NCBI GenBank assembly: GCA_006739055.1
Contig: AP019702.1
Location: 1,240,501-1,304,500 of the forward strand
Length of the DNA: 64,000 nt
Source of the DNA: Allostella vacuolata
GTDB lineage: Bacteria; Pseudomonadota; Alphaproteobacteria; ATCC43930; Allostellaceae
Direction of reading: 5' to 3'
Position numbers and translations under genes: made by a program. How positions within the stretch are numbered: position 1 is the first letter of the stretch; every line of letters starts with the position of its first letter. Shown piece by piece: positions 1 through 64,000 of the stretch. The notes under the pieces were generated by a model. It did no database searches. It was not told the origin of the DNA and saw only the letters and a program-made list of their open reading frames with translations.

Positions 1-37
1 TGGCGCGCAGGTCCTCGTCCTCGTCGAAAAAGCGCAT
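1..37 (-). CDS. possible 5' end of a minus-strand gene, cut by window start
   Basis: Reading the minus strand from an ATG at 37 gives M-R-F-F-D-E-D-E-D-L-R-A before the window ends. The acidic start is plausible for a real protein, but only 12 residues are visible and no clear ribosome binding site precedes the ATG. Function cannot be stated. If it is real, positions 38-281 are a divergent intergenic region shared with the repeat-protein gene. Confidence 0.25.
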   Translation of the reverse strand, partial: MRFFDEDEDLRA

Positions 38-154
38 GGTCGGCTGCCGGTGTCCGTGTCGGGGGTTGCAGCGGCGATGGTGCACGCGGCGGGCCGGGCT
101 TGGCGAGCGGGGAATCCGGTCGGCGAACGCGATCACGGATCCGTCATGGGGCTG

Positions 155-178
155 TCACGCCGGAGTGACCCGGCGTGA
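155..178. promoter_or_regulatory. perfect 9-bp inverted repeat upstream of the DEGK-repeat gene
   Basis: TCACGCCGG (155-163) and CCGGCGTGA (170-178) are exact reverse complements around a 6-nt spacer. The element lies about 100 bases upstream of the ATG at 282, where a dimeric regulator could sit. It has no T tract, so a terminator is less likely. The regulator is unknown. Confidence 0.35.
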
Positions 179-281
179 TTCGCCCGGGCCGGGGCCCCCG
201 CCTACATTCTGGTCATCAAGAGCGGCGCGGGGATGGACCGGGTCGCCCGACAGATAAAGCCAGAATTCAGGAGTTGGACCC

Positions 282-569
282 ATGATCAAGATCCTCGCTT
301 CCGCCACCGTCGCCAGCCTGCTCGCCTTCGGTGCCGTCGCCGCCCCCCTGTCGCTCGACGAGGGCAAGTTCGGGATGAACCAGGACCAGGGCAAGTACGG
401 CGCGCTGGTCGATGACGGGAAGTTCGGTGCCAATGCCGACGAAGGCAAGCTCGGCGCGAACACCGATGAAGGCAAGTACGGCCGCAACACCGACGAGGGC
501 AAGTACGGCGCCAACGTCGACGAGGGCAAGTTCGGCCGGCTGATGGACGACGGCAAGCTCGGCCGCTAG
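282..569 (+). CDS. secreted DEGK nonapeptide-repeat protein
   Basis: This is a 95-residue protein with a typical Sec signal peptide: Lys at position 3, a hydrophobic stretch at about 4-19, and an AVAA cleavage region at 18-21. Everything after residue 25 is eight tandem copies of a 9-residue unit of the form D-x-G-K-(F/Y/L)-G-x-x-x; the last copy is shortened. There is no cysteine, so disulfides and lipidation are excluded. The mature chain alternates acidic residues, Lys and aromatic residues, suggesting either a regular repeat fold or a flexible polyampholyte in the periplasm or outside the cell. GGAG lies 7-8 bases before the ATG. I recognise no family and assign no function. The gene stands alone, with a palindrome upstream and hairpins downstream. 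Confidence 0.8.
   Translation: MIKILASATVASLLAFGAVAAPLSLDEGKFGMNQDQGKYGALVDDGKFGANADEGKLGANTDEGKYGRNTDEGKYGANVDEGKFGRLMDDGKLGR
357..566 (+). repeat. 27-bp tandem repeat, 7.8 copies, coding for D-x-G-K-aromatic-G units
   Basis: Units begin at 357, 384, 411, 438, 465, 492, 519 and 546, always with a GAC or GAT/GAA-type acidic codon pair followed by GGC/GGG-AAG. Asp1, Gly3, Lys4 and Gly6 of the unit are invariant in all copies, whereas DNA third positions and residues 7-9 vary. The array is therefore an old expansion held by selection on protein rather than a recent slippage product. Confidence 0.9.
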
Positions 570-578
570 TCGGCAACA

Positions 579-656
579 GGCAGGCGGCGCCGGGCCCGGA
601 ACCTCCTCGCCCGAGATCGGCTTCCCCCCAGGCCGGCCGGACCGGCGCCGCCTGCC
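579..656 (+). terminator. long-loop 15-bp stem after the repeat-protein gene
   Basis: The 15 bases at 579-593 (GGCAGGCGGCGCCGG) are perfectly complementary to 642-656, followed by TTTG. The loop is about 48 nt, long for an intrinsic terminator, so the stem may instead cap the 3' end of the mRNA. It starts 10 bases after the stop codon at 567-569. Confidence 0.5.
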
Positions 657-665
657 TTTGCCCGG

Positions 666-695
666 ACGGGCCCGTGGAGCGATCCACGGGCCCGT
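666..695. terminator. 13-bp perfect hairpin with GCGA tetraloop between convergent genes
   Basis: ACGGGCCCGTGGA (666-678) pairs exactly with 683-695 around the loop GCGA, a stable GNRA tetraloop. It lies between the convergent genes ending at 569 and 723 and would work in either direction. There is no long U tract, which is common for terminators in GC-rich alphaproteobacteria. Confidence 0.6.
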
Positions 696-722
696 TCGCG
701 CGTTCGGGGCGCGCATTCGGGA

Positions 723-1655
723 TCAGTACCCCCGCCCGCGATCGACCTGGTTGGGCAGCGGCTCGCCCCGCCGGGCCCGGGCGAGCGCGTCCGCGATCGC
801 CGCGGCGGCCGTCTCCGGCACCGTCAGGCTGGCGACGTGCGGGGTGACGGTCACGCCCGGGTGAAGCCAGAACGGATGGGCGGGCGGCAGCGGCTCGTCG
901 GCGAAGACATCCAGCACCGCGTGTTCCAGCCGGCCGCCGTCGAGCGCGGCCAGCAGGTCGGATTCGACCAGATGCCCGCCGCGGCCGGCATTGACCAGCC
1001 CGGCGCCGGGCGCCAGCCGGTCGAACAGGGGCCGGCCGAGAATGCCCCGCGTCTCCGCCGTCAGCGGCAGCAGGCAGACCAGGATCCGCGCCCGGGCGGC
1101 GAGCTCGGCCAGCCCTTCCGGGCCATGCAGGCAGACGACCCCGGGCATGCTCCGCGCGGTGCGCGACCAGCCCATGACCGGAAAGCCGATCCCGGCCAGC
1201 AGCTCCGCCGCCGCGCGGCCCAGCACCCCCATGCCGAGGATCCCGACCGGCCGCTCCGCCGGATCGCAGCGCGGCCGGGGGCTCCATTCGCAGGCGCGCT
1301 GCCGGCGCGCGTAGTGGTGCAGGTCGCGGTGCAGGAAGAGCACCGCCGACAGGACGTATTCCGCCATGCTGCGGGTCAGGGTGGGGTCGACCAGACGCAC
1401 GATCGGCAGCCCGGGCGGGATCGTGGCCGGGTCGCGCAGGAAGGCATCGACCCCGGCGCCGGTCGTGGCCAGGAAGCGCAGCCCGGGAAATCCCGACAGG
1501 GGCTCCGGCAGGGGCGACATGGCGACCACGACCTCGACCGCCGCGCGCGGGCCGACATCGGGCCAGACCCGGACCGGGCTGTCTCCCGCGACCGCGGCCA
1601 GGGCCGCCGCCCAGCGTTCGCGGCGGTCAGGACGGCAATGCAGCAGGATGGTCAT
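723..1655 (-). CDS. ghrA: GhrA-type NAD(P)-dependent D-2-hydroxyacid dehydrogenase (glyoxylate/hydroxypyruvate reductase A family)
   Basis: The 310-residue protein has the layout of GhrA: an N-terminal substrate lobe, then a Rossmann dinucleotide motif G-M-G-V-L-G at 141-146. The catalytic Arg (N-A-G-R-G-G, Arg225), Glu (D-E-P-L-P, Glu254) and His (T-P-H-V-A-S, His273) of the D-isomer-specific 2-hydroxyacid dehydrogenases are all in place. The expected reaction is reversible reduction of glyoxylate, hydroxypyruvate or a similar 2-keto acid to the D-hydroxy acid. The start at 1655 is preferred over 1682 because GGAG precedes it and GhrA homologues begin with a beta strand here. The gene is divergent from the SHMT-like gene. 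The pairing suggests the 2-keto acid comes from amino acid breakdown, which is inference. Confidence 0.9.
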   Translation of the reverse strand: MTILLHCRPDRRERWAAALAAVAGDSPVRVWPDVGPRAAVEVVVAMSPLPEPLSGFPGLRFLATTGAGVDAFLRDPATIPPGLPIVRLVDPTLTRSMAEYVLSAVLFLHRDLHHYARRQRACEWSPRPRCDPAERPVGILGMGVLGRAAAELLAGIGFPVMGWSRTARSMPGVVCLHGPEGLAELAARARILVCLLPLTAETRGILGRPLFDRLAPGAGLVNAGRGGHLVESDLLAALDGGRLEHAVLDVFADEPLPPAHPFWLHPGVTVTPHVASLTVPETAAAAIADALARARRGEPLPNQVDRGRGY

Positions 1656-1712
1656 GGGCGGCTCCGCGTCGGCTCGGCACATCGGTCGATCGGGATATAG
1701 TCACCCGACTCA

Positions 1713-1729
1713 TGTCTGAGTACTAGACA
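1713..1729. promoter_or_regulatory. TGTCT-N7-AGACA inverted repeat, candidate operator
   Basis: Five-base perfect arms (TGTCT 1713-1717, AGACA 1725-1729) lie in the 134-base divergent region between the GhrA-type gene and the SHMT-like gene. The half site AGACA recurs in the palindrome at 4292-4306 beside the GntR gene, so both may bind the same GntR/UTRA regulator. Five-base arms alone are weak evidence. Confidence 0.35.
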
Positions 1730-1789
1730 AAGGCGGCGCCGCCGCGACACTCTGGGCCGCCGCGGGATGCGGCCGGGGGAGGTCGGGCG

Positions 1790-3055
1790 ATGGGGCAGGG
1801 CGGCTGGGCGGCGCATTTCATCGAACCCCTGGCGACGGCCGATCCGGCGCTGGCGCGCCTGCTGGCGGACCAGCGGCGGCAGAACGACGAGACGGTGAAC
1901 CTGGTCGCCTCCGAGAGCTATTGCTGCCGTGCCGCCCTGGAGGCGGAGGCATCCTCGCTGGTGAACAAGAACGCGTCCGGCTATCCGCCACGGCGCTCGG
2001 TCGGCGGCGGCGAGATCCTGGACGCCGTCGAGCGGCTGGCGATCGCCCGCGCCCGGACCCTGTTCCAGGCCGAGCATGCGAACATCCAGGCTTTGTCCTC
2101 GACCATCGCCAACATCGCGGTGCTGCGCGGGCTGCTGGCGCCGGGCGACCGGATCCTGGCGCTGGATACGACGGCGGGCGGCCACGGCAGCCATGGCCAG
2201 GCGAGCCATATCTCCGGCCAGACCTACCGGGTCGAGAATTTCGGCGTCGACGAGGCGGCGGGCGGCATCGACTACGCGGCGGTGGCCGACCAGGCAGCGC
2301 GCTTCCGCCCGCGGATGATCGTGGCCGGCGCCACCGCCTATCCGAAGATGATCGACTTCGCCCAGCTGGGCCGGATCGCCGCGTCGGTGGGGGCGATGCT
2401 GTTCGCCGACATCGCCCATGTCTCGGGCCTGGTCGCGGCCGGCCTGCACCCCAATCCCACCCCGTTCGCCGACGCCGTGACGACCTCGACCCACAAGACC
2501 CTTTGCGGGCCGCGCACCGGCGGGCTGATCCTGAGCAAGGCCGCCCACGGCGCGGCGATCGACGCCGCCCTGTCGCCGGGCCTGCAGGCGGCGGCCGGCG
2601 CGCACATCATCGCCGCCCGGGCGCTGCTGTTCGACTGGGTAGCGCAGCCCTGGTTCGCCGGGCTGATGGGCCGGGTGCTGGAGAATGCCCGAGCCCTGGC
2701 CGAAGGGCTGGCGGCCGAAGAGCTGCCGCTCTACCTGGGCGGCACGGAGACGCACATGGTGGTGGTCGATCTGCGCGGCACCGCCTGGACGCCGGCCGCG
2801 CTCGGCACCCGGCTGCTCGAGCACGGCATCGTCGCCAGCACGACGCGCCTGCCGGGGCGGGACGGCGCCGGGGTCGGCCTGCGGCTGGGCTCGACGGCGA
2901 TGACCATCCGCGGCGCCGATGCCGCGTTGCATCGCGAGATCGGCGGCCTGCTCGCGCGCCTGGTGCGGGGCACGGACGACCCGGCCGACGCCGCGGCCGG
3001 GCAGCGGCTGCGCCGCATCGCCGCCGACTGCCCGATCCCGTTCCAGGGCACCTGA
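1790..3055 (+). CDS. serine hydroxymethyltransferase-like PLP enzyme with altered active site (possible alpha-methylserine-type aldolase)
   Basis: The 421-residue protein aligns over its full length with GlyA (E. coli length 417). PLP-binding features are kept: A-S-E-S at 40-43, F-A-D-I-A-H with Asp207 and His210, T-H-K-T-L with the Schiff-base Lys236, then G-P-R. But three residues needed for the serine/tetrahydrofolate reaction are changed: E. coli Tyr55 is Asn61, Glu57 is Ser63, and Tyr64-Tyr65 are Ser70-Val71. TRRG near the C-terminus reads TIRG. In SHMT, loss of this Glu abolishes folate-dependent transfer but spares folate-independent retro-aldol cleavage, so a side-chain-cleaving aldolase is more likely than housekeeping GlyA. 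It is divergent from the GhrA-type gene and convergent with an alanine-racemase-like gene 13 bases away. Substrate unknown. Confidence 0.85.
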   Translation: MGQGGWAAHFIEPLATADPALARLLADQRRQNDETVNLVASESYCCRAALEAEASSLVNKNASGYPPRRSVGGGEILDAVERLAIARARTLFQAEHANIQALSSTIANIAVLRGLLAPGDRILALDTTAGGHGSHGQASHISGQTYRVENFGVDEAAGGIDYAAVADQAARFRPRMIVAGATAYPKMIDFAQLGRIAASVGAMLFADIAHVSGLVAAGLHPNPTPFADAVTTSTHKTLCGPRTGGLILSKAAHGAAIDAALSPGLQAAAGAHIIAARALLFDWVAQPWFAGLMGRVLENARALAEGLAAEELPLYLGGTETHMVVVDLRGTAWTPAALGTRLLEHGIVASTTRLPGRDGAGVGLRLGSTAMTIRGADAALHREIGGLLARLVRGTDDPADAAAGQRLRRIAADCPIPFQGT

Positions 3056-3067
3056 GCGCCCTTCCTT

Positions 3068-4198
3068 CTATCCCAGGTGGATGCGCGGCATGCGGCCGCT
3101 CAGCATCAGCAGGATGTCGCTGCCGCTGGTCGCCTGCCATTCCGCCAGGTCGCCCAGGGTGATGGCGCGGTCGCCGCTGCGGCCGAGAATGACCACCTCG
3201 TCGCCGACCCGCGGGTCGGGCACGGCCGACAGGTCGATCACCGCGTGCTCGGACGAGACGCCCAGCACCGGCGCGACGATGCCGCCGACCAGCATGTGGC
3301 CGGCGCGCCCGGCGACCGCGGCCCGGTTCCCGTCGGCCCGGCCGAACGGCACCACCCCGGTCGCCCCGCTGACGCGGAAGGCGTGCCGGCTGTGCAGGCC
3401 CGGCGTCCGGTCGTGCGCCGCCGGGGCGACATGGATGAGGCGCGAGCGGACCGACTTCAGCACCGGCCGGATCAGCGAGGGGTCGCCCAGCTCCGGCGAC
3501 AGCGGCGACTTGCCGTAGAGCAGGCCGCCCGGCGCCACCGCGTTGCAGCGGTCGCGGATGCCGCCCAGCACGCCGGCGCTGGAGCGGGCCTGGGCGACCG
3601 GGAAGGCGAACCCTTCGCGGCGCATCCCGTCCACGAAATCGTCGAACCGATCGGTCCGGTCCTGGGCCCAGTCGCGCTCCTCGGCGTTGCCGAACGGCAG
3701 GTGGGTGTAGATGCCCTCCAGCGCGATGTTGGGCAGGGCAGCCACGGCGCGCACGAAGCCGGCCGCGTCCTTGAGCGGCACGCCGAGGCGGCCCAGGCCG
3801 CAATCCAGCTTCAGGTAGACCTTGGCGGGGCCGACCGCCGCGGCCGAGACCGCGCGGGCCAGCTCCATGTTGTGCACGGTCGGGATCACCCGCTCGGCCA
3901 GCAGCGCCGGGATGCCGTCCGGCAGGGTGCCGCCGAACATGACGATCTCGCAGTCGAGCCCGGCCTGCCGGATGGCGAGCGCATCGGTGAAGGCGCCGGT
4001 CGTCAGCGCGTCGGCGCCGAGGGCGACCAGCCGCCGCGACACCTCGACGATGCCCAGACCGTAGGCATTGCCCTTCACCGAGGCAATCACCCGGGTGCCG
4101 GGCGCCAGGCGGCTCTTCAGGTAGCGGTAGTTCGCGTCGAGGGCGGCGAGGTCGACCTCCATGAAGGTCGGCCGGGTCGGGGAGGGCTGGGCGGGCAT
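3068..4198 (-). CDS. alanine racemase-fold PLP enzyme lacking catalytic Tyr and cofactor Arg (Alr-like 1)
   Basis: The protein has 376 residues with the alanine racemase order: a fold-type III PLP barrel with Lys42 in S-V-K-G-N-A-Y-G, then a C-terminal beta domain (G-D-E-V-V-I-L-G at 332-339). Where racemases have the catalytic Tyr in G-Y-A-D-G, this protein has G-R-A-D-G (Arg287). The Arg that contacts the pyridine nitrogen (R-P-G-x-x-L-Y-G) is replaced in V-A-P-G-G-L-L-Y-G (Ala222). The C-terminal S-Y-R-x-P-R is S-G-R-M-P-R. A true two-base alanine racemase is therefore unlikely. Engineered Alr variants without this Tyr act as D-selective retro-aldolases, a reasonable alternative here. The ATG at 4198 opens the conserved domain. 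It is divergent from the GntR gene across a palindrome. Confidence 0.85.
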   Translation of the reverse strand: MPAQPSPTRPTFMEVDLAALDANYRYLKSRLAPGTRVIASVKGNAYGLGIVEVSRRLVALGADALTTGAFTDALAIRQAGLDCEIVMFGGTLPDGIPALLAERVIPTVHNMELARAVSAAAVGPAKVYLKLDCGLGRLGVPLKDAAGFVRAVAALPNIALEGIYTHLPFGNAEERDWAQDRTDRFDDFVDGMRREGFAFPVAQARSSAGVLGGIRDRCNAVAPGGLLYGKSPLSPELGDPSLIRPVLKSVRSRLIHVAPAAHDRTPGLHSRHAFRVSGATGVVPFGRADGNRAAVAGRAGHMLVGGIVAPVLGVSSEHAVIDLSAVPDPRVGDEVVILGRSGDRAITLGDLAEWQATSGSDILLMLSGRMPRIHLG

Positions 4199-4291
4199 GG
4201 ACGGGAATCCGTTCGATCGATTGGCCGGGCTACCGGGAGCCGGGAAACTGCGGGTTGACCGATCCGGTGGCACGGTTAATGTATGGCATGT

Positions 4292-4306
4292 AGACAATAA
4301 TTGTCT
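4292..4306. promoter_or_regulatory. AGACAAT-A-ATTGTCT palindrome, likely GntR operator
   Basis: This perfect 7-bp inverted repeat around one base is AT-rich in otherwise about 70% GC DNA. It sits in the 138-base gap between the divergent Alr-like gene (start 4198) and the GntR/UTRA gene (start 4337). Position and symmetry fit an operator for that regulator controlling itself and both flanking transcription units. Confidence 0.6.
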
Positions 4307-4336
4307 GCAAGATAGTCGTGGAGAGACGGTCGACCT

Positions 4337-5209
4337 ATGGCGCATCGAGTGCTCAACCCGTTTCCGAAGTACCTGCAGATCCGCGACATCCTGCGCACGC
4401 GCCTGGAGCGCGGCGCGGCGGTCGGCGACCAGCTGCCGACCGAGCACGCGCTGTGCGAGGAGTTCGGCGTCAGCCGCGAGACGATCCGCGACGCCCTGCT
4501 CGGCCTGGAGACGGAAGGGCTGGTGTCCCGGCGGCGCGGCCAGGGGACCTTCGTGATCAAGCTGCCGCCGCCCCGCAGCGAGCGGCGCCTGACCGGCCTG
4601 ACGGAGGATTTCAGCGCCCTCAAGCTCGATACCGAAGCGCGCGTGCTGGAGCGCGGGCTGGCGCTGCCGCCGCCGATCGTGGCCGAGATCATGGGCGTGG
4701 CGGCCGACGAGATGGTCTATCGCATCACCCGGCTGCGGCTCTTCTCGCGCGACCACTTCGCCCACCACGACGCGTTCCTGCCGCTGGAGATCGGCGCCCG
4801 CATCGCGCGCCTCGACCTCAGCCGCACCTCGATGATGCACGAGCTGCGCGAGACGCTCGGCCTCGACATCTGGGAGGATCACCAGCGCATCGAGGCGACG
4901 GTGGCCGACGGCGACATGGCGGCCCTGCTGCGGGTGCCGGCGGGTGCGCCGCTCCTGTGCATCACCCGCCACTTCCTGACCGGCGAGGACCAGACGGTGG
5001 TCGTCTTCCGGTCGCACTTCCGCGCCGACCGCTACTATTACACGGTCAAGCTCTCGCAGGGTAAGTCCGAGCCCCACGCGCGCGCGGCGCCCACGGCGCG
5101 CCGCGCCAAGTCCCCCCGCGCCAAGTCGTCCCGCGCCCCGCGCGCTCCAGCCGGAGACGCGGACCCAGGCCGCTTCGGCAGGCCCGCCCCGCAGAGGATC
5201 CACGCATGA
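4337..5209 (+). CDS. GntR-family transcriptional regulator, HutC subfamily (UTRA domain)
   Basis: The 290-residue protein has an N-terminal winged helix (about 10-75) with the GntR signature L-P-T-E-H-A-L-C-E-E-F-G-V-S-R-E-T-I-R and the wing R-R-G-Q-G-T-F. A UTRA ligand-binding domain follows (about 95-240; D-H-Q-R-I-E-A near 195, Y-Y-Y-T near 235). After UTRA there is an unusual basic, Pro/Arg/Lys/Ala-rich tail of about 50 residues with repeated A-K-S motifs and no predicted fold. It begins the operon for the opine dehydrogenase and amino acid importer and overlaps the next gene by ATGA, so repressor and operon are translationally coupled. An amino acid or intermediate is the likely effector (inference). 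Confidence 0.92.
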   Translation: MAHRVLNPFPKYLQIRDILRTRLERGAAVGDQLPTEHALCEEFGVSRETIRDALLGLETEGLVSRRRGQGTFVIKLPPPRSERRLTGLTEDFSALKLDTEARVLERGLALPPPIVAEIMGVAADEMVYRITRLRLFSRDHFAHHDAFLPLEIGARIARLDLSRTSMMHELRETLGLDIWEDHQRIEATVADGDMAALLRVPAGAPLLCITRHFLTGEDQTVVVFRSHFRADRYYYTVKLSQGKSEPHARAAPTARRAKSPRAKSSRAPRAPAGDADPGRFGRPAPQRIHA

Positions 5210-6300
5210 AGATCGCCATTCTCGGCGCCGGCAACGTCGCGCTCGCGACGGCCTGCTTCCTGGCCGATGCCGGGCACCCGGTGCATCTGTGGTCGGCCTT
5301 CGCCGAGGAGCGCGCCGCGCTCGCCGGTGGCCGGCTGTCGGCCGAAGGCGCGCTGACGGGCACCGTCGCGATCGCGGTGGCGGAGACCGCGCAGGCCGCG
5401 ATCGACGGGGCGGACCTCGTCGTCGTCGCGGCGCCGGCCTTCGGCCACCAGGCGCTGATGGAAGCCGCCGCCCCGCATCTCGCGGCGGACCAGACGGTCC
5501 TGATCCATCCCGTGACCGGCCTCAGCTCGCTGCTGCTGTCGCGGATGATGGCCGACCGGGGCCGGACGCCGACCATCGTCGACGCCTCCACCAGCCTCTT
5601 CACCGCGCGGCGCACCGGTCCGGCCGCGGTCCGGGTGCTGAAGGTCAAGGACGTGATCGAGCTGGCGGCGATCCCGGCCGACCGCGGGCCAAGGGCGCTG
5701 GCGATGCTGGAAGGCCTGTTCGGGCCGCGCTTCCGGCTGGAGCCGAACGCGCTCACCGTCTCGCTCAACAACCACAACCCCGTCTACCATGTGCCGCCGC
5801 TGCTCTGTAACCTGAGCCGGGCCGAGAAGCGCGAAGACTGGATGATCTGGGAGGGCATCACCCCCGGCGTCGCCCGCTTCGTGCAGCTGGTCGACGAGGA
5901 GCGCCTGCTGGTGGTCCGCCGCTACGGCACCCGGGAGGTGACGGTCGGCGACTATTTCCGCCAGGCGCATGGCGCGGTCGGCGAGACCCTGCCGGAGATC
6001 TTCCAGTCGGTGGCGAAGAAGCTGAAGGGGCCGATCGGGCCACAGAGCTTCGAGCATCGCTTCATCACCGAGGACGTGCCCTACGCGCTGGTCTTCTTCC
6101 ACGCCCTGGGCGAGGCGGCCGGCATCGCCATGCCGGTCACCCGCAACCTGATCGAGCTGACATCCGCCCTGTACGGGCGCGACTTCACGGCCGAGGGCCA
6201 TACGCTGGCCCGCCTCGGACTGGACGGGCTCGACCCGGCGGGGATCGTGCAGCGGACGATCGACGGCTTCCAGCCCGTCCGGGAGCCGGCCGATGGCTGA
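5206..6300 (+). CDS. NAD(P)-dependent octopine/nopaline (opine) dehydrogenase family protein
   Basis: The protein has 364 residues. The N-terminal Rossmann domain starts at once with A-I-L-G-A-G-N-V-A (residues 4-12), and the all-helical C-terminal opine dehydrogenase domain carries N-N-H-N-P-V-Y-H at 188-195, the conserved segment with the catalytic His. These enzymes reductively join an amino acid amine to a 2-keto acid, or oxidatively split such N-(carboxyalkyl) amino acids. Located between a GntR regulator and a polar amino acid importer, a catabolic role on an imported opine-like secondary amine is plausible. It overlaps gntR by 4 bases and the next ATPase gene by 8. Membership of the family is firm; substrate and direction are unknown. 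Confidence 0.88.
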
Positions 6301-7057
6301 GGCCGCGGCCCTGGCGGCATCCCCGCCCGCGATCGAGATGCGCGGCGTCGTCAAGCGCTATGGCGCGATCCAGGTGCTGAACGGCATCGACCTGGCGATC
6401 GACCGCGGCGAGGTGGTGGTGCTGTGCGGGCCGAGCGGCTCCGGCAAGAGCACGCTGCTCCGCTGCATCAACGGGCTGGAGCCGATCGAGGGCGGCCAGG
6501 TGCTGGTCGGCGGCCGGCCGATCGCCGCCAGCGGCTCCAAGCTGCAGGCGCTCGACCCGTCGATCGGCATGGTCTTCCAGTCCTTCAACCTCTTCCCGCA
6601 CCTGACGATCCTGCAGAACCTGATCCTGGCGCCGACCATGGTGCGCCGGCTGCCCCGCCAGGAGGCGGTCGAGCGGGCCCGGCGGCTGCTCGCCCGGGTC
6701 GGGATCGAGGAGAAGGCGGATGCCTTCCCCGACATGCTGTCGGGCGGCCAGCAGCAGCGGGTGGCGATCGCCCGCGCGCTGTGCATGCAGCCCGATCTGA
6801 TGCTGTTCGACGAACCGACCTCGGCCCTCGATCCGGAGATGATCCACGAGGTCCTCGACGTCATGCGGGACCTCGCTCGCGAGGGCATGACCATGGTCGT
6901 GGTCACCCATGAAATGGGCTTCGCCAAGGAAGTCGCGGACCGGGTCGTCTTCATGGACCAGGGGTTGATCGTCGAACAGGGAGCGCCCGAACAGTTCTTT
7001 TCCAATCCGACCGAGGAGCGGGCCCGGCAGTTCATCGGCAAGATTCTCGCGCGCTAG
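6293..7057 (+). CDS. polar amino acid ABC transporter ATP-binding protein (GlnQ/HisP type)
   Basis: The 254-residue ATPase has Walker [10 protein letters not shown] (46-54), the Q-loop [10 protein letters not shown] typical of the polar amino acid class, signature L-S-G-G-Q-Q-Q-R, Walker [10 protein letters not shown] and the switch His in V-T-H-E-M-G. It powers import with the binding protein and two permeases encoded next. Its first 8 bases lie inside the opine dehydrogenase gene. The N-terminal 13 residues before the ABC domain are an unconserved Ala-rich lead. Confidence 0.95.
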
Positions 7058-7112
7058 AGAAGAGGCCGGCCACGATCCGAACGGAACCGGAGCTAACGAA
7101 CAGGAGAGGCAG

Positions 7113-7964
7113 ATGTCGCGGATAGGTTCGTTGCTGGTAGGTCTTTTCGCCGTGTTCGTCCTGGCCGAGCCGGCCATGGCGCAATGCAACTGCACCAAGA
7201 CCATGATCGAGCAGGTGAAGGAACGCGGGGTGATCCGCGTCGGGGTCAAGAACGACGCCCCCTATCTCGGCTTCACCGACGAGAAGGGCCAGCTGGCCGG
7301 GTTCGAGATCGACCTGGTCAACGACATGGCCCGGCGGCTCGGCGTGAAGGTCGAGTTCGAGCCGGTCAAGGCCTCGAACCGGGTGCAGCTGCTGCAGCAG
7401 AACCGGATCGACCTGATCGTCGCCACGGTCAGCCACTATCGCGGCCGCGACCAGGTGGTCGACTTCACCATCCCCTATCTCTACACGCCGCAGACCCTGC
7501 TCGTGCGCAAGGGCAGCGGCATCCGCAGCGTGGCCGACCTGGCCGGCAAGCGCATCGGCCTCGACGCCGGCTCGGGCGGCGTGAAGAAGCTGCCGCAGAT
7601 CCAGCCCAAGGCGACGATCCAGACCTACCAGAACTGGCCGGAGGCGTTCTTCGCCCTGCAGCGCGGCCTGGTCGACGCGGTCGCCACCGACAACATCCTG
7701 CTGGCCGGGCTCCGGGCGGAGGCGCCCGATCCCAGCGCCTATGAGATGCTGGGCAAGGAGGGCTTCTACAGCGGCGGCTTCTATGCCGCGGTGCTGCGCG
7801 AGAACGACTCCAAGTCCCGCGACACGATCAACTTCCTGCTCCAGGACCAGTGGCGCGACGGCACCTGGCACCGGCTGTTCGACAAGTGGCTGGGCAAGGA
7901 GTCCAAGCTGAAGATGACGCTGGCGGACTTCGGCGACTTCGTCGTCCCCAACTGGGACGACTGA
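7113..7964 (+). CDS. periplasmic amino acid-binding protein (SBP family 3)
   Basis: The 283-residue protein has a signal peptide (about residues 1-24, hydrophobic core L-L-V-G-L-F-A-V-F-V-L-A, cleavage after A-M-A). It then has the family 3 core: G-V-I-R-V-G-V, P-Y-L-G-F-T-D and G-F-E-I-D-L-V near 55-72. Mature Cys residues follow in Q-C-N-C; spacing after the cleavage site argues against a lipobox. It should capture an amino acid or opine in the periplasm for the permeases that follow. AGGAG precedes the ATG. A strong hairpin follows the stop, separating this highly expressed component from the permease genes. Confidence 0.93.
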   Translation: MSRIGSLLVGLFAVFVLAEPAMAQCNCTKTMIEQVKERGVIRVGVKNDAPYLGFTDEKGQLAGFEIDLVNDMARRLGVKVEFEPVKASNRVQLLQQNRIDLIVATVSHYRGRDQVVDFTIPYLYTPQTLLVRKGSGIRSVADLAGKRIGLDAGSGGVKKLPQIQPKATIQTYQNWPEAFFALQRGLVDAVATDNILLAGLRAEAPDPSAYEMLGKEGFYSGGFYAAVLRENDSKSRDTINFLLQDQWRDGTWHRLFDKWLGKESKLKMTLADFGDFVVPNWDD

Positions 7965-7982
7965 GGACCGACGACGGACGAG

Positions 7983-8009
7983 GGCGGCCGGGCCTCGGGC
8001 CCGGCCGCC
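7983..8009 (+). other. 12-bp intra-operon stem-loop after the binding-protein gene
   Basis: GGCGGCCGGGCC (7983-7994) pairs perfectly with 7998-8009 around the loop TCG, 18 bases after the binding-protein stop and before the permease gene at 8033. Such stems between binding-protein and permease cistrons stabilise the upstream mRNA or attenuate transcription, giving excess binding protein. No U tract follows, so full termination is unlikely. Confidence 0.65.
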
Positions 8010-8032
8010 GCCCCTGAGCGGGAGAGCCAGCC

Positions 8033-8770
8033 GTGAACAGCGATTTCAGCGTCCTCCTGGGCGAACCCGGACGGTTGATCCTGGTCGGGCTCGTCGAGAC
8101 CCTCAAGCTTGCCGCCTGCTCGCTGGTGCTGGCGATCGCCATCGGCACCGTGGTCGGCACCGTGCGCTGGATCGGCTGGCGCCTGACCGAGCCCTTCTGC
8201 TGGCTCTACATCGAGTTCGCCCGCAACACGCCGCCCGTGGTGCAGATCCTGTTCTGGTACTTCTCGGCCTCGTTCGTGCTGCCGACGCCGATGTTCATGG
8301 CCCTCAGGGACTTCGGCTACGAACTCGGCGCGGCGATCCTGGCGCTCGCCCTCTATCACGGCGCCTTCTTCGCCGAGGTCATCCGCGCCGGCCTGAACTC
8401 GGTGCCGAAGGGCCAGTTCGAGGCGGCCCGCGCGCTTGGCCTGCGCTTCCCCCAGGCCCTGGGCAAGGTCGCCTTTCCGCAGGCGATCCGCGTCCTGGTG
8501 CCGCCGCTGGTCAACGAGGCGACGGCGCTCATCAAGAACACCTCGCTCGCCATGGCCATCGGCGTCGGCGAGATGACCTTCCAGTACCGCGCCATCGACA
8601 ACTTCCTCTTCCGCGGGCTGGAGGCGCTGACCGCCATCACCGTCATCTACATGCTGCTGTGCCTGATCGCGGTGGGCGTCGGCCGGCTGATCAACCGGGC
8701 GCTGTCGCGCCACATTCGCGCCCGCCACCCGGGCCGGGCGGTGCTGCCGGCCGGGAGCATCATCCAATGA
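8033..8770 (+). CDS. polar amino acid ABC transporter permease (HisM/GlnP type), subunit 1
   Basis: The 245-residue membrane protein has the HEAAG-type amino acid permease pattern. The first helix is at about 18-40 and L-Y-I-E-F-A-R-N-T-P near 60-70 is the conserved loop. The EAA loop E-A-A-R-A-L-G-L near 130-137 contacts the ATPase, and I-K-N-T-S-L-A-M-A-I near 165 is a further permease signature. It starts with GTG or ATG in a GGAG context after the hairpin; the frame opens at 8033 with GTG. It overlaps the second permease gene by four bases and forms a heterodimeric channel with it. Confidence 0.93.
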   Translation: MNSDFSVLLGEPGRLILVGLVETLKLAACSLVLAIAIGTVVGTVRWIGWRLTEPFCWLYIEFARNTPPVVQILFWYFSASFVLPTPMFMALRDFGYELGAAILALALYHGAFFAEVIRAGLNSVPKGQFEAARALGLRFPQALGKVAFPQAIRVLVPPLVNEATALIKNTSLAMAIGVGEMTFQYRAIDNFLFRGLEALTAITVIYMLLCLIAVGVGRLINRALSRHIRARHPGRAVLPAGSIIQ

Positions 8771-9477
8771 TGGACAACTGGGCCCGGGTCTGGACCCCGG
8801 CCAACCTGGAGCGGCTGCTGGTCGGCGACCTGTTCAGCCGCGGGCAGATGGGCGGCCTGCTGCTGACGCTCTGCATCGGCTTCCTGGCGATCGCCGGCTC
8901 GACCCTGATCGGGGCGGTCGTCGGCATCATGCGCGCCTCGCCGCGCAAGGCGCTCAACATCCCGGCGATGCTCTACGTCCAGGGCTTCCGCAACGTGCCG
9001 CTGCTGATCCTGGTCTTCTGGGCCTATTTCCTGCCGCCCGCCTTCGGCATCCAGACCTCGAAGTTCCTCAGCGTGCTGGTGGCGCTCACCCTCTTCACCG
9101 GCGCCTACATCGCCGAGATCGTCCAGGGCGGCATCCGCTCGGTGGCCCCGTCCAACCTGGAGGCGGCCCGGGCGCTCGGTCTCGGCCAGCGGCAGATCCA
9201 CCTCTGGGTCGTGCTGCCCCAGGCCTTCTTCAACATGCTGCCGGCGCTGGCCGGCCGCTACGTCGTCTCGATGAAGAACACTTCGCTCGCCTTCCTCATC
9301 GGTCTCATGGACCTGACGGAGATCGGCAAGCAGATCGGCGCCCGCCTGATGACGGCGCCGGTCGAAGTCTACCTGACGCTGCTCATCATGTACTTCGTCG
9401 TCAATCGCGGACTGACGATGTGCGTGCGGCTGCTGGAGAACCGACAGTATTTCAACCGGCTGTTCCTGCGCATCTGA
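8767..9477 (+). CDS. polar amino acid ABC transporter permease, subunit 2
   Basis: The protein has 236 residues from the ATG at 8767, which overlaps the stop of the previous gene (ATGATGG). It carries the same signatures: V-Q-G-F-R-N-V-P near 75-82, N-L-E-A-A-R-A-L-G-L near 133-142, and M-K-N-T-S-L-A-F-L-I-G near 171. About five transmembrane helices are expected. The frame is open further upstream, but that part reads as Pro/Arg-rich non-membrane sequence and overlaps the first permease, so the internal start is chosen. With the ATPase, binding protein and partner permease it completes a type I importer. Confidence 0.92.
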   Translation: MMDNWARVWTPANLERLLVGDLFSRGQMGGLLLTLCIGFLAIAGSTLIGAVVGIMRASPRKALNIPAMLYVQGFRNVPLLILVFWAYFLPPAFGIQTSKFLSVLVALTLFTGAYIAEIVQGGIRSVAPSNLEAARALGLGQRQIHLWVVLPQAFFNMLPALAGRYVVSMKNTSLAFLIGLMDLTEIGKQIGARLMTAPVEVYLTLLIMYFVVNRGLTMCVRLLENRQYFNRLFLRI

Positions 9478-9523
9478 CGCCCGGCAGCCACCGAGACCCA
9501 AGCAAGACCAAGGAGTATTCGAC

Positions 9524-10879
9524 ATGGATCGCAGCCACGCGCGGGAAATCGTCGCCAACTGGATGTTCCCGACCGTCAAGAGCAGCTACATGGGCGGTGC
9601 CGAGGATCGCCCGATCATCGCCAAGTCGGAGGGCTCGACCTTCACCGACACCGACGGCAAGACCTATCTCGACTTCCAGTCGGGCCAGATGGGGGCAGCA
9701 CTCGGCCACCAGCATCCGCGCATCGTCCACACCATCACCGAGACGATGAAGACGCTGCTGCACTCGACCAACACCATGCTCAACGTGCCGCGGCTGAAGC
9801 TGCACGAGACCCTGGGCCGGATCCTGCCCAAGCCGCTCGCCCGCTCGCTGTTCCTGGTCAGCGGCAGTGATGCGATCGAGGCGTCGATCGACCTGGCGCG
9901 CAAGGCGACCGGCGGGCTCGACGTGCTGGGCTTCCATTCCGGCCTGCACGGCTCGACCTCCTACCTGACGCGCTCGCTGTCCTTCGCCTGGAGCCGGCGC
10001 AAGCACACGGTGGTCGCCCCCGCCACCTCCTCTATCATGACCCCCAACTGCTACCGCTGCCCGCTCAAGCTGCAGCAGCCGAGCTGCCAGTTCGCCTGCA
10101 TGAAGATCAGCCTGGAACTGGCCGACGCCAACTTCACCTCGCAGCCGGCCGCCTTCATCGGCGAGCCGATCCTGAGCGCGGGCGGCGTCATCGTCCCCCC
10201 GCCCGGCTACTACAAGGTGCTGCGCCGGGAGCTCGAGAAGCGCGGCATGCTGATGATCTTCGACGAATCGCAGACCGGGCTCGGCAAGACCGGCAACCTG
10301 TTCGGCTTCCAGCTCCATGCCGGCGCCCAGCCGGACATCATGACGCTCTCGAAGCATTTCGGCGGCGGCCTGCCGATCAGCGCGGTCGTCACCACCGACG
10401 AGATCGCCGAGCGCGCGGTCGGCAACGGCTACTTCGCCACCCGCTCGCACGCGACCGACCCGCTGCTTTGCGCGGCCGGCGAGGAGAGCGTGAAGATCGT
10501 CGTCGAGGAGGACATGTCCGGCAAGGCGAAGCGGATCGAGACCCGCATCAAGGCCGCGCTCGAGGAGATGGCGAAGGAGATCGACCTGATCGGCGACGTG
10601 CGCGGCCACGGCGTGCTGCTCGGCATCGAACTGGTGACCGACCGGGACAAGAAGACGCCGGCCGACGCGGCGACCGAGAAGGTCGCCCAGGACTGCCAGG
10701 ACGCCGGGCTGATCTTCCAGCTCCGCGGCTACCAGGGCACCAAGAACATCATCCGCCTGGTGCCGCCGATGACCACCACCGACGAGGAGGTCGACCGCGC
10801 CATGGCGATCCTGCGCGACGCGCTGCTGGCCGCCCAGGCGGGTGTCAAGGCCGGCGCTCCCGCGCAGGCGGCCGACTGA
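9524..10879 (+). CDS. class III PLP enzyme related to 2,2-dialkylglycine decarboxylase
   Basis: The protein has 451 residues. S-G-Q-M (53-56) within F-Q-S-G-Q-M-G-A-A-L-G-H matches the Gln52 region characteristic of dialkylglycine decarboxylase, E-P-I-L-S near 214-218 matches its Ser215 loop, Lys277 in L-S-K is the Schiff-base lysine, and N-I-I-R near the C-terminus supplies the carboxylate Arg. Dialkylglycine decarboxylase's Trp138 is not conserved (G-L-H-G here), so substrate scope probably differs. An insert N-C-Y-R-C...S-C...A-C (Cys176, 179, 188, 192), also seen in some other class III aminotransferases, could bind metal or be structural. DGD decarboxylates alpha,alpha-disubstituted amino acids coupled to transamination. 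Co-transcribed with an amino acid importer. An ordinary omega-aminotransferase is the alternative. Confidence 0.82.
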   Translation: MDRSHAREIVANWMFPTVKSSYMGGAEDRPIIAKSEGSTFTDTDGKTYLDFQSGQMGAALGHQHPRIVHTITETMKTLLHSTNTMLNVPRLKLHETLGRILPKPLARSLFLVSGSDAIEASIDLARKATGGLDVLGFHSGLHGSTSYLTRSLSFAWSRRKHTVVAPATSSIMTPNCYRCPLKLQQPSCQFACMKISLELADANFTSQPAAFIGEPILSAGGVIVPPPGYYKVLRRELEKRGMLMIFDESQTGLGKTGNLFGFQLHAGAQPDIMTLSKHFGGGLPISAVVTTDEIAERAVGNGYFATRSHATDPLLCAAGEESVKIVVEEDMSGKAKRIETRIKAALEEMAKEIDLIGDVRGHGVLLGIELVTDRDKKTPADAATEKVAQDCQDAGLIFQLRGYQGTKNIIRLVPPMTTTDEEVDRAMAILRDALLAAQAGVKAGAPAQAAD

Positions 10880-10905
10880 CGTCCCGTCCGGATCAGGAGA
10901 GCATC

Positions 10906-12192
10906 ATGGCCCAGGCCCTGGAAGGCGAGACCACTTCGGTTCGCCGCGACCGTTTCGGCAATGCGATCGACCCGACCGTCGGCTACGCCCGCGGCGCCGT
11001 CCTCGCCAGCGAGCTGGCGGAGGCGACCCGCCAGCAGCGCGCCTACGAGATCATCCGCGACCGCTACGCCCGCATGGGCGACGACGGCGTCTTCAACATG
11101 ACGGGCCTGATCCGGGGGTTCCCCCTGCAGGACTCCGATGACGACGCCATGCGCTCCTACGTCCACTTCATCGCCCGTTCCCAGGGCGAGCTGGAGACGC
11201 TGGCGATCGCCCGCATGGGGGGCGATCCGGCGGTGCATGACGGGTTCCTGTCGACCCGCGTCACCGCCGGCATGCTGGCGACGATGCTGACGGTGCTGAA
11301 GCCGGGCGACCGCGTCGTCTCCCTGGTCGCGGCCGACCGCTCCCACCCGTCGGTGCGCCAGGCGGTCGTGCTGGCCCAGGGAACCTTCGAGGAGTTCACC
11401 GACCCCGCCGCCTTCGCGGCCGCGGTGGCGGCGGGCGTGGCGCCGAAGGCGGTGGTCTTCACCGCCATCTCGCCCTCCAAGAACCACCTGCCGCAGGCGG
11501 TGGTGGAGGCGGCAGCCGAGGCGGGCCGGCGGCGCGGCGCGCTCGTCATCCTCGACGACGCGCACATGGCGGCCCGCATCTCGCTCTACGACGAGCCGGG
11601 CGGCCTGGCGCTGGCCGGCGCGGACATTGCCGTCTGGTCGCTCGACAAGCACCTGGGCGGGCCGCGGTCCGGCTTCGTCGCCGGCCGGCGCGAACTGCTG
11701 GGGCCGATCCGTGCCCGGGCGCTGGGCCTCGGCGTGGAGGCGCAACCGGCCCAGTACCTGGCCGGTATCCACGCGGTCGAGGCGTTCGACCCCGAGCCGA
11801 TCCGCGCGGCGGCGCGCATGTCGGAACGGCTGCTGGAGGCGCTGCGGCCGGAGATCGGCGACAAGGCCTACCTGGCCGGGGCCGGGATCGCGGTCGGCGG
11901 CGAGGATTTCCTGGAGCTCGCCCTGCGCCGCTCGAACAAGCAGGCCTCCTCGGTGGTGCCGATCGAGGCCGTCGCCTATGCCTCGATGCGGGTGCTGCAG
12001 GAACATGGCGGGGTGATGATCCCGGCGGTCGGGATGCCGGGCTCCGCCTGCACCTTCCGCATCATGATGTACCCCGACGGCGCGCGCATGGGCGAGGAAC
12101 GCATCCACGCCGCCTGGCGCACGGCGATGGACGGCCTGGCTGCCGCCCTGGACGAGCCGGCCGACGTCGCCGCCTGGCTGGGGGCGCGGTAG
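10906..12192 (+). CDS. SelA-fold PLP-dependent enzyme of unknown reaction
   Basis: The 428-residue protein begins at the ATG at 10906 after CAGGAGA. It is a fold-type I PLP protein: the Schiff-base Lys248 lies in S-L-D-K-H-L-G-G-P-R-S-G, the form seen in the SelA/glucosaminate-6-phosphate-ammonia-lyase-like group, and Asp217-Asp218 lie in I-L-D-D-A-H. T-A-I-S-P-S-K-N-H-L near 186-195 has the substrate-binding look. It is the last gene of the amino acid import operon, 26 bases after the dialkylglycine-decarboxylase-like gene. Elimination, racemisation or C-C cleavage of an amino acid are all possible; I cannot choose. A selenocysteine role is unlikely, as no selB or tRNA-Sec is nearby. Confidence 0.8.
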   Translation: MAQALEGETTSVRRDRFGNAIDPTVGYARGAVLASELAEATRQQRAYEIIRDRYARMGDDGVFNMTGLIRGFPLQDSDDDAMRSYVHFIARSQGELETLAIARMGGDPAVHDGFLSTRVTAGMLATMLTVLKPGDRVVSLVAADRSHPSVRQAVVLAQGTFEEFTDPAAFAAAVAAGVAPKAVVFTAISPSKNHLPQAVVEAAAEAGRRRGALVILDDAHMAARISLYDEPGGLALAGADIAVWSLDKHLGGPRSGFVAGRRELLGPIRARALGLGVEAQPAQYLAGIHAVEAFDPEPIRAAARMSERLLEALRPEIGDKAYLAGAGIAVGGEDFLELALRRSNKQASSVVPIEAVAYASMRVLQEHGGVMIPAVGMPGSACTFRIMMYPDGARMGEERIHAAWRTAMDGLAAALDEPADVAAWLGAR

Positions 12193-12212
12193 GGACCCAG
12201 CCCCGATCCGTA

Positions 12213-12254
12213 CCGTCGGCCGGCAGAAGGGTCGTCTTCGATGCCTGCCGACGG
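12213..12254. terminator. 13-bp stem with one mismatch between convergent operons
   Basis: The bases 12213-12225 and 12242-12254 pair as CCGTCGGC-x-GGCA with one internal mismatch around a 16-nt loop. The stem stands between the plus-strand operon ending at 12192 and the minus-strand operon ending at 12264, and can serve both. Confidence 0.55.
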
Positions 12255-12263
12255 GGCCGGCGG

Positions 12264-13400
12264 CTACAGGTACACCCGCGGGACGTGGTCGCGCATCTGG
12301 CCGTGGAAGGTGGTCTCGTCGATGCCCCAGGCGGCGGCGCAGGCGGCGAGCGGGATTTCCGCCGTTCCCTGGCGGCCGACCAGCACCACCTCGTCACCGG
12401 GCCGGGCCTCCGGGCAGTCGGTCAGGTCGATGCGGGTATGCTCCAGGTGGACCGGTCCCAGCACCGGCACCTTGCGGCCACGGACCAGCACGCCCGCCCC
12501 GGCGGGGAAGCTGCGCGGCAGGCCGTCGCCCCAGCCGATCGGCAGGATGCCGATGGTCATGCCGGGGCGAGGGAGGAATGGCGGCGCCTCGCCGTCGGCG
12601 TCGTCCGGGCCGACCGCCTTGCGGATCAGCAGGCGGGTCTTGAAGGCGGCCAGCGCCGGCCGGAACGTGCCGCGGCGCGCCGGGCTGTCCGACCCCGCGA
12701 GGCCATAGAGCAGGCGGCCGGGGTCGACCCCGGTCAGGTCCATCTCGGGATGGTCGAGCACGGCGTTGGTGCTCGACACCATGGCGATCGGCACCGCCAC
12801 CCCGGCGGCCCGCGCCGCCTCGACGGCGGCCTGCATGCGGACGAACTGGCGCGGATAGTGCCCGGGCGCGCCGCTCGCCCCGTAGCTGAAGAAATGCCCG
12901 TAGAGGCCGGCGCACTCCAGGTTCGGCAGGTGCGGCAGCCGGTCGAGCAGCAAGGGGAATTCGGCCGCCGTGGCCCCGCCCCGCAGCAGGCCGACATCGA
13001 CCTTGAGGAACACCTTGCGCGGGCGGGTGAGGGCGGCGTCCCAGGCGGCCGCCTCCTCCACCGTGGAAACCGAGGGGATCAGGTCGAGCAGCTCCACCTG
13101 CCGGGCGACGTCGGGCAGGCAGGTCGGGTAGAGCAGGATCGGCGCGGCGATGCCGGCGGCACGGATCGCCACCGCGTCGTCGATGTTGCCGACCGCCAGC
13201 CCGTCGGCCCCGGCCTCGACGCAGGCACGCGACACCGGCGCTGCCCCGCAGCCATAGGCGTTCCGCTTCAGGCAGGCATAGATCGCGACCCCCGGCCCGA
13301 CCAGGCGGCGCAGCTCGCGCACATTGTGGCGGACGGCGCCGAGGTCGATCTCGTACCAGGTCGGCCGCAGGCCGCGGCCGCTTCCCATCTGCATCGTCAT
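12264..13400 (-). CDS. alanine racemase-fold PLP enzyme lacking catalytic Tyr (Alr-like 2)
   Basis: The 378-residue protein has the Alr architecture: Lys45 in C-L-K-R-N-A-Y-G at the N-terminal barrel and a C-terminal beta domain (G-D-E-V-V-L-V-G). The catalytic Tyr motif G-Y-A-D-G is I-G-W-G-D-G, with Trp290 in place of Tyr. The Arg next to the PLP nitrogen is Asp226 in V-D-P-G-R-L-L-Y-G; an acid at this spot would protonate the pyridine, as in fold-type I enzymes. The usual M-D loop before the C-terminal strands is L-E-H. Standard alanine racemase activity is therefore doubtful. It is only distantly similar to Alr-like 1 at 3068. Last gene of the Dpp-type operon, 47 bases after the HemL-like aminotransferase gene. 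Confidence 0.83.
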   Translation of the reverse strand: MTMQMGSGRGLRPTWYEIDLGAVRHNVRELRRLVGPGVAIYACLKRNAYGCGAAPVSRACVEAGADGLAVGNIDDAVAIRAAGIAAPILLYPTCLPDVARQVELLDLIPSVSTVEEAAAWDAALTRPRKVFLKVDVGLLRGGATAAEFPLLLDRLPHLPNLECAGLYGHFFSYGASGAPGHYPRQFVRMQAAVEAARAAGVAVPIAMVSSTNAVLDHPEMDLTGVDPGRLLYGLAGSDSPARRGTFRPALAAFKTRLLIRKAVGPDDADGEAPPFLPRPGMTIGILPIGWGDGLPRSFPAGAGVLVRGRKVPVLGPVHLEHTRIDLTDCPEARPGDEVVLVGRQGTAEIPLAACAAAWGIDETTFHGQMRDHVPRVYL

Positions 13401-13447
13401 GCCGCCCCAGCCAGTGTTGGTGATCACATTCGGGACCGTCCGGTGAG

Positions 13448-14767
13448 CTACGCCGGCACGCGGATCTCCGCCAGGGAGCGGGCGACGGCGTCGAGCATGC
13501 GGTCGATCTCGGCATCGCCGACCACGGTCGACAGGTTGCCGCTGCAGTTGGCCGAGACCATGATGCCGCGGTTGAGCAGCGCCTTGTGCAGGGCGGTGAC
13601 CGCCGCCTGTGCCGCGGGCGTGGGGTAGGCCGAGCGATAGTCGGTGAGCGGGCGGCCGGTGAAGTGGATGCGGAACAGCGACCCCGCCCCCGACGCCTGG
13701 CCCTCGATCCCGGCCCGGGCGAAGATCCCGTCGATCGCCTCCCGGACCCGGGCGCCGGTCTGGTTGATGCGGCCGACCTCCTGCCCGCCGAACGCCTTCA
13801 GGGTCTCCAGCCCGGCCACCATCGACACCGGGTTGGCGTTGAAGGTACCGGTGTGGGGCACCGCCGGGCTGCCCTTGCGCTGGTCGAAGACGGACATGAT
13901 GTCGGCCCGCCCGGCGACCGCGCCGACCGGGAAGCCGCCGCCGATCAGCTTGCCGAGCGTCGTCATGTCCGGGACGATGCCGTAGCCGGCCTGGGCGCCG
14001 GCGACGCCGAGCCGGAACGAGATGATCTCGTCGAAGATCAGCGGGATGCCGACCCGGGAGGTGAAGGCGCGCAGGAAGGCCAGGAACTCCGGATCGGCCG
14101 GGATCATGCCCGGCCGGTTGGCGACCGGCTCGACGATGACCGCGGCCAGCTCGCCCGCCTCGGCCTCCAGGATGGCGGCGGCGGCCTCGATGTCGTTGAA
14201 GGGCATGACGACGGTGAGCTCGCCGACCGCGGGCGGCGTGCCCTTGGAGTAGGGGACGCGGGCCGGGACCCTGGCGTCCCCCCAGTTGGCGGGCGTGCTG
14301 CCGCGGCTCGCCTCCACGAAGTCGTAGGAGCCGTGATAGGCACCCTCGCACTTGGCGATCTTGTAGCGGCCGGTATGGGCGCGGGCCGCCTTGACGGCCA
14401 GCATCACCGCCTCGGTCCCGGAGTTGGTGAACCGCATCCGCTCGAACCACGGCGCGCGGGCCTGCAGGGCCTCGGCCAGCTCCACCTCGGCATCGGTCGG
14501 GCCCGAGAAGCAGGTGCCGCGCTGCAGCTGGGCGGCGGCCGCCGCCATCACCGGCTGGAAGCAATGGCCGTGCACCAGCGCCGACTGGTTGTTGATGAAG
14601 TCGAGGCGCTCGACGCCGTCGACGTCGGTCACCCGGCAACCCGAGGCGTGGGCGACGAAGATCGGGAACGGGTCCTGGTAGACCGCCAGCCGCGTGTTGC
14701 CGCCGGGCATGACCGCGCAGGCGCGCTCGAACAGGCGGGCGGATCGGGAGTTCGGATCGGGGTACAT
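13448..14767 (-). CDS. HemL-like class III aminotransferase (GSAM group)
   Basis: The 439-residue protein resembles glutamate-1-semialdehyde aminomutase along its length: P-G-G-N-T-R at 21-26 (HemL starts P-G-G-V), N-S-G-T-E-A (115-120) for the PLP phosphate, I-F-D-E (245-248) for the pyridine nitrogen and G-K-L-I-G-G-G with Lys273. It is unlikely to serve haem synthesis, because it sits one base downstream of a dipeptide-type ATPase gene in a transport operon. Known relatives outside haem synthesis include beta-amino acid and D-phenylglycine aminotransferases, so an unusual amine position or configuration is plausible. Substrate not determinable here. Confidence 0.85.
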   Translation of the reverse strand: MYPDPNSRSARLFERACAVMPGGNTRLAVYQDPFPIFVAHASGCRVTDVDGVERLDFINNQSALVHGHCFQPVMAAAAAQLQRGTCFSGPTDAEVELAEALQARAPWFERMRFTNSGTEAVMLAVKAARAHTGRYKIAKCEGAYHGSYDFVEASRGSTPANWGDARVPARVPYSKGTPPAVGELTVVMPFNDIEAAAAILEAEAGELAAVIVEPVANRPGMIPADPEFLAFLRAFTSRVGIPLIFDEIISFRLGVAGAQAGYGIVPDMTTLGKLIGGGFPVGAVAGRADIMSVFDQRKGSPAVPHTGTFNANPVSMVAGLETLKAFGGQEVGRINQTGARVREAIDGIFARAGIEGQASGAGSLFRIHFTGRPLTDYRSAYPTPAAQAAVTALHKALLNRGIMVSANCSGNLSTVVGDAEIDRMLDAVARSLAEIRVPA

Positions 14768-14768
14768 C

Positions 14769-15782
14769 TCAGGTCCCTCGGTTGGCCGGTGTCACGGTGG
14801 CATCGGGCGGCGGGTGCAGGTGGCAGGCGACGCCGCCGTCGGCGAACGGCGTCCAGGCGGGGGCTTCGACCGAGCAGATGGGCATCCGCCGCGGGCAGCG
14901 CGGGTGGAAGTGGCAGCCCTTGGGCGGATCGATCGCCGACGGCATCTCGCCCTCGATCCGCGCCAGCCGGTCGCGGGCGGCCGGGTCGGGCGGCAGCGAG
15001 GAATCGCGCAGGGCCAGGGTGTAGGGGTGCTTCGGGTCGGCGAAGACGCGCTCGACCGGGCCTTCCTCGACGATCCGGCCGAGATACATGACCGCGACCC
15101 GCTGGCAGAAGTTCCGCACCACCGCCAGGTCGTGGGAGATGAACAGGAGGCCGAGGTCGTGCTCGATGCGCAGCCCGTCCAGCAGCAGCAGGATCTGCGC
15201 CTGCACCGAGACGTCCAGCGCCGACACCGGCTCGTCGGCGACGATGAGCGGCGGGCGCAGGGCGAGCGCCCGGGCGATCGAGATCCGCTGCCGTTGCCCG
15301 CCGCTGAACTCGTGCGGGAACTTGGCCGCGGCATTCTCCGGCAGCCCTACCTCGCGCAGCAGCTCGGCCACCCGGGCGCGGATCTGGGCGCGCGACAGGC
15401 CGCCCGCGATCGCCAGCGGCTCGGCCAGCGTCGTGCCGATGGCAAGGCGCGGGTTGAGCGAGGAGAAGGGGTCCTGGAAGACCATCTGCACGCTGCGGTG
15501 CAGGCGGCGGCCGCGGGCGGAGCGGCCGGTGGTCAGTGCCTCGCCCTCGACCGTGATGCGGCCGGAATCGGGCGTCAGCAGGCCGACGATGCAGCGCGCG
15601 ACGGTCGACTTGCCGCAGCCGGATTCCCCCACCAGCCCGTAGCTCTGGCCGCGCTCGACCGTGAAGCTGACGCCGTCGATGGCGCGGACGGCCTGGCGGG
15701 GGCCGAAGCCGCCGCCCGGCACCGGGAAGAACTTGCGCAGGTCGCGCACCTCGAGGATCGGCGGCACCAATCTGGCCTTCAT
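14769..15782 (-). CDS. oligopeptide/dipeptide ABC transporter ATP-binding protein (DppF/OppF type)
   Basis: The 337-residue ATPase has Walker [11 protein letters not shown]-loop V-F-Q-D-P-F-S-S-L-N-P, signature F-S-G-G-Q-R-Q-R, and Walker B L-I-V-A-D-E-P-V-S-A-L-D. The Opp/Dpp C-terminal Cys cluster is present (G-C-H-F-H-P-R-C-P near 300, further Cys in I-C-S and A-C-H) and is likely an iron-sulfur or disulfide element of this class. Overlaps the DppD-type gene by four bases (ATG at 15782). Works as a heterodimer with it. Confidence 0.95.
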   Translation of the reverse strand: MKARLVPPILEVRDLRKFFPVPGGGFGPRQAVRAIDGVSFTVERGQSYGLVGESGCGKSTVARCIVGLLTPDSGRITVEGEALTTGRSARGRRLHRSVQMVFQDPFSSLNPRLAIGTTLAEPLAIAGGLSRAQIRARVAELLREVGLPENAAAKFPHEFSGGQRQRISIARALALRPPLIVADEPVSALDVSVQAQILLLLDGLRIEHDLGLLFISHDLAVVRNFCQRVAVMYLGRIVEEGPVERVFADPKHPYTLALRDSSLPPDPAARDRLARIEGEMPSAIDPPKGCHFHPRCPRRMPICSVEAPAWTPFADGGVACHLHPPPDATVTPANRGT

Positions 15783-16765
15783 GGCAGGGGGGCGATGCAG
15801 CGCACGCGCCGTCCGGGCTCGCCGTCCGGCGCGCGGATCGTGGGGACGGCGGCGGAGCAGGCGGGCATGGCGCGCGGGCAGCGCGGGGCGAAGCGGCAGC
15901 CGGGCGGCAGCTCGTCGAAGCGCGGCACCGCCCCGCCGATCGCCGCCAGCTTCTCCGGCCGGTCGACCCTGGGGGTCGCGGCCAGGAGGGCTGCCGTATA
16001 GGGGTGGCGCGGGGCGGCGAACAGCTCGTCGACCGTCGCCAGCTCCATGACGTGGCCGGCATAGAGCACCGCCACCCGGTCGGCGATGGCGGCGACCGCC
16101 CCCAGGTTGTGGCTGATGAAGATCATCGACATGCCGTTCTGCCGGCGCACGTCGCGCAGCAGCGCCAGCACCTGGGACTGGATGGTGACGTCGAGGCTGG
16201 TGGTCGGCTCGTCCGCGATCACCAGGGCGGGGCGGCAGGCGAGCGCGATCGCGATCATCACCCGCTGCCGCATGCCGCCCGACAGCTGGTGCGGATAGTC
16301 GCCGAGGCGGCGCTCGGGCGAGGGGATGCCGACCTCGTCGAGCAGGCGAATCGCCTCGCGCCGGGCGGTGGCGGCATCGCCGCCGTCGCGCCGCCGCACC
16401 GTCTCCTCGATCTGCCGGCCGACGGTGAGGACCGGGTTGAGGGCGTTCAGCGCCTCCTGGAAGACGACCGCCATGCCGCGGCCGCGCACCTCGCGCATGG
16501 CCGCGGCGGGCAGGGCGACCAGATCGGTGCCCTGGAACTCCACCCGGCCGGACACGGCGTAGTTCTCGGGCGGCATCAGCAGCCGGGTGATGGCCAGCGC
16601 CAGCATGCTCTTGCCGCTGCCGGACTCGCCGACGATCGCCAGGGTCTCGTCGGCGGCGAGGTCGAAGGAGACGTCGTCCAGGATAGGCAGGGCGCCGGCG
16701 CGGCGGCGCACGGCGACGCCCAGTCCCTCGACGCGCAGCAGCGGCTGGTCGGCGGGTGCGGCCAT
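15779..16765 (-). CDS. oligopeptide/dipeptide ABC transporter ATP-binding protein (DppD/OppD type)
   Basis: The protein has 328 residues: Walker A G-E-S-G-S-G-K-S-M, V-V-F-Q-E-A-L-N-A-L-N-P Q-loop typical of the D subunit, signature L-S-G-G-M-R-Q-R, Walker [13 protein letters not shown] and H-loop I-S-H-N-L-G. The C-terminal oligopeptide-transporter domain has G-C-R-F-A-P-R-C-P. Thr/Ser of the Walker A is followed by Met rather than Thr, within the normal range for Ser-type P-loops. Partner of the neighbouring DppF-type ATPase. Confidence 0.95.
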   Translation of the reverse strand: MAAPADQPLLRVEGLGVAVRRRAGALPILDDVSFDLAADETLAIVGESGSGKSMLALAITRLLMPPENYAVSGRVEFQGTDLVALPAAAMREVRGRGMAVVFQEALNALNPVLTVGRQIEETVRRRDGGDAATARREAIRLLDEVGIPSPERRLGDYPHQLSGGMRQRVMIAIALACRPALVIADEPTTSLDVTIQSQVLALLRDVRRQNGMSMIFISHNLGAVAAIADRVAVLYAGHVMELATVDELFAAPRHPYTAALLAATPRVDRPEKLAAIGGAVPRFDELPPGCRFAPRCPRAMPACSAAVPTIRAPDGEPGRRVRCIAPLP

Positions 16766-16768
16766 CGC

Positions 16769-17611
16769 TCAGACCTCCCGCAGGCGCGGGTCGACCGCGT
16801 CGCGCAGGGTGTCGCCGACCAGGTTGAGCGCCAGCACCATCGCCAGGATGACGAGGCCGGGGAACAGCGTCAGCCAGGGGGCGTCGTGCAGCAGGTTGAG
16901 CCCTTCCAGCATCATGCCGCCCAGGGTCGGCGTCGGCGGGCGGACGCCGAGGCCGAGGAAGCTGAGCGAGGCCTCGATCAGCACCGCATTGGCGGTCCAC
17001 AAGGACGCCATCACCGCCAGCTCGCCGACCACGTTGGGGGTGATGTGGCGCAGCATGATGCGCAGGTCGGAGCCGCCGACGGTGCGGCAGGCGTCGACGA
17101 ACTCTCGGTGGCTGATGGCGATCGCCGACGAGCGGGCGACGCGGGCGAACTTCGGCACCAGCGAGACGGCGATGGCGGCGATCAGCTCGACCACGCCCGG
17201 CCCCACCAGCGAGACGATCAGGAGGCACAGGATCAGGCTCGGGAACGACAGCAGCACGTCGATCACCCGGGCCGCCAGCAGGTCGACGATGCCGCCCTTG
17301 AAGCCGGCCCAGATGCCGAGCGCGCCGCCGATCACCATGCCGACCAGGGTGGCGCCCAGCCCGACCAGCAGCGAGATGCGTGCCCCCCACAGGATCCGCG
17401 AGAGGATGTCGCGGCCGAAATTGTCGGTGCCGAGCCAGTGCTGCGCCGACGGCGGCTCCAGGCGCGCCATCAGGTCCTGCTCGGCGGGGGCGTAGGGGGC
17501 GACCAGCGGGGCGGCCAGCGCCAGCAGGCAGATCGCGGCCAACGCCAGGAAGCCCCATCCGGCCGCGCGGTTGGGCGCGACCATGGCGATCGCGGTGCGC
17601 AGCGCGGTCAT
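16769..17611 (-). CDS. dipeptide ABC transporter permease (DppC type)
   Basis: The 280-residue membrane protein begins at the ATG at 17611, overlapping the DppB-type stop by four bases. The N-terminal helix (about 15-35) precedes the periplasmic H-W-L-G-T-D-N-F-G-R-D motif typical of DppC, then five helices with the EAA-like loop D-A-C-R-T-V-G-G near 165. A-S-L-S-F-L-G-L-G-V-R-P-P-T-P near 220 is the usual DppC C-terminal signature. Forms the channel with DppB. Confidence 0.94.
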   Translation of the reverse strand: MTALRTAIAMVAPNRAAGWGFLALAAICLLALAAPLVAPYAPAEQDLMARLEPPSAQHWLGTDNFGRDILSRILWGARISLLVGLGATLVGMVIGGALGIWAGFKGGIVDLLAARVIDVLLSFPSLILCLLIVSLVGPGVVELIAAIAVSLVPKFARVARSSAIAISHREFVDACRTVGGSDLRIMLRHITPNVVGELAVMASLWTANAVLIEASLSFLGLGVRPPTPTLGGMMLEGLNLLHDAPWLTLFPGLVILAMVLALNLVGDTLRDAVDPRLREV

Positions 17612-18549
17612 CGCACCTTCACCCGCGGGTCGACCAGCCCGTAGACGATGTCGGTGACGAGGTTCACCAGCACGACGATGAAGCAATAGACGATGGTCAG
17701 CCCCTGCAGCATGACGTAGTCGCGGGAATTGAGCGCGCCGATGATCAGCTTGCCGAGGCCGGGGCGGGTGAAGACGATCTCGGTCACCACCGCGTTGCCC
17801 ATCAGGATGCCGAAATAGAGCCCGGTCACGGTGACGATCGGCAGCAGGGCGTTGCGGCAGGCATGGCCGAAGACGACCGCCCTTTCCGACAGGCCCTTCA
17901 TCCGGGCGGTGCGGATGTACTGCTCGGGCAGCACCTCCAGCATGGCCGCGCGCGAGGAGCGGGCGACGAAGGCAAGGAAGATGATGCCGAGCGTCACCCC
18001 CGGCAGGATCAGGGCGGCGATCCGCCCGCCGAGCGTGCCGGTGTCGGGCGCGCTGATCACGGGGAACAGCGGGACCCAGATGGCGAACACCAGCAAGAGG
18101 CAGATGCCGAGGAAGAAGGGCGGGCAGGACAGGCCGATCAGCGACCCGAAGCGCGACAGGTAGTCGGGCAGCCGGTTGCGGGCGAGCGAGGCGGCGATCC
18201 CGATCGGCACCCCCAGCACGACGCCGAAGGCGATGGCGAACACGGTCAGCTCGATCGTGTAGGGCAGCACCCCCAGCACCTCGGCGGTGACGGCGTGGCC
18301 CGAGATCATCGAGTTGCCGAGGTCGAGGCGCAACAGGTCCCCGAGGAAGCCCAGGTACTGGACCAGCATCGGCTGGTCCAGGCCGAGCCGCGTCCGCATG
18401 GCGGCGATCGCCTCCTCGCTGGCGGAATCGCCCAGGATCGAGAGGGCCGGATCGCCCGGCAGGATGCGGGCCAGGAAGAAGACGACGGACGCCGACAGAA
18501 GCATCGTCGGCACCGCCAGCATCATCCGCTTGGCGACGAAGCGCAGCAT
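17608..18549 (-). CDS. dipeptide ABC transporter permease (DppB type)
   Basis: The 313-residue protein has the DppB start (M-L-R-F-V-A-K-R, first helix to about 30), the periplasmic segment L-G-L-D-Q-P-M-L-V-Q-Y near 55-65, and the coupling loop R-T-A-R-M-K-G-L near 200. It ends D-P-R-V-K-V-R as usual for the family. Six helices are expected. Second cistron after the binding protein; 37 bases separate them. Confidence 0.94.
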   Translation of the reverse strand: MLRFVAKRMMLAVPTMLLSASVVFFLARILPGDPALSILGDSASEEAIAAMRTRLGLDQPMLVQYLGFLGDLLRLDLGNSMISGHAVTAEVLGVLPYTIELTVFAIAFGVVLGVPIGIAASLARNRLPDYLSRFGSLIGLSCPPFFLGICLLLVFAIWVPLFPVISAPDTGTLGGRIAALILPGVTLGIIFLAFVARSSRAAMLEVLPEQYIRTARMKGLSERAVVFGHACRNALLPIVTVTGLYFGILMGNAVVTEIVFTRPGLGKLIIGALNSRDYVMLQGLTIVYCFIVVLVNLVTDIVYGLVDPRVKVR

Positions 18550-18586
18550 GGTGGCCGCTACCCCGCCGTTCCTGCCGGGCGCCCGC

Positions 18587-20176
18587 TCATTTGAGGGTGC
18601 TCTGCTCCGTCAGCATCGGGCCGAAGCTGATCGAGGCTTCCAGCTTGTGGCCGAAATCGAGCTTGGTGCTGCGCCCCCACACCTGGTCCTCGTCGAACAG
18701 GGGCACCGCACAGACATTCTCGACGATCTTCTTCTGGGCGGCGTGCCACAACTCGAGCTGGCGCTTGGGGTCCTGCTCGACCCGGGCGGCATCGATCTCC
18801 TGGTCGGCGACCGCGCAGTGGCTGAAGTTGGTGACCGCGGTCGGCTTGCCGGGCGCGCTGGCCGAATGGAAGAACTGGGTCAGGAAGATGTCGGCGACCG
18901 GGAAGCGGGCGGCGGTGTAGACGACCATGGCGCTCAGGTTCTGGCGGATCTGGGCGTGCCAGGCGGTGTGCTCCACCAGCTGCAGCTCCATGGTGATGCC
19001 GGCCTTGGCCAGCTGCGCCTGGAGCAGCTGGTAGGGCTCGACGAAGGAGCGGTTGGACCCCAGCACCTTGATGGTGATGCCGTTGGGGTACCCGGCCTCC
19101 TTCAGCAGGTGCTTGGACTTCTCCGGGTCATACTCGAAGCGCGGCACCTGGTCGGTGTAGCCGAGATAGCCGAGCGGCACGACCGAGGGGTTCGGGCTGA
19201 CCACGTCGGCGCCGACGAACTTCACGAAGTCCTGGCGGTTGATGGCGTGGGCCACCGCCTGGCGGACGCGGATGTCGTCGAACGGCTTCATCGAGGTGTT
19301 GAGGTTGATGAGGCGCAGCTCGCCCGGCCCGAACACCTCGATCGCCAGGCCCGGCGTCTGCTTCATCCGGTCGACCCAGCGCTGGTCCTTGCGGCCGTAG
19401 AAGAGGTCGAGCTCGCCCGAGCGGAAGGCGAGGTCGCGGCTCTCGTTGGCGGGGATGAAGCGATAGACGACGCGGTCGATCTTCGGCCGGCCGCGGAAAT
19501 AGGTCGGGTTGGCGACCAGCGCCACGAACTGCTTGGACCGGTATTCCTCGAGCTGGAAGGGTCCGGTGCCGATCGCCTTCGACGTGTATTGCCCGCCCGC
19601 TTCCTCGTCGGCCTTGCGGCTGATGACGTAGCCGCCGCGCTGGGCGGTGACGAGGCCGAGCAGCGAGGGCACCGGCGTCTTCAGCGTGATGCGGACGGTG
19701 CGCGGATCGACCGCCTCGACCTTGTCGAACGACTTGAAGTCGCTGGAAAAGGCCGACGTCTTCGGATTGCCGGCCCGCTTCAGGGAATAGACCACGTCGT
19801 CGGCGGTGACCTCGCCATACGCGCCGTGGAACTTGACGCCCGGGCGCAGCGTGAAGGTCCAGACCAGCCCGTCCGGGCTCTTGGTCCAGGATTCGGCGAT
19901 GTCCGGCTCGATCCGCGAGGGATCGATGGTCCCGGCCGGGAAGCGGACCAGCCCGCCATAGATCCAGGCGTGGATGACGTTGTCGATGGTCTGCGCCGAC
20001 ATGTGCGGGTCGAGCGAGCCGATGTCGGCGCCGTGGATGCCGACGCGCACGACCGATTGCGCGGGCGCCGTCTGGGCGCCCGCAGTCTGGGCGTCCGACG
20101 GGCCGGCATGCGCTGCAAGCGCGACGATGGCGGCTGCCGCCAGCAGCCCCGCGCGCCAGGTTGGTGCGATCTTCAT
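18587..20176 (-). CDS. periplasmic peptide-type solute-binding protein (SBP family 5)
   Basis: The protein has 529 residues from the ATG at 20176, preceded by GGGGAA. The signal peptide is clear (hydrophobic G-L-L-A-A-A-A-I-V-A-L-A-A-H-A, Lys at 2). Family 5 hallmarks follow: D-I-G-S-L-D-P-H near 55, the W-T-F-T-L-R-P-G-V-K-F-H core near 105-116, and G-T-G-P-F-Q-L near 195. It should bind a peptide or peptide-like ligand for the Dpp-type permeases and ATPases downstream. There are no Cys residues in the start region, so it is not a lipoprotein. Confidence 0.93.
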   Translation of the reverse strand: MKIAPTWRAGLLAAAAIVALAAHAGPSDAQTAGAQTAPAQSVVRVGIHGADIGSLDPHMSAQTIDNVIHAWIYGGLVRFPAGTIDPSRIEPDIAESWTKSPDGLVWTFTLRPGVKFHGAYGEVTADDVVYSLKRAGNPKTSAFSSDFKSFDKVEAVDPRTVRITLKTPVPSLLGLVTAQRGGYVISRKADEEAGGQYTSKAIGTGPFQLEEYRSKQFVALVANPTYFRGRPKIDRVVYRFIPANESRDLAFRSGELDLFYGRKDQRWVDRMKQTPGLAIEVFGPGELRLINLNTSMKPFDDIRVRQAVAHAINRQDFVKFVGADVVSPNPSVVPLGYLGYTDQVPRFEYDPEKSKHLLKEAGYPNGITIKVLGSNRSFVEPYQLLQAQLAKAGITMELQLVEHTAWHAQIRQNLSAMVVYTAARFPVADIFLTQFFHSASAPGKPTAVTNFSHCAVADQEIDAARVEQDPKRQLELWHAAQKKIVENVCAVPLFDEDQVWGRSTKLDFGHKLEASISFGPMLTEQSTLK

Positions 20177-20230
20177 TTCCCCGGTTCCCCTGTTCGACGT
20201 TGAAACGACCCTTGGCACCGGCAGGGCGTC

Positions 20231-21124
20231 TTATGCGCTCCCGACCGGCTCCCCGTGCAGGCCGGACTCCATCATGCCCCGCAGGACCTGGTGCAGCCGC
20301 TGGGCCATCGGCCCGGGGACGCCCTGGCCGATGGTCCGTCCGTTGATGCGGACCAGCGGCCGCACCTCGGCCATCGTACCGCATTCGAACACTTCGTCTG
20401 CGATCAGCAGATCATAGGTGGTAAGCCGGGTCTCGACCGCCGGGATGCCCTGGTCGCGGCAGATGCCGAGCAGGGTCCCGCGGGTGATGCCGCCCAGGAT
20501 GTGGCCCAGGGCCGGCGTCGCCACGACCCCGTCCTTCACCGTGAAGATGTTGCTGCTGTAGGCCTCGGCGACGTAGCCGTCGGCATCCAGCATCAGGGCG
20601 GTCTCGGCACCCGCCGCCTGGGCCTCCAGGTAGGCCAGGATGTTGTTGATGTAGTTGCAGGTCTTGGCCCGGGAATCGAACCCGGCCGGGGCCAGGCGGC
20701 GGACCGAGACGACCTGGGCGGTGATGCCGCGGTTCCACTTCTCGCGCCGGCTCTCGATGCTCTCGTGCTGGACCATGACGACGACCGTCGGCGGGCCGAG
20801 CTGGGCCATGTTGCGGATGCCGAGCGGGCCGGCGCCGCGGGTGATGATCGGGCGGACATAGCCGTCCTGCAGGCCGTTGCGCCGCGCCGTCTCGACGATG
20901 ATGTCGCGCAGCGCCTCGGCCGTCATCGGGATCTCGAAGCCGAGGTAGCGGACGGAATCGAACAGCCGCTTCAGGTGCTCCTTCAGCAGGAAGACGCGGC
21001 CGTTGACAATCTGCAGGCCCTCGAAGGCGCCGTCGCCATAGATGAAGCCGTGGTCGAACACGCTGACCTTGGCCTCGTCCCGGGGCACGAACTGGCCGTT
21101 CACATAGACGATGTCGCCGATCAT
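20231..21124 (-). CDS. class IV aminotransferase (branched-chain / D-amino acid aminotransferase fold)
   Basis: The 297-residue fold-type IV PLP enzyme has F-D-H-G-F-I-Y-G-D-G-A-F-E-G (23-36), Lys154 in R-A-K-T-C-N-Y as Schiff base, and Glu187 in V-A-E-A-Y-S-S-N-I-F for the PLP nitrogen. The pattern G-D-G-A-F-E-G is intermediate between IlvE and D-alanine aminotransferases, so stereochemistry cannot be set by eye. First gene of the Dpp-type operon; AGGAGA precedes the ATG at 21124. Its position with importer and two other PLP enzymes points to catabolism of imported amino acids or peptides rather than valine/leucine synthesis. Confidence 0.88.
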   Translation of the reverse strand: MIGDIVYVNGQFVPRDEAKVSVFDHGFIYGDGAFEGLQIVNGRVFLLKEHLKRLFDSVRYLGFEIPMTAEALRDIIVETARRNGLQDGYVRPIITRGAGPLGIRNMAQLGPPTVVVMVQHESIESRREKWNRGITAQVVSVRRLAPAGFDSRAKTCNYINNILAYLEAQAAGAETALMLDADGYVAEAYSSNIFTVKDGVVATPALGHILGGITRGTLLGICRDQGIPAVETRLTTYDLLIADEVFECGTMAEVRPLVRINGRTIGQGVPGPMAQRLHQVLRGMMESGLHGEPVGSA

Positions 21125-21193
21125 GGATTCTCCTGGGCCAGCCGGGCCCCTTCCGAAGACCCGCAGTCTGGGCGGCGGCCACCATCCGGTCAA

Positions 21194-21229
21194 ATATCAA
21201 GATCGGCATTTCCCATGCGAATCTGATAT
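21194..21229. promoter_or_regulatory. ATATCA-N24-TGATAT inverted repeat, candidate LysR site
   Basis: Perfect 6-base arms lie in the 117-base divergent region between the class IV aminotransferase operon and the LysR gene, with a nested AGAT/ATCT pair offset by one base. Long-spaced, imperfect dyads next to the regulator gene fit LysR tetramer sites. The AT-rich arms stand out in this DNA. Confidence 0.45.
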
Positions 21230-21241
21230 GGCATCGCGGCG

Positions 21242-22159
21242 ATGAACCTCCGACAGATCGATGCCTTCCGCGCGGTCATGGAATGCGGCTCGATGACGGC
21301 CGCGGCCCGCGTGCTCGGCATCTCCCAGCCCAATGTCAGCCGCCTGATCGCCCAGCTCGAGGCGGCCACCGGCTTTCCCCTGTTCGAGCGCCGGGCAGGG
21401 CGCCTGGCGACGACCGACGACGGCAACGCCTTCCATGCGGAGGTCGACCGCTCCCACGCCGGCCTGCGCCGCCTGCAGCAGGCGGCGAGCGACATCAAGG
21501 CGTTCAAGCGCGGCCGGCTGCGCATCGTCACGGTGCCGGCGCTGGGCTACGGCTTCCTGCCCAGGGCCATCCGCGCCTTCCGCCGCGACCATCCGGACGT
21601 CACCATCTCGCTGCAGCTGCGCGGCTCGCCGACCGTGATCCAGTGGGCGGGCGCCCAGCAATGCGACATCGGCATCGCCTCCAACATCGCCGAGCTGGCC
21701 GGCATCGAGGCCGAGCCGTTCGCGGTGCTGGACGGCGTCTGCGTGCTGCCGGCGGGCCATCCGCTGGCCGCATTGAGGACGATCGGGCCACGCCACCTGG
21801 AGGGGCTGGACTTCGTCTCGCTGCCGCTCGACGACGATGTCCGCGGCCAGATCGACCAGGTGTTCGAGCGGCACGGGGTCGAGCGGGTGATGTCGCTCGA
21901 GACGCAGTACAGCGCCACCCTGTGCATGCTGGTGGCCGAGGGGCTCGGGGTCAGCATCGTCAACCCGATCGCGCTCCGGGACTTCGCCCATCGCGGCCTG
22001 GTCGCTCGCCGGTTCGAGCCGGGGGTCGTGTTCCGCAGCTACCTGCTGCAGCCAAGGCACCGGCCGCACAGCCGCCTGGCCGAGGCGTTCCTGGCGACCA
22101 TGCGCCAAGTGTACGCCGAGGAGCAGGCTTTCATCCGCTCGGCGCTCGACGCCGGCTGA
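21242..22159 (+). CDS. LysR-family transcriptional regulator
   Basis: The 305-residue protein starts M-N-L-R-Q-I-D-A-F-R-A-V with a winged helix at 1-60 (A-A-A-R-V-L-G-I-S-Q-P-N-V-S-R-L-I is the recognition region). A LysR substrate-binding domain runs from about 90 to 295. It is divergent from the eight-gene transport and aminotransferase operon (21124 down to 12264), which it most likely activates; the effector would then be the imported amino acid or peptide. No riboswitch or second regulator is seen in this operon. Confidence 0.93.
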   Translation: MNLRQIDAFRAVMECGSMTAAARVLGISQPNVSRLIAQLEAATGFPLFERRAGRLATTDDGNAFHAEVDRSHAGLRRLQQAASDIKAFKRGRLRIVTVPALGYGFLPRAIRAFRRDHPDVTISLQLRGSPTVIQWAGAQQCDIGIASNIAELAGIEAEPFAVLDGVCVLPAGHPLAALRTIGPRHLEGLDFVSLPLDDDVRGQIDQVFERHGVERVMSLETQYSATLCMLVAEGLGVSIVNPIALRDFAHRGLVARRFEPGVVFRSYLLQPRHRPHSRLAEAFLATMRQVYAEEQAFIRSALDAG

Positions 22160-22223
22160 TCCGGTGGAACCTCCCGGCTCCGGCGGCGTTCCCGACGCAC
22201 CAACGCATCAGGAGCGACCCCCC

Positions 22224-22538
22224 ATGAATGTAACGAAGCTTGCCGCCGCCCTCGTGGCAGTCGGTCTCATCGCCGGGCCGATGGCGGCCTGCTCGGGCAC
22301 GTCGAAGCAGGAGAGCACCGGCGAGTATGTCGATGACGCGGCGATCAGCACCAAGGTGCGGGCGCAGCTGCTCGGCGACCGCGACCTTAACCTGTTCAAG
22401 ATCGACGTCACGACCTTCAAGGGCGTGGTACAGCTGAGCGGCTTCGTGGATTCCGCGGCTGCCAAGGCCCGCGCCACCCAGGTGGTCCGCGGCGTCGACG
22501 GCGTCGCCGGCATCCGCAACGACCTGGTCGTGAAGTAG
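22224..22538 (+). CDS. BON-domain lipoprotein (OsmY-like)
   Basis: The protein has 104 residues. The signal peptide ends in a lipobox-like G-P-M-A-A-C with Cys at about 23, so it is probably an acylated lipoprotein. One BON domain covers about 40-104 (I-S-T-K-V-R-A-Q-L-L, V-V-Q-L-S-G-F-V-D, V-R-N/I-R-N-D-L-V near the end). BON proteins are periplasmic and associate with phospholipid or envelope under osmotic and other stress. The start at 22224 has GGAG ten bases upstream; the longer open frame from 22164 would bury the signal peptide. Monocistronic. Confidence 0.9.
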   Translation: MNVTKLAAALVAVGLIAGPMAACSGTSKQESTGEYVDDAAISTKVRAQLLGDRDLNLFKIDVTTFKGVVQLSGFVDSAAAKARATQVVRGVDGVAGIRNDLVVK

Positions 22539-22652
22539 GCGCCCGAGGCCGGGGGCGCTGGCCCATCGGTTGGGGGGATTCTTCCCTGGCCCAAGTGCTG
22601 GTGGGAAAAGAAGAGATCCGAGATAGAAGCGGAGCATTGCCCGTCGGTCATT

Positions 22653-22750
22653 GCGTCCCTCGACCAGGCTCGGGATGAGGGGAATCTCGTTCTGCACAAA
22701 TGTTCGTGGAGAAAGGAAAAATCCTCATCCCGAGCGAAGTCGAGGGACGC
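22653..22750. repeat. REP-like large inverted repeat (28-nt arms)
   Basis: Arms 22653-22680 and 22723-22750 match as reverse complements at 25 of 28 positions (outer blocks GCGTCCCTCGAC and CTCGGGATGAGG exact, mismatches only in the middle), with 42 bases between. It fills most of the 245-base gap between the convergent BON and pirin genes. Base composition is lower in GC than the flanks. It looks like a dispersed intergenic palindrome rather than a gene-specific terminator. Confidence 0.65.
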
Positions 22751-22783
22751 CTTGGCCGATAGCCAGCGTCCCTCTCGCCTCGC

Positions 22784-23686
22784 CTAGAACCGGCCCGCCA
22801 GGAAGTCCTCGGCTGCCTGGCGGATCTCCGCGTTCGTGTTCATGACGAACGGGCCGTGCCGCGCCACCGGTTCGCCGAGCGGGCGGCCGGCGATGATCAG
22901 CAGGCGCGTCGGCTCGGTGCCGGCGGCGACCGTGATCGCTTCGCCATCGGACAGAAGCCCGATCTCGCTGCGCCGCAACGTCTCCCCGTCGCCCACCGCG
23001 GCGCTGCCGTCATAGACATAGACGAAGGCGTTGTGCCCGGCCGGCACCGGCTGGGTGAAGCGCGCGCCCGGCGCCAGCACCACATCCAGATAGGTGGGGT
23101 CGGTGGCCCCGGTCTCGACCACGCCCTGCACCGTGCCGACCCGGCCGGCGATCACCTTGACCTGGACGCCGTCGGCCGCCGCGACGGTCGGGACCGCCTC
23201 CGGCTCGATGTCCTGGTAGCGCGGCGCCGTCATCTTGTCCTTCGCCGGCAGGTTGACCCAGAGCTGGAAGCCCTGCAGCAGCCCGTCCTCCTGCTCCGGC
23301 ATCTCGGAATGGACGATGCCGCGGCCGGCCGTCATCCATTGCACGCTGCCCGGGCGCAGCAGCCCGACATTGCCCTTGTTGTCGCCGTGGCGCATCCGGC
23401 CCGCCAGCATGTAGGTGACGGTCTCGAAGCCGCGGTGCGGATGGTCCGGGAAGCCGCCGATATAGTCCGCCCCGTCCTCGGAGCGGAACTCGTCGAGCAG
23501 CAGGAACGGGTCGAGGTCGGGCAGGCCGGGGCGGCCGATCACGCGGTTGAGGCGCACCCCGGCGCCGTCGCTGGCCGGCATCGCGGTGTAGGTGCGCTCG
23601 ACCGTGCGCGAAGCGGCTGCGGTCGGCCTGTCGGCTGCGGTCGGCCTGTCGGCTGCGGTCGGTCTGTCGATGGTCCGGGTGGTCAT
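22784..23686 (-). CDS. pirin-family cupin protein
   Basis: The 300-residue bicupin protein has metal-binding motif H-P-H-R-G-F-E-T-V near 95-103, preceded by G-G-F-P-D, and a second half H-S-E-M-P near 140, typical of pirins (Fe-binding; some relatives such as YhhW oxidise quercetin). The C-terminal pirin domain shows P-L-G-E-P-V near 270. AGGAGG lies before the ATG at 23686. The N-terminal 40 residues contain three copies of R-P-T-A-A-D, an unstructured linker not seen in most pirins. No operon partner; followed upstream by an FMN reductase gene in the same direction. Confidence 0.9.
   Translation of the reverse strand: MTTRTIDRPTAADRPTAADRPTAAASRTVERTYTAMPASDGAGVRLNRVIGRPGLPDLDPFLLLDEFRSEDGADYIGGFPDHPHRGFETVTYMLAGRMRHGDNKGNVGLLRPGSVQWMTAGRGIVHSEMPEQEDGLLQGFQLWVNLPAKDKMTAPRYQDIEPEAVPTVAAADGVQVKVIAGRVGTVQGVVETGATDPTYLDVVLAPGARFTQPVPAGHNAFVYVYDGSAAVGDGETLRRSEIGLLSDGEAITVAAGTEPTRLLIIAGRPLGEPVARHGPFVMNTNAEIRQAAEDFLAGRF
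23617..23670 (-). repeat. three 18-bp tandem repeats in the pirin N-terminus
   Basis: Three direct copies of an 18-bp unit (23617-23634, 23635-23652, 23653-23670) encode D-R-P-T-A-A repeats. The first two are identical and the third differs at two positions, suggesting recent slippage expansion and likely length variation among strains. Confidence 0.85.
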
Positions 23687-23799
23687 GGCAGGTTCCTCCT
23701 GTGCCGTGTGACCCCCGATATGCGCCCGGCCCGAAGCCCCCACCAGATGCGCGGCCGGCACGACACCGTTCACCCAGGGCGAACGATCCCCGCCGCCCG

Positions 23800-24360
23800 C
23801 TACCCGGCAGCGGCGGCGGCGAAGGCCGTGAAGCCGGCCAGGAACTGCGCCAGGCGCCGGGTGATCGCCTCGTCGACGAGGCGGCCGTCGCCGTCGAAGA
23901 CCTTGCCGGCCTGGGCCACCATCAGGCGGCCGCCATGCCAGGGCCGGGTGCCCAGCGTGCGCAGCACCGGCAGCCAGTCGTTCTGGGCCAGGATGGTGCC
24001 GAACCCGCCGGGCGAGGCGCCGATCACCGCCACCGGCCGCCCGCCGAAGACGCGGCCGATGTCCGCGGCCGGGCGCGAGGCCCAGTCGATCGCGTTCTTG
24101 AACACGCCCGGGATGCCGTTGTTGTACTCCGGCGTCACCAGCAGCAGCCCGTCCGCCTCGGCGATGGCGTCCTTGAACGCGGTCACCGCGGGCGGAATGC
24201 CCTCGGCCGCCTCCAGGTCGCCGTCATAGAGCGGGATGCCGGCGATGGAGGCGATGTCGAGCGTCGCGCCCTCCGGCATCAAGTCGCGGGCGGCCGCCAG
24301 CAGGCCCGCATTGAACGAGCCGCGCCGCAGGCTGCCGCAAACCCCGACCAGTCTGGTCAT
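23800..24360 (-). CDS. NADPH-dependent FMN reductase (flavodoxin-like, chromate/azo reductase type)
   Basis: The 186-residue protein has the FMN phosphate loop G-S-L-R-R-G-S-F-N (9-17) and the family signature T-P-E-Y-N-N-G-I-P-G-V-F-K-N-A-I-D-W near 76-93, as in ChrR/YieF and ArsH-like reductases. It reduces FMN, quinones or oxyanions with NADPH in the cytoplasm. The C-terminus is Ala-rich. Stands alone between pirin and the M28 peptidase genes, all on the minus strand; gaps of about 75-115 bases suggest separate transcripts. Confidence 0.92.
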   Translation of the reverse strand: MTRLVGVCGSLRRGSFNAGLLAAARDLMPEGATLDIASIAGIPLYDGDLEAAEGIPPAVTAFKDAIAEADGLLLVTPEYNNGIPGVFKNAIDWASRPAADIGRVFGGRPVAVIGASPGGFGTILAQNDWLPVLRTLGTRPWHGGRLMVAQAGKVFDGDGRLVDEAITRRLAQFLAGFTAFAAAAAG

Positions 24361-24437
24361 CCTCGTATCCCCCTCGCGTCTTCAGGACCGGTGATGTCTG
24401 CCAGAAGGCCGTCCATGCCTCAAGGGCGCGCACCCGG

Positions 24438-26207
24438 TCAGCCGGCGGGCGGGGTCCCGATCCTCGCCATCGCCTCGGCCATCAGCTCGGTCGCGTCCGA
24501 CAGGATGTCGGCGGTGCGGTTGCCCTCGCGCCGCAGCTTGGTCTCCAGCATCCAGCGCTCCGGGCCGTCCATCGCCGGCAGGAGCTTGGTGTCGTAGAGC
24601 GCCGGCAGGATGGTGGTCTGCGCGGTCAGGCCGTAGGCGTCGTGCTCGTAGGTGCCGCGCACGGTGCTGGACAGCGGGATCAGCAGCCGGTTGATGCGCT
24701 TCATGGCGAGGTTGATCGCGTCGGCCGGCGCCTCGTCGGCGTCCGCATTGGCGCCATAGCGGGCCCGCCAGCCATCCGCGAAGCCGTCGAACGCGACCGC
24801 CGTCGAATGCAGGCGGCGGGCGCATTCGAGCGCCTGGTCGAGGCCGATGGACTGGCCCGGCTCCTGCAGCGCCTCCAGCCGGGTCACGAACTGGCCCGCG
24901 CTCTCGGCGAAGGCGTAGGGCAGGACGGCCGCCGTGCACAGTTCCCACAGATAGGCGGCATAGATCCGCAGATGGTCGACCATGAACTCGAAGTCGACCT
25001 TGTCGATCGTGCATTCCAGCGAATGGTGCCACCAGCCCCAGTTGGCGAGTGCGGTCTCCTTCAGCTCCTGCTCGGAGAACTGCCCCATGGCGAAGATCAT
25101 CGGGATGCCCATGCCGAACATGGAGCAGTCGCCGTGCTTCTTCTTGCGCTCCCAGGAATAGGAGCGGTTGCCGAGCAGGCGCGCCTCGATCGCCTGGTGG
25201 AAGCGCTTTAGCTCGGTGTTGGAGGACGCGCCCCAGCGCATGGTGCCGGTGCAGGACGGCTGGTCGATCAGGATGTAGCCGACCGCATGGTCGCGCAGCC
25301 GGCGCCAGTTCTGGTCGACATACCAGGTCGAGCCGACCATGGTCCCGGTCTCGTGCCCGGTCCAGAAGCCGGCGACGATGCCGCGGCGCAGCAGGTGGCG
25401 GTGCTGGTGGAAGACCCGCATCAGCTCCAGGATGACGGCGTTGCCCGACGCGTTGTCGGTCGATGCCGGGCCCGGCCAGGAATCCTGGTGGCCGGCCAGG
25501 ACGACGAAGTCGTCGCTGCGGGCGCCGGGGATGACGCCCTCGGTCAGGTGCACCGGGGTCCAGCGGTTGTCGACCTCGGCCGTCAGCTCGACCGTGACCG
25601 GGCCGGCCGCGCACAGGTCCTTCAGGCGCAGGCCCGGCCCGCGGGCGGTGGCGATGCAGGGCAGGGTCGGCATCTCGGTGCGGAAGGTCTCGGGCGTCGG
25701 GTTGCCCCAGGCGGGCTTGACCGAGCCGAAGGGAACGGCGGTGTCGTCGGGCCGGCCCCAGTTCATCATGATGGCGGCGGCCGCCCCCATCTCGGCGGCG
25801 ATGCGCTGCTTCTCGTGCCGGGCGGGCGCGTAGCTGAGCTCGGTCAGGATGATCTTGCCGCGGACGTCCTTGCCCTCGTAGTCGGCATAGGCGCCCGAGC
25901 CGACATAGACCAGCTCGCCCACCAGCCCCTCGGCCGGCTCGCTGTGGCCCAGCGTGTTCGCCTCGATCTCCATCGCGACCGGCGCCGTCACCCGCAGGCG
26001 CGCCGCGCCGGGGAAGCTGACCAGGCCCGGGAACTCGTGCACCCGCGCCTCGATCCCCTCGGCGGCCATCCGGTCGCGGCTGTATTCGGCCATGCGCCGG
26101 CCGTTCTCGGACCCGGCCAGGCGGGACGGGATATGGTCGCTGATATGGATCGTCGTCCGTTCCACATTGTCGACGGCCAGCGCGTTCAGGATGGATTGCT
26201 CGGACAT
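24438..26207 (-). CDS. M28-family zinc peptidase with PA domain
   Basis: The 589-residue protein has a PA-like insert (about 100-200) inside an M28 aminopeptidase/glutamate-carboxypeptidase-type domain. Zinc and catalytic segments are visible: G-H-Q-D-S-W, S-T-D-N-A-S-G-N and W-T-G-H-E-T-G (about residues 240-315), then H-H-S-L-E-C later. There is no signal peptide, so it acts in the cytoplasm on imported substrate. It is the last gene of the minus-strand operon with a Dpp-type importer; 23 bases separate it from dppF. Many such homologues remove N-terminal residues or split N-acyl or gamma-glutamyl-like bonds. AGGAAA lies before the ATG at 26207. Confidence 0.87.
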   Translation of the reverse strand: MSEQSILNALAVDNVERTTIHISDHIPSRLAGSENGRRMAEYSRDRMAAEGIEARVHEFPGLVSFPGAARLRVTAPVAMEIEANTLGHSEPAEGLVGELVYVGSGAYADYEGKDVRGKIILTELSYAPARHEKQRIAAEMGAAAAIMMNWGRPDDTAVPFGSVKPAWGNPTPETFRTEMPTLPCIATARGPGLRLKDLCAAGPVTVELTAEVDNRWTPVHLTEGVIPGARSDDFVVLAGHQDSWPGPASTDNASGNAVILELMRVFHQHRHLLRRGIVAGFWTGHETGTMVGSTWYVDQNWRRLRDHAVGYILIDQPSCTGTMRWGASSNTELKRFHQAIEARLLGNRSYSWERKKKHGDCSMFGMGIPMIFAMGQFSEQELKETALANWGWWHHSLECTIDKVDFEFMVDHLRIYAAYLWELCTAAVLPYAFAESAGQFVTRLEALQEPGQSIGLDQALECARRLHSTAVAFDGFADGWRARYGANADADEAPADAINLAMKRINRLLIPLSSTVRGTYEHDAYGLTAQTTILPALYDTKLLPAMDGPERWMLETKLRREGNRTADILSDATELMAEAMARIGTPPAG

Positions 26208-26230
26208 CGGATCGGGTTTCCTGGGTGGGC

Positions 26231-27205
26231 TCAGTGACGGGTCGCCGCGGCCGGCTCGGCGCAGCGCAGGCATTCGGCGAAGCCGCCATCGACGGCGACG
26301 GGCGTCGGGCGGGTGCGGCTGCAATCCGCGACGGCGGCCGGGCAGCGCGGGTGGAAGGCGCAGCCGGACGGCGGGTCGAGCGGGTTGGGGAAGGCGAGGC
26401 CGAGCGGTGCCTCGGGCATGCCGGCAAACGGGTCCGGCGTCAGCACCGAGGAGAGCAGGGCCCGGGAATAGGGGTGGCGCGCCTGGGCGAACAGGTTGTC
26501 GGTGTCGCGCTCCTCGACGATGCGCCCCAGATACATGACCGCCACCCGGGTCGCCAGATGCTCGACGACGGCAAGGTTGTGGCTGATCAGGATGTAGGTC
26601 AACCCCAGCTCGTCGCGCAGGTCGAGCAGCAGGTTGAGGATCTGCGACTGCACCGACACGTCGAGCGCCGACGTCGGCTCGTCGGCGATCACCAGCTCCG
26701 GCCGCAGGATGAGCGCGCGGGCGATGGCGACCCGCTGCCGCTGGCCGCCGGACAGCTGGCTCGGATAGGAGTCCGCATGGCGACGCGGCAGGCCGACCAG
26801 GTCCATCTGCTCGGTCACCCGGCGGCGGCGCTCGGCCGCGTCGCCCACCCCGTGGACCAGCAGCGGCAGGCCAATGATCGCGGCGATCGTCTTGCGCGGG
26901 TTGAGGCTGGAATAGGGGTCCTGGAAGATCGGCTGGATCCGGCGGGCGCGCTCCAGCCGGTCGGCGGCGGCGAGCGGCCGGCCGGCGAAGCGGATGTCGC
27001 CGCGGCTGGGTTCCAGCGCGCCCAGCAGCATCCGGGCGAGCGTGGACTTGCCGCAGCCGGATTCCCCCACCAGCCCCAGCACCTCGCCCTTCGCCACCGA
27101 CAGGGACACGCCGTTGACCGCGAACAGCGTGCGGCGCGGCCGCAGCAGCCCGCCGCTGACCTGGAACGAGCGGTAGACGTCGCGGGCTTCGAGCAGCATC
27201 GTCAT
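26231..27205 (-). CDS. peptide ABC transporter ATP-binding protein (DppF type), second system
   Basis: The 324-residue ATPase has [28 protein letters not shown] and [11 protein letters not shown], followed by the C-terminal Cys cluster (G-C-A-F-H-P-R-C-P). Starts at 27205 in an ATGA overlap with the DppD-type gene. Sequence is clearly distinct from the other DppF at 14769, so this is a separate importer and not a recent copy. Confidence 0.95.
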
Positions 27206-28209
27206 GCGAAGGCCGGCTCCGGTGCGGGGGGCGCGGCGTCGGCCGGCGGCAGGATGCAGCGATAGGCGCGTCCGTCGCCGAGCCCGCGGAGTTCGACCGG
27301 CTGGCGGCAGAGATGCGGGCGCCGGCTCGGGCAGCGGTCGAGGAAGGCGCAGCCCTCGATCCGGCCGGCGAGGTTGGGCACCACGCCCGGGATGGTGCCG
27401 AGGCGGGCGCCGCGCGCGACCGTGCCGGGCCGCGGGATGCAGTCGAGCAGGCCCTGCGTATAGGGGTGGTTCGGCCGCGACAGGACGTCCGCCGCCGGGC
27501 CCGTCTCGACGATCTCGCCCGCATACATGACCGCCACCCGGTCGGCGATGCGCGAGACGACGCCCAGGTCGTGGGTGATGAACAGGAGCCCCATCGAGAA
27601 TTCGCGCTGCAGGTCGATCAGCAGGCGCAGGATCTGCGCCTGGATGGTGACGTCGAGCGCGGTGGTCGGCTCGTCGGCGATGATCAGCTCCGGCCCGCAC
27701 ATCAGGGCCATGGCGATCATCACCCGCTGCCGCAGCCCGCCCGAGAGCTGGTGCGGATACTGGCCGAGCCGGCTGGCGGCCGCACTGATCCCGACCTTCT
27801 CCAGCAGGAACACCGCGCGGTCGCGGGCCTCTGCCCGGCGGACGCGGCGGTGGCGCAGCAGCGCCTCCTCCAGCTGGTTGCCGATCGACCAGGCCGGGTT
27901 GAGGCTGGTCATCGGCTCCTGGAAGATCATCGCCATGCGCTGGCCGCGGATGTCGGACAGCCGGTCCGGGGTCGCATCCAGGATATCCTCGCCGCCCAGC
28001 GTCATGCGGGTGGCGCGGCGCCGGGCGGCCTTGGGCAGCAGCCCCATCACGGCGAGCGAGGTCAGCGACTTGCCGCAGCCGGATTCGCCGACCAGGCACA
28101 GGGTCTCGCCGCGGGCGATCGACAGGGAGATGCCGCGCACCGCGTGCAGCGTGCCGGCGGCGACCGGCAGGTCGACGACCAGGTCCTCGATCTCCAGCAG
28201 CGCGCTCAT
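27202..28209 (-). CDS. peptide ABC transporter ATP-binding protein (DppD type), second system
   Basis: The 335-residue ATPase has [39 protein letters not shown] and I-T-H-D-L-G, followed by the Opp/Dpp C-terminal domain with two Cys. Pairs with the DppF-type ATPase. Starts 13 bases after the DppC-type stop. Confidence 0.95.
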   Translation of the reverse strand: MSALLEIEDLVVDLPVAAGTLHAVRGISLSIARGETLCLVGESGCGKSLTSLAVMGLLPKAARRRATRMTLGGEDILDATPDRLSDIRGQRMAMIFQEPMTSLNPAWSIGNQLEEALLRHRRVRRAEARDRAVFLLEKVGISAAASRLGQYPHQLSGGLRQRVMIAMALMCGPELIIADEPTTALDVTIQAQILRLLIDLQREFSMGLLFITHDLGVVSRIADRVAVMYAGEIVETGPAADVLSRPNHPYTQGLLDCIPRPGTVARGARLGTIPGVVPNLAGRIEGCAFLDRCPSRRPHLCRQPVELRGLGDGRAYRCILPPADAAPPAPEPAFA

Positions 28210-28222
28210 GTGCGGTTCCGGC

Positions 28223-29152
28223 TCATGTACGGTTCTCGGGCGCGGTCACGTCGCGGATGCCGTCGCCCAGCAGGTTGACCGACATGACCAGGGCGAAGAG
28301 GGCGAAGCCCGGGATGCAGATCAGCCACGGCTCGAAGAACATGAAGCTCTTCCCTTCCGAGATCATCAGGCCCCAGGACGGCGTCGGCGGCTGCACGCCG
28401 AGGCCGAGGAAGGACAGGGCGGCCTCCAGCAGGATGGCGTGGGCGATCTCCAGGGTGGCGATGACGATCAGCGGGTTGGCGACGTTGGGCAGGGTCTCGG
28501 TCAGGATGATGCGGCTGGTGGAGCAGCCGATCGCCTGGGCGGCCGCGACATAGTCGAGGTTGCGGACCTGCTGGGTGGCGGCGCGCATGACGACCGCGAA
28601 CCGGTCCCACAGCAGCAATCCCAGCACCAGGATGATGATCTCCAGCGAGCTGCCGACCAGGGAGACGACGGCCAGCGCGATCAGGATCGCCGGCATGGCG
28701 AGGCGGGTGGTGACCAGGGTCGTCACCACCATGTCGACCCGGCCGCCGAAATAGCCGGCGGCGACGCCGAGCGCGGTGCCGACCAGGCCGGACAGGATCA
28801 TCGCCGCGAAGCCGATCAGCAGCGACACCCGGGCGCCGTAGATGATCCGGGACAGGTAGTCGCGGCCGAAGGAATCGGTGCCGAGCGGGTGCGCCCAGGT
28901 GCCCGTCGCCTCCCAGATCGGCTTCAGCATCCGCCGACCGAGGTCCTGGGCATAGGGGTCGTGCGGCGCCAGCAGGGGGGCGGCCAGCGCCAGGAAGAAG
29001 ACGAAGGCGAGGATGCCGCCGCCGATGGTGATGCCGCGGTGGGCGAGCGCGCGGCGGCGCAGGATGGTGCGCGGCGAGGGGGCGGCCGGCTCGCCGGCCG
29101 CGGCGTCGGGCGGCCGCACGACCGCGCCCACGGTGCCTTCGGTGCTGGACAT
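28223..29152 (-). CDS. peptide ABC transporter permease (DppC type), second system
   Basis: The 309-residue protein starts at the ATG at 29152, overlapping the DppB-type stop by one base (TGATG). The cytoplasmic N-terminal 30 residues are Pro/Ala-rich. Then come the first helix (about 42-62), the motif H-P-L-G-T-D-S-F-G-R-D near 92-102 and the C-terminal A-L-S-F-L-G-L-G-V-Q-P-P-T-P. Six helices expected. Channel half of the importer. Confidence 0.94.
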   Translation of the reverse strand: MSSTEGTVGAVVRPPDAAAGEPAAPSPRTILRRRALAHRGITIGGGILAFVFFLALAAPLLAPHDPYAQDLGRRMLKPIWEATGTWAHPLGTDSFGRDYLSRIIYGARVSLLIGFAAMILSGLVGTALGVAAGYFGGRVDMVVTTLVTTRLAMPAILIALAVVSLVGSSLEIIILVLGLLLWDRFAVVMRAATQQVRNLDYVAAAQAIGCSTSRIILTETLPNVANPLIVIATLEIAHAILLEAALSFLGLGVQPPTPSWGLMISEGKSFMFFEPWLICIPGFALFALVMSVNLLGDGIRDVTAPENRT

Positions 29153-30069
29153 CACGACACCCGGATGCGCGGATCGAGCCATGCGTTGAGCACGTCCGCG
29201 AGGAAGGTGAGGAGGACGTAGACGCCGGCGATCATCAGGATGATCGCCTGGATCGTGTCGAAGTCGGCGCGCTGGATCGACTGGTAGGCCAGCCGGCCGA
29301 GGCCGTTCAGCGAGAAGATCGATTCGACCACCACCGAGCCGCCCAGCATGAAGCCGAGCTGGACGGCGGCCACCGCCACCACCGAGACGACGGCGTTGCG
29401 CAGCGCGTGCTTGAACAGGACCACCGGCGGCCGCAGGCCCTTGGCGCGCGCGGTGCGGATGTAGTCGGACCCCAGCACCTCCAGCATGCCGCCGCGCGTC
29501 AGCCGCATCAGGGCCGGCATGGCGTAGTAGCCGAGCACGATCGACGGCATGACGAAGTGCAGCCAGCTGTCGCTGCCGCTGATCGGCAGCCATTCCAGGT
29601 GGACGCCGAAGACCAGGATCAGCAGCAGGGCGAAGAAGAAGCTCGGCATCGCCTGGCCGACCACCGCCGTGCCGAGCGCGAAGCGGTCGAGGAAGGTGTT
29701 GGGCCGCAGGGCCGCGACCACGCCGAGCGGGATCGACACCGCCATCGCCAGGATGATCGAGCACAGCGCCAGCGTGATGGTGACGGGCGCGCGGTCGCCG
29801 ATCAGCTCCAGCACCGGGCTCTTCAGGTAGATGGAATCGCCGAAGTCGCCGGTCATCGCCCGGGTCGCCCAGGCCCAGTACTGGGCCGGCAGCGGCTGGT
29901 CGAACCCGTACATGCGGCGGATGTTCTCGATGTCGGCGACGGTCGCCCCTTCGCCCGCCAGCGCCTGGGCCGGGTCGGCCGCCAGGCGCAGCAGCAGGAA
30001 GGTGGTCGTCGACACCAGCAGGGCGACGACGACCGCAAGCCCGAGGCGTCTCAGCACGAAGGGGAGCAC
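29152..30069 (-). CDS. peptide ABC transporter permease (DppB type), second system
   Basis: The 305-residue permease has the typical start M-L-P-F-V-L-R-R-L. I choose the GTG at 30069 because GGAGG lies 6-10 bases before it; a longer frame to 30147 adds a Pro-rich stretch without membrane character. Conserved features: M-Y-G-F-D-Q-P-L-P-A-Q-Y near 60, R-T-A-R-A-K-G-L near 195 and D-P-R-I-R-V-S at the end. No binding-protein gene adjoins it on this strand; the likely partner is the family 5 binding protein at 34796 across the shared operator. Confidence 0.93.
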   Translation of the reverse strand: MLPFVLRRLGLAVVVALLVSTTTFLLLRLAADPAQALAGEGATVADIENIRRMYGFDQPLPAQYWAWATRAMTGDFGDSIYLKSPVLELIGDRAPVTITLALCSIILAMAVSIPLGVVAALRPNTFLDRFALGTAVVGQAMPSFFFALLLILVFGVHLEWLPISGSDSWLHFVMPSIVLGYYAMPALMRLTRGGMLEVLGSDYIRTARAKGLRPPVVLFKHALRNAVVSVVAVAAVQLGFMLGGSVVVESIFSLNGLGRLAYQSIQRADFDTIQAIILMIAGVYVLLTFLADVLNAWLDPRIRVS

Positions 30070-30100
30070 GGGCGCCTCCGGGTAGGGGAAGGGCGGGGGG

Positions 30101-31315
30101 TCACACCACCTGCCGGCGGGTGAGGTCGGCGATCTCGGCCTCGCCATAGCCGATCTCGGCCAGGATGGCGGCCGTGTCGGCGCCGGCTGCCGGGGCGGCG
30201 CTGGCGATCCGGCTGTCGGTGCGGCTGAGGCGGACCGGCTGGCCGACCAGCGTGATCGGACGGCCGTGGGCCGGCGATTCGACCGCCTGGGCGATGCCGA
30301 GATGGCGGACCTGCGGGTCGGCGAACACCTCGTCGATGCGGTGGATCGGGCCGCAGGGCACGCCGGCCGCGTTCAGCCGCTCCATCCACTCCGCGCTGCC
30401 GCGGCCGGCCAGGCGCTGCTCGATGGCGGCGGTCAGCTGGTCGCGGTTCTGCGAGCGCGCACGGCCGGTGGCGTAGTCGGGATCGGCGATCCAGTCCGCG
30501 GCGTCGAGCGCGCGGCAGAACTTCTCCCAGATCTTCTGGCCGGTGACGGCGATGTTCACATGCCCGTCGGCGGTGGCGAAGACGCCGGTCGGGATGGTGG
30601 TCGGGTGGTTGTTGCCGGCCTGCTTCGGCACCTCGCCATCCATCAGCCAGCGGGTCGCCTGGAAATCCAGCATCGCGACCTGGGCCTGCAGGAGCGAGGT
30701 CTGCACCCACTGCCCGCGGCCCGACCGGGTGCGCTCGTGCAGCGCGGTCAGGATCCCCAGCGCGCAGAACAGGCCCGCCGTCAGGTCGGCGATCGGGATG
30801 CCGACCCGCATCGGCCCGTCCCCCGGCCGCCCGGTGATCGACATCAGCCCGCCCATCCCCTGGGCGATCTGGTCGAAGCCGGCGCGCTCGGCATAGGGCC
30901 CGTCCTGCCCGAAGCCCGAGATGGAGGCATAGACCAGCCGCGGGTTGTCCCGCGACAGCGTCTCGTAGTCGATGCCGAGGCGCGCCTTCACGTCGGGGCG
31001 GAAATTCTCCACCAGCACGTCGGCGGTGGCGACCAGCCGGCGCAGCACCTGGATCCCGTCGGGCGACTTCAGGTCAAGCGTCAGGCTGCGCTTGTTGCGA
31101 TGCAGGTTCTGGAAATCGGGGCCGTTGCGCGGGCCGCCCATCGCCTCGGCGCCGGCCAGCGCCTCCGGCATCTCGATCTTGATGACGTCGGCGCCCCAGT
31201 CGGCGAGCTGCCGCACGGCGGTCGGGCCGGAGCGGACGCGGGTCAGGTCGAGGACGCGGAAATGCGCAAGCGCCACGGCCGGCGGGGCGATCGGGTCGGG
31301 CAGGCTCGTATCCAT
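30101..31315 (-). CDS. class III CoA-transferase (CaiB/BaiF/Frc family)
   Basis: The protein has 404 residues. The N-terminal CoA fold reads L-D-L-T-R-V-R-S-G-P (about 22-31; most relatives have L-A-G-P here), then A-D-V-I-K-I-E near 43-49, R-N-K-R-S-L-T-L-D-L near 72-81, E-N-F-R-P-D-V near 104 and the G-Y..N-P-R-L-V-Y-A-S-I-S-G-F-G segment near 130. The catalytic Asp expected near 175 fits I-A-D-L-T-A-G-L. It moves CoA between carboxylic acids. I choose the ATG at 31315: no Shine-Dalgarno is present, and it sits 30 bases from a TTGACA exactly as the divergent GntR gene does, suggesting a leaderless mRNA. First gene of the minus-strand operon. Confidence 0.9.
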   Translation of the reverse strand: MDTSLPDPIAPPAVALAHFRVLDLTRVRSGPTAVRQLADWGADVIKIEMPEALAGAEAMGGPRNGPDFQNLHRNKRSLTLDLKSPDGIQVLRRLVATADVLVENFRPDVKARLGIDYETLSRDNPRLVYASISGFGQDGPYAERAGFDQIAQGMGGLMSITGRPGDGPMRVGIPIADLTAGLFCALGILTALHERTRSGRGQWVQTSLLQAQVAMLDFQATRWLMDGEVPKQAGNNHPTTIPTGVFATADGHVNIAVTGQKIWEKFCRALDAADWIADPDYATGRARSQNRDQLTAAIEQRLAGRGSAEWMERLNAAGVPCGPIHRIDEVFADPQVRHLGIAQAVESPAHGRPITLVGQPVRLSRTDSRIASAAPAAGADTAAILAEIGYGEAEIADLTRRQVV

Positions 31316-31341
31316 CGGCCGGATGGTCATGGCTGACATGG

Positions 31342-31372
31342 AAACTGTCAACAGGGCTTGTGTTGACAGTTT
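31342..31372. promoter_or_regulatory. 31-bp palindrome (12-bp perfect arms) holding both divergent -35 boxes
   Basis: Bases 31342-31353 and 31361-31372 are perfect reverse complements around 7 bases. The arms contain TTGACA facing each way (31363-31368 on plus, 31346-31351 on minus). In both directions exactly 30 bases lie between TTGACA and the ATG (31399 and 31315), with weak -10 candidates CTCAAT (plus) and GACCAT (minus) 17 bases after it. Binding of the GntR/FCD protein encoded at 31399 here would block both promoters at once. Confidence 0.75.
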
Positions 31373-31398
31373 TCGGTTTGCGCGGCTCAATCGGCGCC

Positions 31399-32226
31399 AT
31401 GACAAAAGCGGAAAAGCCCCAGCCGATCGCCGCTGCCGCCGCTGCCGCCGCGGCCATCGCGCAGCGGCGGTCGGAATCGCTCGGGACCATCGTCCACAAG
31501 GAACTCGAACGCATGATCCTGAGCGGCGAGATCAAGGCGGGCGAACGGCTGAGCGAGCAGAGCATCGCGGCCCGGCTCGGCGTCAGCCGCGGGCCGGTGC
31601 GCGAGGCGACCAGCGCGCTGGAGCGCAGCGGCCTGCTGACCAGCGTCGCCAACCGCGGGGTCTTCGTCCGCGAGGTGTCGGCCGACGAGCTGCTCGAGCT
31701 CTACGACATGCGCGCGCTGCTGACCGGCTTCGCCTGCGCCCTGGTCGCCAGCCGGGCGACGCCCGGCGACAAGGCGAAGCTGGCGGCGATGGTGGACGGC
31801 ATGGGCGACGCGCTCGATCGCGGCGACGGCCCCCGCTACTACCAGGGCAACCTCGATTTCCATGCCGCGATCATGGAGCTGGCCGGTCACGTCAAGGCGG
31901 CGCAGATCTACGACACGCTGCTGAAGGAGGCGCATCTGTCGCGCCGCGGCGTCCTCTCGACCCCGCCGATGATGGGCCAGTCGAACGCCGAGCACCGGGC
32001 GATCGTCGCGGCGATCGTCGCGGGCGACGCCGAGCGCGCCCGCGACCTGGGCGAACGCCATGTGCTGAACGGCAAGCGCCGCCTGCTGACCACGCGCACC
32101 GCCACCCGGTCGGGCGAGGCCGATGCGGCTCACCCTGCGTCCGACCGCGCCGAACCCGACCCGACACAAGTCGACGCCGACCCGGGCGCGCCCGGCCCGC
32201 GCGTCCAACGCCGGAGGAACCGATGA
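31399..32226 (+). CDS. GntR-family regulator, FadR subfamily (FCD domain)
   Basis: The 275-residue protein has an N-terminal nine-alanine run (about 11-20), then a winged helix (L-S-E-Q-S-I-A-A-R-L-G-V-S-R-G-P-V-R-E-A near 50-70). An all-helical FCD domain follows, with the metal-site pattern including D-F-H-A-A-I (near 142) and E-H-R-A-I near 185. The C-terminal 30 residues are low complexity. No Shine-Dalgarno precedes the ATG at 31399. It overlaps the TauD-type gene by four bases (ATGA). It most likely represses both divergent operons through the 31342-31372 palindrome; the ligand is unknown, often a carboxylic acid in this subfamily. Confidence 0.92.
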   Translation: MTKAEKPQPIAAAAAAAAAIAQRRSESLGTIVHKELERMILSGEIKAGERLSEQSIAARLGVSRGPVREATSALERSGLLTSVANRGVFVREVSADELLELYDMRALLTGFACALVASRATPGDKAKLAAMVDGMGDALDRGDGPRYYQGNLDFHAAIMELAGHVKAAQIYDTLLKEAHLSRRGVLSTPPMMGQSNAEHRAIVAAIVAGDAERARDLGERHVLNGKRRLLTTRTATRSGEADAAHPASDRAEPDPTQVDADPGAPGPRVQRRRNR

Positions 32227-33272
32227 CCGACATGCTGCGCCAACCGGTGACCGACCGATCCGCCTGGAAGGTGGCGGACATGGAGCGGGACCGCTCCTGG
32301 GTCTACGAGCTCACCCCCGAGGCGCTGGCGGAGATCGATGCCGCCTTGGGCGCCGTCGAGCGCCGCGGGCTGAAGGTCGGCGAATTCGGCACCGGCGACT
32401 TCGCCCTGCCGGGCCTCGAGGGCCTGCTGTCGCGGGCGATGGCCGAGGTCCGCGACGGCCGCGGCGCGGCGCTGATCCGCGGCCTGCCGGTCGAGAAATA
32501 CGGCCCGGACGCGCTCAGCACCCTGCTCTGGGGCCTGGGCATCCATGTCGGCCGGCCGCTGCCGCAGCGCGCCAGCCTCAATCTCGGCGGGGTGCGCGAC
32601 AACCTCATCGCGCATATCACGGACCAGGGGCTGGACTACAACGCCCTCAACGTCAACGGTTCCGCCACGTCGGCCGAGCAGCAGCCGCACACCGATCCGG
32701 CCGACGTGGTGGCCCTGCTCTGCGTGCGCAAGGCGAAGGCGGGGGGCATCAGCCGGGTCGTAAGCGCGGTGACGATCCACAACGACATCCTCGCCACCCG
32801 CCCCGACCTGCTGGAGCCGCTCTATGACGGCTACCTCTACGACCTGCGCGGCGATGCCGCCAACTCCAGCGGGCAGCAGGTGACGGACGGGCGGATCCCG
32901 GTCTTCACCTATCACGCGGGCCAGCTCTCCTGCGTCTTCAACGCCAAGATGATCGAGACGGCGCAGCGCAAGCTCGGCACCGAGCTGCCGGAGCGCGAGC
33001 GCGAGGCCTACCAGACCTTCCTGGCCCGCGCGCTGGACCCGGCCAACCGGCTCGACATGGACCTGCAGCCGGGCGACCTGCAGATCATCAGCAACTACAC
33101 GATGCTGCATGCGCGTACCGGCTGGGTGGAGGAGGGCGATCCCGCCCGGCGCCGCCTGATGCTGCGCCTGTGGCTGCGGGTGGAGGATTTCCGCGACACC
33201 GCCCCCGGCGTCGCCAGCGGCTATGTGCGGGGCTCGACCGTCGATGTCGGCCGCGCCGCGGCCGCCTACTGA
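32223..33272 (+). CDS. TauD/TfdA-family Fe(II)/2-oxoglutarate dioxygenase
   Basis: The 349-residue protein has the 2-His-1-carboxylate facial triad: H-T-D at 156-158 and distal His296 in M-L-H-A-R-T-G-W, followed by R-R-R-L-M-L-R-L-W-L-R carrying the 2-oxoglutarate Arg. A-L-I-R-G-L-P near 84 is the usual early motif. It should hydroxylate an unactivated carbon using 2-oxoglutarate and O2. Distant paralogue of the two oxygenases at 61653 and 62929, with the same G-G-x-S-R-x-V-S core. The start at 32223 overlaps the GntR stop; SDR genes follow, which suits hydroxylation followed by alcohol oxidation. Confidence 0.9.
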   Translation: MTDMLRQPVTDRSAWKVADMERDRSWVYELTPEALAEIDAALGAVERRGLKVGEFGTGDFALPGLEGLLSRAMAEVRDGRGAALIRGLPVEKYGPDALSTLLWGLGIHVGRPLPQRASLNLGGVRDNLIAHITDQGLDYNALNVNGSATSAEQQPHTDPADVVALLCVRKAKAGGISRVVSAVTIHNDILATRPDLLEPLYDGYLYDLRGDAANSSGQQVTDGRIPVFTYHAGQLSCVFNAKMIETAQRKLGTELPEREREAYQTFLARALDPANRLDMDLQPGDLQIISNYTMLHARTGWVEEGDPARRRLMLRLWLRVEDFRDTAPGVASGYVRGSTVDVGRAAAAY

Positions 33273-33285
33273 GGGCGCCCGAGCC

Positions 33286-34023
33286 ATGACGACGAGTGCG
33301 CCCGCGGGCGGCCGGGTCATCGTGACCGGCGGCAGCAGCGGCATCGGCGAGGGCATCGTCCGCCGCCTGCATGAGGACGGCTATGCCGTCGTCAACCTCG
33401 ACATCGCGCCGCCCAGGCCGGATGCCGTCGGCGACTTCCGCCAGGTCGACCTGGGCGACGCCGCCCAGACGGCGGCGGCGCTGGCCGCGGTCGCGGCCGA
33501 GGGACCGGTCACCCGGCTGGTCAACAATGTCGGCATCGTCTGGCCGCAGCCGGTCGGCGAGGTCAGCCTCGCCAACCTGGAGAAGTCTCTGGCGATCAAC
33601 CTGCGCGCGGCCTTCCTGTGCTTCCAGGCGCTGCTGCCGGCGATGAAGGCGGCCGGCTTCGGGCGGGTCGTCAACATCTCCAGCCGCACCCTGATGGGCA
33701 AGGAGCTGCGCACCACCTACGGCATGAGCAAGGGCGGCTTGCTGGCGGCGACCCGCACCTGGGCCCTGGAGTTCGCCCGGGACGGCATCACCGTCAACGC
33801 GATCGGCCCCGGGCCGATCAACACCGAGCTGTTCCAGAAGGGCAACCCGCCCGGCGACCCGCGCACCGACGCGATCCTGCGCTCGGTGCCGATGCGCCGC
33901 TTCGGCGAACCGGCGGAGGTGGCCCATGCCGTCGCCGGCTTCCTCGACGCCCGGGCCGGCTTCATCACCGGCCAGATCCTCTATGTCTGCGGCGGCCAGG
34001 CGGTCGGGGTGCAGGCCGCATGA
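33286..34023 (+). CDS. short-chain dehydrogenase/reductase (SDR), catalytic residues intact
   Basis: The protein has 245 residues: cofactor motif T-G-G-S-S-G-I-G (14-21), N-N-V-G near 80, Ser in I-S-S-R, and Y-G-M-S-K with Tyr145 and Lys149. The C-terminus G-Q-I-L-Y-V-C-G-G is FabG-like. The acidic residue after beta 2 (N-L-D) favours NAD+ over NADP+. It could oxidise the alcohol made by the preceding TauD-type enzyme. Overlaps the next SDR gene by ATGA. Confidence 0.93.
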   Translation: MTTSAPAGGRVIVTGGSSGIGEGIVRRLHEDGYAVVNLDIAPPRPDAVGDFRQVDLGDAAQTAAALAAVAAEGPVTRLVNNVGIVWPQPVGEVSLANLEKSLAINLRAAFLCFQALLPAMKAAGFGRVVNISSRTLMGKELRTTYGMSKGGLLAATRTWALEFARDGITVNAIGPGPINTELFQKGNPPGDPRTDAILRSVPMRRFGEPAEVAHAVAGFLDARAGFITGQILYVCGGQAVGVQAA

Positions 34024-34769
34024 ACCCCGCCGCAGGAGAGCCGTTCGTGCCGGAAGCCACCCTCGTCACCGGTGCCAGCCACGGCATCGGCCGGGCCATC
34101 GCGCTGCGCCAGCGGGCCGAGGGCCAGTTCGTCGTCAACCTCGACCGCCGCCCGCCCGACGGCGGCATGGACAGGGTCGTCTTCCACCAGGCCGACCTCG
34201 ACGACCCCGACGCCACCGTCGCCGCCCTGGCGGAGCTCGCCGGCCGCTACCGGTTCACCCGGCTGGTCAACAATGCGCGGCTGGTCGAGCCGGGCTCGCT
34301 GGAGGATTTCACGGTCGACGCCTTCGACCGTGCCGTGTCCGCCAACCTGCGCTGCCCGCTGCAATGCGTGCAGGCGGTGCTGCCGGCGATGCGCGCGGCC
34401 GGGTTCGGCCGCATCGTCCATGTCGGCAGCCGCGACGCGCTGGGGCAGGAACGGCTCGACTGCTACAGCGCCGCCATGGGGGCGATCAACACCATCACCC
34501 GGACCTGGTCGCTGGAGCTGGCGACCCAGGGCATCACCGTCAACACGGTCGCCCCGGGACTGATCGACGAGGGTGGGCCGGCGGGTCCTGCCGCGGGCGA
34601 CGCCACGGCCGAGCGGCTGTGGAACTCCATCGCCATGGCCCGGCCCGGCCAGCCGGACGAGGTCGCCCAGGCGGTCGCGTTCCTGCTCGACCGGCGATCG
34701 AGCTACGTCACCGGCCAGCTTCTCTACGTCTGCGGCGGGCTGTCGATCGGCGGCCTGGTCGCACCTTGA
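34020..34769 (+). CDS. SDR-family protein with catalytic Lys replaced by Met
   Basis: The 249-residue protein is clearly homologous to the SDR before it: T-G-A-S-H-G-I-G near 15-22, N-N-A-R near 80, matching C-terminus G-Q-L-L-Y-V-C-G-G. The active-site signature is Y-S-A-A-M (Tyr149, Met153), so the Lys that lowers the Tyr pKa and binds the nicotinamide ribose is absent. N-N-A-G has become N-N-A-R. The frame is open and codon use is normal, so it is not a decaying gene. It may be a non-catalytic partner of the first SDR or use altered chemistry. Confidence 0.88.
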   Translation: MNPAAGEPFVPEATLVTGASHGIGRAIALRQRAEGQFVVNLDRRPPDGGMDRVVFHQADLDDPDATVAALAELAGRYRFTRLVNNARLVEPGSLEDFTVDAFDRAVSANLRCPLQCVQAVLPAMRAAGFGRIVHVGSRDALGQERLDCYSAAMGAINTITRTWSLELATQGITVNTVAPGLIDEGGPAGPAAGDATAERLWNSIAMARPGQPDEVAQAVAFLLDRRSSYVTGQLLYVCGGLSIGGLVAP

Positions 34770-34795
34770 TCCAAGAAAAGAAGGGAGCTTCACCG

Positions 34796-36337
34796 ATGAG
34801 AACGAAAGCCTGTCTCCTGGCCGGCGCGGCCCTGTGCGCGTTGGCCATGCCGGCCTCGGCGTCCAAGCAGAACGACACCCTGGTCTGGGCGATCAGCCAG
34901 GAGGCGCCGAGCATCGACCCCTACTACTCCCAGACCCGGGAGTCGGTGGTGATGTACCGCAACGTCTGCGACAACCTGCTCTATCGCGAGCCGAAGACCG
35001 GCGAGTACAAGGCCGGCCTGGCGCTCGCCCACCGCTGGGTCAACGACCTGACGCTGGAGTTCGACCTGCGCCCCGGCGTCGTCTTCCATGATGGCCGCAA
35101 GTTCTCGGCCGCCGACGTCGCCTACACCTTCAACCACGTGTCCAACCCGGACAACGCGGTCATCGCCCAGTCGAACGTGAAGTGGATCCAGTCGGCCGAG
35201 GCGATCGGCGAGGACAAGGTCCGCGTCCACCTGAAGGAGCCGTTCCCGGCGGCGCTGGAATACGTCTCGGGCCCGTTGCCGATCCTGCCGGCCGGCCACT
35301 ACGACAAGGCGCCGCCCTTCCGCGCCGGCGGCCAGGGCAAGGCGCCCAAGGACTTCGGCGCCGTCAAGACGATCTGCACCGGGCCCTACAAGGTCAAGTC
35401 GATCGACCCGGGTGAGGGCGTGACCCTCACCAAGCACGACCGCTACTTCGACGGGCCGCGGCCGAAGCCGGTCATCGGCACGGTGCAGATCCGCACCATC
35501 CCCGACCTCGACACCCAGCTCGCCCTGCTGATGACCGGCCAGCTCGACCTCATCTGGGACGTCGCCCCGGACAAGGCCAAGCAGCTGCAAAGCCGCAAGA
35601 CCCTCTCGGTCAAGCAGGTGTCGATCAGCCGCCTCAACTACCTGCAGCTCGACGCCGCCGGCCGCGGCGGCAAGACGCCGATGCAGGACCTGCGGGTGCG
35701 CCGGGCCATGAACCACGCCGTCAACAAGCAGGCGATCGCCAAGGGCCTGGTCGGCGAGGTCTCGGAGATCATCCACGCCGCCTGCTACCCGACCCAGTTC
35801 GGCTGCACCCAGGACGTGCCGCGCTACGACTACGACCCGGAGAAGGCGAAGAAGCTGCTGGGCGAGGCCGGCGTTCCGGACGGGTTCGAGGTCGACCTCT
35901 ACTCCTATCGCCAGCGCGACTATGCCGAGGCGGTGATCGGCGACCTGGCCAAGGTCGGCATCAAGGCCCGCCTGCGCATGCTGCAGTACGAGGTGCTGCG
36001 GCCGAAGTGGCGCAGCGGCGAGGCGCAGCTGATCCAGGGCAGCTGGGCGTCCTACGGCATGAACGACACGTCCGGCTCCGCCAGCTACTTCTTCCGCGGC
36101 AGCCCGGACGACCTTGCCCAGGACAAGCAGGTGATCGACTGGCTGACGGTGGCCGACACCAACACCGACCCGGCAGTCCGCAAGGAGAACTACCGCAAGG
36201 CGCTGGAGCGGATCGCCGAGCAGGCCTACTGGGTGCCGCTCTTCACCTCGGCCAAGTACTACGCCATGTCGGCGCAGCTGGACTTCACGCCGTATGCGGA
36301 TGACCTGCCGCAGTTCTCGGCCAGCCGCTGGAAGTAA
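34796..36337 (+). CDS. periplasmic peptide-type solute-binding protein (SBP family 5)
   Basis: The protein has 513 residues with signal peptide (M-R-T-K, hydrophobic L-L-A-G-A-A-L-C-A-L-A, cleavage near A-S-A at 22). Family 5 features: A-P-S-I-D-P-Y near 35, L-E-F-D-L-R-P-G-V-V-F-H near 88-100, G-P-Y-K-V near 195. Cys pairs occur (C in R-N-V-C-D near 57, A-C-Y-P-T-Q-F-G-C-T near 325), possibly a disulfide. GGGAG precedes the ATG at 34796. It is the only binding protein close to the importer genes at 26231-30069, which lack one, so I pair them (inference). A GC-rich hairpin follows. Confidence 0.92.
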   Translation: MRTKACLLAGAALCALAMPASASKQNDTLVWAISQEAPSIDPYYSQTRESVVMYRNVCDNLLYREPKTGEYKAGLALAHRWVNDLTLEFDLRPGVVFHDGRKFSAADVAYTFNHVSNPDNAVIAQSNVKWIQSAEAIGEDKVRVHLKEPFPAALEYVSGPLPILPAGHYDKAPPFRAGGQGKAPKDFGAVKTICTGPYKVKSIDPGEGVTLTKHDRYFDGPRPKPVIGTVQIRTIPDLDTQLALLMTGQLDLIWDVAPDKAKQLQSRKTLSVKQVSISRLNYLQLDAAGRGGKTPMQDLRVRRAMNHAVNKQAIAKGLVGEVSEIIHAACYPTQFGCTQDVPRYDYDPEKAKKLLGEAGVPDGFEVDLYSYRQRDYAEAVIGDLAKVGIKARLRMLQYEVLRPKWRSGEAQLIQGSWASYGMNDTSGSASYFFRGSPDDLAQDKQVIDWLTVADTNTDPAVRKENYRKALERIAEQAYWVPLFTSAKYYAMSAQLDFTPYADDLPQFSASRWK

Positions 36338-36344
36338 GCTGCCG

Positions 36345-36375
36345 GGCGGCGGCGGTCCCCGGGGCCGCCGCCGCC
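36345..36375 (+). other. 11-bp GC hairpin directly after the binding-protein gene
   Basis: GGCGGCGGCGG (36345-36355) pairs with 36365-36375, and the loop T-CCCCGGGG can pair further. It starts 8 bases after the stop codon. It may be a terminator or mRNA-stabilising stem; it resembles in position the stem after the binding-protein gene at 7983-8009. The next gene on this strand starts at 36407. Confidence 0.55.
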
Positions 36376-36406
36376 TCCTCGCGCCCCCCGAGCGAACTGG
36401 ACTGCC

Positions 36407-37861
36407 ATGCCCCCCGTCACCGGACCCTATTTCGACCGCACCCCGTTGCTGGCCCCGGCGCGCTCGCCCGCCTTGCCGCGCCCGTATGTGTTCGACTGCT
36501 CGCCGCGCGCGCTGCGCGGCAAGGTCGTGGCCTTCATCGCCAAGCGCTACGTCGACATGATGTACGTGACCGGCCTGTCGCGAGCGCTGGCGGACCGGCA
36601 TTTCCGCCCGCGGGCGATCGGCCAGTCGGGCGACCTGACGACCGAGCCCGACATCCAGGCGCGTCAGGCGGAACTGGAGGCTGCCTGCCGGTCGGGGGCG
36701 ATCACCGTCGCCCATGACGACGGCGAGCGCGGCGTGTCGGTGGTGTGGACAGACCCCGCGATGGGCGCACCCGTGCGCGCCCAGGCGATCGCCCGTGCCG
36801 GCTATGGCGGGATCGTCCTGGCCGATCGCGACGGCCTCGATTTCGACCCGGTGCCCGTGCCGCGCGCCGCGTCCGCAGGTCCGGGACCCTGGCCGGGCGG
36901 CACACCCGCCGCCGATCCCGGGATCGATGGCGCGATCGATGCCCTGCTGGCGGGATCGCCCGGCATCTACGGCGTCCTGGTGGCGACGCCGGACGCGATC
37001 CTGGCGGAGCGCTACGGCGCCTTCGGCGCGCCCGACCGGGTGACGCCGAGCTGGTCGATGACCAAGGCGGTGACCGCGACCCTGATCGGCCGGCTGATCC
37101 ACGAGGGCTGGCTCGGCTCCGTCTACGACCCGGCGCCGGCGCCGCTGTGGAGCGACCCGCGCGGCATCCACCGGCTGGTGACGATCGACAGCCTGCTGCG
37201 CATGCGCTCGGGCCTGGGCTTCCAGGCGGTGGACGGGCAGGGCGAGGCCGCGATCTACTTCGAGAACAATTTCGTCTACTACAATGCCGAGGATGCGTTC
37301 GACACCGCCCAGCGGGCGATCGTCACGACCCTGCCCGGCGCCACCTACCGCTACATCAACACCGGCGTGAACGTGCTGGGCGCCATCATCCGCGACCGCA
37401 TCGAGCAGCGCGGCCTGCCCTACCACCAGACCGTCTATGGCCTGCTCGCCGATCGCATCGGCATGGCCAGCTACCAGCATTCGGCCGACTGCACCGGCAA
37501 CTTCATCGCGTCGGGCTCCGGCTTTGCCACGCTGCGCGATTATGGCCGCTTCGGCCTGCTCTTCCTCCAGGACGGGGTCTGGAACGGCGAGCGCCTGCTG
37601 CCGGAAGGCTGGGTCGACTATGTGACCGCGCCGACCCATACCGGGTCGGAGTACGCGGCCTGCTTCCGCAGCAATGCCGGCCTGACCTTCCCCAGCCTGC
37701 CGCGCGACGCGGTCTGGGCCTCGGGCGCGTCGGACCAGCGCATCATCCTGCTCCGGGACCATGGGCTGGTCATCGTCGTCACCAACGAGTCCGACCACCC
37801 GATGGACCTGGCCGCGCTCGACCGGCTCGGCGCGGCGGTGATCCGGGCGGTCTCGCGTTGA
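36407..37861 (+). CDS. serine hydrolase, class C beta-lactamase/6-aminohexanoate-dimer hydrolase fold
   Basis: The 484-residue protein has the penicillin-binding-like active site: S-W-S-M-T-K (catalytic S-M-T-K near 223-226), Y-R-Y-I-N near 313-317 as the Y-x-N motif, and a late G-A-S-D near 445 in place of the K-T-G/H-x-G triad. The N-terminal 160 residues are an extra region not shared with lactamases. There is no signal peptide, so a cytoplasmic amidase or esterase role (NylB/EstB-like) is more likely than antibiotic resistance. It lies after the TauD-SDR-SBP set and might act on the imported compound, but the hairpin between suggests partial separation. GC-rich terminator at its stop. Confidence 0.85.
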   Translation: MPPVTGPYFDRTPLLAPARSPALPRPYVFDCSPRALRGKVVAFIAKRYVDMMYVTGLSRALADRHFRPRAIGQSGDLTTEPDIQARQAELEAACRSGAITVAHDDGERGVSVVWTDPAMGAPVRAQAIARAGYGGIVLADRDGLDFDPVPVPRAASAGPGPWPGGTPAADPGIDGAIDALLAGSPGIYGVLVATPDAILAERYGAFGAPDRVTPSWSMTKAVTATLIGRLIHEGWLGSVYDPAPAPLWSDPRGIHRLVTIDSLLRMRSGLGFQAVDGQGEAAIYFENNFVYYNAEDAFDTAQRAIVTTLPGATYRYINTGVNVLGAIIRDRIEQRGLPYHQTVYGLLADRIGMASYQHSADCTGNFIASGSGFATLRDYGRFGLLFLQDGVWNGERLLPEGWVDYVTAPTHTGSEYAACFRSNAGLTFPSLPRDAVWASGASDQRIILLRDHGLVIVVTNESDHPMDLAALDRLGAAVIRAVSR

Positions 37862-37906
37862 GCGAACCGGCCGCCGACCCGACGGGTTCGGCGGCCGGTT
37901 CGCTCA
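37859..37906. terminator. 19-bp perfect bidirectional terminator stem closing on both stop codons
   Basis: Bases 37859-37877 and 37888-37906 are exact reverse complements with a 10-nt loop. The outermost three pairs are the TGA of the plus-strand hydrolase gene and the TGA (TCA on plus) of the minus-strand transporter gene. Both genes thus end inside the stem. Confidence 0.85.
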
Positions 37907-39415
37907 GGCGTAGCCCAGCCACCGCCACCAGGTGGCGCCCAGCAGCATCACCAGGGCGAAGGCGATCACGGTCAGCACCAGGCCGGTGCGCACGAAGTCG
38001 CGCGCCTCGAAGGTGCCGGTGGCGTAGGCGACCATGTTCTGCGGCGCGTTCACCACCAGGATGAAGCCGAAGCTGACCACGAACTGCAGCAGCATGGTCA
38101 TGCCGACGATGTTGATGCCGGGCGTCTCCACCCCCTGCAGGACGGCGATGCTGATCGGGATCATCGCCGAGGCGAGCGCGGTCGCGCTGGCGAAGCCGAG
38201 GTGGATGACGACCAGGAACAGGCTCATCACGCCGAGGATGAACAGGGCCGAGGCGTGGCGAAGGCCGAATTCCGCCACCACCAGGTCGGCCAGCCAGACC
38301 GCCCCCTTGGTCTGCAGGAGCGCCGTGCCGAGGCTGATGCCGATGCCGAAGAGCACGATGGTGCCCCAGGGGATCTTCGGCTGGGCCTCCTTCCAGGTCA
38401 TGATGCCGATCCCGGGCAGGAACATCAAAGCGACCGCGGCGATGGTGGTGGACGAGGTGTCGAAGCGGTGCAGCACCCCCTCCGTTGCCCAGAAGCCGAG
38501 CAGGGTGACCGACAGGACGAGCAGCTTCTTCTCCGCCAGGGTCATCGGCCCGAGCGCGGCCAGGGCGCCGCGGATGCGCTCGCGCCCGCCCGGCACCTCC
38601 GCCACCTCGGGCGGCATCATCCGGGTCATGACGAAGTAGAGGGCGACCGACATCGCCACGCCGAACGGGGCGGCGGCGATGAACCAGTCGAGCCAGGTGA
38701 TGGTCTGGTGCAGCGTGCGCTCGATGAAGCCGATGGCGACCAGGTTCTGGGCGGCGGCGGTCTTGATGCCGACGTTCCAGATGCTGGCTGCCTGGGTGGT
38801 GGTGATCATCAGCATGCCGGCGAAGGCGCCGCGGCGGTCGACGCCGAAGGCCGCGATGATGCCGAGCGTGATCGGCACCAGGCAGGCGACCCGGGCGGTG
38901 GTCGAGGGCACCAGGAAGGCCATGACGAAGCCGACCAGGATGGCGCCGGCCACGACATGCCGGGTCTCCGCGCCGACGCGGGAGAGGATGACGAGGGCGA
39001 TGCGGCGGTCGAGGCCGGTCGCGGTCATGGCCGCGGCCAGGAACAGCGCGGAGGCGACCAGGGCGAGCGCGGTGTTGGCGAAGCCGCTGAATGCGATCCC
39101 GAGCCCGGCGCTGGTGCCCCACAGGACGGCGGGGTTGGCGGGATTGGGTGCGAGGCCGAGCAGGAACGCCATCAGGGCGGCGATGACCCCGGCGGAGACG
39201 GCATAGTCCAGCGCCTCGGTCATCCAGACGATCACGGCGAAGGCGAGGATGGCCAGCATGCGATGCCCGGCGACCGGCAGTCCGCCCGGGGTCGGCAGCA
39301 GCAGCACCGCGACCAGCGCGGCCACGGCCAGCACCAGGCCCCAATGGGCGCCGAGCCAGGTGGGTGCCGGCGCGGGTATCGGGTCGGGGGCGAGGCGGAT
39401 GCGGGCTTCGGCCAT
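37904..39415 (-). CDS. DASS/SLC13-family anion symporter (dicarboxylate or sulfate type)
   Basis: The 503-residue integral membrane protein has about 11-12 hydrophobic segments. V-P-S-T-T-A-R near 165 and N-A-P-Q-N-M near 455 correspond to the two S-N-T-like hairpin motifs that bind Na+ and carboxylate in this family, though neither is the exact S-N-T. It probably imports a C4-dicarboxylate or related anion with Na+. GAGGAG precedes the ATG at 39415; longer open frames upstream are Arg/Pro-rich and rejected. Monocistronic. Confidence 0.88.
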   Translation of the reverse strand: MAEARIRLAPDPIPAPAPTWLGAHWGLVLAVAALVAVLLLPTPGGLPVAGHRMLAILAFAVIVWMTEALDYAVSAGVIAALMAFLLGLAPNPANPAVLWGTSAGLGIAFSGFANTALALVASALFLAAAMTATGLDRRIALVILSRVGAETRHVVAGAILVGFVMAFLVPSTTARVACLVPITLGIIAAFGVDRRGAFAGMLMITTTQAASIWNVGIKTAAAQNLVAIGFIERTLHQTITWLDWFIAAAPFGVAMSVALYFVMTRMMPPEVAEVPGGRERIRGALAALGPMTLAEKKLLVLSVTLLGFWATEGVLHRFDTSSTTIAAVALMFLPGIGIMTWKEAQPKIPWGTIVLFGIGISLGTALLQTKGAVWLADLVVAEFGLRHASALFILGVMSLFLVVIHLGFASATALASAMIPISIAVLQGVETPGINIVGMTMLLQFVVSFGFILVVNAPQNMVAYATGTFEARDFVRTGLVLTVIAFALVMLLGATWWRWLGYA

Positions 39416-39570
39416 CGGTGTCGCTCCTCGGACGAGGGCCGGCCTCGGGCGGCCGGACGGGATGCTCGTCCAGTACCCGGTTGCGGGAGATGCAGCCTTG
39501 AGGTGGATCAATGCACGACCGCGCCGGCGGGGAGCATGGTCGCGACATACCCCGCGCCAGGAGCATCCGA

Positions 39571-40176
39571 ATGGCAGACCCCGCGCCGCGGCGACGCATC
39601 GTGATCGTCCAGGGACACCCGGACGGCGACCCGGCCCGGCTCTGCCGCGCGCTGGCCGACGCCTATGCGGAGGGGGCGGCCACGGCCGGCCATGCCGTCG
39701 AGCGCATCGATCTGGCCGGCCTGGATTTCCCGCTGCTGCGCCGGCAGGTGGATTTCGAACATGGCGAGGCTCCGGCCGCATTGCTGCCGGCGCAGCAGGC
39801 GATCCTGGCCGCGGACCATCTGGTCCTGCTCTTCCCGCTCTGGCTCGGCACCATGCCCGCGCTGGTCAAGGCGTTCCTGGAGCAGGTCTTCCGCCCGGGA
39901 TCCGCCTTCGCCCCCGCGGCCGGCGGTCGCGGCTTTCCGCGTCGCCTGCTGGCTGGCAAGTCGGCCCGGGTGGTGGTCACCATGGGGATGCCGGCCTTCC
40001 TCTATCGCTGGTGGTTCGGCGCCCAGGGCGTGCGGTGCCTGGAGCGCAGCATCCTGGGCTTCGTGGGGTTCGCGCCCGTGCGGCGCACGCTGCTGGGGTC
40101 GGTCGGGTCCGCTTCGCCGGCGGCGCGCCAGGGCTGGTGCGAGCGGATGCGGCGGCTCGGCGCGTCGGCCAGCTGA
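39571..40176 (+). CDS. NAD(P)H dehydrogenase (quinone)-like flavodoxin-fold protein
   Basis: The 201-residue protein starts I-V-I-V-Q-G-H-P-D-G-D-P near 10-21, the FMN/FAD phosphate region of the NQO1/MdaB/KefF family. F-P-L-W-L-G-T-M-P-A-L-V-K near 90-102 is the family core. It reduces quinones or nitro compounds with NAD(P)H. The ATG at 39571 has AGGAG eight bases before it. The C-terminus after 130 is shorter and more basic than in classic quinone reductases. Divergent from the DASS transporter gene. Confidence 0.88.
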   Translation: MADPAPRRRIVIVQGHPDGDPARLCRALADAYAEGAATAGHAVERIDLAGLDFPLLRRQVDFEHGEAPAALLPAQQAILAADHLVLLFPLWLGTMPALVKAFLEQVFRPGSAFAPAAGGRGFPRRLLAGKSARVVVTMGMPAFLYRWWFGAQGVRCLERSILGFVGFAPVRRTLLGSVGSASPAARQGWCERMRRLGASAS

Positions 40177-40196
40177 AGGCCGAAGCGCGCTTCAGC
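40172..40196. terminator. 7-bp stem overlapping both stop codons of convergent genes
   Basis: GCTGAAG (40172-40178) and CTTCAGC (40190-40196) pair, with an inner alternative palindrome GAAGCGCGCTTC. The stop codons of the genes ending at 40176 and 40192 fall in the arms. It is a compact bidirectional terminator, weaker than the one at 37859. Confidence 0.45.
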
Positions 40197-40851
40197 CGGG
40201 CAGCGGCGGAGCGGCCCGGTTTACAAGGCAGTCTGGTTCCGCGGCAGCGGCCGGCCGTCGAGTCGCACCCGGCAGCGGCCGGCCGGCCGGGCGATCCTCC
40301 ACGCCCTCCTGGGCCGTCCCGCCGATCCAGGCGGCGCCGAGGGCAGGGATGCCGGCGCCGCGCAACATGCCCAGAGCCTCGGCCATGTGCCAGCCGCTGG
40401 TCGCGACATCGTCGACCAGGATGACCGGGCCCGCCGGCCGCTCGCGCCATTGCAGCGGCGGCAGCCCGGCGTTGCGCCGGGGATGGCTCGATCCCGGCAC
40501 CGGCCTGGGCTCGAACGTGGTCACATAGGGCAGGCCGAGCCGCAGCGCGACCGCCCGGGCGATGTGGACGCAGCATGCCTCCGCGTCCCGGCTGTGCCCC
40601 GGGGCGACCGAAGTCACCGACCACGGCGACGCCGGGAACACGAGCGCGCGAACCTCGGCCGCGATCTCGGCCGCCACCGCCTCGACGAAGGCCGGCCGCC
40701 GGGCGGCCTTCTCCGCCTTGAACAGCGCCAGGTCGTCGGTCCGGGTGCCGGCGCGCCAGGCGCGCACCGTGATATAGGCGACCCCGCCCCGATGCCGGAG
40801 CGTGGGTCGCCAGAGGAGCCTTTCGGCAAGGCCCGGTTGATCGGAATGCAC
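40192..40851 (-). CDS. phosphoribosyltransferase-fold protein (ComF/PRTase-like)
   Basis: The 219-residue protein has one firm motif: V-I-L-V-D-D-V-A-T-S-G near 143-153, the PRPP-binding loop of type I phosphoribosyltransferases. The rest is unlike named nucleotide-salvage enzymes; P-V-P-G-S-S-H-P-R-R near 119-128 recalls ComF-type proteins. There is no zinc-finger Cys motif at the start. Only a GTG start (40851) is available in good position and no strong ribosome site is seen, so the start is uncertain. The C-terminal 40 residues are Pro/Arg/Ala-rich. Divergent from the YCII/ECF pair. Confidence 0.75.
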   Translation of the reverse strand: MHSDQPGLAERLLWRPTLRHRGGVAYITVRAWRAGTRTDDLALFKAEKAARRPAFVEAVAAEIAAEVRALVFPASPWSVTSVAPGHSRDAEACCVHIARAVALRLGLPYVTTFEPRPVPGSSHPRRNAGLPPLQWRERPAGPVILVDDVATSGWHMAEALGMLRGAGIPALGAAWIGGTAQEGVEDRPAGRPLPGATRRPAAAAEPDCLVNRAAPPLPG

Positions 40852-40978
40852 AAAGCACGATCATTCCGTGGAACAATTCTATGCGAGTCATTCACACGCG
40901 AAAACACAAGCAATCGCCGCATCGACGCTACGATAGATGGCGAACCCCGGCCGGGCCGGAAGATTCTGCGGGCGGTCA

Positions 40979-41006
40979 TGTCGGCGACGGCGATACTGGT
41001 TCGTCC
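40979..41006 (+). promoter_or_regulatory. candidate ECF42-type promoter, TGTCGG-N17-CGTCC
   Basis: TGTCGG at 40979-40984 and CGTCC at 41002-41006 are separated by 17 bases just upstream of the YCII gene, whose AGGAGG and ATG follow at about 41016-41031. The ECF42 group is reported to use TGTCGA at -35 and CGA/TC near -10, so this matches five of six -35 bases. It would make the YCII-sigma pair self-activated. Confidence 0.5.
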
Positions 41007-41030
41007 TGGGACGGAAGGAGGACCCCGCCG

Positions 41031-41435
41031 ATGCTCTACGCCATCCTCTGCTACAATTCCGAAGACGATGTCGGTGCCTGGAGCAAGGAGCACCACGACG
41101 CCACCATGGCCCGCCTTGGGGTGGTCCAGGACGGGCTGGCCGCGGCCGGCCGGCTCGGCCCGGTCGCCCGCCTGCTGCCGACGACGGCGGCCACCACCCT
41201 GCGCAAGGGCCGCGACGGCCCGCTGGTGATCGACGGTCCCTTCGCGGAGACCAAGGAGCAGCTGCTGGGCTTCTTCGTCGTCGAATGCGCCTCGCTCGAC
41301 GAGGCGATCGCGACCGCCCGCGACCTGGCGATCGCCAATCCCGGCGCCGGCGCCTACGAGATCCGGCCGATCGCCGTCTTCCGTCCAGCCCGAACCCCGG
41401 CCCAAACCCCGGCGGCGGACGGCGGCGGCGTGTGA
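41031..41435 (+). CDS. YCII-family (DGPF) protein
   Basis: The protein has 134 residues. A ferredoxin-like YCII domain occupies 1-115 with the hallmark I-D-G-P-F-A-E-T-K-E (about 67-76) and G-F-F-V-V-E. DGPF proteins are usually encoded next to ECF42 sigma factors; their reaction is not established, though a YCII His-Asp pair is thought catalytic in relatives. The C-terminal 20 residues are Pro/Ala-rich. AGGAGG precedes the ATG. The stop overlaps the GTG of the sigma factor gene (GTGA), so both are translated together. Confidence 0.92.
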   Translation: MLYAILCYNSEDDVGAWSKEHHDATMARLGVVQDGLAAAGRLGPVARLLPTTAATTLRKGRDGPLVIDGPFAETKEQLLGFFVVECASLDEAIATARDLAIANPGAGAYEIRPIAVFRPARTPAQTPAADGGGV

Positions 41436-42688
41436 ACGAGCTCGGCTGGATCGACCGGGCGCTGGTGGCGGCCCGGCCCCAGGCGGTGGCGGCCCTGCTG
41501 CGCTACTTCCGCGACCTCGATCTGGCCGAGGAAGCGTTCCAGGATGCCTGCCTGCGGGCCCTCGGTGCCTGGCCGGCCAACGGCCCGCCGCGCGACCCGG
41601 CGGCCTGGCTGATCCTGGTCGGCCGCAACAGCGGCATCGACGGCATGCGCCGACGCGGCCGGACGGAGCCCCTACCGCCGGACGAGGTGCTGTCCGACCT
41701 GGACGACGCCGAGGCGGCGCTGGCCGACCGGCTCGACGGCGGCCGCTATCGCGACGACATCCTGCGGCTGCTCTTCGTCTGCTGCCATCCCGACCTGCCC
41801 GCGACGCAGCAGGTGGCGCTGGCGCTGCGCATCGTCTGCGGCCTGTCGGTGCGCCAGATCGCCCGCGCCTTCCTGGTCGGCGACAGCGCCATGGAACAGC
41901 GCATCACCCGGGCCAAGGCCCGGATTGCCGCGGCCGGCGTGCCGTTCGAGGCGCCGGGCGCCCCGGAGCGGGCCGAGCGCCTGGCGGCGGTCGCGGCCAT
42001 GATCTACCTCGTCTTCAACGAGGGCTACTCGGCGACGGGGGCGGAAGTCGCTGGCCGCGCGCCGCTCTGCGACGAGGCGATCCGGCTGGGCCGGCTGCTG
42101 CTGCGGCTGTTCCCGGCCGAGCCGGAGATCATGGGGCTGACGGCGCTGATGCTGCTGCAGCATGCCCGCGCGGCCGCGCGCTTCGATGCCGACGGCGCGA
42201 TCATCCTGCTGGAAGACCAGGACCGCAGCCGCTGGAGCGGCCCCGCGATCAACGAGGGGCTGGCGCTCCTGGACAAGGCGCTGCGCCACCGCCGCCGCGG
42301 CCCCTACCAGGTGCAGGCGGCGATCGCCGCCCTGCACGCCCGGGCCGAACGCGCCCAGGACACCGACTGGACCCAGATCGAACGGCTCTATGCCGCGCTG
42401 GAGGCGCTGCAGCCGTCGCCGATCGTCACCCTCAACCGCGCGGTGGCGCTGGCGAAGGTGGACGGTCCGGCGGCCGCGCTCGCCCTGGTCGAGCCGCTGG
42501 AGCCGGCGCTGTCCGGCTACTTCCACTTCTTCGGGCTGAAGGGCTGGCTGCTGGACCGGCTCGGGCGCCCGGCCGAGGCCCGGGCCGCCTTCGGCCGGGC
42601 GATCGGGCTGGCCAACAGCGCCGCCGAGGCGGCCCACATCCGCCAGCACCTCGACCGCCTGGACGGGGCCGAGGGGCCGGCGGCGTGA
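41432..42688 (+). CDS. ECF42-type sigma factor with C-terminal TPR-like extension
   Basis: The 418-residue protein starts at the GTG at 41432. Region 2 covers about 10-75 (L-D-L-A-E-E-A-F-Q-D-A near 29-39, A-W-L-I-L-V-G-R-N-S-G-I-D near 60-72). Region 4 covers about 115-165 (C-G-L-S-V-R-Q-I-A-R-A-F near 137-148). The 250-residue C-terminal part contains the family segment V-F-N-E-G-Y-S-A-T-G and TPR-like helices (A-L-Y/L-A-L-E-A-L-Q-P-S-P-I-V near 325), typical of ECF42 sigma factors, which have no anti-sigma gene; the extension itself controls activity. No anti-sigma gene is present here either. Confidence 0.93.
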   Translation: MNELGWIDRALVAARPQAVAALLRYFRDLDLAEEAFQDACLRALGAWPANGPPRDPAAWLILVGRNSGIDGMRRRGRTEPLPPDEVLSDLDDAEAALADRLDGGRYRDDILRLLFVCCHPDLPATQQVALALRIVCGLSVRQIARAFLVGDSAMEQRITRAKARIAAAGVPFEAPGAPERAERLAAVAAMIYLVFNEGYSATGAEVAGRAPLCDEAIRLGRLLLRLFPAEPEIMGLTALMLLQHARAAARFDADGAIILLEDQDRSRWSGPAINEGLALLDKALRHRRRGPYQVQAAIAALHARAERAQDTDWTQIERLYAALEALQPSPIVTLNRAVALAKVDGPAAALALVEPLEPALSGYFHFFGLKGWLLDRLGRPAEARAAFGRAIGLANSAAEAAHIRQHLDRLDGAEGPAA

Positions 42689-42695
42689 CCCGGCC

Positions 42696-43421
42696 CTATG
42701 CCGCCGGTGCCACCGACAGGCCGTGGGCGCCGTGCTTCTCGATGAGGCGGCCGACCAGGCCGCTCGCCTTGGCCTCCTCGACGAAGGCGGCGAGGAACTG
42801 GGCTGCCGCCGTGTTGCCGCGCGCGGTGCCGATCGCCTGCTGCACGGCCATGAACTTGCCGTCGAGGATGCGGGCGCCGGGCAGGCCCTTGACGTCGGAC
42901 AGGAGGCGCGGGCGCAGGCCCGCCAGCACGTCCAGCCTGTCGGCCTTGAAGAGTTCGAGCGCGCCGTCGAGCGAGTCCGAATGGACCAGCGTGGCCTGCC
43001 GGATGTTGCGCTCCAGCCACAGATCGTAGGCGGCGCGCGCGGTGGAGGCGATGCGCACGCCCGGCCGGTCGACCTCGGCCAGGCTCGTGATCGGCGAGCC
43101 GGCCGGCACCAGGTAGGTCGCCTCGATCTCGCAATAGGCGGCGGTGAAGGCGATCTTCTCGGCGCGCTGCGGCTCGGCGCCGATCAGGCCGATGTCCCAG
43201 GCGTTCTCGGCGATGGCGTCGGCCAGCTCGCCCGGCTTGGGGTAGGGGCGATAGACGATCGGCACGCCCAGCCGCTCGGCGATGGCGGCCGCCATGTCCG
43301 GTGCCACGCCCTGGGGGTCGCCGGCGGCGGTGCGGCCGGTCACCAGCAGGAAGTTGCTAAGGTTGATGGCGGCGCGGAGGACGCCGGTCGGGGCGAGCTG
43401 GGCGATCACTTCTGGCGACAT
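42696..43421 (-). CDS. family 3 solute-binding protein-like, without signal peptide
   Basis: The 241-residue protein starts at 43421, just before the domain (A-P-T-G-V-L-R-A-A-I-N near 10-20). Family 3 features follow: G-V-A-P-D-M-A-A-A-I-A near 39-49 and G-L-I-G-A-E-P-Q-R-A near 77-86. No hydrophobic signal segment or lipobox exists at this start, nor in the longer frame to 43544. Possible readings are a cytoplasmic sensor or enzyme (periplasmic binding folds also occur as dehydratase-like proteins), or an exported protein whose true start is mis-set. No transporter genes adjoin it. Confidence 0.85.
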   Translation of the reverse strand: MSPEVIAQLAPTGVLRAAINLSNFLLVTGRTAAGDPQGVAPDMAAAIAERLGVPIVYRPYPKPGELADAIAENAWDIGLIGAEPQRAEKIAFTAAYCEIEATYLVPAGSPITSLAEVDRPGVRIASTARAAYDLWLERNIRQATLVHSDSLDGALELFKADRLDVLAGLRPRLLSDVKGLPGARILDGKFMAVQQAIGTARGNTAAAQFLAAFVEEAKASGLVGRLIEKHGAHGLSVAPAA

Positions 43422-43509
43422 GCGGGGCGTTTCCTGTGCGGGTGGGGAGGCTGGATCGCCAGCAATCCCCAAGTGGCGCGCCCAGCACAAGCCCCAATCG
43501 CCGCCCGCG

Positions 43510-43552
43510 TTGACAGGACCATCGGCGGCATATAACTTAACCATATTGTAAA
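43510..43552 (+). promoter_or_regulatory. promoter TTGACA-N15-TATAAC overlapping a TTAACCATAT-type operator
   Basis: TTGACA (43510-43515) and TATAAC (43531-43536) form a plausible housekeeping promoter with a short spacer. Directly after it, TTAACCATATTGTAAA (43537-43552) matches the perfect palindrome TTAACCATATGGTTAA at 14 of 16 positions, a shape used by ArsR regulators that often accompany SRPBCC genes. No ArsR gene is in the window, so the regulator would be encoded elsewhere. Confidence 0.5.
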
Positions 43553-43571
43553 GTATTTATGGGGAAAGCCG

Positions 43572-44021
43572 ATGGTGGCGAGCGAAACCAGCCTGACCCT
43601 CGTGCGCCGCATCCGGGCGCCGCTGGCCCGGGTCTATGCGGCCTGGACCGATCCGTCGCTGCTCGGCCTGTGGTGGGGCCCGCATCACACGCGGGTGGAG
43701 GCGGCCGAGCTGGACGTGCGGGTCGGCGGCCATTTCCGCACCGTCCTGCGCGAGGACAATGGCGACCGGCACGAGGTGTCGGGCGTCTATCTGGCCGTCG
43801 ATCCCGGCCGCCAGCTGGTCTTCACCTGGGCCTGGGTGTCGACCCCGGAGCGGCAGTCGCGGGTGACGGTGACGTTCCGCACGGTCGAGGACGCAACCGA
43901 GGTGACGGTGCTGCACGACCGCTTCGCCGACCTGCAGGCGCGGGACAATCACCGCCGCGGCTGGACGGAATCCCTGGAGCGGCTGGCCGCCTGGGGCGGC
44001 ATCGAGGGGGGCGATCGATGA
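43572..44021 (+). CDS. SRPBCC/AHSA1-domain protein
   Basis: The 149-residue START-like (helix-grip) protein begins V-R-R-I-R-A-P-L-A-R-V-Y-A-A-W-T-D-P near 11-27 with L-W-W-G-P-H next, and ends G-W-T-E-S-L-E-R-L near 135, as in the AHSA1 group. These bind hydrophobic ligands or act as small modulators; function is unknown. GGGGAAAG lies before the ATG. It overlaps the glutathione S-transferase gene by ATGA, so both form one transcript from the promoter at 43510. Confidence 0.92.
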   Translation: MVASETSLTLVRRIRAPLARVYAAWTDPSLLGLWWGPHHTRVEAAELDVRVGGHFRTVLREDNGDRHEVSGVYLAVDPGRQLVFTWAWVSTPERQSRVTVTFRTVEDATEVTVLHDRFADLQARDNHRRGWTESLERLAAWGGIEGGDR

Positions 44022-44632
44022 AGCTCTACTATTCGGAAACGCTGATGCCGCGAAAGGCGTGCGCCGTCGCCCGCCACCTCCGTTCGCCGGTGGACTTCGT
44101 CCATGTCGACCTGGCGGCGGGCGAGCACCGGATGCCGGCCTATCTCGCGCTCAACCCCAACGCCAAGGTGCCGCTGCTGGTCGAAGACGGCGAGCCCTTG
44201 TGGGAATCGAACGCCATCATGTGCCGCCTGGCGATGCTCGCGGGCTCCGACCTGTGGCCCGCCGACCGGCGCCAGGCCGATATCCTTCGCTGGTTGAGCT
44301 GGGACGGCGAACACTTCACCCGGCATGCCGGGACGCTCTATTTCGAGCATCTTATCCGGCCGCGGCTCGGGATGGGTCCGCCGGACGGGGAAACGGTGCT
44401 GGGGGCTACGCGCGGCTTCCGGCAATCGGCCGCGATCCTGGAGCGACATCTGGGCCGCCGCGACTGGCTGGTGGGCGACCGGCCGACCGTGGCCGACTTC
44501 GCGCTGGCCGTGGCGCTGCCCTACGCGCCGGACGCCCGGATCCCCCTTGCCGACTTCCCCGCGATCGACCGCTGGCACGACCGGCTGGGCACCCTGGACG
44601 GCTGGTGGGAGCCGTTCCCTGGCCGCGGGTGA
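44018..44632 (+). CDS. glutathione S-transferase family protein
   Basis: The 204-residue protein has an N-terminal thioredoxin-like domain (K-L-Y-Y-S-E-T near 2-8; N-A-K-V-P-L-L near 46-52 with the cis-Pro; E-S-N-A-I near 63-67) and a C-terminal helical domain (about 85-200; V-G-D-R-P-T-V-A-D-F-A near 150-160). The catalytic position near residue 9-13 has T-L-M-P rather than a clear Ser/Cys, so reactive residue is unsure. Likely detoxifies electrophiles or lipophilic compounds together with the SRPBCC partner. Confidence 0.9.
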   Translation: MKLYYSETLMPRKACAVARHLRSPVDFVHVDLAAGEHRMPAYLALNPNAKVPLLVEDGEPLWESNAIMCRLAMLAGSDLWPADRRQADILRWLSWDGEHFTRHAGTLYFEHLIRPRLGMGPPDGETVLGATRGFRQSAAILERHLGRRDWLVGDRPTVADFALAVALPYAPDARIPLADFPAIDRWHDRLGTLDGWWEPFPGRG

Positions 44633-44658
44633 CGGCCGACGCACTGGGCCGGAACGGC

Positions 44659-44695
44659 GGCAGGGGTCGGGGCCCGTTCGGCCCCGCCCCCTGCC
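44659..44695. terminator. 14-of-15-bp stem terminator between convergent genes
   Basis: The arms 44659-44673 and 44681-44695 pair (GGCAGGGG...GGGGC with GCCCC...CCCCTGCC) with one T-C mismatch and a 7-nt loop. It lies between the GST gene (ends 44632) and the DUF1236 gene (ends 44717), and can serve both strands. Confidence 0.7.
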
Positions 44696-44716
44696 AGAGA
44701 CCGCGGACGGCCGCGA

Positions 44717-45046
44717 TCAGTTCAGGACTTCGATCACCTGCCGGGTGGCCGGATCGACGATCACCTGGCGGTTGTTGACGATCGTGTAGCGGTAGTTGTC
44801 GACCTTGGGCACGCTGTAGAATTGCACGGTCGGCGGCAGCACGGTGCCGGTGCGGACCTCGTAGTTCTCGACCGCGACCGAGGGGCGCCGCTCGCGAACC
44901 ACATATTCCTGCACCACCGTGCGCTGGTCGGGCGACAGCGTGGTGCTGCGCGTCGTGGTGGTGGTGGTCGTGGTCTGGGCCATGCCGGCGCCTGCCGCAG
45001 TCAGGAGCGCCAGAGCGAAAGCACCACCAATGGCCAATTGCTTCAT
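44717..45046 (-). CDS. secreted DUF1236-domain protein
   Basis: The 109-residue protein has a signal peptide (M-K-Q-L-A-I-G-G-A-F-A-L-A-L-L, cleavage after G-M-A-Q near 24), then an eight-threonine run, then a DUF1236 domain (V-V-R-E-R-R-P near 50, G-T-V-L-P-P-T-V near 67, I-V-N-N-R-Q-V-I-V-D-P near 89). DUF1236 proteins are common in alphaproteobacteria and have no assigned function. AGGAGA lies before the ATG at 45046. The Thr run is a small ACC repeat and may vary in length. Confidence 0.88.
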   Translation of the reverse strand: MKQLAIGGAFALALLTAAGAGMAQTTTTTTTTRSTTLSPDQRTVVQEYVVRERRPSVAVENYEVRTGTVLPPTVQFYSVPKVDNYRYTIVNNRQVIVDPATRQVIEVLN

Positions 45047-45198
45047 CTTATGTCTCCTGTTGAACCTTCCAGGAAAGAACGGAGACCTGGCCGAATAGTT
45101 CCGGCGCCATCGGCCCGCACGCAACGAACATGGATCGCGGCCGGGCGCCGCTTATTTGCGGGTGCATCCTGCCTGGCGGGCGCGTTTGTTGCCTGCCA

Positions 45199-46146
45199 TC
45201 AGCCGCCCGTCTTCTGCAGTGCCTCCAGGATCGCCACCAGCTTGGCGTCGCGGTCGCGGGCGAGTTCGGGGATGGTGCGGCCGGCCATCTCCTCGGCCAC
45301 GCCCTCGATCAGCCGGCGGCGGACCTCGGGCGTCAGCTTGGGGCGGCCCAGCTCTTCCCAGCGGGTCTCCATGAACTCGCCCAGATGGGCCAGGAAGTGC
45401 GGCATGCCGCCCTCGCCGCCGGCCAGCGAAAAAGTCAGCGTCGGGCCCATGATCGCCCAGCGCAGCCCGGGACCGTAGGCGATCGCCTTGTCGGTGTCCT
45501 CGACCGACGCCACCCCCTCGGCGATGCAATGCACCGCCTCGCGCCAGAGCGCGCTCTGCAGGCGGTTGGCAAGGTGGCCCGGGATCTCCTTCAGCAGGCG
45601 GATCGTCTTCTTGCCGACCCGCTCGTAGAAGCCGATCGCCCATTCGACCGCCGCCTCGTCGGTGCGGCTGCCGCCCACCACCTCGACCAGCGGGATCAGG
45701 TGCGGCGGGTTGAAGGGGTGGCCGATCACCAGCCGCCCCGGATGGGCCATGCGCGACTGCAGGCTGGAGGGCGTGAAGCCGGACGTGGACGAGGAAATGA
45801 CCCGGTCCGGCGGCAGGACCCGGTCGATGCGCGCCAGCAGGTCCTGCTTCAGCTCTTCGCGCTCGGGCGCCTGTTCCTGGACGAAGTCGGCATTCCAGAC
45901 GCAGTCCTCGACGTCGGCGGTGAAGCTGAGGCGGGCCGGGTCGGCGCCCGCGGCGAGGCCCAGACGCTCCAGGGTCGGCCAGGCGCGGGCGACGAAGCCG
46001 CGGGCGAAGGCCTCGCCGTCCGGGGCGGGGTCGGTCGCGACCACGTCATAGCCGCGGGCGAGGAACCAAGCCGCCCAGCTGGCGCCGATGGTGCCGGCGC
46101 CCACGATCGCCACCCGCCGCACATCCCCGATCCCGATCAGCGCCAT
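45199..46146 (-). CDS. 3-hydroxyacyl-CoA dehydrogenase-type enzyme, carnitine dehydrogenase-like
   Basis: The protein has 315 residues: NAD motif G-A-G-T-I-G-A-S-W (about 16-24), catalytic segment S-S-T-S-G near 119-123, and G-H-P-F-N-P-P-H-L-I-P near 142-152 with the His. The two-domain length suits L-carnitine dehydrogenase and L-gulonate/3-hydroxybutyryl-CoA dehydrogenase relatives. S-S-T-S-G and P-F-N-P-P-H are the pattern I associate with carnitine or 3-hydroxy acid substrates, so 3-dehydrocarnitine formation is possible but not proven. GGGAG precedes the ATG at 46146. No thioesterase or betainyl-CoA cleavage gene adjoins it. Confidence 0.85.
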   Translation of the reverse strand: MALIGIGDVRRVAIVGAGTIGASWAAWFLARGYDVVATDPAPDGEAFARGFVARAWPTLERLGLAAGADPARLSFTADVEDCVWNADFVQEQAPEREELKQDLLARIDRVLPPDRVISSSTSGFTPSSLQSRMAHPGRLVIGHPFNPPHLIPLVEVVGGSRTDEAAVEWAIGFYERVGKKTIRLLKEIPGHLANRLQSALWREAVHCIAEGVASVEDTDKAIAYGPGLRWAIMGPTLTFSLAGGEGGMPHFLAHLGEFMETRWEELGRPKLTPEVRRRLIEGVAEEMAGRTIPELARDRDAKLVAILEALQKTGG

Positions 46147-46256
46147 GTCCGTTGCTCCCATGATGTGCCGGGCAGGATCGCGGCTCGCGGTGGCGCGCGT
46201 CAATCCGGTCGGGACCGATCGCCGGGAATCCGCGGTCGAAGACGGCGCGCGGAGGG

Positions 46257-47600
46257 TCAGGCGGCGCTCTCCAGACCCTCGGCCTCGAGCGCCGCCGCCT
46301 GCCGCTTCTCCAGCGTCCCGCGGTCGAAATCGTCGACCAGGCCGTGGAACAGGCGGTGCCAGTTCAGCTCCGCGCCGAGGCGCAGGAAGACCGAGCCCAG
46401 GCCGATGGCGGCGCGGTCCATCAGGACGAACTCGCGCGGCGGGGTGACGCCGCCGATGCGGCGCAGCTCCTTGTGGACGCCGGCCGCCACCTCCGCGCCG
46501 TAGAGGCCGCTCTTGGCGGCCTGGATCGGCTGGGTGCGGTCGACCATCAGGGGCGAGTAGACGAAGCGCGCCCAGCGGTTCATCACCTCGATCAGCTCGC
46601 GGCTCGGCTGGACGAAGCCCCAGGTCTCGTAGGCGTGGACGGCCAGCGCCTCGTCCTCGTCGCGCAAGGCCCGGTAGAGGTCGATCACCCCCTCGACGAA
46701 GGAGGGCCGGAAGATGCGCACGCAGCCGAAATCGAGCAGGTTGAGGGTGTCGTCGGCGGCCAGCGTGTAGTTGCCGAGGTGCGGGTCGCCATGGATGACG
46801 CCGTAGCGGTAGAACGGCACGTACCAGGCCTGGAAGAGGTTGCGGGCGATCTGGTTGCGCCGTTCCACGGGCGCCGTCTCGGCCGCCGCCAGCGGGCCGC
46901 CTTCCAGCCAGCTCATGGTCAGGAGCCGGTCGGTCGAGAGTGCGTTCCAGGCGACCGGAACCCGCACGCCGGCCTCGCCTTCCAGCATCCGGCCGTAGAG
47001 GGCCATGTGCCGGGCCTCGCGGCGATAGTCCAGCTCCTCGCGCAGGCGGTCGGTGATCTCGGCATGGATCTGGTCGAGCCCGACCGAGCGGTCGTAGCGG
47101 TGGTAGATCGAGAAGGCCAGCCGCAGCTGGCGCAGGTCGGCCTCCACCGCCGAGCCCATGTCCGGATATTGCAGCTTGCAGGCGAGCCGGCTGCCGTCGA
47201 GCGCGGTCGCCCGGTGCACCTGGCCCAGGGATGCCGCGCGCGCGGCCTCGCGCTCGAACTCGGCGAAGCGGCCGCGCCAGTTCTCCCCCAGCTCGGAGGC
47301 CATGCGCCGGCGCACGAAGGGCCAGCCCATGGCCGGCGCGTGCGCCTGGAGCGACTGCAGTTCGCGGACATAGGCGTCGGGCAGGGCGTCCGGGATGGTG
47401 GACAGCATCTGCGCCACCTTCATCAGCGGCCCCTTGATGCCCCCCAGTGCTGCGCGCAGGTCGGCCGCCTGCCGGTCCTGGTCGACCTTCATGCCGAGCA
47501 GCCGGCCGCCCGCCATGCGCGCGGCCACCCCGCCGACCGAGGTCGAGACCTTCGCGTAGCGGCGCAGGCGGCCGCCGAGGCTGTTCCGGTCGGACGCCAT
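46257..47600 (-). CDS. ABC1/UbiB-family atypical kinase
   Basis: The 447-residue protein has the ADCK/UbiB elements. The N-terminal motif is P-L-M-K-V-A-Q (Lys61-Gln64), where K-x-G-Q is usual. The Ala-rich nucleotide loop reads A-A-S-L-G-Q-V-H-R near 122-131, the catalytic loop H-G-D-P-H-L-G-N near 280 and the metal motif L-L-D-F-G near 299. UbiB-type proteins are ATPases that aid ubiquinone synthesis, probably by handling lipid precursors. The C-terminal membrane helices of UbiB are not obvious, so this is a soluble subgroup. Co-directional with pepF 17 bases upstream. Confidence 0.9.
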   Translation of the reverse strand: MASDRNSLGGRLRRYAKVSTSVGGVAARMAGGRLLGMKVDQDRQAADLRAALGGIKGPLMKVAQMLSTIPDALPDAYVRELQSLQAHAPAMGWPFVRRRMASELGENWRGRFAEFEREAARAASLGQVHRATALDGSRLACKLQYPDMGSAVEADLRQLRLAFSIYHRYDRSVGLDQIHAEITDRLREELDYRREARHMALYGRMLEGEAGVRVPVAWNALSTDRLLTMSWLEGGPLAAAETAPVERRNQIARNLFQAWYVPFYRYGVIHGDPHLGNYTLAADDTLNLLDFGCVRIFRPSFVEGVIDLYRALRDEDEALAVHAYETWGFVQPSRELIEVMNRWARFVYSPLMVDRTQPIQAAKSGLYGAEVAAGVHKELRRIGGVTPPREFVLMDRAAIGLGSVFLRLGAELNWHRLFHGLVDDFDRGTLEKRQAAALEAEGLESAA

Positions 47601-47617
47601 CGCCGCTTCCTACCGCC

Positions 47618-49405
47618 TCACGCCATCTGCTCCAGCTCGTCGATCATGCCCTCGATCACCCCCAGGCCGCGGCGCCAGAAGGCCGGGTCGGCGGCGTCGA
47701 GGCCGAAGGGCGCCAGCAGCGCGCCATGCCGCTTGCTGCCGCCCGCGCGCAGCATGTCGAGGTACTTCTCGGCGAAGCCCGCCTCCGCGCCCTCGTAGAC
47801 GGAATAGAGCGAGTTCACCAAGCAGTCGCCGAAGGCATAGGCGTAGACGTAGAAGGGCGTGTGGATGAAGTGCGGGATGTAGGCCCAGTACCACTCGTAG
47901 CCCTGGCCGAGGCGCACCGCCGGCCCCAGGCTCTCGCCCTGGGTCTCCCGCCACAGCAGGCCGATGTCCTTGGCCGTCAGCTCGCCCTCGCGGCGGCGGT
48001 CGTGCAGCCGGCGCTCGAACTCGCACAGCGCCACCTGGCGGACCGCGGTGTTGAGCATGTCCTCGACCTTGGTCGCGAGCATGATCTTGCGCCGGGCCGG
48101 GTCCGTCTCCGCCCGCAGCATGGCGCGGAAGGTCAGCATCTCGCCGAACACCGAGGCCGTCTCGGCGAGCGTCAGCGGGGTGTCGGCGAGCAGCGGCCCC
48201 TGGCCGGCTGCCAGGATCTGGTGGACGCCGTGGCCCAGCTCGTGGGCCAGGGTCATCACGTCCCGCGTCTTGCCCTGGTAGTTGAGCAGCAGGTAGGGGT
48301 GGGCGCTCGGCACCGTCGGGTGGGCGAAGGCGCCCGACGCCTTGCCGGGCTTGACCGGCGCGTCGATCCAGGCCGCATCGAAGAAGCGCCGGCCGATCGA
48401 GGCCAGTTCCGGCGAGAAGTCGCGATAGGCGCCCAGCACCGTGTCGCGCGCCTCGGCCCAGGGAATGATCCGGTCGTCGTCGCCCGGCAGCGGCGCGTTG
48501 CGGTCCCAGTGGTCCAGCACCTCGACCCCGAACCAGCGCGCCTTCAGCGCATAGTAGCGGTGGGTGAGGCGCGGGTAGGATTCGCGCACGGCCGCCAGGA
48601 GGGCGTCCACCACCTCGTCCTCGACGAAGTTGGACAGGTTGCGGCCGGAGATGGGGCGCGGGAACTTGCGCCAGCGGTCCTCGATCTCCTTGTCCTTGGC
48701 GAGTGTGTTGGTGACCAGCGCGAAGAGGCGCGCATTGTCGCCCAGCACCTGGCCCAGGCTCTCGGCCGCCTGGCGCCGCACCGTGCCGTCGCGGTCGGAG
48801 AGGCGGTGCAGCACCTCGGCCATGGTCAGTTTCTCGCCGTCGAGCGGGAAGCGCAGGCCGGCGGTGGTCTCGTCATACAGTCGAACCCAGGACGACCGTC
48901 CCGCGACGGACTTGTCGTGCAGCAGGCGCTCGGCCTCGTCCGACAGCTGGTGCGGACGAAAGGCGCGGGTGTCATGGATCCACGGAGCATAGCGGGCAAG
49001 CGCAGGGTCGGCCAGCTTGGCGGCGAGGTCGGCATCCTCGATCCGGTTCAGCTCAAGCGTGAAGAAGATCAGCTCGGCGGTGATATCGGTCACCTGCTCC
49101 TGCATGGTCTGGTAGAAGCGGCCGACCGTCTCGTCGGACATGGCGCGCGAATGGACCAGCTGGGCATAGCTCATGATCCGGCCGAGCCGGTCCTGCAGCC
49201 GCTCGTAGGTGGCGAGCGCGTCCGCCAGCCCGGCGCCGTCGAGCCCGGCCATCCGGCCCTCGAAGCGGGCACGGAGCGCCTTCGCCTCCTCGCCCGCGCG
49301 GGCGAGGTCGGCGGCCAGCTCCGGGGAGTCCGTGGCGGGGTAGAGGTCGCTCAGATCCCATTCCGGGAGGGCACCGATCGCTGCCGGCGCCGCATTGCTT
49401 GCCAT
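47618..49405 (-). CDS. pepF: M3-family oligoendopeptidase F
   Basis: The 595-residue zinc metallopeptidase has the H-E-L-G-H motif (His388, Glu389, His392) in L-A-H-E-L-G-H-G-V-H-Q, with the third ligand expected in G-E-M-L-T-F near 415-420. Size and helical N-terminus fit the PepF/M3B group. It degrades cytoplasmic oligopeptides of roughly 7-17 residues. No signal peptide. First gene of a pair with the ABC1 kinase; divergent from the acyl-CoA ligase gene with 146 bases between. Confidence 0.95.
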   Translation of the reverse strand: MASNAAPAAIGALPEWDLSDLYPATDSPELAADLARAGEEAKALRARFEGRMAGLDGAGLADALATYERLQDRLGRIMSYAQLVHSRAMSDETVGRFYQTMQEQVTDITAELIFFTLELNRIEDADLAAKLADPALARYAPWIHDTRAFRPHQLSDEAERLLHDKSVAGRSSWVRLYDETTAGLRFPLDGEKLTMAEVLHRLSDRDGTVRRQAAESLGQVLGDNARLFALVTNTLAKDKEIEDRWRKFPRPISGRNLSNFVEDEVVDALLAAVRESYPRLTHRYYALKARWFGVEVLDHWDRNAPLPGDDDRIIPWAEARDTVLGAYRDFSPELASIGRRFFDAAWIDAPVKPGKASGAFAHPTVPSAHPYLLLNYQGKTRDVMTLAHELGHGVHQILAAGQGPLLADTPLTLAETASVFGEMLTFRAMLRAETDPARRKIMLATKVEDMLNTAVRQVALCEFERRLHDRRREGELTAKDIGLLWRETQGESLGPAVRLGQGYEWYWAYIPHFIHTPFYVYAYAFGDCLVNSLYSVYEGAEAGFAEKYLDMLRAGGSKRHGALLAPFGLDAADPAFWRRGLGVIEGMIDELEQMA

Positions 49406-49551
49406 GGTTCGTCCTGATGGTCGAAGATTCCGCGTCCGTCATATATGGCGCACCGGCCGGCGCAGCCAAGCGCAGGCGCGGAAAAGGCAACCTGCCGTCG
49501 GCAGGGATAACCCTGACGGGGAGAATCGGCGTGACGGGGAGTATCAGGGGA

Positions 49552-51336
49552 ATGCAGTTCGATCGGTGGCCAAGCTTGCCCGCCATGCTGTTCGAGGTGG
49601 CGTCGCGGCATGGGGCGGATCCGTTCCTGGTCGCCCGCCGCGACAAGGTCTGGCAGCCGGTGGACTATGCCACGGCCGTATCCAGGGTCCGGGCGCTCGC
49701 CCGCGCGCTGGTGGCCCAGGGCATCCGCCCGGGCGACCGGGTGGTGCTGGTGTCGGAGAACCGTCCGGAATGGGTGATCGCGGACTTCGCGATCATGACG
49801 GCGGGCGCGATCACCGTGCCCGCCTACACCACCAACACCGTCGCCGACCATGTCCACATCCTGTCGAACAGCGGCGCGCGGGCGGCGATCGTCTCGACCC
49901 CAGCCCTGATGGAGCGGGTGACGGCGGCGGCGGGGCAGGTGCCCGACCTGGGCTTCCTGGTGGCGATGGCGGCCGACCCGCGGCACCAGTCGCCGGTACC
50001 GGTCCTGGCGTGGGACGACCTGATGGCACAGGGTGCGGCCCTGCCGGACGACACGGACGAGCGCGTCGCCCGCCTGTCGCGGGATGACGTCTGCTGCATC
50101 ATCTACACGTCCGGCACCGGCGGGGTGCCCAAGGGCGTGATGCTGACCCACGGCAACCTGCTCGCCAACGCCAAGAGCGCCTTCCACCTGCTGGAATATC
50201 TGGGCGTCGGGCGGGAAATCTTCCTGTCGTTCCTGCCGATGTCGCATTCCTACGAGCACACCGCCGGGACCATGTTCCCGATCGCGCTCGGCGCGCAGAT
50301 CTGGTTCGCCCAGGCGGCGGACACGCTGGCCAGCGACATGCTGGCGGTGCGGCCGACGCTGATGACCGCGGTGCCGCGCCTCTACGAGACGCTCTACGAG
50401 CGCATCCGCCGCGGCATCGAGCGCGAGAAGCCCTTCAAGCGCCGGCTGTTCGCCCTGGCCCTCGAACTCGGCCGCAAGAAGGCGCTCGCCCCCGGGTCGC
50501 TGACCTTGTGGGAGAAGATCCAGGACCGGGTCGTCGACCGGCTGGTGCGCGACAAGGTGCGGGCGCGCTTCGGCGGCCGGCTGAAGGCGCTGGTGTCGGG
50601 CGGCGCGCCGCTCAACCCCGATGTCGGCCTGTTCTTCACGGCACTCGGCCTGCGCCTGCTGCAGGGCTACGGCCAGACCGAGGCCGCGCCGGTGATCGCC
50701 GTCAACACCCCGACCGCGCCCCGCATGCACACGGTCGGGCCGGCGGTCGACGGGGTGGAGGTGCGGATCGCCGAGGACGGCGAGATCCTGGTGCGCGGCC
50801 CCAACGTCATGAAGGGCTACTGGCAGGACCCGGAAGCGACCGCCCGCGCGGTGGTCGACGGCTGGCTGCACACGGGCGACGTCGGCCACCTCGAGGCGGA
50901 CGGTTACCTCGTCATCACCGACCGCAAGAAGGACTTCATCAAGAACGCGGGCGGCGACATGATCGCCCCGCAGCGCATCGAGGGCCTGCTGACGCTGGAG
51001 CCGCTGATCGCCCAGGCGATCGTCCATGGCGACCGCCGGCCCTATCTGGTGGCCCTGCTGGTGCCGTCCGAGGAGCGGGCCGGGGAATGGGCGGCCGAGC
51101 ACGGCAAGTCCAAGGACATCCGCACGCTGGTCGACGACGAAGCCTTCCGCAAGGCGGTCGGCGAGGCGGTGGCGCGGGTCAATGCCGGCCTGCCGGCGAT
51201 CGAGCGGGTCCGTCGCTGGACCCTGGTGGCGGAGCCGTTCTCGGTCCCGAACGGCCTCCTGACCCCGACCTTCAAGATCCGCCGCCACCGCATCCGAGAG
51301 GTCTACGGCACGACGCTGCAACAGATGTACGAATAG
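49552..51336 (+). CDS. long-chain fatty acid-type acyl-CoA ligase (AMP-forming)
   Basis: The 594-residue adenylating enzyme has P-loop-like Y-T-S-G-T-G-G-V-P-K-G near 184-194, Y-G-Q-T-E near 374-378, and hinge/C-terminal elements T-G-D near 442 and D-R-K-K-D near 459-463 with Lys in I-K-N-A-G-G-D. It makes acyl-CoA from a carboxylic acid, ATP and CoA. Homologues with F-L-P-M-S-H-S-Y-E-H (near 225) act on long-chain acids. A GTG at 49531 with GGGAG is an alternative start; the ATG at 49552 opens the domain. Longer upstream reading would overlap the divergent pepF promoter. Confidence 0.92.
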   Translation: MQFDRWPSLPAMLFEVASRHGADPFLVARRDKVWQPVDYATAVSRVRALARALVAQGIRPGDRVVLVSENRPEWVIADFAIMTAGAITVPAYTTNTVADHVHILSNSGARAAIVSTPALMERVTAAAGQVPDLGFLVAMAADPRHQSPVPVLAWDDLMAQGAALPDDTDERVARLSRDDVCCIIYTSGTGGVPKGVMLTHGNLLANAKSAFHLLEYLGVGREIFLSFLPMSHSYEHTAGTMFPIALGAQIWFAQAADTLASDMLAVRPTLMTAVPRLYETLYERIRRGIEREKPFKRRLFALALELGRKKALAPGSLTLWEKIQDRVVDRLVRDKVRARFGGRLKALVSGGAPLNPDVGLFFTALGLRLLQGYGQTEAAPVIAVNTPTAPRMHTVGPAVDGVEVRIAEDGEILVRGPNVMKGYWQDPEATARAVVDGWLHTGDVGHLEADGYLVITDRKKDFIKNAGGDMIAPQRIEGLLTLEPLIAQAIVHGDRRPYLVALLVPSEERAGEWAAEHGKSKDIRTLVDDEAFRKAVGEAVARVNAGLPAIERVRRWTLVAEPFSVPNGLLTPTFKIRRHRIREVYGTTLQQMYE

Positions 51337-51360
51337 GACGGCGGGCGGGCCTGGGCGACT

Positions 51361-51414
51361 GGACGATGGGCCCCGCCGCGCTTCCCCGACCGGTGGGATC
51401 GTCGTCCATCGTCT
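51361..51414 (+). terminator. weak long-loop stem after the acyl-CoA ligase gene
   Basis: GACGATGG (51362-51369) pairs with CCATCGTC (51406-51413), plus a flanking G-U pair, around a 36-nt loop. It lies 26 bases after the stop. The long loop and lack of U tract make it a tentative terminator only. Confidence 0.25.
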
Positions 51415-51424
51415 GGCCGTCGCA

Positions 51425-51453
51425 TTGACTTGGCATCCCCGGACCCATATCCC
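51425..51453 (+). promoter_or_regulatory. candidate promoter TTGACT-N17-TATCCC for the TetR gene
   Basis: TTGACT at 51425-51430 and TATCCC at 51448-51453 are 17 bases apart, within the 207-base gap before the TetR gene at 51544. Five of six -35 bases and three of six -10 bases match the housekeeping consensus. The leader would be about 80 bases. Confidence 0.35.
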
Positions 51454-51543
51454 TCGACCGCTTGCGGACCCGCTCCGCGAGATGGTCGGCATGCCGGCAT
51501 CCGGTCGCGCACGGCCGGCCGGAAGGATGGGTTCGGAACGGCG

Positions 51544-52242
51544 ATGGCGAATGCGCGTGTAACGGCGATCGATCGGCGGCGGACCGATACCCGTGACCGC
51601 ATTCTCGATGCCGCCGAGAAGCTGTTCTCCGAGCGGGGCTACGACGGGGTGTCGATCCGCGACATCACGCAGCTGGCCGGCGCGGGCCTGGCGCTGATGA
51701 CCTATCACTTCGGCACCAAGGACCGCTTGTTCGAGTGCGTGCTGGAACGGCGGGCCGAGGTCCTGAACCGCGATCGTCTGGCGGCCCTCGACGCGGTGCT
51801 GGCGCGGCAGAACCCGACGGTGGGCGAACTGCTGTCCGGCTTCGTCGAGCCCTATGTGCGCTACGGCTCCGGGCCGGACGCGGGGTGGCGCCACTATTGC
51901 CGGCTGATCGCCATCGTCGGGCCGACCGGGCGCTGGTCGGAGCTGCTGGGGCGGCTCTTCGACTCCACCGCGGAGAAGTTCATCGCCGCCCTGACCCGGA
52001 TCGAGCCCGGGCTCGACGAGGAGCGCGCGACCCGGGCATTCCTGTTCTGCGTCGGCACCATGGTCACCTCGTTCACCGGCAATCCCAGGCTCGACCGGCT
52101 GACGAAGCGGATGGCCATCGCCGCCGACCTCAACCGCACGTTCGACTACCTGATCCCGTTCATCGCCGGCGGGGTCGCCGCGATCGCCGACCTGGCGGAG
52201 CGCGAGGCACCCCCGCCCAGCCCGAGGCGCCGCTCGAAATAA
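51544..52242 (+). CDS. TetR-family transcriptional regulator
   Basis: The 232-residue protein has a TetR helix-turn-helix (about 15-60: R-I-L-D-A-A-E-K-L-F-S-E-R-G-Y then F-G-T-K-D-R-L-F near 56-63; the recognition helix has A-L-M-T-Y-H-F). The ligand domain follows, with W-R-H-Y-C-R-L near 117. It lies just before the amidohydrolase/Pot-type operon in the same direction with 146 bases between, including a palindrome at 52309-52332, so that operon is the likely target. The ligand is probably the pathway substrate (inference). Confidence 0.92.
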   Translation: MANARVTAIDRRRTDTRDRILDAAEKLFSERGYDGVSIRDITQLAGAGLALMTYHFGTKDRLFECVLERRAEVLNRDRLAALDAVLARQNPTVGELLSGFVEPYVRYGSGPDAGWRHYCRLIAIVGPTGRWSELLGRLFDSTAEKFIAALTRIEPGLDEERATRAFLFCVGTMVTSFTGNPRLDRLTKRMAIAADLNRTFDYLIPFIAGGVAAIADLAEREAPPPSPRRRSK

Positions 52243-52308
52243 CGCCGAGGGCGGCGGACGACACGGCGTGCGGAATCCCACGCGTGCGGCGCTTGACAGC
52301 GGCAAAGT

Positions 52309-52332
52309 AGTTAGACGAATGTATGACTAATT
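52309..52332. promoter_or_regulatory. AT-rich dyad A-n-TTAGnC-N8-GnCTAA-n-T, candidate TetR operator
   Basis: TTAGAC (52311-52316) and GACTAA (52325-52330) are inverted with one mismatch, with matching outer A/T at 52309 and 52332. TTGACA at 52293-52298 precedes it, so the site would cover the region just downstream of a -35 box. The stretch is much richer in A/T than its surroundings. It lies about 60 bases before the amidohydrolase ATG. Confidence 0.45.
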
Positions 52333-52388
52333 AATGGCCGAAGCGGCCGGCCGGGAACGGCTCCGGGAAGAGGGGATCGACTGAGACC

Positions 52389-53393
52389 ATGATCATCGAC
52401 GTCCATGCCCATGCCCTGAGCGAAGCGTTCGTGCGCGAGATGGCGGCATCCCCCGGGCTCGGCATGCCGGTCGAGGAGATCGGGCCGCACCAGTACCGGG
52501 TCGCGGGCTATGGCATCCTCGATCCCCTGATCTACGACCTGCCCGGCCGGCTGGAGAGCCTCCGCCGCCGCAACGTGTCGCTGCAGCTGGTCGGGCCGCC
52601 GCCGCCGCTCGTCGCCAACGGCGGGCGGGCGGCCGGTGTCGACCTGGCGCGTCGCATCAACCAGTCGACGGCCTGGGTGGCCGCCAACGGCGAAGGGCGG
52701 ATCGGCGGCCTGGCCGTGCCGCCCCTGGGCGAGCCCGAGCATGCGGCGGACGAGCTGCGGCGCGCGGTCGACGCGCATGGCTTCCTCGGCGTCAACCTCA
52801 GCACGGCGGCCGGGGCGCGCACGCTGGACGATCCGGCGTTCGAGGACCTGTTCGCGACGATCGAGGCCATGGACCTGATGGTCTTCATGCACTCCACCAG
52901 CTCGGCCCTCAGCGCGACCCAGAGCGACTTCACGCTGCGCACGCTGGTGGGCTGGCCGACGGAAACGACCGTCGCGGCCGCCCGGCTGGTCTTCGCGGGC
53001 GTGCTGGAACGCCACCCCCGCCTGAAGATCGTCCTGTCCCACGGCGGCGGCACGCTCGCGAGCCTGATGGGGCGGATCGACCTCGGCTGGAGCGCGCCGC
53101 GCTACGAGGCCAACGCCCGCTGCCGCGAGAACATCACCCGGGCGCCCAGCACCTATCTGCGACAGTTCCATGTCGACACGGTGGTGGCCGATCCCGACGT
53201 CCTGGCCTTCGTCGTCCGCACCTTCGGCGCCGACCATGTCCTGTTCGGCTCCGACTTTCCCTACGAGATCGGCGATGCCGAGGGGTTGCTGGCGCTGCCC
53301 GGCATCGGCCGGCTGCCGCAGCCCGAGCAGGCCGCGATCCTGCGCGGCAACGCTGCGCGCCTGCTCGGCCCGCGCCTGCCGGCCGGGATCTGA
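52389..53393 (+). CDS. metal-dependent amidohydrolase, ACMSD-like (amidohydrolase 2 family)
   Basis: The 334-residue TIM barrel starts I-I-D-V-H-A-H-A (2-9) with the H-x-H metal pair. F-M-H-S-T-S near 174 and L-S-H-G-G-G near 219 supply further His ligands, and F-G-S-D-F-P near 293-298 the catalytic Asp, as in 2-amino-3-carboxymuconate-6-semialdehyde decarboxylase and related decarboxylases/hydratases. It carries out decarboxylation or hydrolysis of a small acid. First gene of the Pot-type transport operon; 33 bases separate it from the binding protein gene. Confidence 0.9.
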   Translation: MIIDVHAHALSEAFVREMAASPGLGMPVEEIGPHQYRVAGYGILDPLIYDLPGRLESLRRRNVSLQLVGPPPPLVANGGRAAGVDLARRINQSTAWVAANGEGRIGGLAVPPLGEPEHAADELRRAVDAHGFLGVNLSTAAGARTLDDPAFEDLFATIEAMDLMVFMHSTSSALSATQSDFTLRTLVGWPTETTVAAARLVFAGVLERHPRLKIVLSHGGGTLASLMGRIDLGWSAPRYEANARCRENITRAPSTYLRQFHVDTVVADPDVLAFVVRTFGADHVLFGSDFPYEIGDAEGLLALPGIGRLPQPEQAAILRGNAARLLGPRLPAGI

Positions 53394-53426
53394 GACCACG
53401 CGACCAGCACGGAAGGGACCGTAGCG

Positions 53427-54458
53427 ATGAACACGAGGTCGATTGCGCTGCTTTCTACGCTGCTACTCGCCGCCCCGGGCGTCGGTTCGGCGCAGGAGAC
53501 GATCACCGTCGCCGCCTTCGGCGGCCAGTACCAGAAGCAGACGGGCGATGCCTGGTTCCGGCCGGCCGCCCAGAAGCTCGGGCTGCGGCTGTCGATGGAC
53601 ATCGTCGGCACCGCGGCCGACGTTCGCGCCCACGTCCAGGGCGGCAAGACCAACTGGGACGTCGTCCTGCTCGCCGGATCGAGCTGCGCCACGGTCGCCC
53701 GGGAGAAGCTGGTCCAGCCGCTGGACTACTCGGTCATCGACGCGGCCGGCATTCCCGCGCACATGGTCACGGAGCGCACGGTGGGCGTGCTGCAATATTC
53801 CACCGTGCTGGCCTGGAACAAGGAACAGCTGAAAGGCAAGGAGCCCAAGTCCTGGGCCGACTTCTGGGACGTCAAGGCGTTTCCCGGCCCCCGCGGGTTC
53901 GACGCCCGGGCGACCTTCAGCCTGGAGATCGCGACCATGGCCGACGGCGTGCCGCCGGCCCAGGTCTACCCGATCGACGTCGATCGCGCCTTCCGCAAGA
54001 TCGCGGAGCTGCGGCCGCACATCGCCACCTATTACGCCAACGGCGCGGTCGCGGTGCAGCTGCTGAAGGACGGCGAGGTCGACATGCTGCCGCTGTTCGA
54101 GAACCGGGTGCACGAACTGATCCGCGACGGCTTCCCGCTCGCCTTCACGCTCAACCAGGCGATCGTCGACATCAACTGCCTGGTCGTGCCGAACGGAACG
54201 CCCAAGCGCGACCTGGCGATGCGCATGATCGCCGAGATCGTCAAGCCGGAGATGAACGCGCGCATTGCCCAGACCTCCGACATGTCGCCGACCAACGCGC
54301 GGATCTTCGAGCTCGGGCTCATCCCGGCCGAGCGCGCGCAGAAGCTGAGCTCGCTGCCGGCCAACATGACGAACCAACTCGTTCTCGATGCGAACTGGTG
54401 GACGCCCGTCCTGAGCGAGCTGAACCAGCGCTACAAAGCCCTCATCAGCGCCCGATGA
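53427..54458 (+). CDS. periplasmic binding protein, polyamine/iron-type (SBP family 8/13)
   Basis: The 343-residue protein has a signal peptide (N-T-R-S-I-A-L-L-S-T-L-L-L-A-A, cleavage near G-S-A-Q at 22), then I-T-V-A-A-F-G-G-Q-Y near 25-34, W-D-V-V-L-L-A near 78-84 and S-W-A-D-F-W-D-V near 146-153, typical of PotD/PhnS-like receptors. P-V-L-S-E-L-N near the end. Ligand likely a small cationic or organic molecule; the charged pocket cannot be read from sequence. Overlaps the ATPase gene by ATGA. Confidence 0.93.
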   Translation: MNTRSIALLSTLLLAAPGVGSAQETITVAAFGGQYQKQTGDAWFRPAAQKLGLRLSMDIVGTAADVRAHVQGGKTNWDVVLLAGSSCATVAREKLVQPLDYSVIDAAGIPAHMVTERTVGVLQYSTVLAWNKEQLKGKEPKSWADFWDVKAFPGPRGFDARATFSLEIATMADGVPPAQVYPIDVDRAFRKIAELRPHIATYYANGAVAVQLLKDGEVDMLPLFENRVHELIRDGFPLAFTLNQAIVDINCLVVPNGTPKRDLAMRMIAEIVKPEMNARIAQTSDMSPTNARIFELGLIPAERAQKLSSLPANMTNQLVLDANWWTPVLSELNQRYKALISAR

Positions 54459-55579
54459 GCGCGGCCCCCTCCATTGCCCCCGGCCCCCCTGCGGGCAGGG
54501 GGGATACCCCGGCGGGCGAGGCCCTCAGCATGGCCGGCCTGCGCAAGAGCTATGGCGCGGTGCGGGCGCTCGACAGGGTCGACCTGGATGTGGCCGGCGG
54601 CAGTTTCGTCACCCTGCTCGGCCCGTCCGGTTCCGGCAAGACGACGCTGCTGATGGCCCTGGCCGGCCTGGTGGAGCTCGATGCCGGGACCATCACGGTG
54701 GGCGGGCGGCGACTGGAACACGCCCCGCCGCACAAGCGCGGGCTCGGTGTCGTGTTCCAGAACTATGCGCTCTTTCCGCATATGAACGTGCGCGACAACA
54801 TCTTCTATCCGCTGCGCACGCGCGGCATGCGCGCGGCGCAGGGGATCCCGGCGATCGAACGGGCACTGGAGCTGGTCCGCCTGGCCGGATATGGCGACCG
54901 CCAGGTCGATCAGCTTTCGGGCGGCCAGAAGCAACGGATCGCGCTCGCCCGGGCGCTGGTGTTCGCCCCGCCGGTGCTGCTCCTGGACGAACCCTTGTCC
55001 GCGCTCGACCGCAACCTCCGGGAGGAGATGCAGATCGAGCTGCGCCAGCTCCACCTCAGGCTCGGCACCACCATGATCATGGTCACCCACGACCAGGAGG
55101 AGGCGCTGGCGCTCTCCGACCACATCGCCATCATGGACCGCGGCCGCATCGTCCAGCAGGGCGCGCCGCGCGACGTCTATGCCCAGCCCAACTCGCGCTT
55201 CGTGGCGGGTTTCATCGGCCGCTCCCACTTGCTCCCGGTCACGGTGCAGGGCGGCGTCGCCTGCTGGAACGGCATCGCCGTGCCGACGCGCCGCCCGGCC
55301 GAGGCGGACGACGTCTGCCTCGTCGTGCGGCCCGAGCTGCTGGTGCCGCTGCCGGCGTCGGCAGGATCGGACCCGGCGCTCGGCGAGGCCGTCGTCTTCG
55401 ACGGCGTCGTCCGGGCGACGTCCTACCGCGGCGATGCGACGGTCACGATCGTGGCCCTGCCCGACGGGTCCGAGTTCCACCTGCGCCAGCCGTCCCTCGA
55501 CGGCATCGCAGTGCCGGCGCCCGGCACCGCGATGCGTCTCGGCCTGCGCCGCCAGGACGCCGAGCTGGTGAAGGCATGA
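54455..55579 (+). CDS. Pot-type ABC transporter ATP-binding protein (PotA/FbpC type)
   Basis: The 374-residue ATPase has Walker A G-P-S-G-S-G-K-T-T, V-F-Q-N-Y-A-L-F-P-H Q-loop, signature L-S-G-G-Q-K-Q-R, Walker B L-L-L-D-E-P-L-S-A-L-D, and H-loop V-T-H-D-Q-E. A C-terminal TOBE domain runs from about 265 to 370 (V-V-R-P-E-L-L-V near 290), which can modulate activity. The N-terminal 25 residues are Pro/Ala-rich and unconserved. ATGA overlaps on both sides. Confidence 0.95.
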   Translation: MSAAPSIAPGPPAGRGDTPAGEALSMAGLRKSYGAVRALDRVDLDVAGGSFVTLLGPSGSGKTTLLMALAGLVELDAGTITVGGRRLEHAPPHKRGLGVVFQNYALFPHMNVRDNIFYPLRTRGMRAAQGIPAIERALELVRLAGYGDRQVDQLSGGQKQRIALARALVFAPPVLLLDEPLSALDRNLREEMQIELRQLHLRLGTTMIMVTHDQEEALALSDHIAIMDRGRIVQQGAPRDVYAQPNSRFVAGFIGRSHLLPVTVQGGVACWNGIAVPTRRPAEADDVCLVVRPELLVPLPASAGSDPALGEAVVFDGVVRATSYRGDATVTIVALPDGSEFHLRQPSLDGIAVPAPGTAMRLGLRRQDAELVKA

Positions 55580-56460
55580 CCGCCGCGGCCCATCCGCCGC
55601 CCTCGCGCGGCCTCGGCCAGGCGGCCGTGAACCGGCTGCTGCCGATCGCGCTCGCCCTGCCGGCCGCACTCGTCGTGCTGATGGTGCTCTACGTGCCGAT
55701 CGCCTGGATGGCCTGGGTGTCCTTCCAGAACGAGGCCGGCTGGACGCTGGAGCATTACGGGCAGCTCGGCGACCCCAACAACCTCGGCTACCTGCTTCGC
55801 ACCTTCCGCATCGCGGCGATCGTCACCGCGCTCGCCCTGCTGGTCGCGTTCCCGACCGCCTACGGCATCTCCCTGATGCCGCGTCGGCTTGCCGATCTGT
55901 GCATGCTGCTGGTCCTGATGCCCTTCTTCACCTCGATCCTGGTCCGCACCTACGCCTGGATGCTGCTGCTCCAGCGGCGCGGCCTGATCAACACCTGGCT
56001 GGTCGAGACGGGTATCGTCGAGCAGCCACTGCGGCTCGTCTACAACGAGGTCGGCACCGTGATCGGCATGCTGCACGTCCTGGTGCCGCTGGCGATCCTG
56101 CCGATCTACGGCGCGTTGCGCGCGCTCGACGGCAGCCTGGTGGCCGCCGCCGCCACGCTCGGCGCCTCGCCCGTTCGCCGCTTCCTGACCATCACCCTGC
56201 CGCAGGCGACCCCCGGCATCGCCGCCGGCGGCATCACGGTGTTCGTCCTGTCGCTCGGCTTCTACGTCACGCCGGCCGTGCTGGGCGGCGGGCGCGTCGT
56301 CACCTGGGCGATGCTGGTCGAGACGGTGCTGCTGTTCAACCCGCAATGGGGCGCGGCCAGCGCGCTCGGCATCGCCCTGCTGGTCCTGACGCTGCTCGTG
56401 CTGTGGGCGGGCAAGGCCGTCTTCGGCCTGCGCGGCGGCCAGCGGTTCGACGCCCGATGA
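55576..56460 (+). CDS. Pot-type ABC transporter permease (PotB type)
   Basis: The 294-residue permease: N-terminal helix (about 15-40), P-F-F-T-S-I-L-V-R-T-Y near 115-125, coupling loop A-A-A-T-L-G-A-S-P near 193-201 and V-T-P-A-V-L-G-G near 232-239, as in PotB. Six helices expected. Overlaps both neighbours by four bases; pairs with the PotC-type subunit. Confidence 0.95.
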   Translation: MTAAAHPPPSRGLGQAAVNRLLPIALALPAALVVLMVLYVPIAWMAWVSFQNEAGWTLEHYGQLGDPNNLGYLLRTFRIAAIVTALALLVAFPTAYGISLMPRRLADLCMLLVLMPFFTSILVRTYAWMLLLQRRGLINTWLVETGIVEQPLRLVYNEVGTVIGMLHVLVPLAILPIYGALRALDGSLVAAAATLGASPVRRFLTITLPQATPGIAAGGITVFVLSLGFYVTPAVLGGGRVVTWAMLVETVLLFNPQWGAASALGIALLVLTLLVLWAGKAVFGLRGGQRFDAR

Positions 56461-57284
56461 GCGCGCCTTCCGACAGGCTGGTTCCCGCCTGGCGGCGGGC
56501 CTGGCTGTTCGCCATCGCCGGCCTGTGCCTGCTGTTCCTGGTGCTGCCGATCGTCCTGATCGTGCCGATGTCGTTCTCCGACACCAGCACCCTGCAGTTC
56601 CCGCCGCGCAACTGGTCGCTGCGCTGGTACCGCAGCTACTTCGAATCCGTGGAGTGGCGATCCGCCACCGCGGTGTCGTTCTGGGCCGCCCTGCTGACGA
56701 TGCTGATCGCGACCCCGATCGGCACGCTCGCCGCCTGGGCCCTGCGCCTGCGCGGCGGCAGGTTCGCCCTGTTCTTCTGGGCCATGATGATGAGCCCGCT
56801 GATCGTGCCGATCATCCTGGTCGGGGTGGGCGTGTTCTTCCTGTTCGCCCGCTTCGGCCTGACCAACACGATGACCGGGCTGGTCGCCGCGCACGTCATG
56901 CACGCGCTGCCCTTCGTCTTCCTGACGGTGGCGGCCGGGCTGAAGAACTTCGACCTGCGGCAGGAGATGATCGCCCGCTGCCTTGGTGCCTCACGCGTGT
57001 TCGCCTTCATGACCGTGGTGCTGCCGCAGATCCGCTTCTCGATCGGGGCGGCCGCCTTCCTGGCCTTCATGTCCTCGCTCGACGAGGTGGTCATCGCCTC
57101 GTTCATCACCGGGGGCGACATGGCGACCCTGCCGAAGCGGATGTTCGCGGAGCTGCGCAGCAGCATCGACCCGACCATCGCCGCCGTCTCGACCCTGCTG
57201 ATCGGCATCTCGGTCCTCGCCTTCGCCGGCAGCGAGATCCTGCAGCGCCGGGCCCGCGCCCGCCTGGGCGATGCCAGGGACTGA
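56457..57284 (+). CDS. Pot-type ABC transporter permease (PotC type)
   Basis: The 275-residue permease: first helix L-F-A-I-A-G-L-C-L-L-F-L-V-L-P near 18-32, P-M-S-F-S-D near 38-43, coupling loop A-R-C-L-G-A-S near 179-185, and S-S-L-D-E-V-V-I-A-S-F near 204-214, the PotC signature. Completes the importer. The acetoacetate-decarboxylase-like gene follows within about 40 bases. Confidence 0.95.
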   Translation: MSAPSDRLVPAWRRAWLFAIAGLCLLFLVLPIVLIVPMSFSDTSTLQFPPRNWSLRWYRSYFESVEWRSATAVSFWAALLTMLIATPIGTLAAWALRLRGGRFALFFWAMMMSPLIVPIILVGVGVFFLFARFGLTNTMTGLVAAHVMHALPFVFLTVAAGLKNFDLRQEMIARCLGASRVFAFMTVVLPQIRFSIGAAAFLAFMSSLDEVVIASFITGGDMATLPKRMFAELRSSIDPTIAAVSTLLIGISVLAFAGSEILQRRARARLGDARD

Positions 57285-57324
57285 AAAATCCGTGCCCAAC
57301 AACGAGATCGAGAGCGAGGCTGGA

Positions 57325-58161
57325 ATGGCCCACCGGTTCAAGGAAGGGATGCTCTATCGCATGCCGGCCCATTTCGGGCCGACGGCGGGGCCGCGACAGG
57401 GACCGGACGGCCAGACCTTCGACTGGACGGACAGCCCGCGGCGCACCACGGTCAGCCTTGGCTTCCGCACCGAGCCGGCGGCGCTCGAGGCCCTGCTGCC
57501 ACCCGGTCTGGCCCTGGTCGGGGAGCCGCTGGTGACGATCGAGATCACCTACCTGACCGAGCTCGAATGGCTGGCCGGCCGCGGCTACAACATGCTGGGC
57601 GTGCGCTTCCCGGCGGAGTTCCGCGGCCGTCGCGACCATGTGGTCGGGAGCTTCCTGTCGATCCTGTGGGAGAACCTGTCCGACCCGATCCTGAGCGGCC
57701 GGGACGAGCTCGGCTTCAGCAAGCTCTATTGCGAGATCCCCGACCCGCGGGTGCTGCGCGGGCGCCGGTCCCACAACGCCCTGTGGCTCGGGCACGAGTT
57801 CTTCACGCTCGATGCCTGGGACCTGGCCGAGGTGCCGGCCGCAGCGGTGGCCGCCGCCGCGGTGGGCGTGCGCAACGACGGCCTGCTGCATTTCAAGTAC
57901 GTGCCGCGGACCGGGACCCCCGGCCAGGCCGATATCGCGGCGGTGACCTTCACCCCGGCCGCCGGCAGCCGGTCGGTCGTCGACCGGGCATGGCGCGGGC
58001 AGGGCACGCACGCCTTTCGCCGCTCGACCTGGGAGCAGCTGCCGACGATGTTCCACATCGTCAATGCCCTGGAGGGCCTGCCCGTCGTCGAGCGGGGGGC
58101 CGCCTGGGTCGTCCAGGCCCATGGCGGCAAGGACCTGGGCGACCAGCGGACGCTGGAATAG
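57325..58161 (+). CDS. acetoacetate decarboxylase-like family protein
   Basis: The 278-residue protein fits the ADC beta-cone fold: T-V-S-L-G-F-R near 42-48, G-R-D-E-L-G-F-S-K-L near 125-134 with Lys133 where ADC has its Schiff-base Lys, and I-P-D-P near 138. ADC-family proteins decarboxylate beta-keto acids or catalyse aldol-type steps through Lys imines. The ATG at 57325 is chosen; an in-frame ATG at 57271 would overlap the permease gene by 14 bases and is an alternative. In context it would act on a keto acid from the imported compound. Confidence 0.85.
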   Translation: MAHRFKEGMLYRMPAHFGPTAGPRQGPDGQTFDWTDSPRRTTVSLGFRTEPAALEALLPPGLALVGEPLVTIEITYLTELEWLAGRGYNMLGVRFPAEFRGRRDHVVGSFLSILWENLSDPILSGRDELGFSKLYCEIPDPRVLRGRRSHNALWLGHEFFTLDAWDLAEVPAAAVAAAAVGVRNDGLLHFKYVPRTGTPGQADIAAVTFTPAAGSRSVVDRAWRGQGTHAFRRSTWEQLPTMFHIVNALEGLPVVERGAAWVVQAHGGKDLGDQRTLE

Positions 58162-58216
58162 GCCCGCGACCGGGCCACCGGCACAGAGCTTAACCCTACC
58201 CATCGAGGATCGGGCG

Positions 58217-59605
58217 ATGAGGATCGAGGACGCGCCGCCGTCGGGCGGCGGCGAGGGGACCACTTGGCCGGCCGCCCGGAAGGCGGGGGCGCTCGTCTTC
58301 GTCGGCGGCCACACGCCGCACGACCCGGCGACCGGGCGCCTGGTGCTGGGCACCGCCGACCTGCCCGGGGATGCGGCAGCGTCGCTGCGCGCCTCGGTGC
58401 TCTTCACCGAGGTCGTGGCCGGCCGGCTGCGGGCGCAGACATGGCGGGTGCTGCTGAACCTGCAGCAGACCCTGGAACGCACGGGGTCCTCGATCCGCCA
58501 CGTCGTCCATATCCGCGTCTTTCTGCATGACGTGGCGGACGAGGGGCCGGTTCTCGACCTGCTGCGCCGGTTCTTCGGCGACGACCTGTGCTCGGGCGAG
58601 GTCGTCGAGGCGCGCAACGAGGGCTCCGATCCCGAGATCCTGGTGCAGATGGACTGCGTGGCCCTGTCGGTCGACGCCGGCCGCACCGAGCATGCCTGGG
58701 TGGCCGGGCTGGAGCCGCTGACCGCGCCCTTCCCGACGGTGACGAAGGCGGGCGGCTTCCTCTTCTCCTCGCAGCTGGCCGGCGCCGACCCGGCGACCGG
58801 CGAGCCCGTCATCGCCGGCCGGCAGCTTTCGCCGCGCGCGGCGGCGCTGCTCGGGCCGCTGGCGCAGCAGGCGACGCGCCTGCACCTGCCGTTCTTCCTG
58901 CAGCAGGCGGTCATGTGGGAGCATCTGCTGGCCATCCTCACCGCCTTCGGCGTCGACTGGAAGTCGACCCTCTATCACATGAACTGGATGCGCCGGCCGA
59001 TGCGGGTATTCGCCGACGGCTCGGTCACCCGCCGCATCATGGAGCATACCGGCGACTACCTGCTGACCTGCTTCCCGACCTCCGGCCTCGGGGTTCCGGG
59101 TGCGGAGATCGCCGGCCGGATCGTCGCGATCCTGCCCGAGAGCGGGATGCGGAAGGACATCCGGGTACCGATCCACGGCATCTCCAACTCCTACTTCGGG
59201 GCGATCAAGGCCGGCCCCTACCTGTTCGCGGCGGGCGAGGTGCCGATCGACACCCGGGCCTGGACGCTGGTCGACCGTGCCGAGCGGCTGGAGGCGCCGC
59301 GCCACCGACTGGCCTTCGGCAGGCCCTACCCGACGGCACCGATCCTGCCCCAGGCCCACTACATCTACTCGCTCTACGAGCAGACGATGGCGGCCTATGG
59401 CGGCAGCCTCGCCGACGGCGTGCACCAGACGGTCTACCTCTGCCATGCGGGGGACGGACCGGCGCTGGAAGGGGTGATCGCCGACCGGTTCGCCGGTCGC
59501 CCGCCCGCGACCACGATCGTGCCCATCACCGGCGCATCGCCGTTCGCGGGCACGCGGCTCGAGCTCGAGATGGCGGCCTATCTCGGTCCCGGCGACCGCT
59601 CCTGA
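58217..59605 (+). CDS. multi-domain RidA/YjgF-family protein (about three RidA-like units fused)
   Basis: The protein has 462 residues, more than three times a normal RidA (about 130). Unit 1 is near 20-150 (V-F-V-G-G-H-T-P, V-V-H-I-R-V-F-L, E-A-R-N..I-L-V-Q-M-D). Unit 2 is near 170-300 (F-L-F-S-S-Q-L-A-G, G-V-D-W-K-S-T-L). Unit 3 is near 330-460 (Y-L-F-A-A-G-E-V-P, V-H-Q-T-V-Y-L, P-A-T-T-I-V-P-I, E-L-E-M). RidA proteins hydrolyse reactive enamines/imines and form trimers, so a fused chain may be a one-polypeptide trimer. The usual catalytic Arg near R-V-F/R-N is kept in unit 1 but not clear in units 2 and 3. Confidence 0.85.
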   Translation: MRIEDAPPSGGGEGTTWPAARKAGALVFVGGHTPHDPATGRLVLGTADLPGDAAASLRASVLFTEVVAGRLRAQTWRVLLNLQQTLERTGSSIRHVVHIRVFLHDVADEGPVLDLLRRFFGDDLCSGEVVEARNEGSDPEILVQMDCVALSVDAGRTEHAWVAGLEPLTAPFPTVTKAGGFLFSSQLAGADPATGEPVIAGRQLSPRAAALLGPLAQQATRLHLPFFLQQAVMWEHLLAILTAFGVDWKSTLYHMNWMRRPMRVFADGSVTRRIMEHTGDYLLTCFPTSGLGVPGAEIAGRIVAILPESGMRKDIRVPIHGISNSYFGAIKAGPYLFAAGEVPIDTRAWTLVDRAERLEAPRHRLAFGRPYPTAPILPQAHYIYSLYEQTMAAYGGSLADGVHQTVYLCHAGDGPALEGVIADRFAGRPPATTIVPITGASPFAGTRLELEMAAYLGPGDRS

Positions 59606-59658
59606 CCTTCCCCGCCGACCCTGCCGCACGCGCAAGGCAATCCTTTCCGGAGCACTCC

Positions 59659-60660
59659 ATGATCCGACTTCCCAGCACGATCGAGGCCGCGAATCGCAGC
59701 GCGACGATCGAGGACGTCCTCGCCCTGTCGCAGAGGCTCAGCAACTGGGGCCGCTGGGGGGCGGAAGACCAGGTCGGCACCGTCAACCTGATCACCCCCG
59801 CCAAGGTGCGGGAGGGGGCTGCCTGCATCCGCACGGGCCGGCAGTTCTCGCTGGCGGTTCCGTTCAACCAGCAGGGGCCGCAGACCGGACTGACCGCGCG
59901 CTTCAACCCGATGCTGTTCATGACCCGGGACGGCAACGACATCGCCACTGACGCGATCCGCCGCCTGCCGCGCTACACCCACGAATGCCATTCGCGTTTC
60001 ACCGACGACGTCTGGGTGCTGCCGTCCCAGGCGGGCACGCAGTGGGACGCGCTCGCCCATTGCATCCACGACAACCGCATGTACAACGGCTTCTCGGCCG
60101 ACAAGGTCGCGAGCTGGGGGACGACCCATTGCGGCATCGAGGTCTGGAAGGACCGCATCGCCAGCCGCGGTGTGCTGCTCGACCTGCCGCGCTGGTGCGG
60201 GCGGGACTGGCTCGACCCGGGCGAGGCGATCTTCGCCCGGCATCTGGAGGAATGCGCCGCGGCCCAGGGGGTCGCCATCGGCTCGGGCGACATCGTCCTG
60301 GTCCGGACCGGCGCCATCAGCGCCTGTCATGCGGCCGGGCGCTGGGGCGACTATGCCGGCGGCAATGCGCCGGGGCTGGCGATCGACGCCGCGGAATGGA
60401 TCCGGCGCCATGACCTGGCCGGGGTGGCCACGGATACCTGGGGTGCCGAGGTCCGCCCGAACCAGACGGACGACGTCTTCCAGCCCTTCCATATCGTCGC
60501 GCTGGTCTATATGGGGCTACTGCTTGGGGAAATCTTCGACCTCGACGCCCTGGCTGCGGATTGCGCTGCCGACGGTCAGTACGACTTCCAGTTCTTCGCG
60601 CCGCCCCTGCCGATGACGGGCGCGGTCGGCGCGCCGATCAACCCGATCGCCATCAAGTAG
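59659..60660 (+). CDS. cyclase-family metal-dependent hydrolase (kynurenine formamidase-type fold)
   Basis: The 333-residue protein starts at the ATG at 59659 after GGAG. Family motif near 133-141 reads A-G-T-Q-W-D-A-L-A-H, a variant of H-x-G-T-H-x-D-x-P-x-H that binds metals in cyclase/isatin hydrolase/KynB proteins; the first His is missing and Gln stands for the second. T-D-T-W-G-A-E near 255-262 and P-F-H-I-V-A-L near 274-280 are the usual C-terminal partners. Likely cleaves a cyclic or linear amide. Follows the RidA gene by 53 bases. Confidence 0.88.
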   Translation: MIRLPSTIEAANRSATIEDVLALSQRLSNWGRWGAEDQVGTVNLITPAKVREGAACIRTGRQFSLAVPFNQQGPQTGLTARFNPMLFMTRDGNDIATDAIRRLPRYTHECHSRFTDDVWVLPSQAGTQWDALAHCIHDNRMYNGFSADKVASWGTTHCGIEVWKDRIASRGVLLDLPRWCGRDWLDPGEAIFARHLEECAAAQGVAIGSGDIVLVRTGAISACHAAGRWGDYAGGNAPGLAIDAAEWIRRHDLAGVATDTWGAEVRPNQTDDVFQPFHIVALVYMGLLLGEIFDLDALAADCAADGQYDFQFFAPPLPMTGAVGAPINPIAIK

Positions 60661-60681
60661 GCGCCTACCGGACGAGTGGCC

Positions 60682-61518
60682 ATGGACCAGGGAGGTTTAC
60701 CCTTTGACGATGAGCTGGAGCGGCAGTTCAACCCGCGCGTCACCGTGCCGGACTTCCAGCACTACCTGGACCGGGCCGCGGCGGCGAGCCGGGCGGCCCG
60801 CGCCGAATGTCCGGCCTTCTTCGACGTCCGCTACGGCGACGGTCCCCGGCAGTCCGTAGACGTCTTTCCCGCGGACGACCTGGAGGCGCCCGTCCTCGTC
60901 TTCGTCCATGGCGGGTTCTGGCGAGCCCTGGGCAAGGAGCAGTTCTCCGGCCTGGCCGCCACCATGCGGCCCCAGGGCATCGCCACGGTCCTGGTCGGAT
61001 ACGACCTTTGCCCGGCGGTGACGCTGGACACCATCGTCCGCCAGGTCGCGGACGCCGTCGGCTGGTGCCGGCCCGGGCTGGCGCGCCTCGGCCTGCGGCC
61101 GCGCCGGATGGTGCTGGCCGGCTCCTCGGCGGGTGCGCACCTGGTCGCCATGGCCCTGTTCGGCCGCGGCGGCACGGGGGTCGACGGCGCCTGCCTCGTC
61201 AGCGGCATCTACGACCTGGCGCCGGTCCTGCGCATCTCGGTCAACCGCGACATCCGCCTGGACGAGGACGCGGCCCGCCGCAACAGCCCGATCGCGCGGG
61301 TCCGGTGGCTCGGCCTGCCGCTCATCGTCGCCGTTGGTGCCCGGGAATCGCCGGCCTGGCGGCAGCAGTCGGCCAGCTTCGCCAGGCGCTGCATCGCCGA
61401 AGGGATCGACACCGGCTTCATCGAGCTGCCCCTGGCCCATCATTTCTCGACCGGCCTGGCCATATCCGGCAGCACCATCAACCGCCTCACCGCCAAGCTC
61501 TGCATCGGCCAGCGCTAG
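60682..61518 (+). CDS. alpha/beta hydrolase, arylformamidase-like
   Basis: The 278-residue hydrolase has H-G-G-F-W near 74-78, the H-G-G-Y/F-W motif of kynurenine formamidase and related carboxylesterases, nucleophile elbow G-S-S-A-G-A near 149-154 (Ser151), and a late catalytic His in L-A-H-H-F near 254-258. The usual acid would be in V-G-A-R-E near 222, with Glu for Asp. Two formamidase-like folds in one cluster suggest amide cleavage steps. The start may be GTG 60676 or ATG 60682; neither has a strong ribosome site. Confidence 0.88.
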   Translation: MDQGGLPFDDELERQFNPRVTVPDFQHYLDRAAAASRAARAECPAFFDVRYGDGPRQSVDVFPADDLEAPVLVFVHGGFWRALGKEQFSGLAATMRPQGIATVLVGYDLCPAVTLDTIVRQVADAVGWCRPGLARLGLRPRRMVLAGSSAGAHLVAMALFGRGGTGVDGACLVSGIYDLAPVLRISVNRDIRLDEDAARRNSPIARVRWLGLPLIVAVGARESPAWRQQSASFARRCIAEGIDTGFIELPLAHHFSTGLAISGSTINRLTAKLCIGQR

Positions 61519-61652
61519 TCGCCGGGATGGCCAGCAGGCCGTGCCACGGGCGGAATACGCCGAAATCTTGATCGCTTGCTTGGCGCGATCGGACGGTGGC
61601 ACCATCGATCCCGAGGGGCGGCAGCGCCCGATGCAGCTGGAGGATCGATCGG

Positions 61653-62819
61653 GTGCCTATGGAGAGGATCACGAGCCGGGCGGCCTGGAAAGGGTCCGAG
61701 GTCGACTACCGGACCGAGATGATGCACCGCTTCACCGATGCCGAGGTGGCGGAGATCGATTCCGCGCTCCAGGCCTGCGGCGAGCGCGACATTCCGGAGA
61801 TCACGCCGGCCACCTTCCCGCTGCCGGGCATGGCGGCGAAGATGGCGGCCCTGCGTGACGAGCTGCTGGACGGGCGCGGCGTGGTGCTGATGCGCGGCTT
61901 CCCGCGCGAGCGCTATTCCGCCGACGAGATGGCCCGGGTCTATGTCGGACTCGGCGCCCATCTGGGCCAGCCGGTGGCGCAGTCCTGGCAGGGCCAGCTG
62001 CTCGGCAGCGTCATCGACATCAGCGACGTGATGGAGCGGGTGCGGGGCTACAATGCCGGCGGCGGCCAGCACTTCCACATCGACGGCTCGGCCTGCGACA
62101 TCGTCTCGCTGATGTGCCTGCGCCGGGCGCTGTCGGGTGGCGCCAGCCGCATCGTCAGCGTCTCGGCCATCCACAACCGGATGCTGGATACGCGGCCGGA
62201 CCTGCTGGAGGTGCTCTATCGCGGCTACTACTTCCGCAACCACGAGATGGATGCGGAGCATTCGCTGTTCCCCGCGCAGAGCGCCGAGCGCATCCCGGTC
62301 TTCACCCAGCGCGACGGGCGGCTCACCTGCGTCATCGATTCGGGCAGCCTGCGCTACGCGGTGCAGCAGGGCGGGATCACCATGTCCGACCCGGAGATGG
62401 AGGCCTATGACGAGCTGCAGCGCCTGGCCCGCTCCGAGGAATTCTTCCTCGACATGAATTTCGAGGAAGGGGACATCCAGTTCCTCAACAACCGGGTCAT
62501 CATGCACGCCCGGACCAACTACGAGGACCATCCGGACGTCGCCCGGCGGCGGCATCTGCTGCGCCTGTGGCTGCGCGTCGACGACTGGCCGGCCCGGCCG
62601 GCCCACCAGGTCTTCCTCAACGACATGGATTGCCGCCACTGGCAGGAGACCAACCGGCGCCCCTTCATGGAGCTGCCGAGCCGCTATCTGGCCGAAATGG
62701 CCGCCATGCAGGAACGCCGTCGGCGCGAGAAGACGGTGCTGCCGCCGGCGGTCACCGCCGGGCGTTCGCCCAGCGCCCGCGGCTGGCACGAGGAGCGCGA
62801 CCGGGCGGCCGCCGGCTGA
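61653..62819 (+). CDS. TauD/TfdA-family Fe(II)/2-oxoglutarate dioxygenase, tandem copy 1
   Basis: The protein has 388 residues from the GTG at 61653, chosen because GGAGG lies 9 bases before it and the tandem copy has a matching start (M-x-M-x-R-I). Metal triad: H-I-D (His142, Asp144) and His285 in I-M-H-A-R-T-N; R-R-R-H-L-L-R-L-W-L-R carries the 2-oxoglutarate Arg. G-Q-H-F-H-I-D-G is the substrate-side loop. It probably hydroxylates an aliphatic carbon of the pathway compound. Very similar to the next gene and more distantly to the oxygenase at 32223. The C-terminal 40 residues after M-Q-E-R are low complexity. Confidence 0.92.
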   Translation: MPMERITSRAAWKGSEVDYRTEMMHRFTDAEVAEIDSALQACGERDIPEITPATFPLPGMAAKMAALRDELLDGRGVVLMRGFPRERYSADEMARVYVGLGAHLGQPVAQSWQGQLLGSVIDISDVMERVRGYNAGGGQHFHIDGSACDIVSLMCLRRALSGGASRIVSVSAIHNRMLDTRPDLLEVLYRGYYFRNHEMDAEHSLFPAQSAERIPVFTQRDGRLTCVIDSGSLRYAVQQGGITMSDPEMEAYDELQRLARSEEFFLDMNFEEGDIQFLNNRVIMHARTNYEDHPDVARRRHLLRLWLRVDDWPARPAHQVFLNDMDCRHWQETNRRPFMELPSRYLAEMAAMQERRRREKTVLPPAVTAGRSPSARGWHEERDRAAAG

Positions 62820-62928
62820 GGGTCGTGCCCGCTCCGGCCGGCAAATTGCCGCGGGCGGGACCGCCCAGGCTGGCATACCGTGTGCACACCGAATGGACCA
62901 ACCGATCGAGCGATTTGGGAGTAGTGTC

Positions 62929-64000
62929 GTGGACATGCCGAGGATAGCGACACGCGCGGCGTGGAAAGGGTCCGAGATCGACTACCGGACCGAGATGATG
63001 CACCGCTTCACCGACGACGAGGTGGCGGAGATCGATGGCGCGCTGAAGGCGTGCGGCGATCGCGACATCGCCGAGATCAGCCGCGAGACCTTCCCGCTGC
63101 CGGACATGGGGCAGGCCCTGCTCGGCCTGCGCGACGAACTCCTGGACGGGCGCGGCGTGGTGCTGATGCGCGGCTTCCCCCGCGATCGCTACACGGCCGA
63201 CGAGATGGCGCGGATCTATGTCGGGCTCGGCGTCCATCTCGGTCGCCCGGTCGCCCAGTCCTGGTACGGCCAGCTGCTCGGCAGCGTCATCGACATCAGC
63301 GACGTGGTCGAGAAGGTGCGGGGCTACAATGCCGGCGGCGGCCAGCACTTCCACATCGACACGTCCGCCTGCGACATCGTCTCGCTGATGTGCCTGCGCC
63401 GTGCGCTGTCGGGCGGCGCCAGCCGCATCGTCAGCCTGTCGGCGGTGCACAACCAGCTGCTGGATACGCGGCCGGACCTGCTGGAGGTGCTCTATCGCGG
63501 CTACTACAACCATCACCACGAGATGGACGCCAAGTACGCGGTGACCGCGCCGCTCAGCGCCGAGCGCATCCCGGTCATGACCCAGACCGACGGGCGCCTG
63601 ACCGGCGTTCTCGATTCGGGCAACCTGCGCTACGCCGTGCAGATGGGCGGGGTGACCCTGGATCCGGTCGAGATCGAGGCCTACGACGAGCTGCAGCGGA
63701 TCGCGCGGTCCGAGGAGTTCTTCCTCGACATGAATTTCGAGGAAGGGGACATCCAGTTCCTCAACAACCGCACCATCATGCACGCCCGGACCAACTACGA
63801 GGACCATCCGGACGTGGCCCGGCGCCGGCACCTGCTGCGCCTGTGGCTGCGGGTCGACGAATGGCCGGCCAGGCTGGCCCACCAGCTGTTCCTGACCGAC
63901 GCCGACACCACCAACTGGCTGCAGAACCGCCGGCCCTTCATGGAACTGCCGTCGAAGTACCTGGCCGAGATGACCGCGGCCCAGGAGAAGCGGCGCCGCG
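62929..64000 (+). CDS. TauD/TfdA-family dioxygenase, tandem copy 2, cut by window end
   Basis: 357 codons are visible with no stop. The start is the GTG at 62929 with GGGAG seven bases before it; the first residues M-D-M-P-R-I parallel copy 1. Metal residues His142 and Asp144 fall at identical positions (H-I-D-T here, H-I-D-G in copy 1), and I-M-H-A-R-T-N is kept. Differences cluster in the loop after the metal site (N-H-H-H-E-M-D-A-K-Y-A versus F-R-N-H-E-M-D-A-E-H-S) and near 95-115, where substrate specificity would change. Only the C-terminal tail is missing. Confidence 0.92.
   Translation, partial: MDMPRIATRAAWKGSEIDYRTEMMHRFTDDEVAEIDGALKACGDRDIAEISRETFPLPDMGQALLGLRDELLDGRGVVLMRGFPRDRYTADEMARIYVGLGVHLGRPVAQSWYGQLLGSVIDISDVVEKVRGYNAGGGQHFHIDTSACDIVSLMCLRRALSGGASRIVSLSAVHNQLLDTRPDLLEVLYRGYYNHHHEMDAKYAVTAPLSAERIPVMTQTDGRLTGVLDSGNLRYAVQMGGVTLDPVEIEAYDELQRIARSEEFFLDMNFEEGDIQFLNNRTIMHARTNYEDHPDVARRRHLLRLWLRVDEWPARLAHQLFLTDADTTNWLQNRRPFMELPSKYLAEMTAAQEKRRR

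Follow-up and report, generated by a model that had tools for sequence, protein, structure and literature searches.

A Tyr265-less, Arg219-less enzyme of the alanine racemase fold in an Allostella vacuolata gene module: a candidate PLP lyase

The gene described here, ALR1, lies in a 64,000-nucleotide stretch of the Allostella vacuolata genome (contig AP019702.1, positions 1,240,501 to 1,304,500 of the forward strand; hereafter the window) and encodes a protein with the fold of alanine racemase (Alr). The locus raises two questions: (i) whether the product is an alanine racemase at all; and (ii) if it is not, which PLP-dependent reaction it may catalyze instead.

3068..4198, minus strand: ALR1, a Tyr265-less, Arg219-less alanine-racemase-fold PLP enzyme of 376 aa

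The open reading frame is intact, with an ATG at 4198 and a stop codon at 3068-3070. Its product matches Ala_racemase_N (E 4.3e-49) and Ala_racemase_C (E 2.2e-16), and both alanine racemase domains are thus present; against the NCBIfam equivalog TIGR00492 (alr) it scores 187.2 bits, above the cut-off of 168. Automatic pipelines would therefore label ALR1 an alanine racemase, while its relative in Phyllobacterium stays below the same cut-off (156.5 bits). The solved structures nearest to ALR1 are all alanine racemases, the best PDB match being 4y2w (full-length alignment, E 5e-40). A domain search of the C-terminal region detected Ala_racemase_C only, and no metal-site domain of the D-ser_dehydrat type. 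The AlphaFold model has a mean pLDDT of 56, with a poor C-terminal domain. Between ALR1 and its orthologue in Oceanibaculum pacificum, pN is 0.139 and pS is 0.375 (dN 0.15, dS 0.52), from which we conclude that the gene is under constraint. A separate canonical alanine racemase is encoded elsewhere in the same genome (C1:2859095-2860174).

The active site was compared with that of Geobacillus (Gs) Alr, numbered by counting along its sequence, which places Lys39 in KANAYG, Arg219 in NMVRFG and Tyr265 in VSYG. By the same count the tyrosine of GYADG is Tyr284, and Tyr265 lies 19 residues earlier. We take Tyr274 of E. coli Alr to lie in a motif of the GYADG type as well, from its sequence and from the 19-residue spacing. 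That spacing also separates the E. coli catalytic base, Tyr255, from the entryway residue Tyr274 (PMC5025676). The codons of ALR1 that matter for the mechanism, each assigned by alignment, are:

4073..4075, minus strand: Lys42, equivalent to Gs Lys39, the PLP lysine; kept
3701..3703, minus strand: His166, equivalent to Gs His166, the proposed retro-aldol base in Alr Y265A; kept (PMC3962226, PMC4401734)
3533..3535, minus strand: Ala222, at the position of Gs Arg219, the PLP N1 contact; arginine lost
3395..3397, minus strand: Leu268, in the true column of the catalytic Tyr265
3338..3340, minus strand: Arg287 (CGG) of GRADG, at the position of Gs Tyr284 and E. coli Tyr274, an entryway residue and not the catalytic base
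3248..3256, minus strand: Ser315-Ser316-Glu317, at the position of Gs Cys311-Met312-Asp313, which is supplied by the other subunit

A sequence-only reading of the window had described Lys42 as kept, Ala222 as standing in for the PLP-contacting arginine, and the motif as GRADG with Arg287, and the alignment to Geobacillus Alr agrees on all three. The reading had also taken GYADG as the carrier of the catalytic tyrosine, and on this point it was mistaken: Arg287 replaces the entryway Tyr284 and does not fall in the Tyr265 column. Leu268 stands opposite Tyr265 by exact spacing, there being no gap between HV (Gs 253-254) and GYADG. The claim that ALR1 has no catalytic tyrosine therefore survives, but for a different residue from the one named.

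Beyond Lys39 and His166, ALR1 keeps Gs Tyr43, Lys129 and Arg136, and the PLP phosphate site is retained (Tyr43, Ser204, Gly221). Arg219, Tyr265, Tyr284, Arg290, Met312-Asp313, Tyr354 and the His200 partner are all replaced. In canonical Alr, Arg219 holds PLP N1 and lowers the pKa of Tyr265 through a histidine, and Tyr265, Tyr284 and Tyr354 line the inner entryway (PMC3245724). The entryway tyrosine itself is of modest catalytic weight: in the E. coli enzyme, Y274F lowers kcat only 1.4-fold at a 1.7-fold cost in Km, and a sulfate in the crystal forms a hydrogen bond with Tyr274 (PMC5025676).

To place these replacements among homologues, we compared in one alignment 18 non-canonical sequences, ALR1 among them, and a canonical set of 31 made up of 29 class members, Gs Alr and the canonical enzyme encoded in the same genome as ALR1; the homologues were sampled from public genomes and plasmids. 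Arg219, Tyr265 and Tyr284 are all kept in the 30 canonical enzymes, out of 30, that have a letter at the site. Arg219 and Tyr284 are missing from every non-canonical sequence, and Tyr265 from 17 of the 18, the exception being the Sinorhizobium meliloti member. All 18 retain Lys39, Tyr43, Arg136, His166 and Ser204; all have Gln in the His200 column and Glu at 313 (Gs numbering), and position 219 is Ala, Cys or Ser. As judged from the aligned columns, the racemase apparatus around Arg219 and Tyr265 is dismantled as a set in the non-canonical group.

Within that group ALR1 belongs to a clade of four sequences (support 95/100), the others coming from O. pacificum (77% identity), a Phyllobacterium zundukense plasmid (56%) and an S. 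meliloti plasmid (53%). Ala219, Arg284, Arg205 and Ser-Ser-Glu at 311-313 are common to all four, and the 265 column reads Leu, Leu, Val and Tyr. Set against the 30 canonical enzymes that keep Arg219, Tyr265 and Tyr284, the clade-wide Ala219 and Arg284 indicate that the losses are not due to chance. The clade is rare. Orthologue-level ALR1 occurs in 2 of 387 class genomes, those of the window and of O. pacificum, and was not found in the sampled congeners of either; in a plasmid search only the two rhizobial relatives exceeded 50% identity. A literature search turned up neither a Tyr-less Alr family nor a PhyH-Alr pair.

The surroundings of ALR1 in the window bear on the second question. They comprise:

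723..1682, minus strand: GhrA-like 2-hydroxyacid dehydrogenase; the O. pacificum orthologue lies 13 bp downstream of ALR1
1790..3055, plus strand: SHMT-like enzyme without SHMT Tyr51, Glu53, Tyr60 and Tyr61 (alignment, bsSHMT numbering)
4337..5209, plus strand: GntR/UTRA (HutC-type) regulator, divergent from ALR1
5206..6300, plus strand: opine-dehydrogenase-like protein; best PDB match 1bg6, N-(1-D-carboxylethyl)-L-norvaline dehydrogenase
6293..9477, plus strand: polar amino-acid-type ABC importer (ATPase 6293-7057, binding protein 7113-7964, permeases 8033-8770 and 8767-9477)
9524..10879, plus strand: class III PLP enzyme nearest 2,2-dialkylglycine decarboxylase (PDB match, aligned residues)
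10900..12192, plus strand: TIGR03576 / MJ0158-like PLP enzyme
12264..13400, minus strand: ALR2, a second Alr-like enzyme, with Asp219, Glu265 and Trp284 (start codon approximate)

Nine of the window genes, together with the regulator, recur around the ALR1 orthologue of O. pacificum at 59-89% identity: GntR, TIGR03576, the class III enzyme, the two permeases, binding protein and ATPase of the importer, the opine-dehydrogenase-like gene, ALR1 and the GhrA-like dehydrogenase, the last two being separated by 13 bp. A scan of genome contigs returned O. pacificum only, and a plasmid search with TIGR03576 gave no match.

The class III enzyme aligns to dialkylglycine decarboxylase with E 5e-85, compared with 1e-51 for the next family. 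It keeps the columns of Gln52, Ser215, Lys272 and Arg406, residues with established roles in dialkylglycine decarboxylase, and its Leu and Ser for Trp138 and Met141 (W138L, M141S) suggest an altered substrate pocket. An assignment as PbfA was rejected (248.7 bits against a cut-off of 525), dialkylglycine decarboxylase being the best PDB match.

ALR2 lacks both Arg219 and Tyr265 and has the motif GWGDG; in the tree it lies, with the canonical enzymes, across a 100/99 branch from the ALR1 clade. Relatives of ALR2 with Asp219 and Trp284 are present on Sinorhizobium and Agrobacterium plasmids, one of them inside an amino-acid ABC operon of A. vitis, and the O. pacificum relative has Tyr in the 265 column. 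On the strand of ALR2, 13448-21193 (minus) holds a GSAM-like aminomutase, a dipeptide-type ABC importer and an IlvE/D-amino-acid-transaminase-like gene, which probably form a second amino acid catabolic operon. At the other end of the region, 282-569 (plus) is predicted to encode a small protein whose N-terminus is signal-like; the gene contains tandem repeats of 27 bp, with units like DEGKFGAN.

The SHMT-like gene is convergent with ALR1 on the opposite strand, and its product is 44% identical to the other SHMT of the genome. In O. pacificum a copy that is 59% identical shares a contig with the ALR1 orthologue, and a 42% copy is on another contig; the former overlaps the ALR2 relative by 4 bp, with another ABC importer before it. 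The SHMT-like gene, ALR1 and ALR2 thus travel together, in keeping with the link that the sequence-only reading had drawn between ALR1 and its neighbour. Its label of aldolase for that neighbour fares less well. In the SHMT-like proteins Asn, Ser/Thr, Ser/Asn and Val stand at SHMT Tyr51, Glu53, Tyr60 and Tyr61, the Glu53 and Tyr61 columns holding Ser and Val in the window and Thr and Val in O. pacificum. In SHMT, Glu53 is proposed to act as the general base, and Tyr61 makes contact with the substrate (PMC10397204). With both missing the protein is not an ordinary SHMT, and its function cannot vouch for an aldol pathway.

Both PLP neighbours have relatives that handle alpha-quaternary or similar substrates. 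AibC, of the SHMT family, decarboxylates aminomethylmalonate, and dialkylglycine decarboxylase uses 2-aminoisobutyrate (PMC7782822); in TRIS breakdown, mSHMT plausibly acts on 2-hydroxymethylserine (PMC10848231). A module for alpha,alpha-disubstituted amino acids would be the reading that best unites the dialkylglycine-decarboxylase-like and SHMT-like neighbours. The known alpha-quaternary pathways (dialkylglycine decarboxylase, the aib cluster, mSHMT/TRIS) share these two enzyme types and an amino-acid importer with the window, but the aib and TRIS clusters as reported hold no racemase, opine-dehydrogenase or TIGR03576 gene.

Mechanical ORF calls, together with scans against selected Pfam/NCBIfam models, gave the contexts of the non-canonical relatives, so that the neighbours listed may be incomplete. 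The ALR1 relative is immediately 5′ of a metallophosphoesterase gene in both S. meliloti RRI128 and Phyllobacterium, and these regions also carry an NPP-type phosphodiesterase and genes for ABC transporters. Two further genes of the S. meliloti locus, one for an aminotransferase and one phosphonopyruvate-hydrolase-like (360 bits against a cut-off of 374), resemble those of phosphonoalanine breakdown by PalA/PalB; they lie at 4837-6922 (minus strand) of locus L020 on plasmid pRRI128_3, near an Alr-like gene and phosphodiesterases. An aepX-containing cluster occurs within the same 29-kb stretch of that plasmid. This context suggests that an anionic phospho- or phosphono-amino acid may be the substrate in the rhizobia, which would fit Arg287 as an anion binder. 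PalA/PalB-type genes were not found in the examined part of the window or in the O. pacificum locus, and phosphonate breakdown was set aside as the job of the window module, phosphonate-type genes being confined to the vicinity of the rhizobial relatives.

In sister groups a different partner appears. Homologues with Cys219 or Ser219 adjoin a PhyH-family oxygenase gene in four loci (L025, L026, L027 and L034), and in a fifth (L033, 9858-11786, minus strand) a 642-residue ORF fuses PhyH (residues 5-213) to a Tyr-less Alr (277-623). The fused oxygenase part is nearest to the ectoine hydroxylase model, below that model's cut-off. Adjacency and fusion of this kind are expected of a pair that hydroxylates and then cleaves; carnitine synthesis offers a precedent, with hydroxylation followed by PLP-dependent aldol cleavage (PMC11016064).

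Taken with the residues, these observations make it very likely that ALR1 does not work as an alanine racemase by the usual two-base mechanism. Our preferred reading, to which we give a rough probability of 0.4, is that it is a PLP lyase and not a racemase, most likely an aldolase acting through Lys42 and His166. The lyase chemistry, its stereochemistry, the anion binding and the substrate class set out here are what we infer from the fold family, gene, residues, clade and module observed. Loss of Tyr265 would leave one face of the cofactor without its base and free space there, and loss of Arg219 and its histidine partner would remove the network that tunes Tyr265 and holds PLP in racemase mode. 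Lys42 would then be the sole retained Cα base, with His166 close by. The predicted reaction is a retro-aldol-type Cα-Cβ cleavage whose substrate would be a beta-hydroxy amino acid, either D-configured or alpha,alpha-disubstituted. The substrate side chain would occupy the room left by Tyr265, the beta-hydroxyl would lose its proton to His166, and Lys42 would protonate the product carbanion. Arg287, perhaps along with Arg205 and Ser315/316, could hold an extra anionic group of the substrate. This last proposal is supported by the entryway location of position 284, which binds sulfate in E. coli Alr, and by the invariance of Arg284 and Arg205 in the clade. The cleavage product could feed the adjacent GhrA-like dehydrogenase.

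The closest precedent is an engineered one, to which the sequence-only reading had already pointed. In Gs Alr, Y265A raises aldolase activity 2.3×10^5-fold and lowers racemase activity 4×10^3-fold, with D-selectivity and with His166 as the proposed base (PMC3962226), and this substitution alone makes the enzyme a D-specific aldolase (PMC3962226, PMC4401734, PMC6411801). The comparison with Y265A appears apt at the level of residues: ALR1 has a smaller residue for Tyr265 and keeps the equivalents of Lys39 and His166. It differs in being natural and in also lacking Arg219, Tyr284 and Tyr354. Natural D-threonine aldolase likewise has no arginine at PLP N1, but Gln249 instead (PMC4401734). The fold type III D-threonine and D-3-hydroxyaspartate aldolases share with ALR1 a related barrel and the PLP lysine, although their C-terminal domain is a different one with a metal site, and the match of ALR1 to 6qkb, of this group, is local only (residues 122-191, E 9e-5). 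It is because ALR1 has these key features in common with Y265A and D-threonine aldolase that we favor a Lys42/His166 lyase as the best single reading. Several points count against an aldolase: the PhyH link belongs to sister groups and not to the ALR1 clade itself; the S. meliloti clade member has Tyr in the 265 column; and the rhizobial phosphodiesterase context would fit elimination from a phospho-amino acid equally well.

Such an elimination is one of several alternative scenarios. Lys42 would take the alpha-hydrogen of a D-amino acid, and a hydroxyl, phosphate or phosphonate bound by Arg287 would leave, so that ALR1 would be a beta-elimination lyase (dehydratase or phospho-lyase) yielding a keto acid and ammonia. 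The transporter and phosphodiesterase genes around the S. meliloti and Phyllobacterium relatives would suit it, as would the phosphonopyruvate-hydrolase-like and aminotransferase genes; the 2-hydroxyacid dehydrogenase next to ALR1 could reduce the keto acid, and D-serine dehydratase shares the barrel fold. We consider it unlikely, because ALR1 ends in Ala_racemase_C and has no metal-binding D-ser_dehydrat domain, and the quaternary amino acids suggested by the window module would have no alpha-hydrogen. Nor do we think it probable that ALR1 is a racemase or epimerase of an anionic amino acid with another second base, e.g., His269 or Glu317. Glu317 occupies the Gs Asp313 position, where Glu is found in all the non-canonical sequences, and the retained Lys129 and Arg136, the TIGR00492 score and the S. 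meliloti Tyr265 point the same way; but Arg219, Tyr265, Tyr284, Arg290, Met312, Asp313, Tyr354 and the His200 partner have changed together, position 265 varies freely, and the genome has its separate canonical Alr.

Two further readings carry less weight. ALR1 might be a decarboxylase or decarboxylating transaminase for an alpha,alpha-disubstituted or aminomalonate-type amino acid, given its dialkylglycine-decarboxylase-like and SHMT-like neighbours. Some other fold-III enzymes are indeed decarboxylases, and in the SHMT family AibC acts on aminomethylmalonate (PMC7782822). Arg136 and the Lys129 position, which hold the alpha-carboxylate, are kept, however, and the C-terminal domain of known fold-III decarboxylases belongs to another family, which makes this quite improbable. 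Least credible of all is that ALR1 is a decaying gene or a PLP-binding protein with little or no activity. The lost racemase residues would be explained, but Lys42 and the phosphate site are intact, dN is well below dS relative to O. pacificum, and a distant genus has preserved ALR1 together with its module.

Finally, we note what a Lys42/His166 lyase would imply for the family. Alr/DadX (EC 5.1.1.1; Geobacillus 1bd0, E. coli 2rjg) and ALR1 have in common both Pfam domains, the PLP lysine, Tyr43, Arg136 and His166, but Alr/DadX keep Arg219, Tyr265, Tyr284, Arg290, Met312-Asp313 and Tyr354, whereas ALR1 lacks these and is part of a catabolic module. It is possible, if somewhat doubtful, that the Alphaproteobacteria hold a natural aldolase/lyase family derived from Alr by loss of Tyr265 and Arg219, in which sister groups would work with adjacent or fused PhyH hydroxylases and the window clade would act on an anionic or alpha-quaternary amino acid within a mobile catabolic module. 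Proteins without the catalytic tyrosine are named alanine racemase in public records, and ALR1 passes even the curated TIGR00492 cut-off. If these enzymes are aldolases, nature would have repeated a textbook single-residue redesign, providing D-selective C-C lyases on the Alr scaffold and giving access to a new pathway by which an unusual amino acid is broken down. The Tyr265/Arg219 pair may then be what sets racemases apart from lyases on that scaffold.

Follow-up and report, generated by a model that had tools for sequence, protein, structure and literature searches.

The 3x-Rid gene and its neighbours

The gene described here lies at 58217-59605 on the plus strand of the window (the whole 64,000-nucleotide stretch of DNA that was analysed), where an open frame encodes a protein of 462 amino acids followed by a stop codon. 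It was confirmed as a real gene with three tandem Rid units, and is referred to below as the 3x-Rid gene. In every unit, GC content was 92-95% at codon position 3 compared with 49-54% at position 2, and GAGGA is located 7 bases 5' of the ATG. An alternative start, ATG 58064, was rejected since it overlaps the preceding gene and since the relative in G002, one of three other genomes of the same genus, aligns from approximately the same start as 58217. An antisense open frame of 611 codons (57106-58941, minus strand) runs across the 3x-Rid gene and the gene before it, which encodes a protein with an acetoacetate-decarboxylase fold (ADC). This frame was rejected as a gene and taken to be a shadow frame of the 71% GC sequence.

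The 3x-Rid gene is located within a cluster of genes that all lie in the same direction:

51430..52242, plus strand: TetR-family regulator at the head of the cluster (PF00440, PF17939; start uncertain)
52389..53393, plus strand: amidohydrolase (Amidohydro_2, PF04909, E 2.1e-42)
53427..54458, plus strand: ABC substrate-binding protein (SBP_bac_8, PF13416; a weak NCBIfam PotD match falls far below the cut-off)
54398..55579, plus strand: ABC transporter ATPase (PF00005; first start codon used, the true start may be further in)
55576..56460, plus strand: ABC transporter permease (PF00528)
ending at 57284, plus strand: second permease, recognised by eye
57271..58161, plus strand: ADC protein (PF06314, E 4e-24), 55 bp upstream of the 3x-Rid start
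58217..59605, plus strand: 3x-Rid
59659..60660, plus strand: cyclase-family protein (PF04199, E 4.1e-20), directly downstream of 3x-Rid
60676..61518, plus strand: alpha/beta hydrolase (PF20434, PF07859)
61596..62819, plus strand: TauD/TfdA-family protein, first of a tandem pair (PF02668, E 3.4e-30; start uncertain)
62893-64000, plus strand: TauD/TfdA-family protein, second of the pair, running on to position 4595 of L054

The shared direction and the spacing of these genes suggest that they form one operon. The two TauD/TfdA-family genes, which share 78% identity across 387 residues, represent a tandem duplication that closes the cluster. Past the end of the window lie an oligopeptide-type ABC transporter and a gene of the PEP-mutase/ICL family.

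Rid units and their pocket residues

The 462-residue chain was divided into three units:

58217..58681, plus strand: Rid unit 1, residues 1-155 (best solved relative 3lyb, E 1.7e-13)
58682..59149, plus strand: Rid unit 2, residues 156-311 (best solved match 2dyy, a YjgF-family chain, E 0.062, obtained with a two-row profile)
59150..59605, plus strand: Rid unit 3, residues 312-462 and the stop (2dyy, E 1.5e-9; 3lyb, E 1.7e-7)

Pfam identified PF01042 (Ribonuc_L-PSP) in the protein at 57.3 bits (cut-off 27.3) over two stretches that correspond to units 1 and 3, and no other family at E up to 1. When the protein was compared with solved structures by phmmer, 3lyb was matched via unit 1 (E 9e-10), other YjgF-family chains were matched mostly via unit 1, and no match came from unit 2. 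Each unit, represented by its window and G002 rows, was then aligned by hhalign with a profile of 21 single-domain Rid proteins; these had been gathered by phmmer match to the window protein, so the reference set leans to units 1 and 3. The probabilities were 99.6 for unit 1, 93.1 for unit 2 (over 103 columns) and 98.6 for unit 3. Reversed sequences scored 0.1 each, and the highest of 20 column shuffles per unit scored 1.4, 0.8 and 3.6 for units 1, 2 and 3, respectively. Because all three units exceeded their reversed and shuffled controls, these results indicated that the chain consists of three Rid units. The preliminary description had named about three RidA-like units in one chain, and would have given way to one or two Rid domains joined to an unrelated third part; the three units were found.

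Unit 2 is the weakest and most diverged of the three, and its assignment as Rid rests essentially on profile-profile comparison. It is highly improbable that unit 2 is an unrelated linker domain and the protein a two-Rid fusion: the two Pfam stretches, the E value of 0.062 (although to a Rid chain), an hhalign probability of 0.3% between units 2 and 3 and an AlphaFold2 model of unit 2 with no Rid-like fold (units 1 and 3 as alignment; mostly helix, pLDDT 41.0, a confidence too low to count) would agree with this, but they are set against the match of unit 2 to the Rid set with its far lower controls, a probability of 93.2% between units 1 and 2 (92.6% between 1 and 3), and an insertion that matches those of the other units in position and length. 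Structure prediction of the whole chain alone was likewise of too low confidence (pLDDT 35.8). By analogy with the 3x-RidA proteins, which were named in 2015 with EF_0115 as the example and are presumed there to be covalently linked trimers (PMC4433059), the three units in one chain are presumably a covalently linked trimer.

Seven residues are totally conserved in the pocket of TdcF, according to PMC1884159: Tyr17, Gly31, Asn56, Asn88, Arg105, Pro114 and Glu120. To map these positions, the units were aligned with TdcF, RidA, YjgH and RutC of E. coli NC_000913. The equivalents, in the same order, were W17, G31, N81, L113, G127, D138 and Q144 in unit 1 and F172, Q186, H236, G268, L283, V293 and A299 in unit 2, where positions taken singly depend on the alignment in both units, and Y326, G340, L386, E418, T432, F443 and E449 in unit 3. 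Thus two of the seven residues are kept in unit 1, none in unit 2, and three (Tyr, Gly and Glu) in unit 3. The mapping of the active-site arginine that had been proposed found no equivalent of Arg105 in any unit, its place being taken by Gly127, Leu283 and Thr432. The suggestion that a single site keeps the catalytic residues therefore failed for this protein. The equivalents of Tyr17 and Glu120 are present in unit 3 only. The closest arginine to the Arg105 position is Arg133, six residues after it, in unit 1 and Arg428, four residues before Thr432, in unit 3; residues 276-292 of unit 2 contain none. Arg428 is kept in the G002 relative and could stand in for Arg105.

The G002 relative also lacks the arginine, with Val, Leu and Thr in units 1-3, and has Val, Thr and Glu at the Glu120 position, so that Glu again occurs in unit 3 only. 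The two proteins are 35% identical overall, and 36, 35 and 37% by unit. Because this similarity is equal across the three units, no unit looks released from selection. At the seven pocket positions, identity was 5/7 in unit 3, 3/7 in unit 1 and 2/7 in unit 2; the excess in unit 3 was not significant (binomial p = 0.07), and the higher pocket conservation of unit 3 is suggestive only. Each of the three units also contains residues outside the Rid consensus that are identical in the two proteins, such as His32/His35, His254 and His403.

With Ala in place of this arginine, the plant and S. enterica RidA proteins lost nearly all imine hydrolysis, and the Arg-less Rid7 of S. enterica did not hydrolyse the leucine-derived imine, as described in PMC4433059. 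With Gly, Leu and Thr at this position, RidA-type binding and hydrolysis of alpha-imino acids would not be expected of the window protein, judging from this mutagenesis of other Rid proteins. The protein also missed the NCBIfam cut-offs for the Rid detoxifying hydrolase (TIGR00004, 48.4 vs 106.25) and for RutC, the 3-aminoacrylate deaminase (TIGR03610, 25.4 vs 169.1). The published 3x-RidA proteins were placed in the RidA subfamily, which carries Arg105 or, in about 10% of cases, Ser (PMC4433059). The units of the window protein fell outside this subfamily, both by the missing Arg105 and by the TIGR00004 score.

PF01042 was found at 12 places in the genome, the 3x-Rid gene included. Ten of the 11 others could be mapped (L088 fell below the profile threshold), and these carry Arg105 in eight cases, Trp in one and Ser in one, and Glu120 in all ten. 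Since eight of the ten mapped paralogues carry Arg105, the cell probably does not rely on 3x-Rid for ordinary imine clean-up.

Relatives of the fused protein

Among the 61 genomes of the nearest kin, full-length relatives were found in the genome itself and in G002 only. None beyond the gene itself was found in 385 sampled genomes of the class or in 398 sampled genomes of the phylum, where up to four candidates were scored per genome and weak matches may therefore be missed. Searches of genome contigs and viral contigs, and of plasmids by tblastn, from which records of this or very near genomes may be absent, gave no relative of the window protein. Query A3 likewise found no relative among the viral contigs, and the protein of L063 had one short match there (L077).

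Eleven frames with the 3x-Rid arrangement were collected: that of the window, L002/G002, L003, L005, L006, L009, L010, L027, L050, L066 and L070. That of L010 is shorter, and its third unit breaks off. L066, L027, L009 and L050 were mapped residue by residue in addition to G002. At the Arg105 position, units 1-3 have Arg/Arg/Arg in L066, Ser/Arg/Thr in L027, Ser/Leu/Ala in L009 and Trp/Tyr/Trp in L050. All three units of L066 have Gln at the Glu120 position although they keep Arg105, which makes Glu120 less telling than Arg105. The frame at L027:1144-2415 (plus strand, genome G314) encodes a 424-residue 3x-Rid with Arg105 in exactly one of its three units, so the proposal of a single catalytic site fits L027 better than the window protein.

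A tree was built from 44 rows and 126 columns, comprising the 18 units of six 3x-Rid proteins and 26 single domains; its bootstrap had not settled, and the clades tested were chosen after the proteins had been seen. The L066 units grouped together (100/100), nested with E. coli RidA and TdcF in a less firm group (84/91); those of L050 grouped with E. coli YjgH (100/99). A single clade of all 18 units was rejected (AU p = 0.003), as was a clade of the L066 and L050 units (AU p = 0.026). A clade of the six window and G002 units (AU p = 0.317), and one of these units with those of L027 and L009 (AU p = 0.195), were neither supported nor rejected, and we are unsure of the place of the window units in this sequence tree. 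Since a single clade of the 3x units examined was rejected, fused Rid trimers appear to have arisen more than once. The L050 protein (L050:847-2058, minus strand, genome G236; 404 residues), with its units that group with YjgH, is a triple Rid outside the RidA subfamily.

The insertion before helix 1 was measured between TdcF positions 43 and 49. It is 5-6 residues long in 23 of the 26 single-domain rows, 10 in L040, and 31 in L063 and L064, which are of the 3lyb type. For units 1, 2 and 3 the lengths were 30, 30 and 26 in the window protein, 30, 29 and 26 in G002, 18, 16 and 16 in L027, and 18, 17 and 16 in L009; every unit of L066 and L050 has 6. The 3lyb-type single Rid proteins (L063, L064, L076; PDB 3lyb) thus resemble the window protein in insertion length, in that 3lyb is the best solved relative of unit 1, in having Ser for Arg105 in the two that were mapped (L063 and L064), and in their transporter/hydrolase clusters. 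They differ in having one unit and in keeping Glu120, and they do not group with the window units in the tree; the similar insertion length does not prove descent from 3lyb-type Rids. L027, from the same class, and L003, L005, L006 and L009, from another family of the same order, share the three Rid-like units, and L027 and L009 share insertions and the loss of Arg in two and three of their three units, respectively; these proteins nevertheless are only 19-20% identical to the window protein and have other neighbours. TdcF, RidA and RutC of E. coli belong to the same sequence family but are short, single-unit proteins with the Arg.

The architecture itself is already known. Like 3x-RidA of the EF_0115 type, the window protein has three tandem fused Rid domains in a presumed covalent trimer; as that type is described, the window protein differs in lacking Arg105, in its unlike units and in its insertions of 26-30 residues. 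DUF71 proteins with two fused YjgF-like domains have also been described (PMC3541065). What sets the window protein apart is the absence of Arg from every unit together with the long insertions. In the full-text literature covered, which leaves out most subscription journals, the term "3x-RidA" occurred in PMC4433059 only; within the same coverage no study of the function of any 3x-Rid was found, as judged by titles and the beginnings of abstracts.

The genes around other fused Rids were diverse. The G002 gene is flanked by an XRE-cupin regulator and an SDR (both by Pfam) and adjoins a branched-chain-type ABC transporter, recognised by eye. The L006 gene adjoins a Bac_luciferase monooxygenase and an NMT1-type substrate-binding protein with its ATPase; that of L050 is near an isochorismatase-family protein, an amidase and an aminotransferase; that of L003 is near a molybdopterin-binding oxidoreductase and an MmgE/PrpD protein; and that of L027 has an ABC ATPase upstream (tblastn). 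Three loci of single Rids of the 3lyb type (L100, L101 and L102) share a recurring cluster with Amidohydro_3 in all three and a creatininase-family gene in two. An NMT1 substrate-binding protein was found at all three of them, at two by Pfam and at the third by eye. Because the loci examined were hand-picked, lack a control group and differ in gene content, they support a catabolic setting only loosely.

Possible function of the Arg-less fused Rid

The explanation that we favour, tentatively and somewhat short of calling it probable, is that the protein is a divergent 3x-Rid and presumed pseudo-trimer that is not an alpha-imino-acid deaminase. Its substrate would be an intermediate formed from a compound that the cell takes up, and unit 3 may line the cleft in which the reaction takes place. 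By comparison with the homotrimers of the family, the three unlike units would fold as a single pseudo-trimer with three inter-unit clefts. The units may be specialised, in that units 1 and 2 have lost most of their pocket residues and unit 3, with its equivalents of Tyr17, Gly31 and Glu120, most likely lines one working site that a neighbouring unit completes. The importer and hydrolase genes of the cluster suggest that the substrate probably arises as an intermediate when an imported compound, which may be nitrogen-containing or a ring, is broken down. The reaction could be the addition of water to an enamine or imine, or a related hydrolysis, possibly of a ring-derived intermediate. Kynurenine-like and heterocycle pathways were considered as candidate pathway types from the neighbouring genes. 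Of 60 other genomes, two had a relative of the ADC protein at E up to 1e-15, and tblastn at 1e-6 matched none of the remaining cluster genes near either. Since the G002 neighbourhood differs and these two relatives stand without the rest of the cluster, the cluster may mislead as to the substrate.

The protein might instead be a non-catalytic, ligand-binding or regulatory component of the cluster, with the Rid fold serving as sensor or scaffold. The large replacement of pocket residues in units 1 and 2 is consistent with this, as is the statement in PMC4433059 that, as of 2015, nothing at all was known of what the Arg-less subfamilies Rid4-Rid7 do. We consider it unlikely, as the cluster is already headed by a TetR regulator and the Tyr/Gly/Glu set of unit 3 is kept in both the window and G002 proteins.

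It is quite unlikely that the protein is an ordinary 3x-RidA imine/enamine deaminase that guards against reactive imines and has merely diverged in sequence. Proteins with three Rid units have been described as 3x-RidA, and unit 3 keeps Glu120 and Tyr17, with the conserved Arg428 nearby; yet Arg105 is missing from all three units whereas L066 keeps it in all three, the score falls below the detoxifying-hydrolase cut-off, and most of the mapped paralogues in the genome keep the Arg.

A Toblerone-like enzyme of the kind of cyanuric acid hydrolase, with three fused Rid-derived units and a site moved to the central barrel, would be very unlikely. AtzD likely arose by the joining of YjgF-family monomers into one chain and has its active site, with potential Ser-Lys dyads, in the central barrel (PMC3758960). 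The non-consensus residues shared by the window and G002 proteins in all units, such as the histidines named above, could fit such a moved site. In contrast, no sequence match of the window protein to the AtzD/barbiturase family was seen: the comparison with solved structures listed 35 sequences at E up to 10, and none of these was a cyanuric-acid-hydrolase chain. Pfam, which presumably holds an AtzD model, returned PF01042 and no AtzD match at E up to 1, a range in which HMMER drops most matches above E 0.1.

On the reading of a divergent, presumed pseudo-trimeric 3x-Rid, the fusion of Rid trimers, repeated in evolution, may have freed the units to diverge, and here the Arg chemistry would have been lost from all three sites, with the pseudo-trimer becoming asymmetric and gaining a new activity. 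L066 with three Arg, L027 with one, and L009 and the window protein with none could then represent steps of this route. We regard this scenario as a whole as rather doubtful.

An Arg-less 3x-Rid whose units are all equally conserved, located among transporter and hydrolase genes, offers a handle on the role of Arg-less Rid proteins. Its gene neighbours point to candidate substrates, and because the units are joined in one chain their sites can be altered one at a time, unlike those of a homotrimer.
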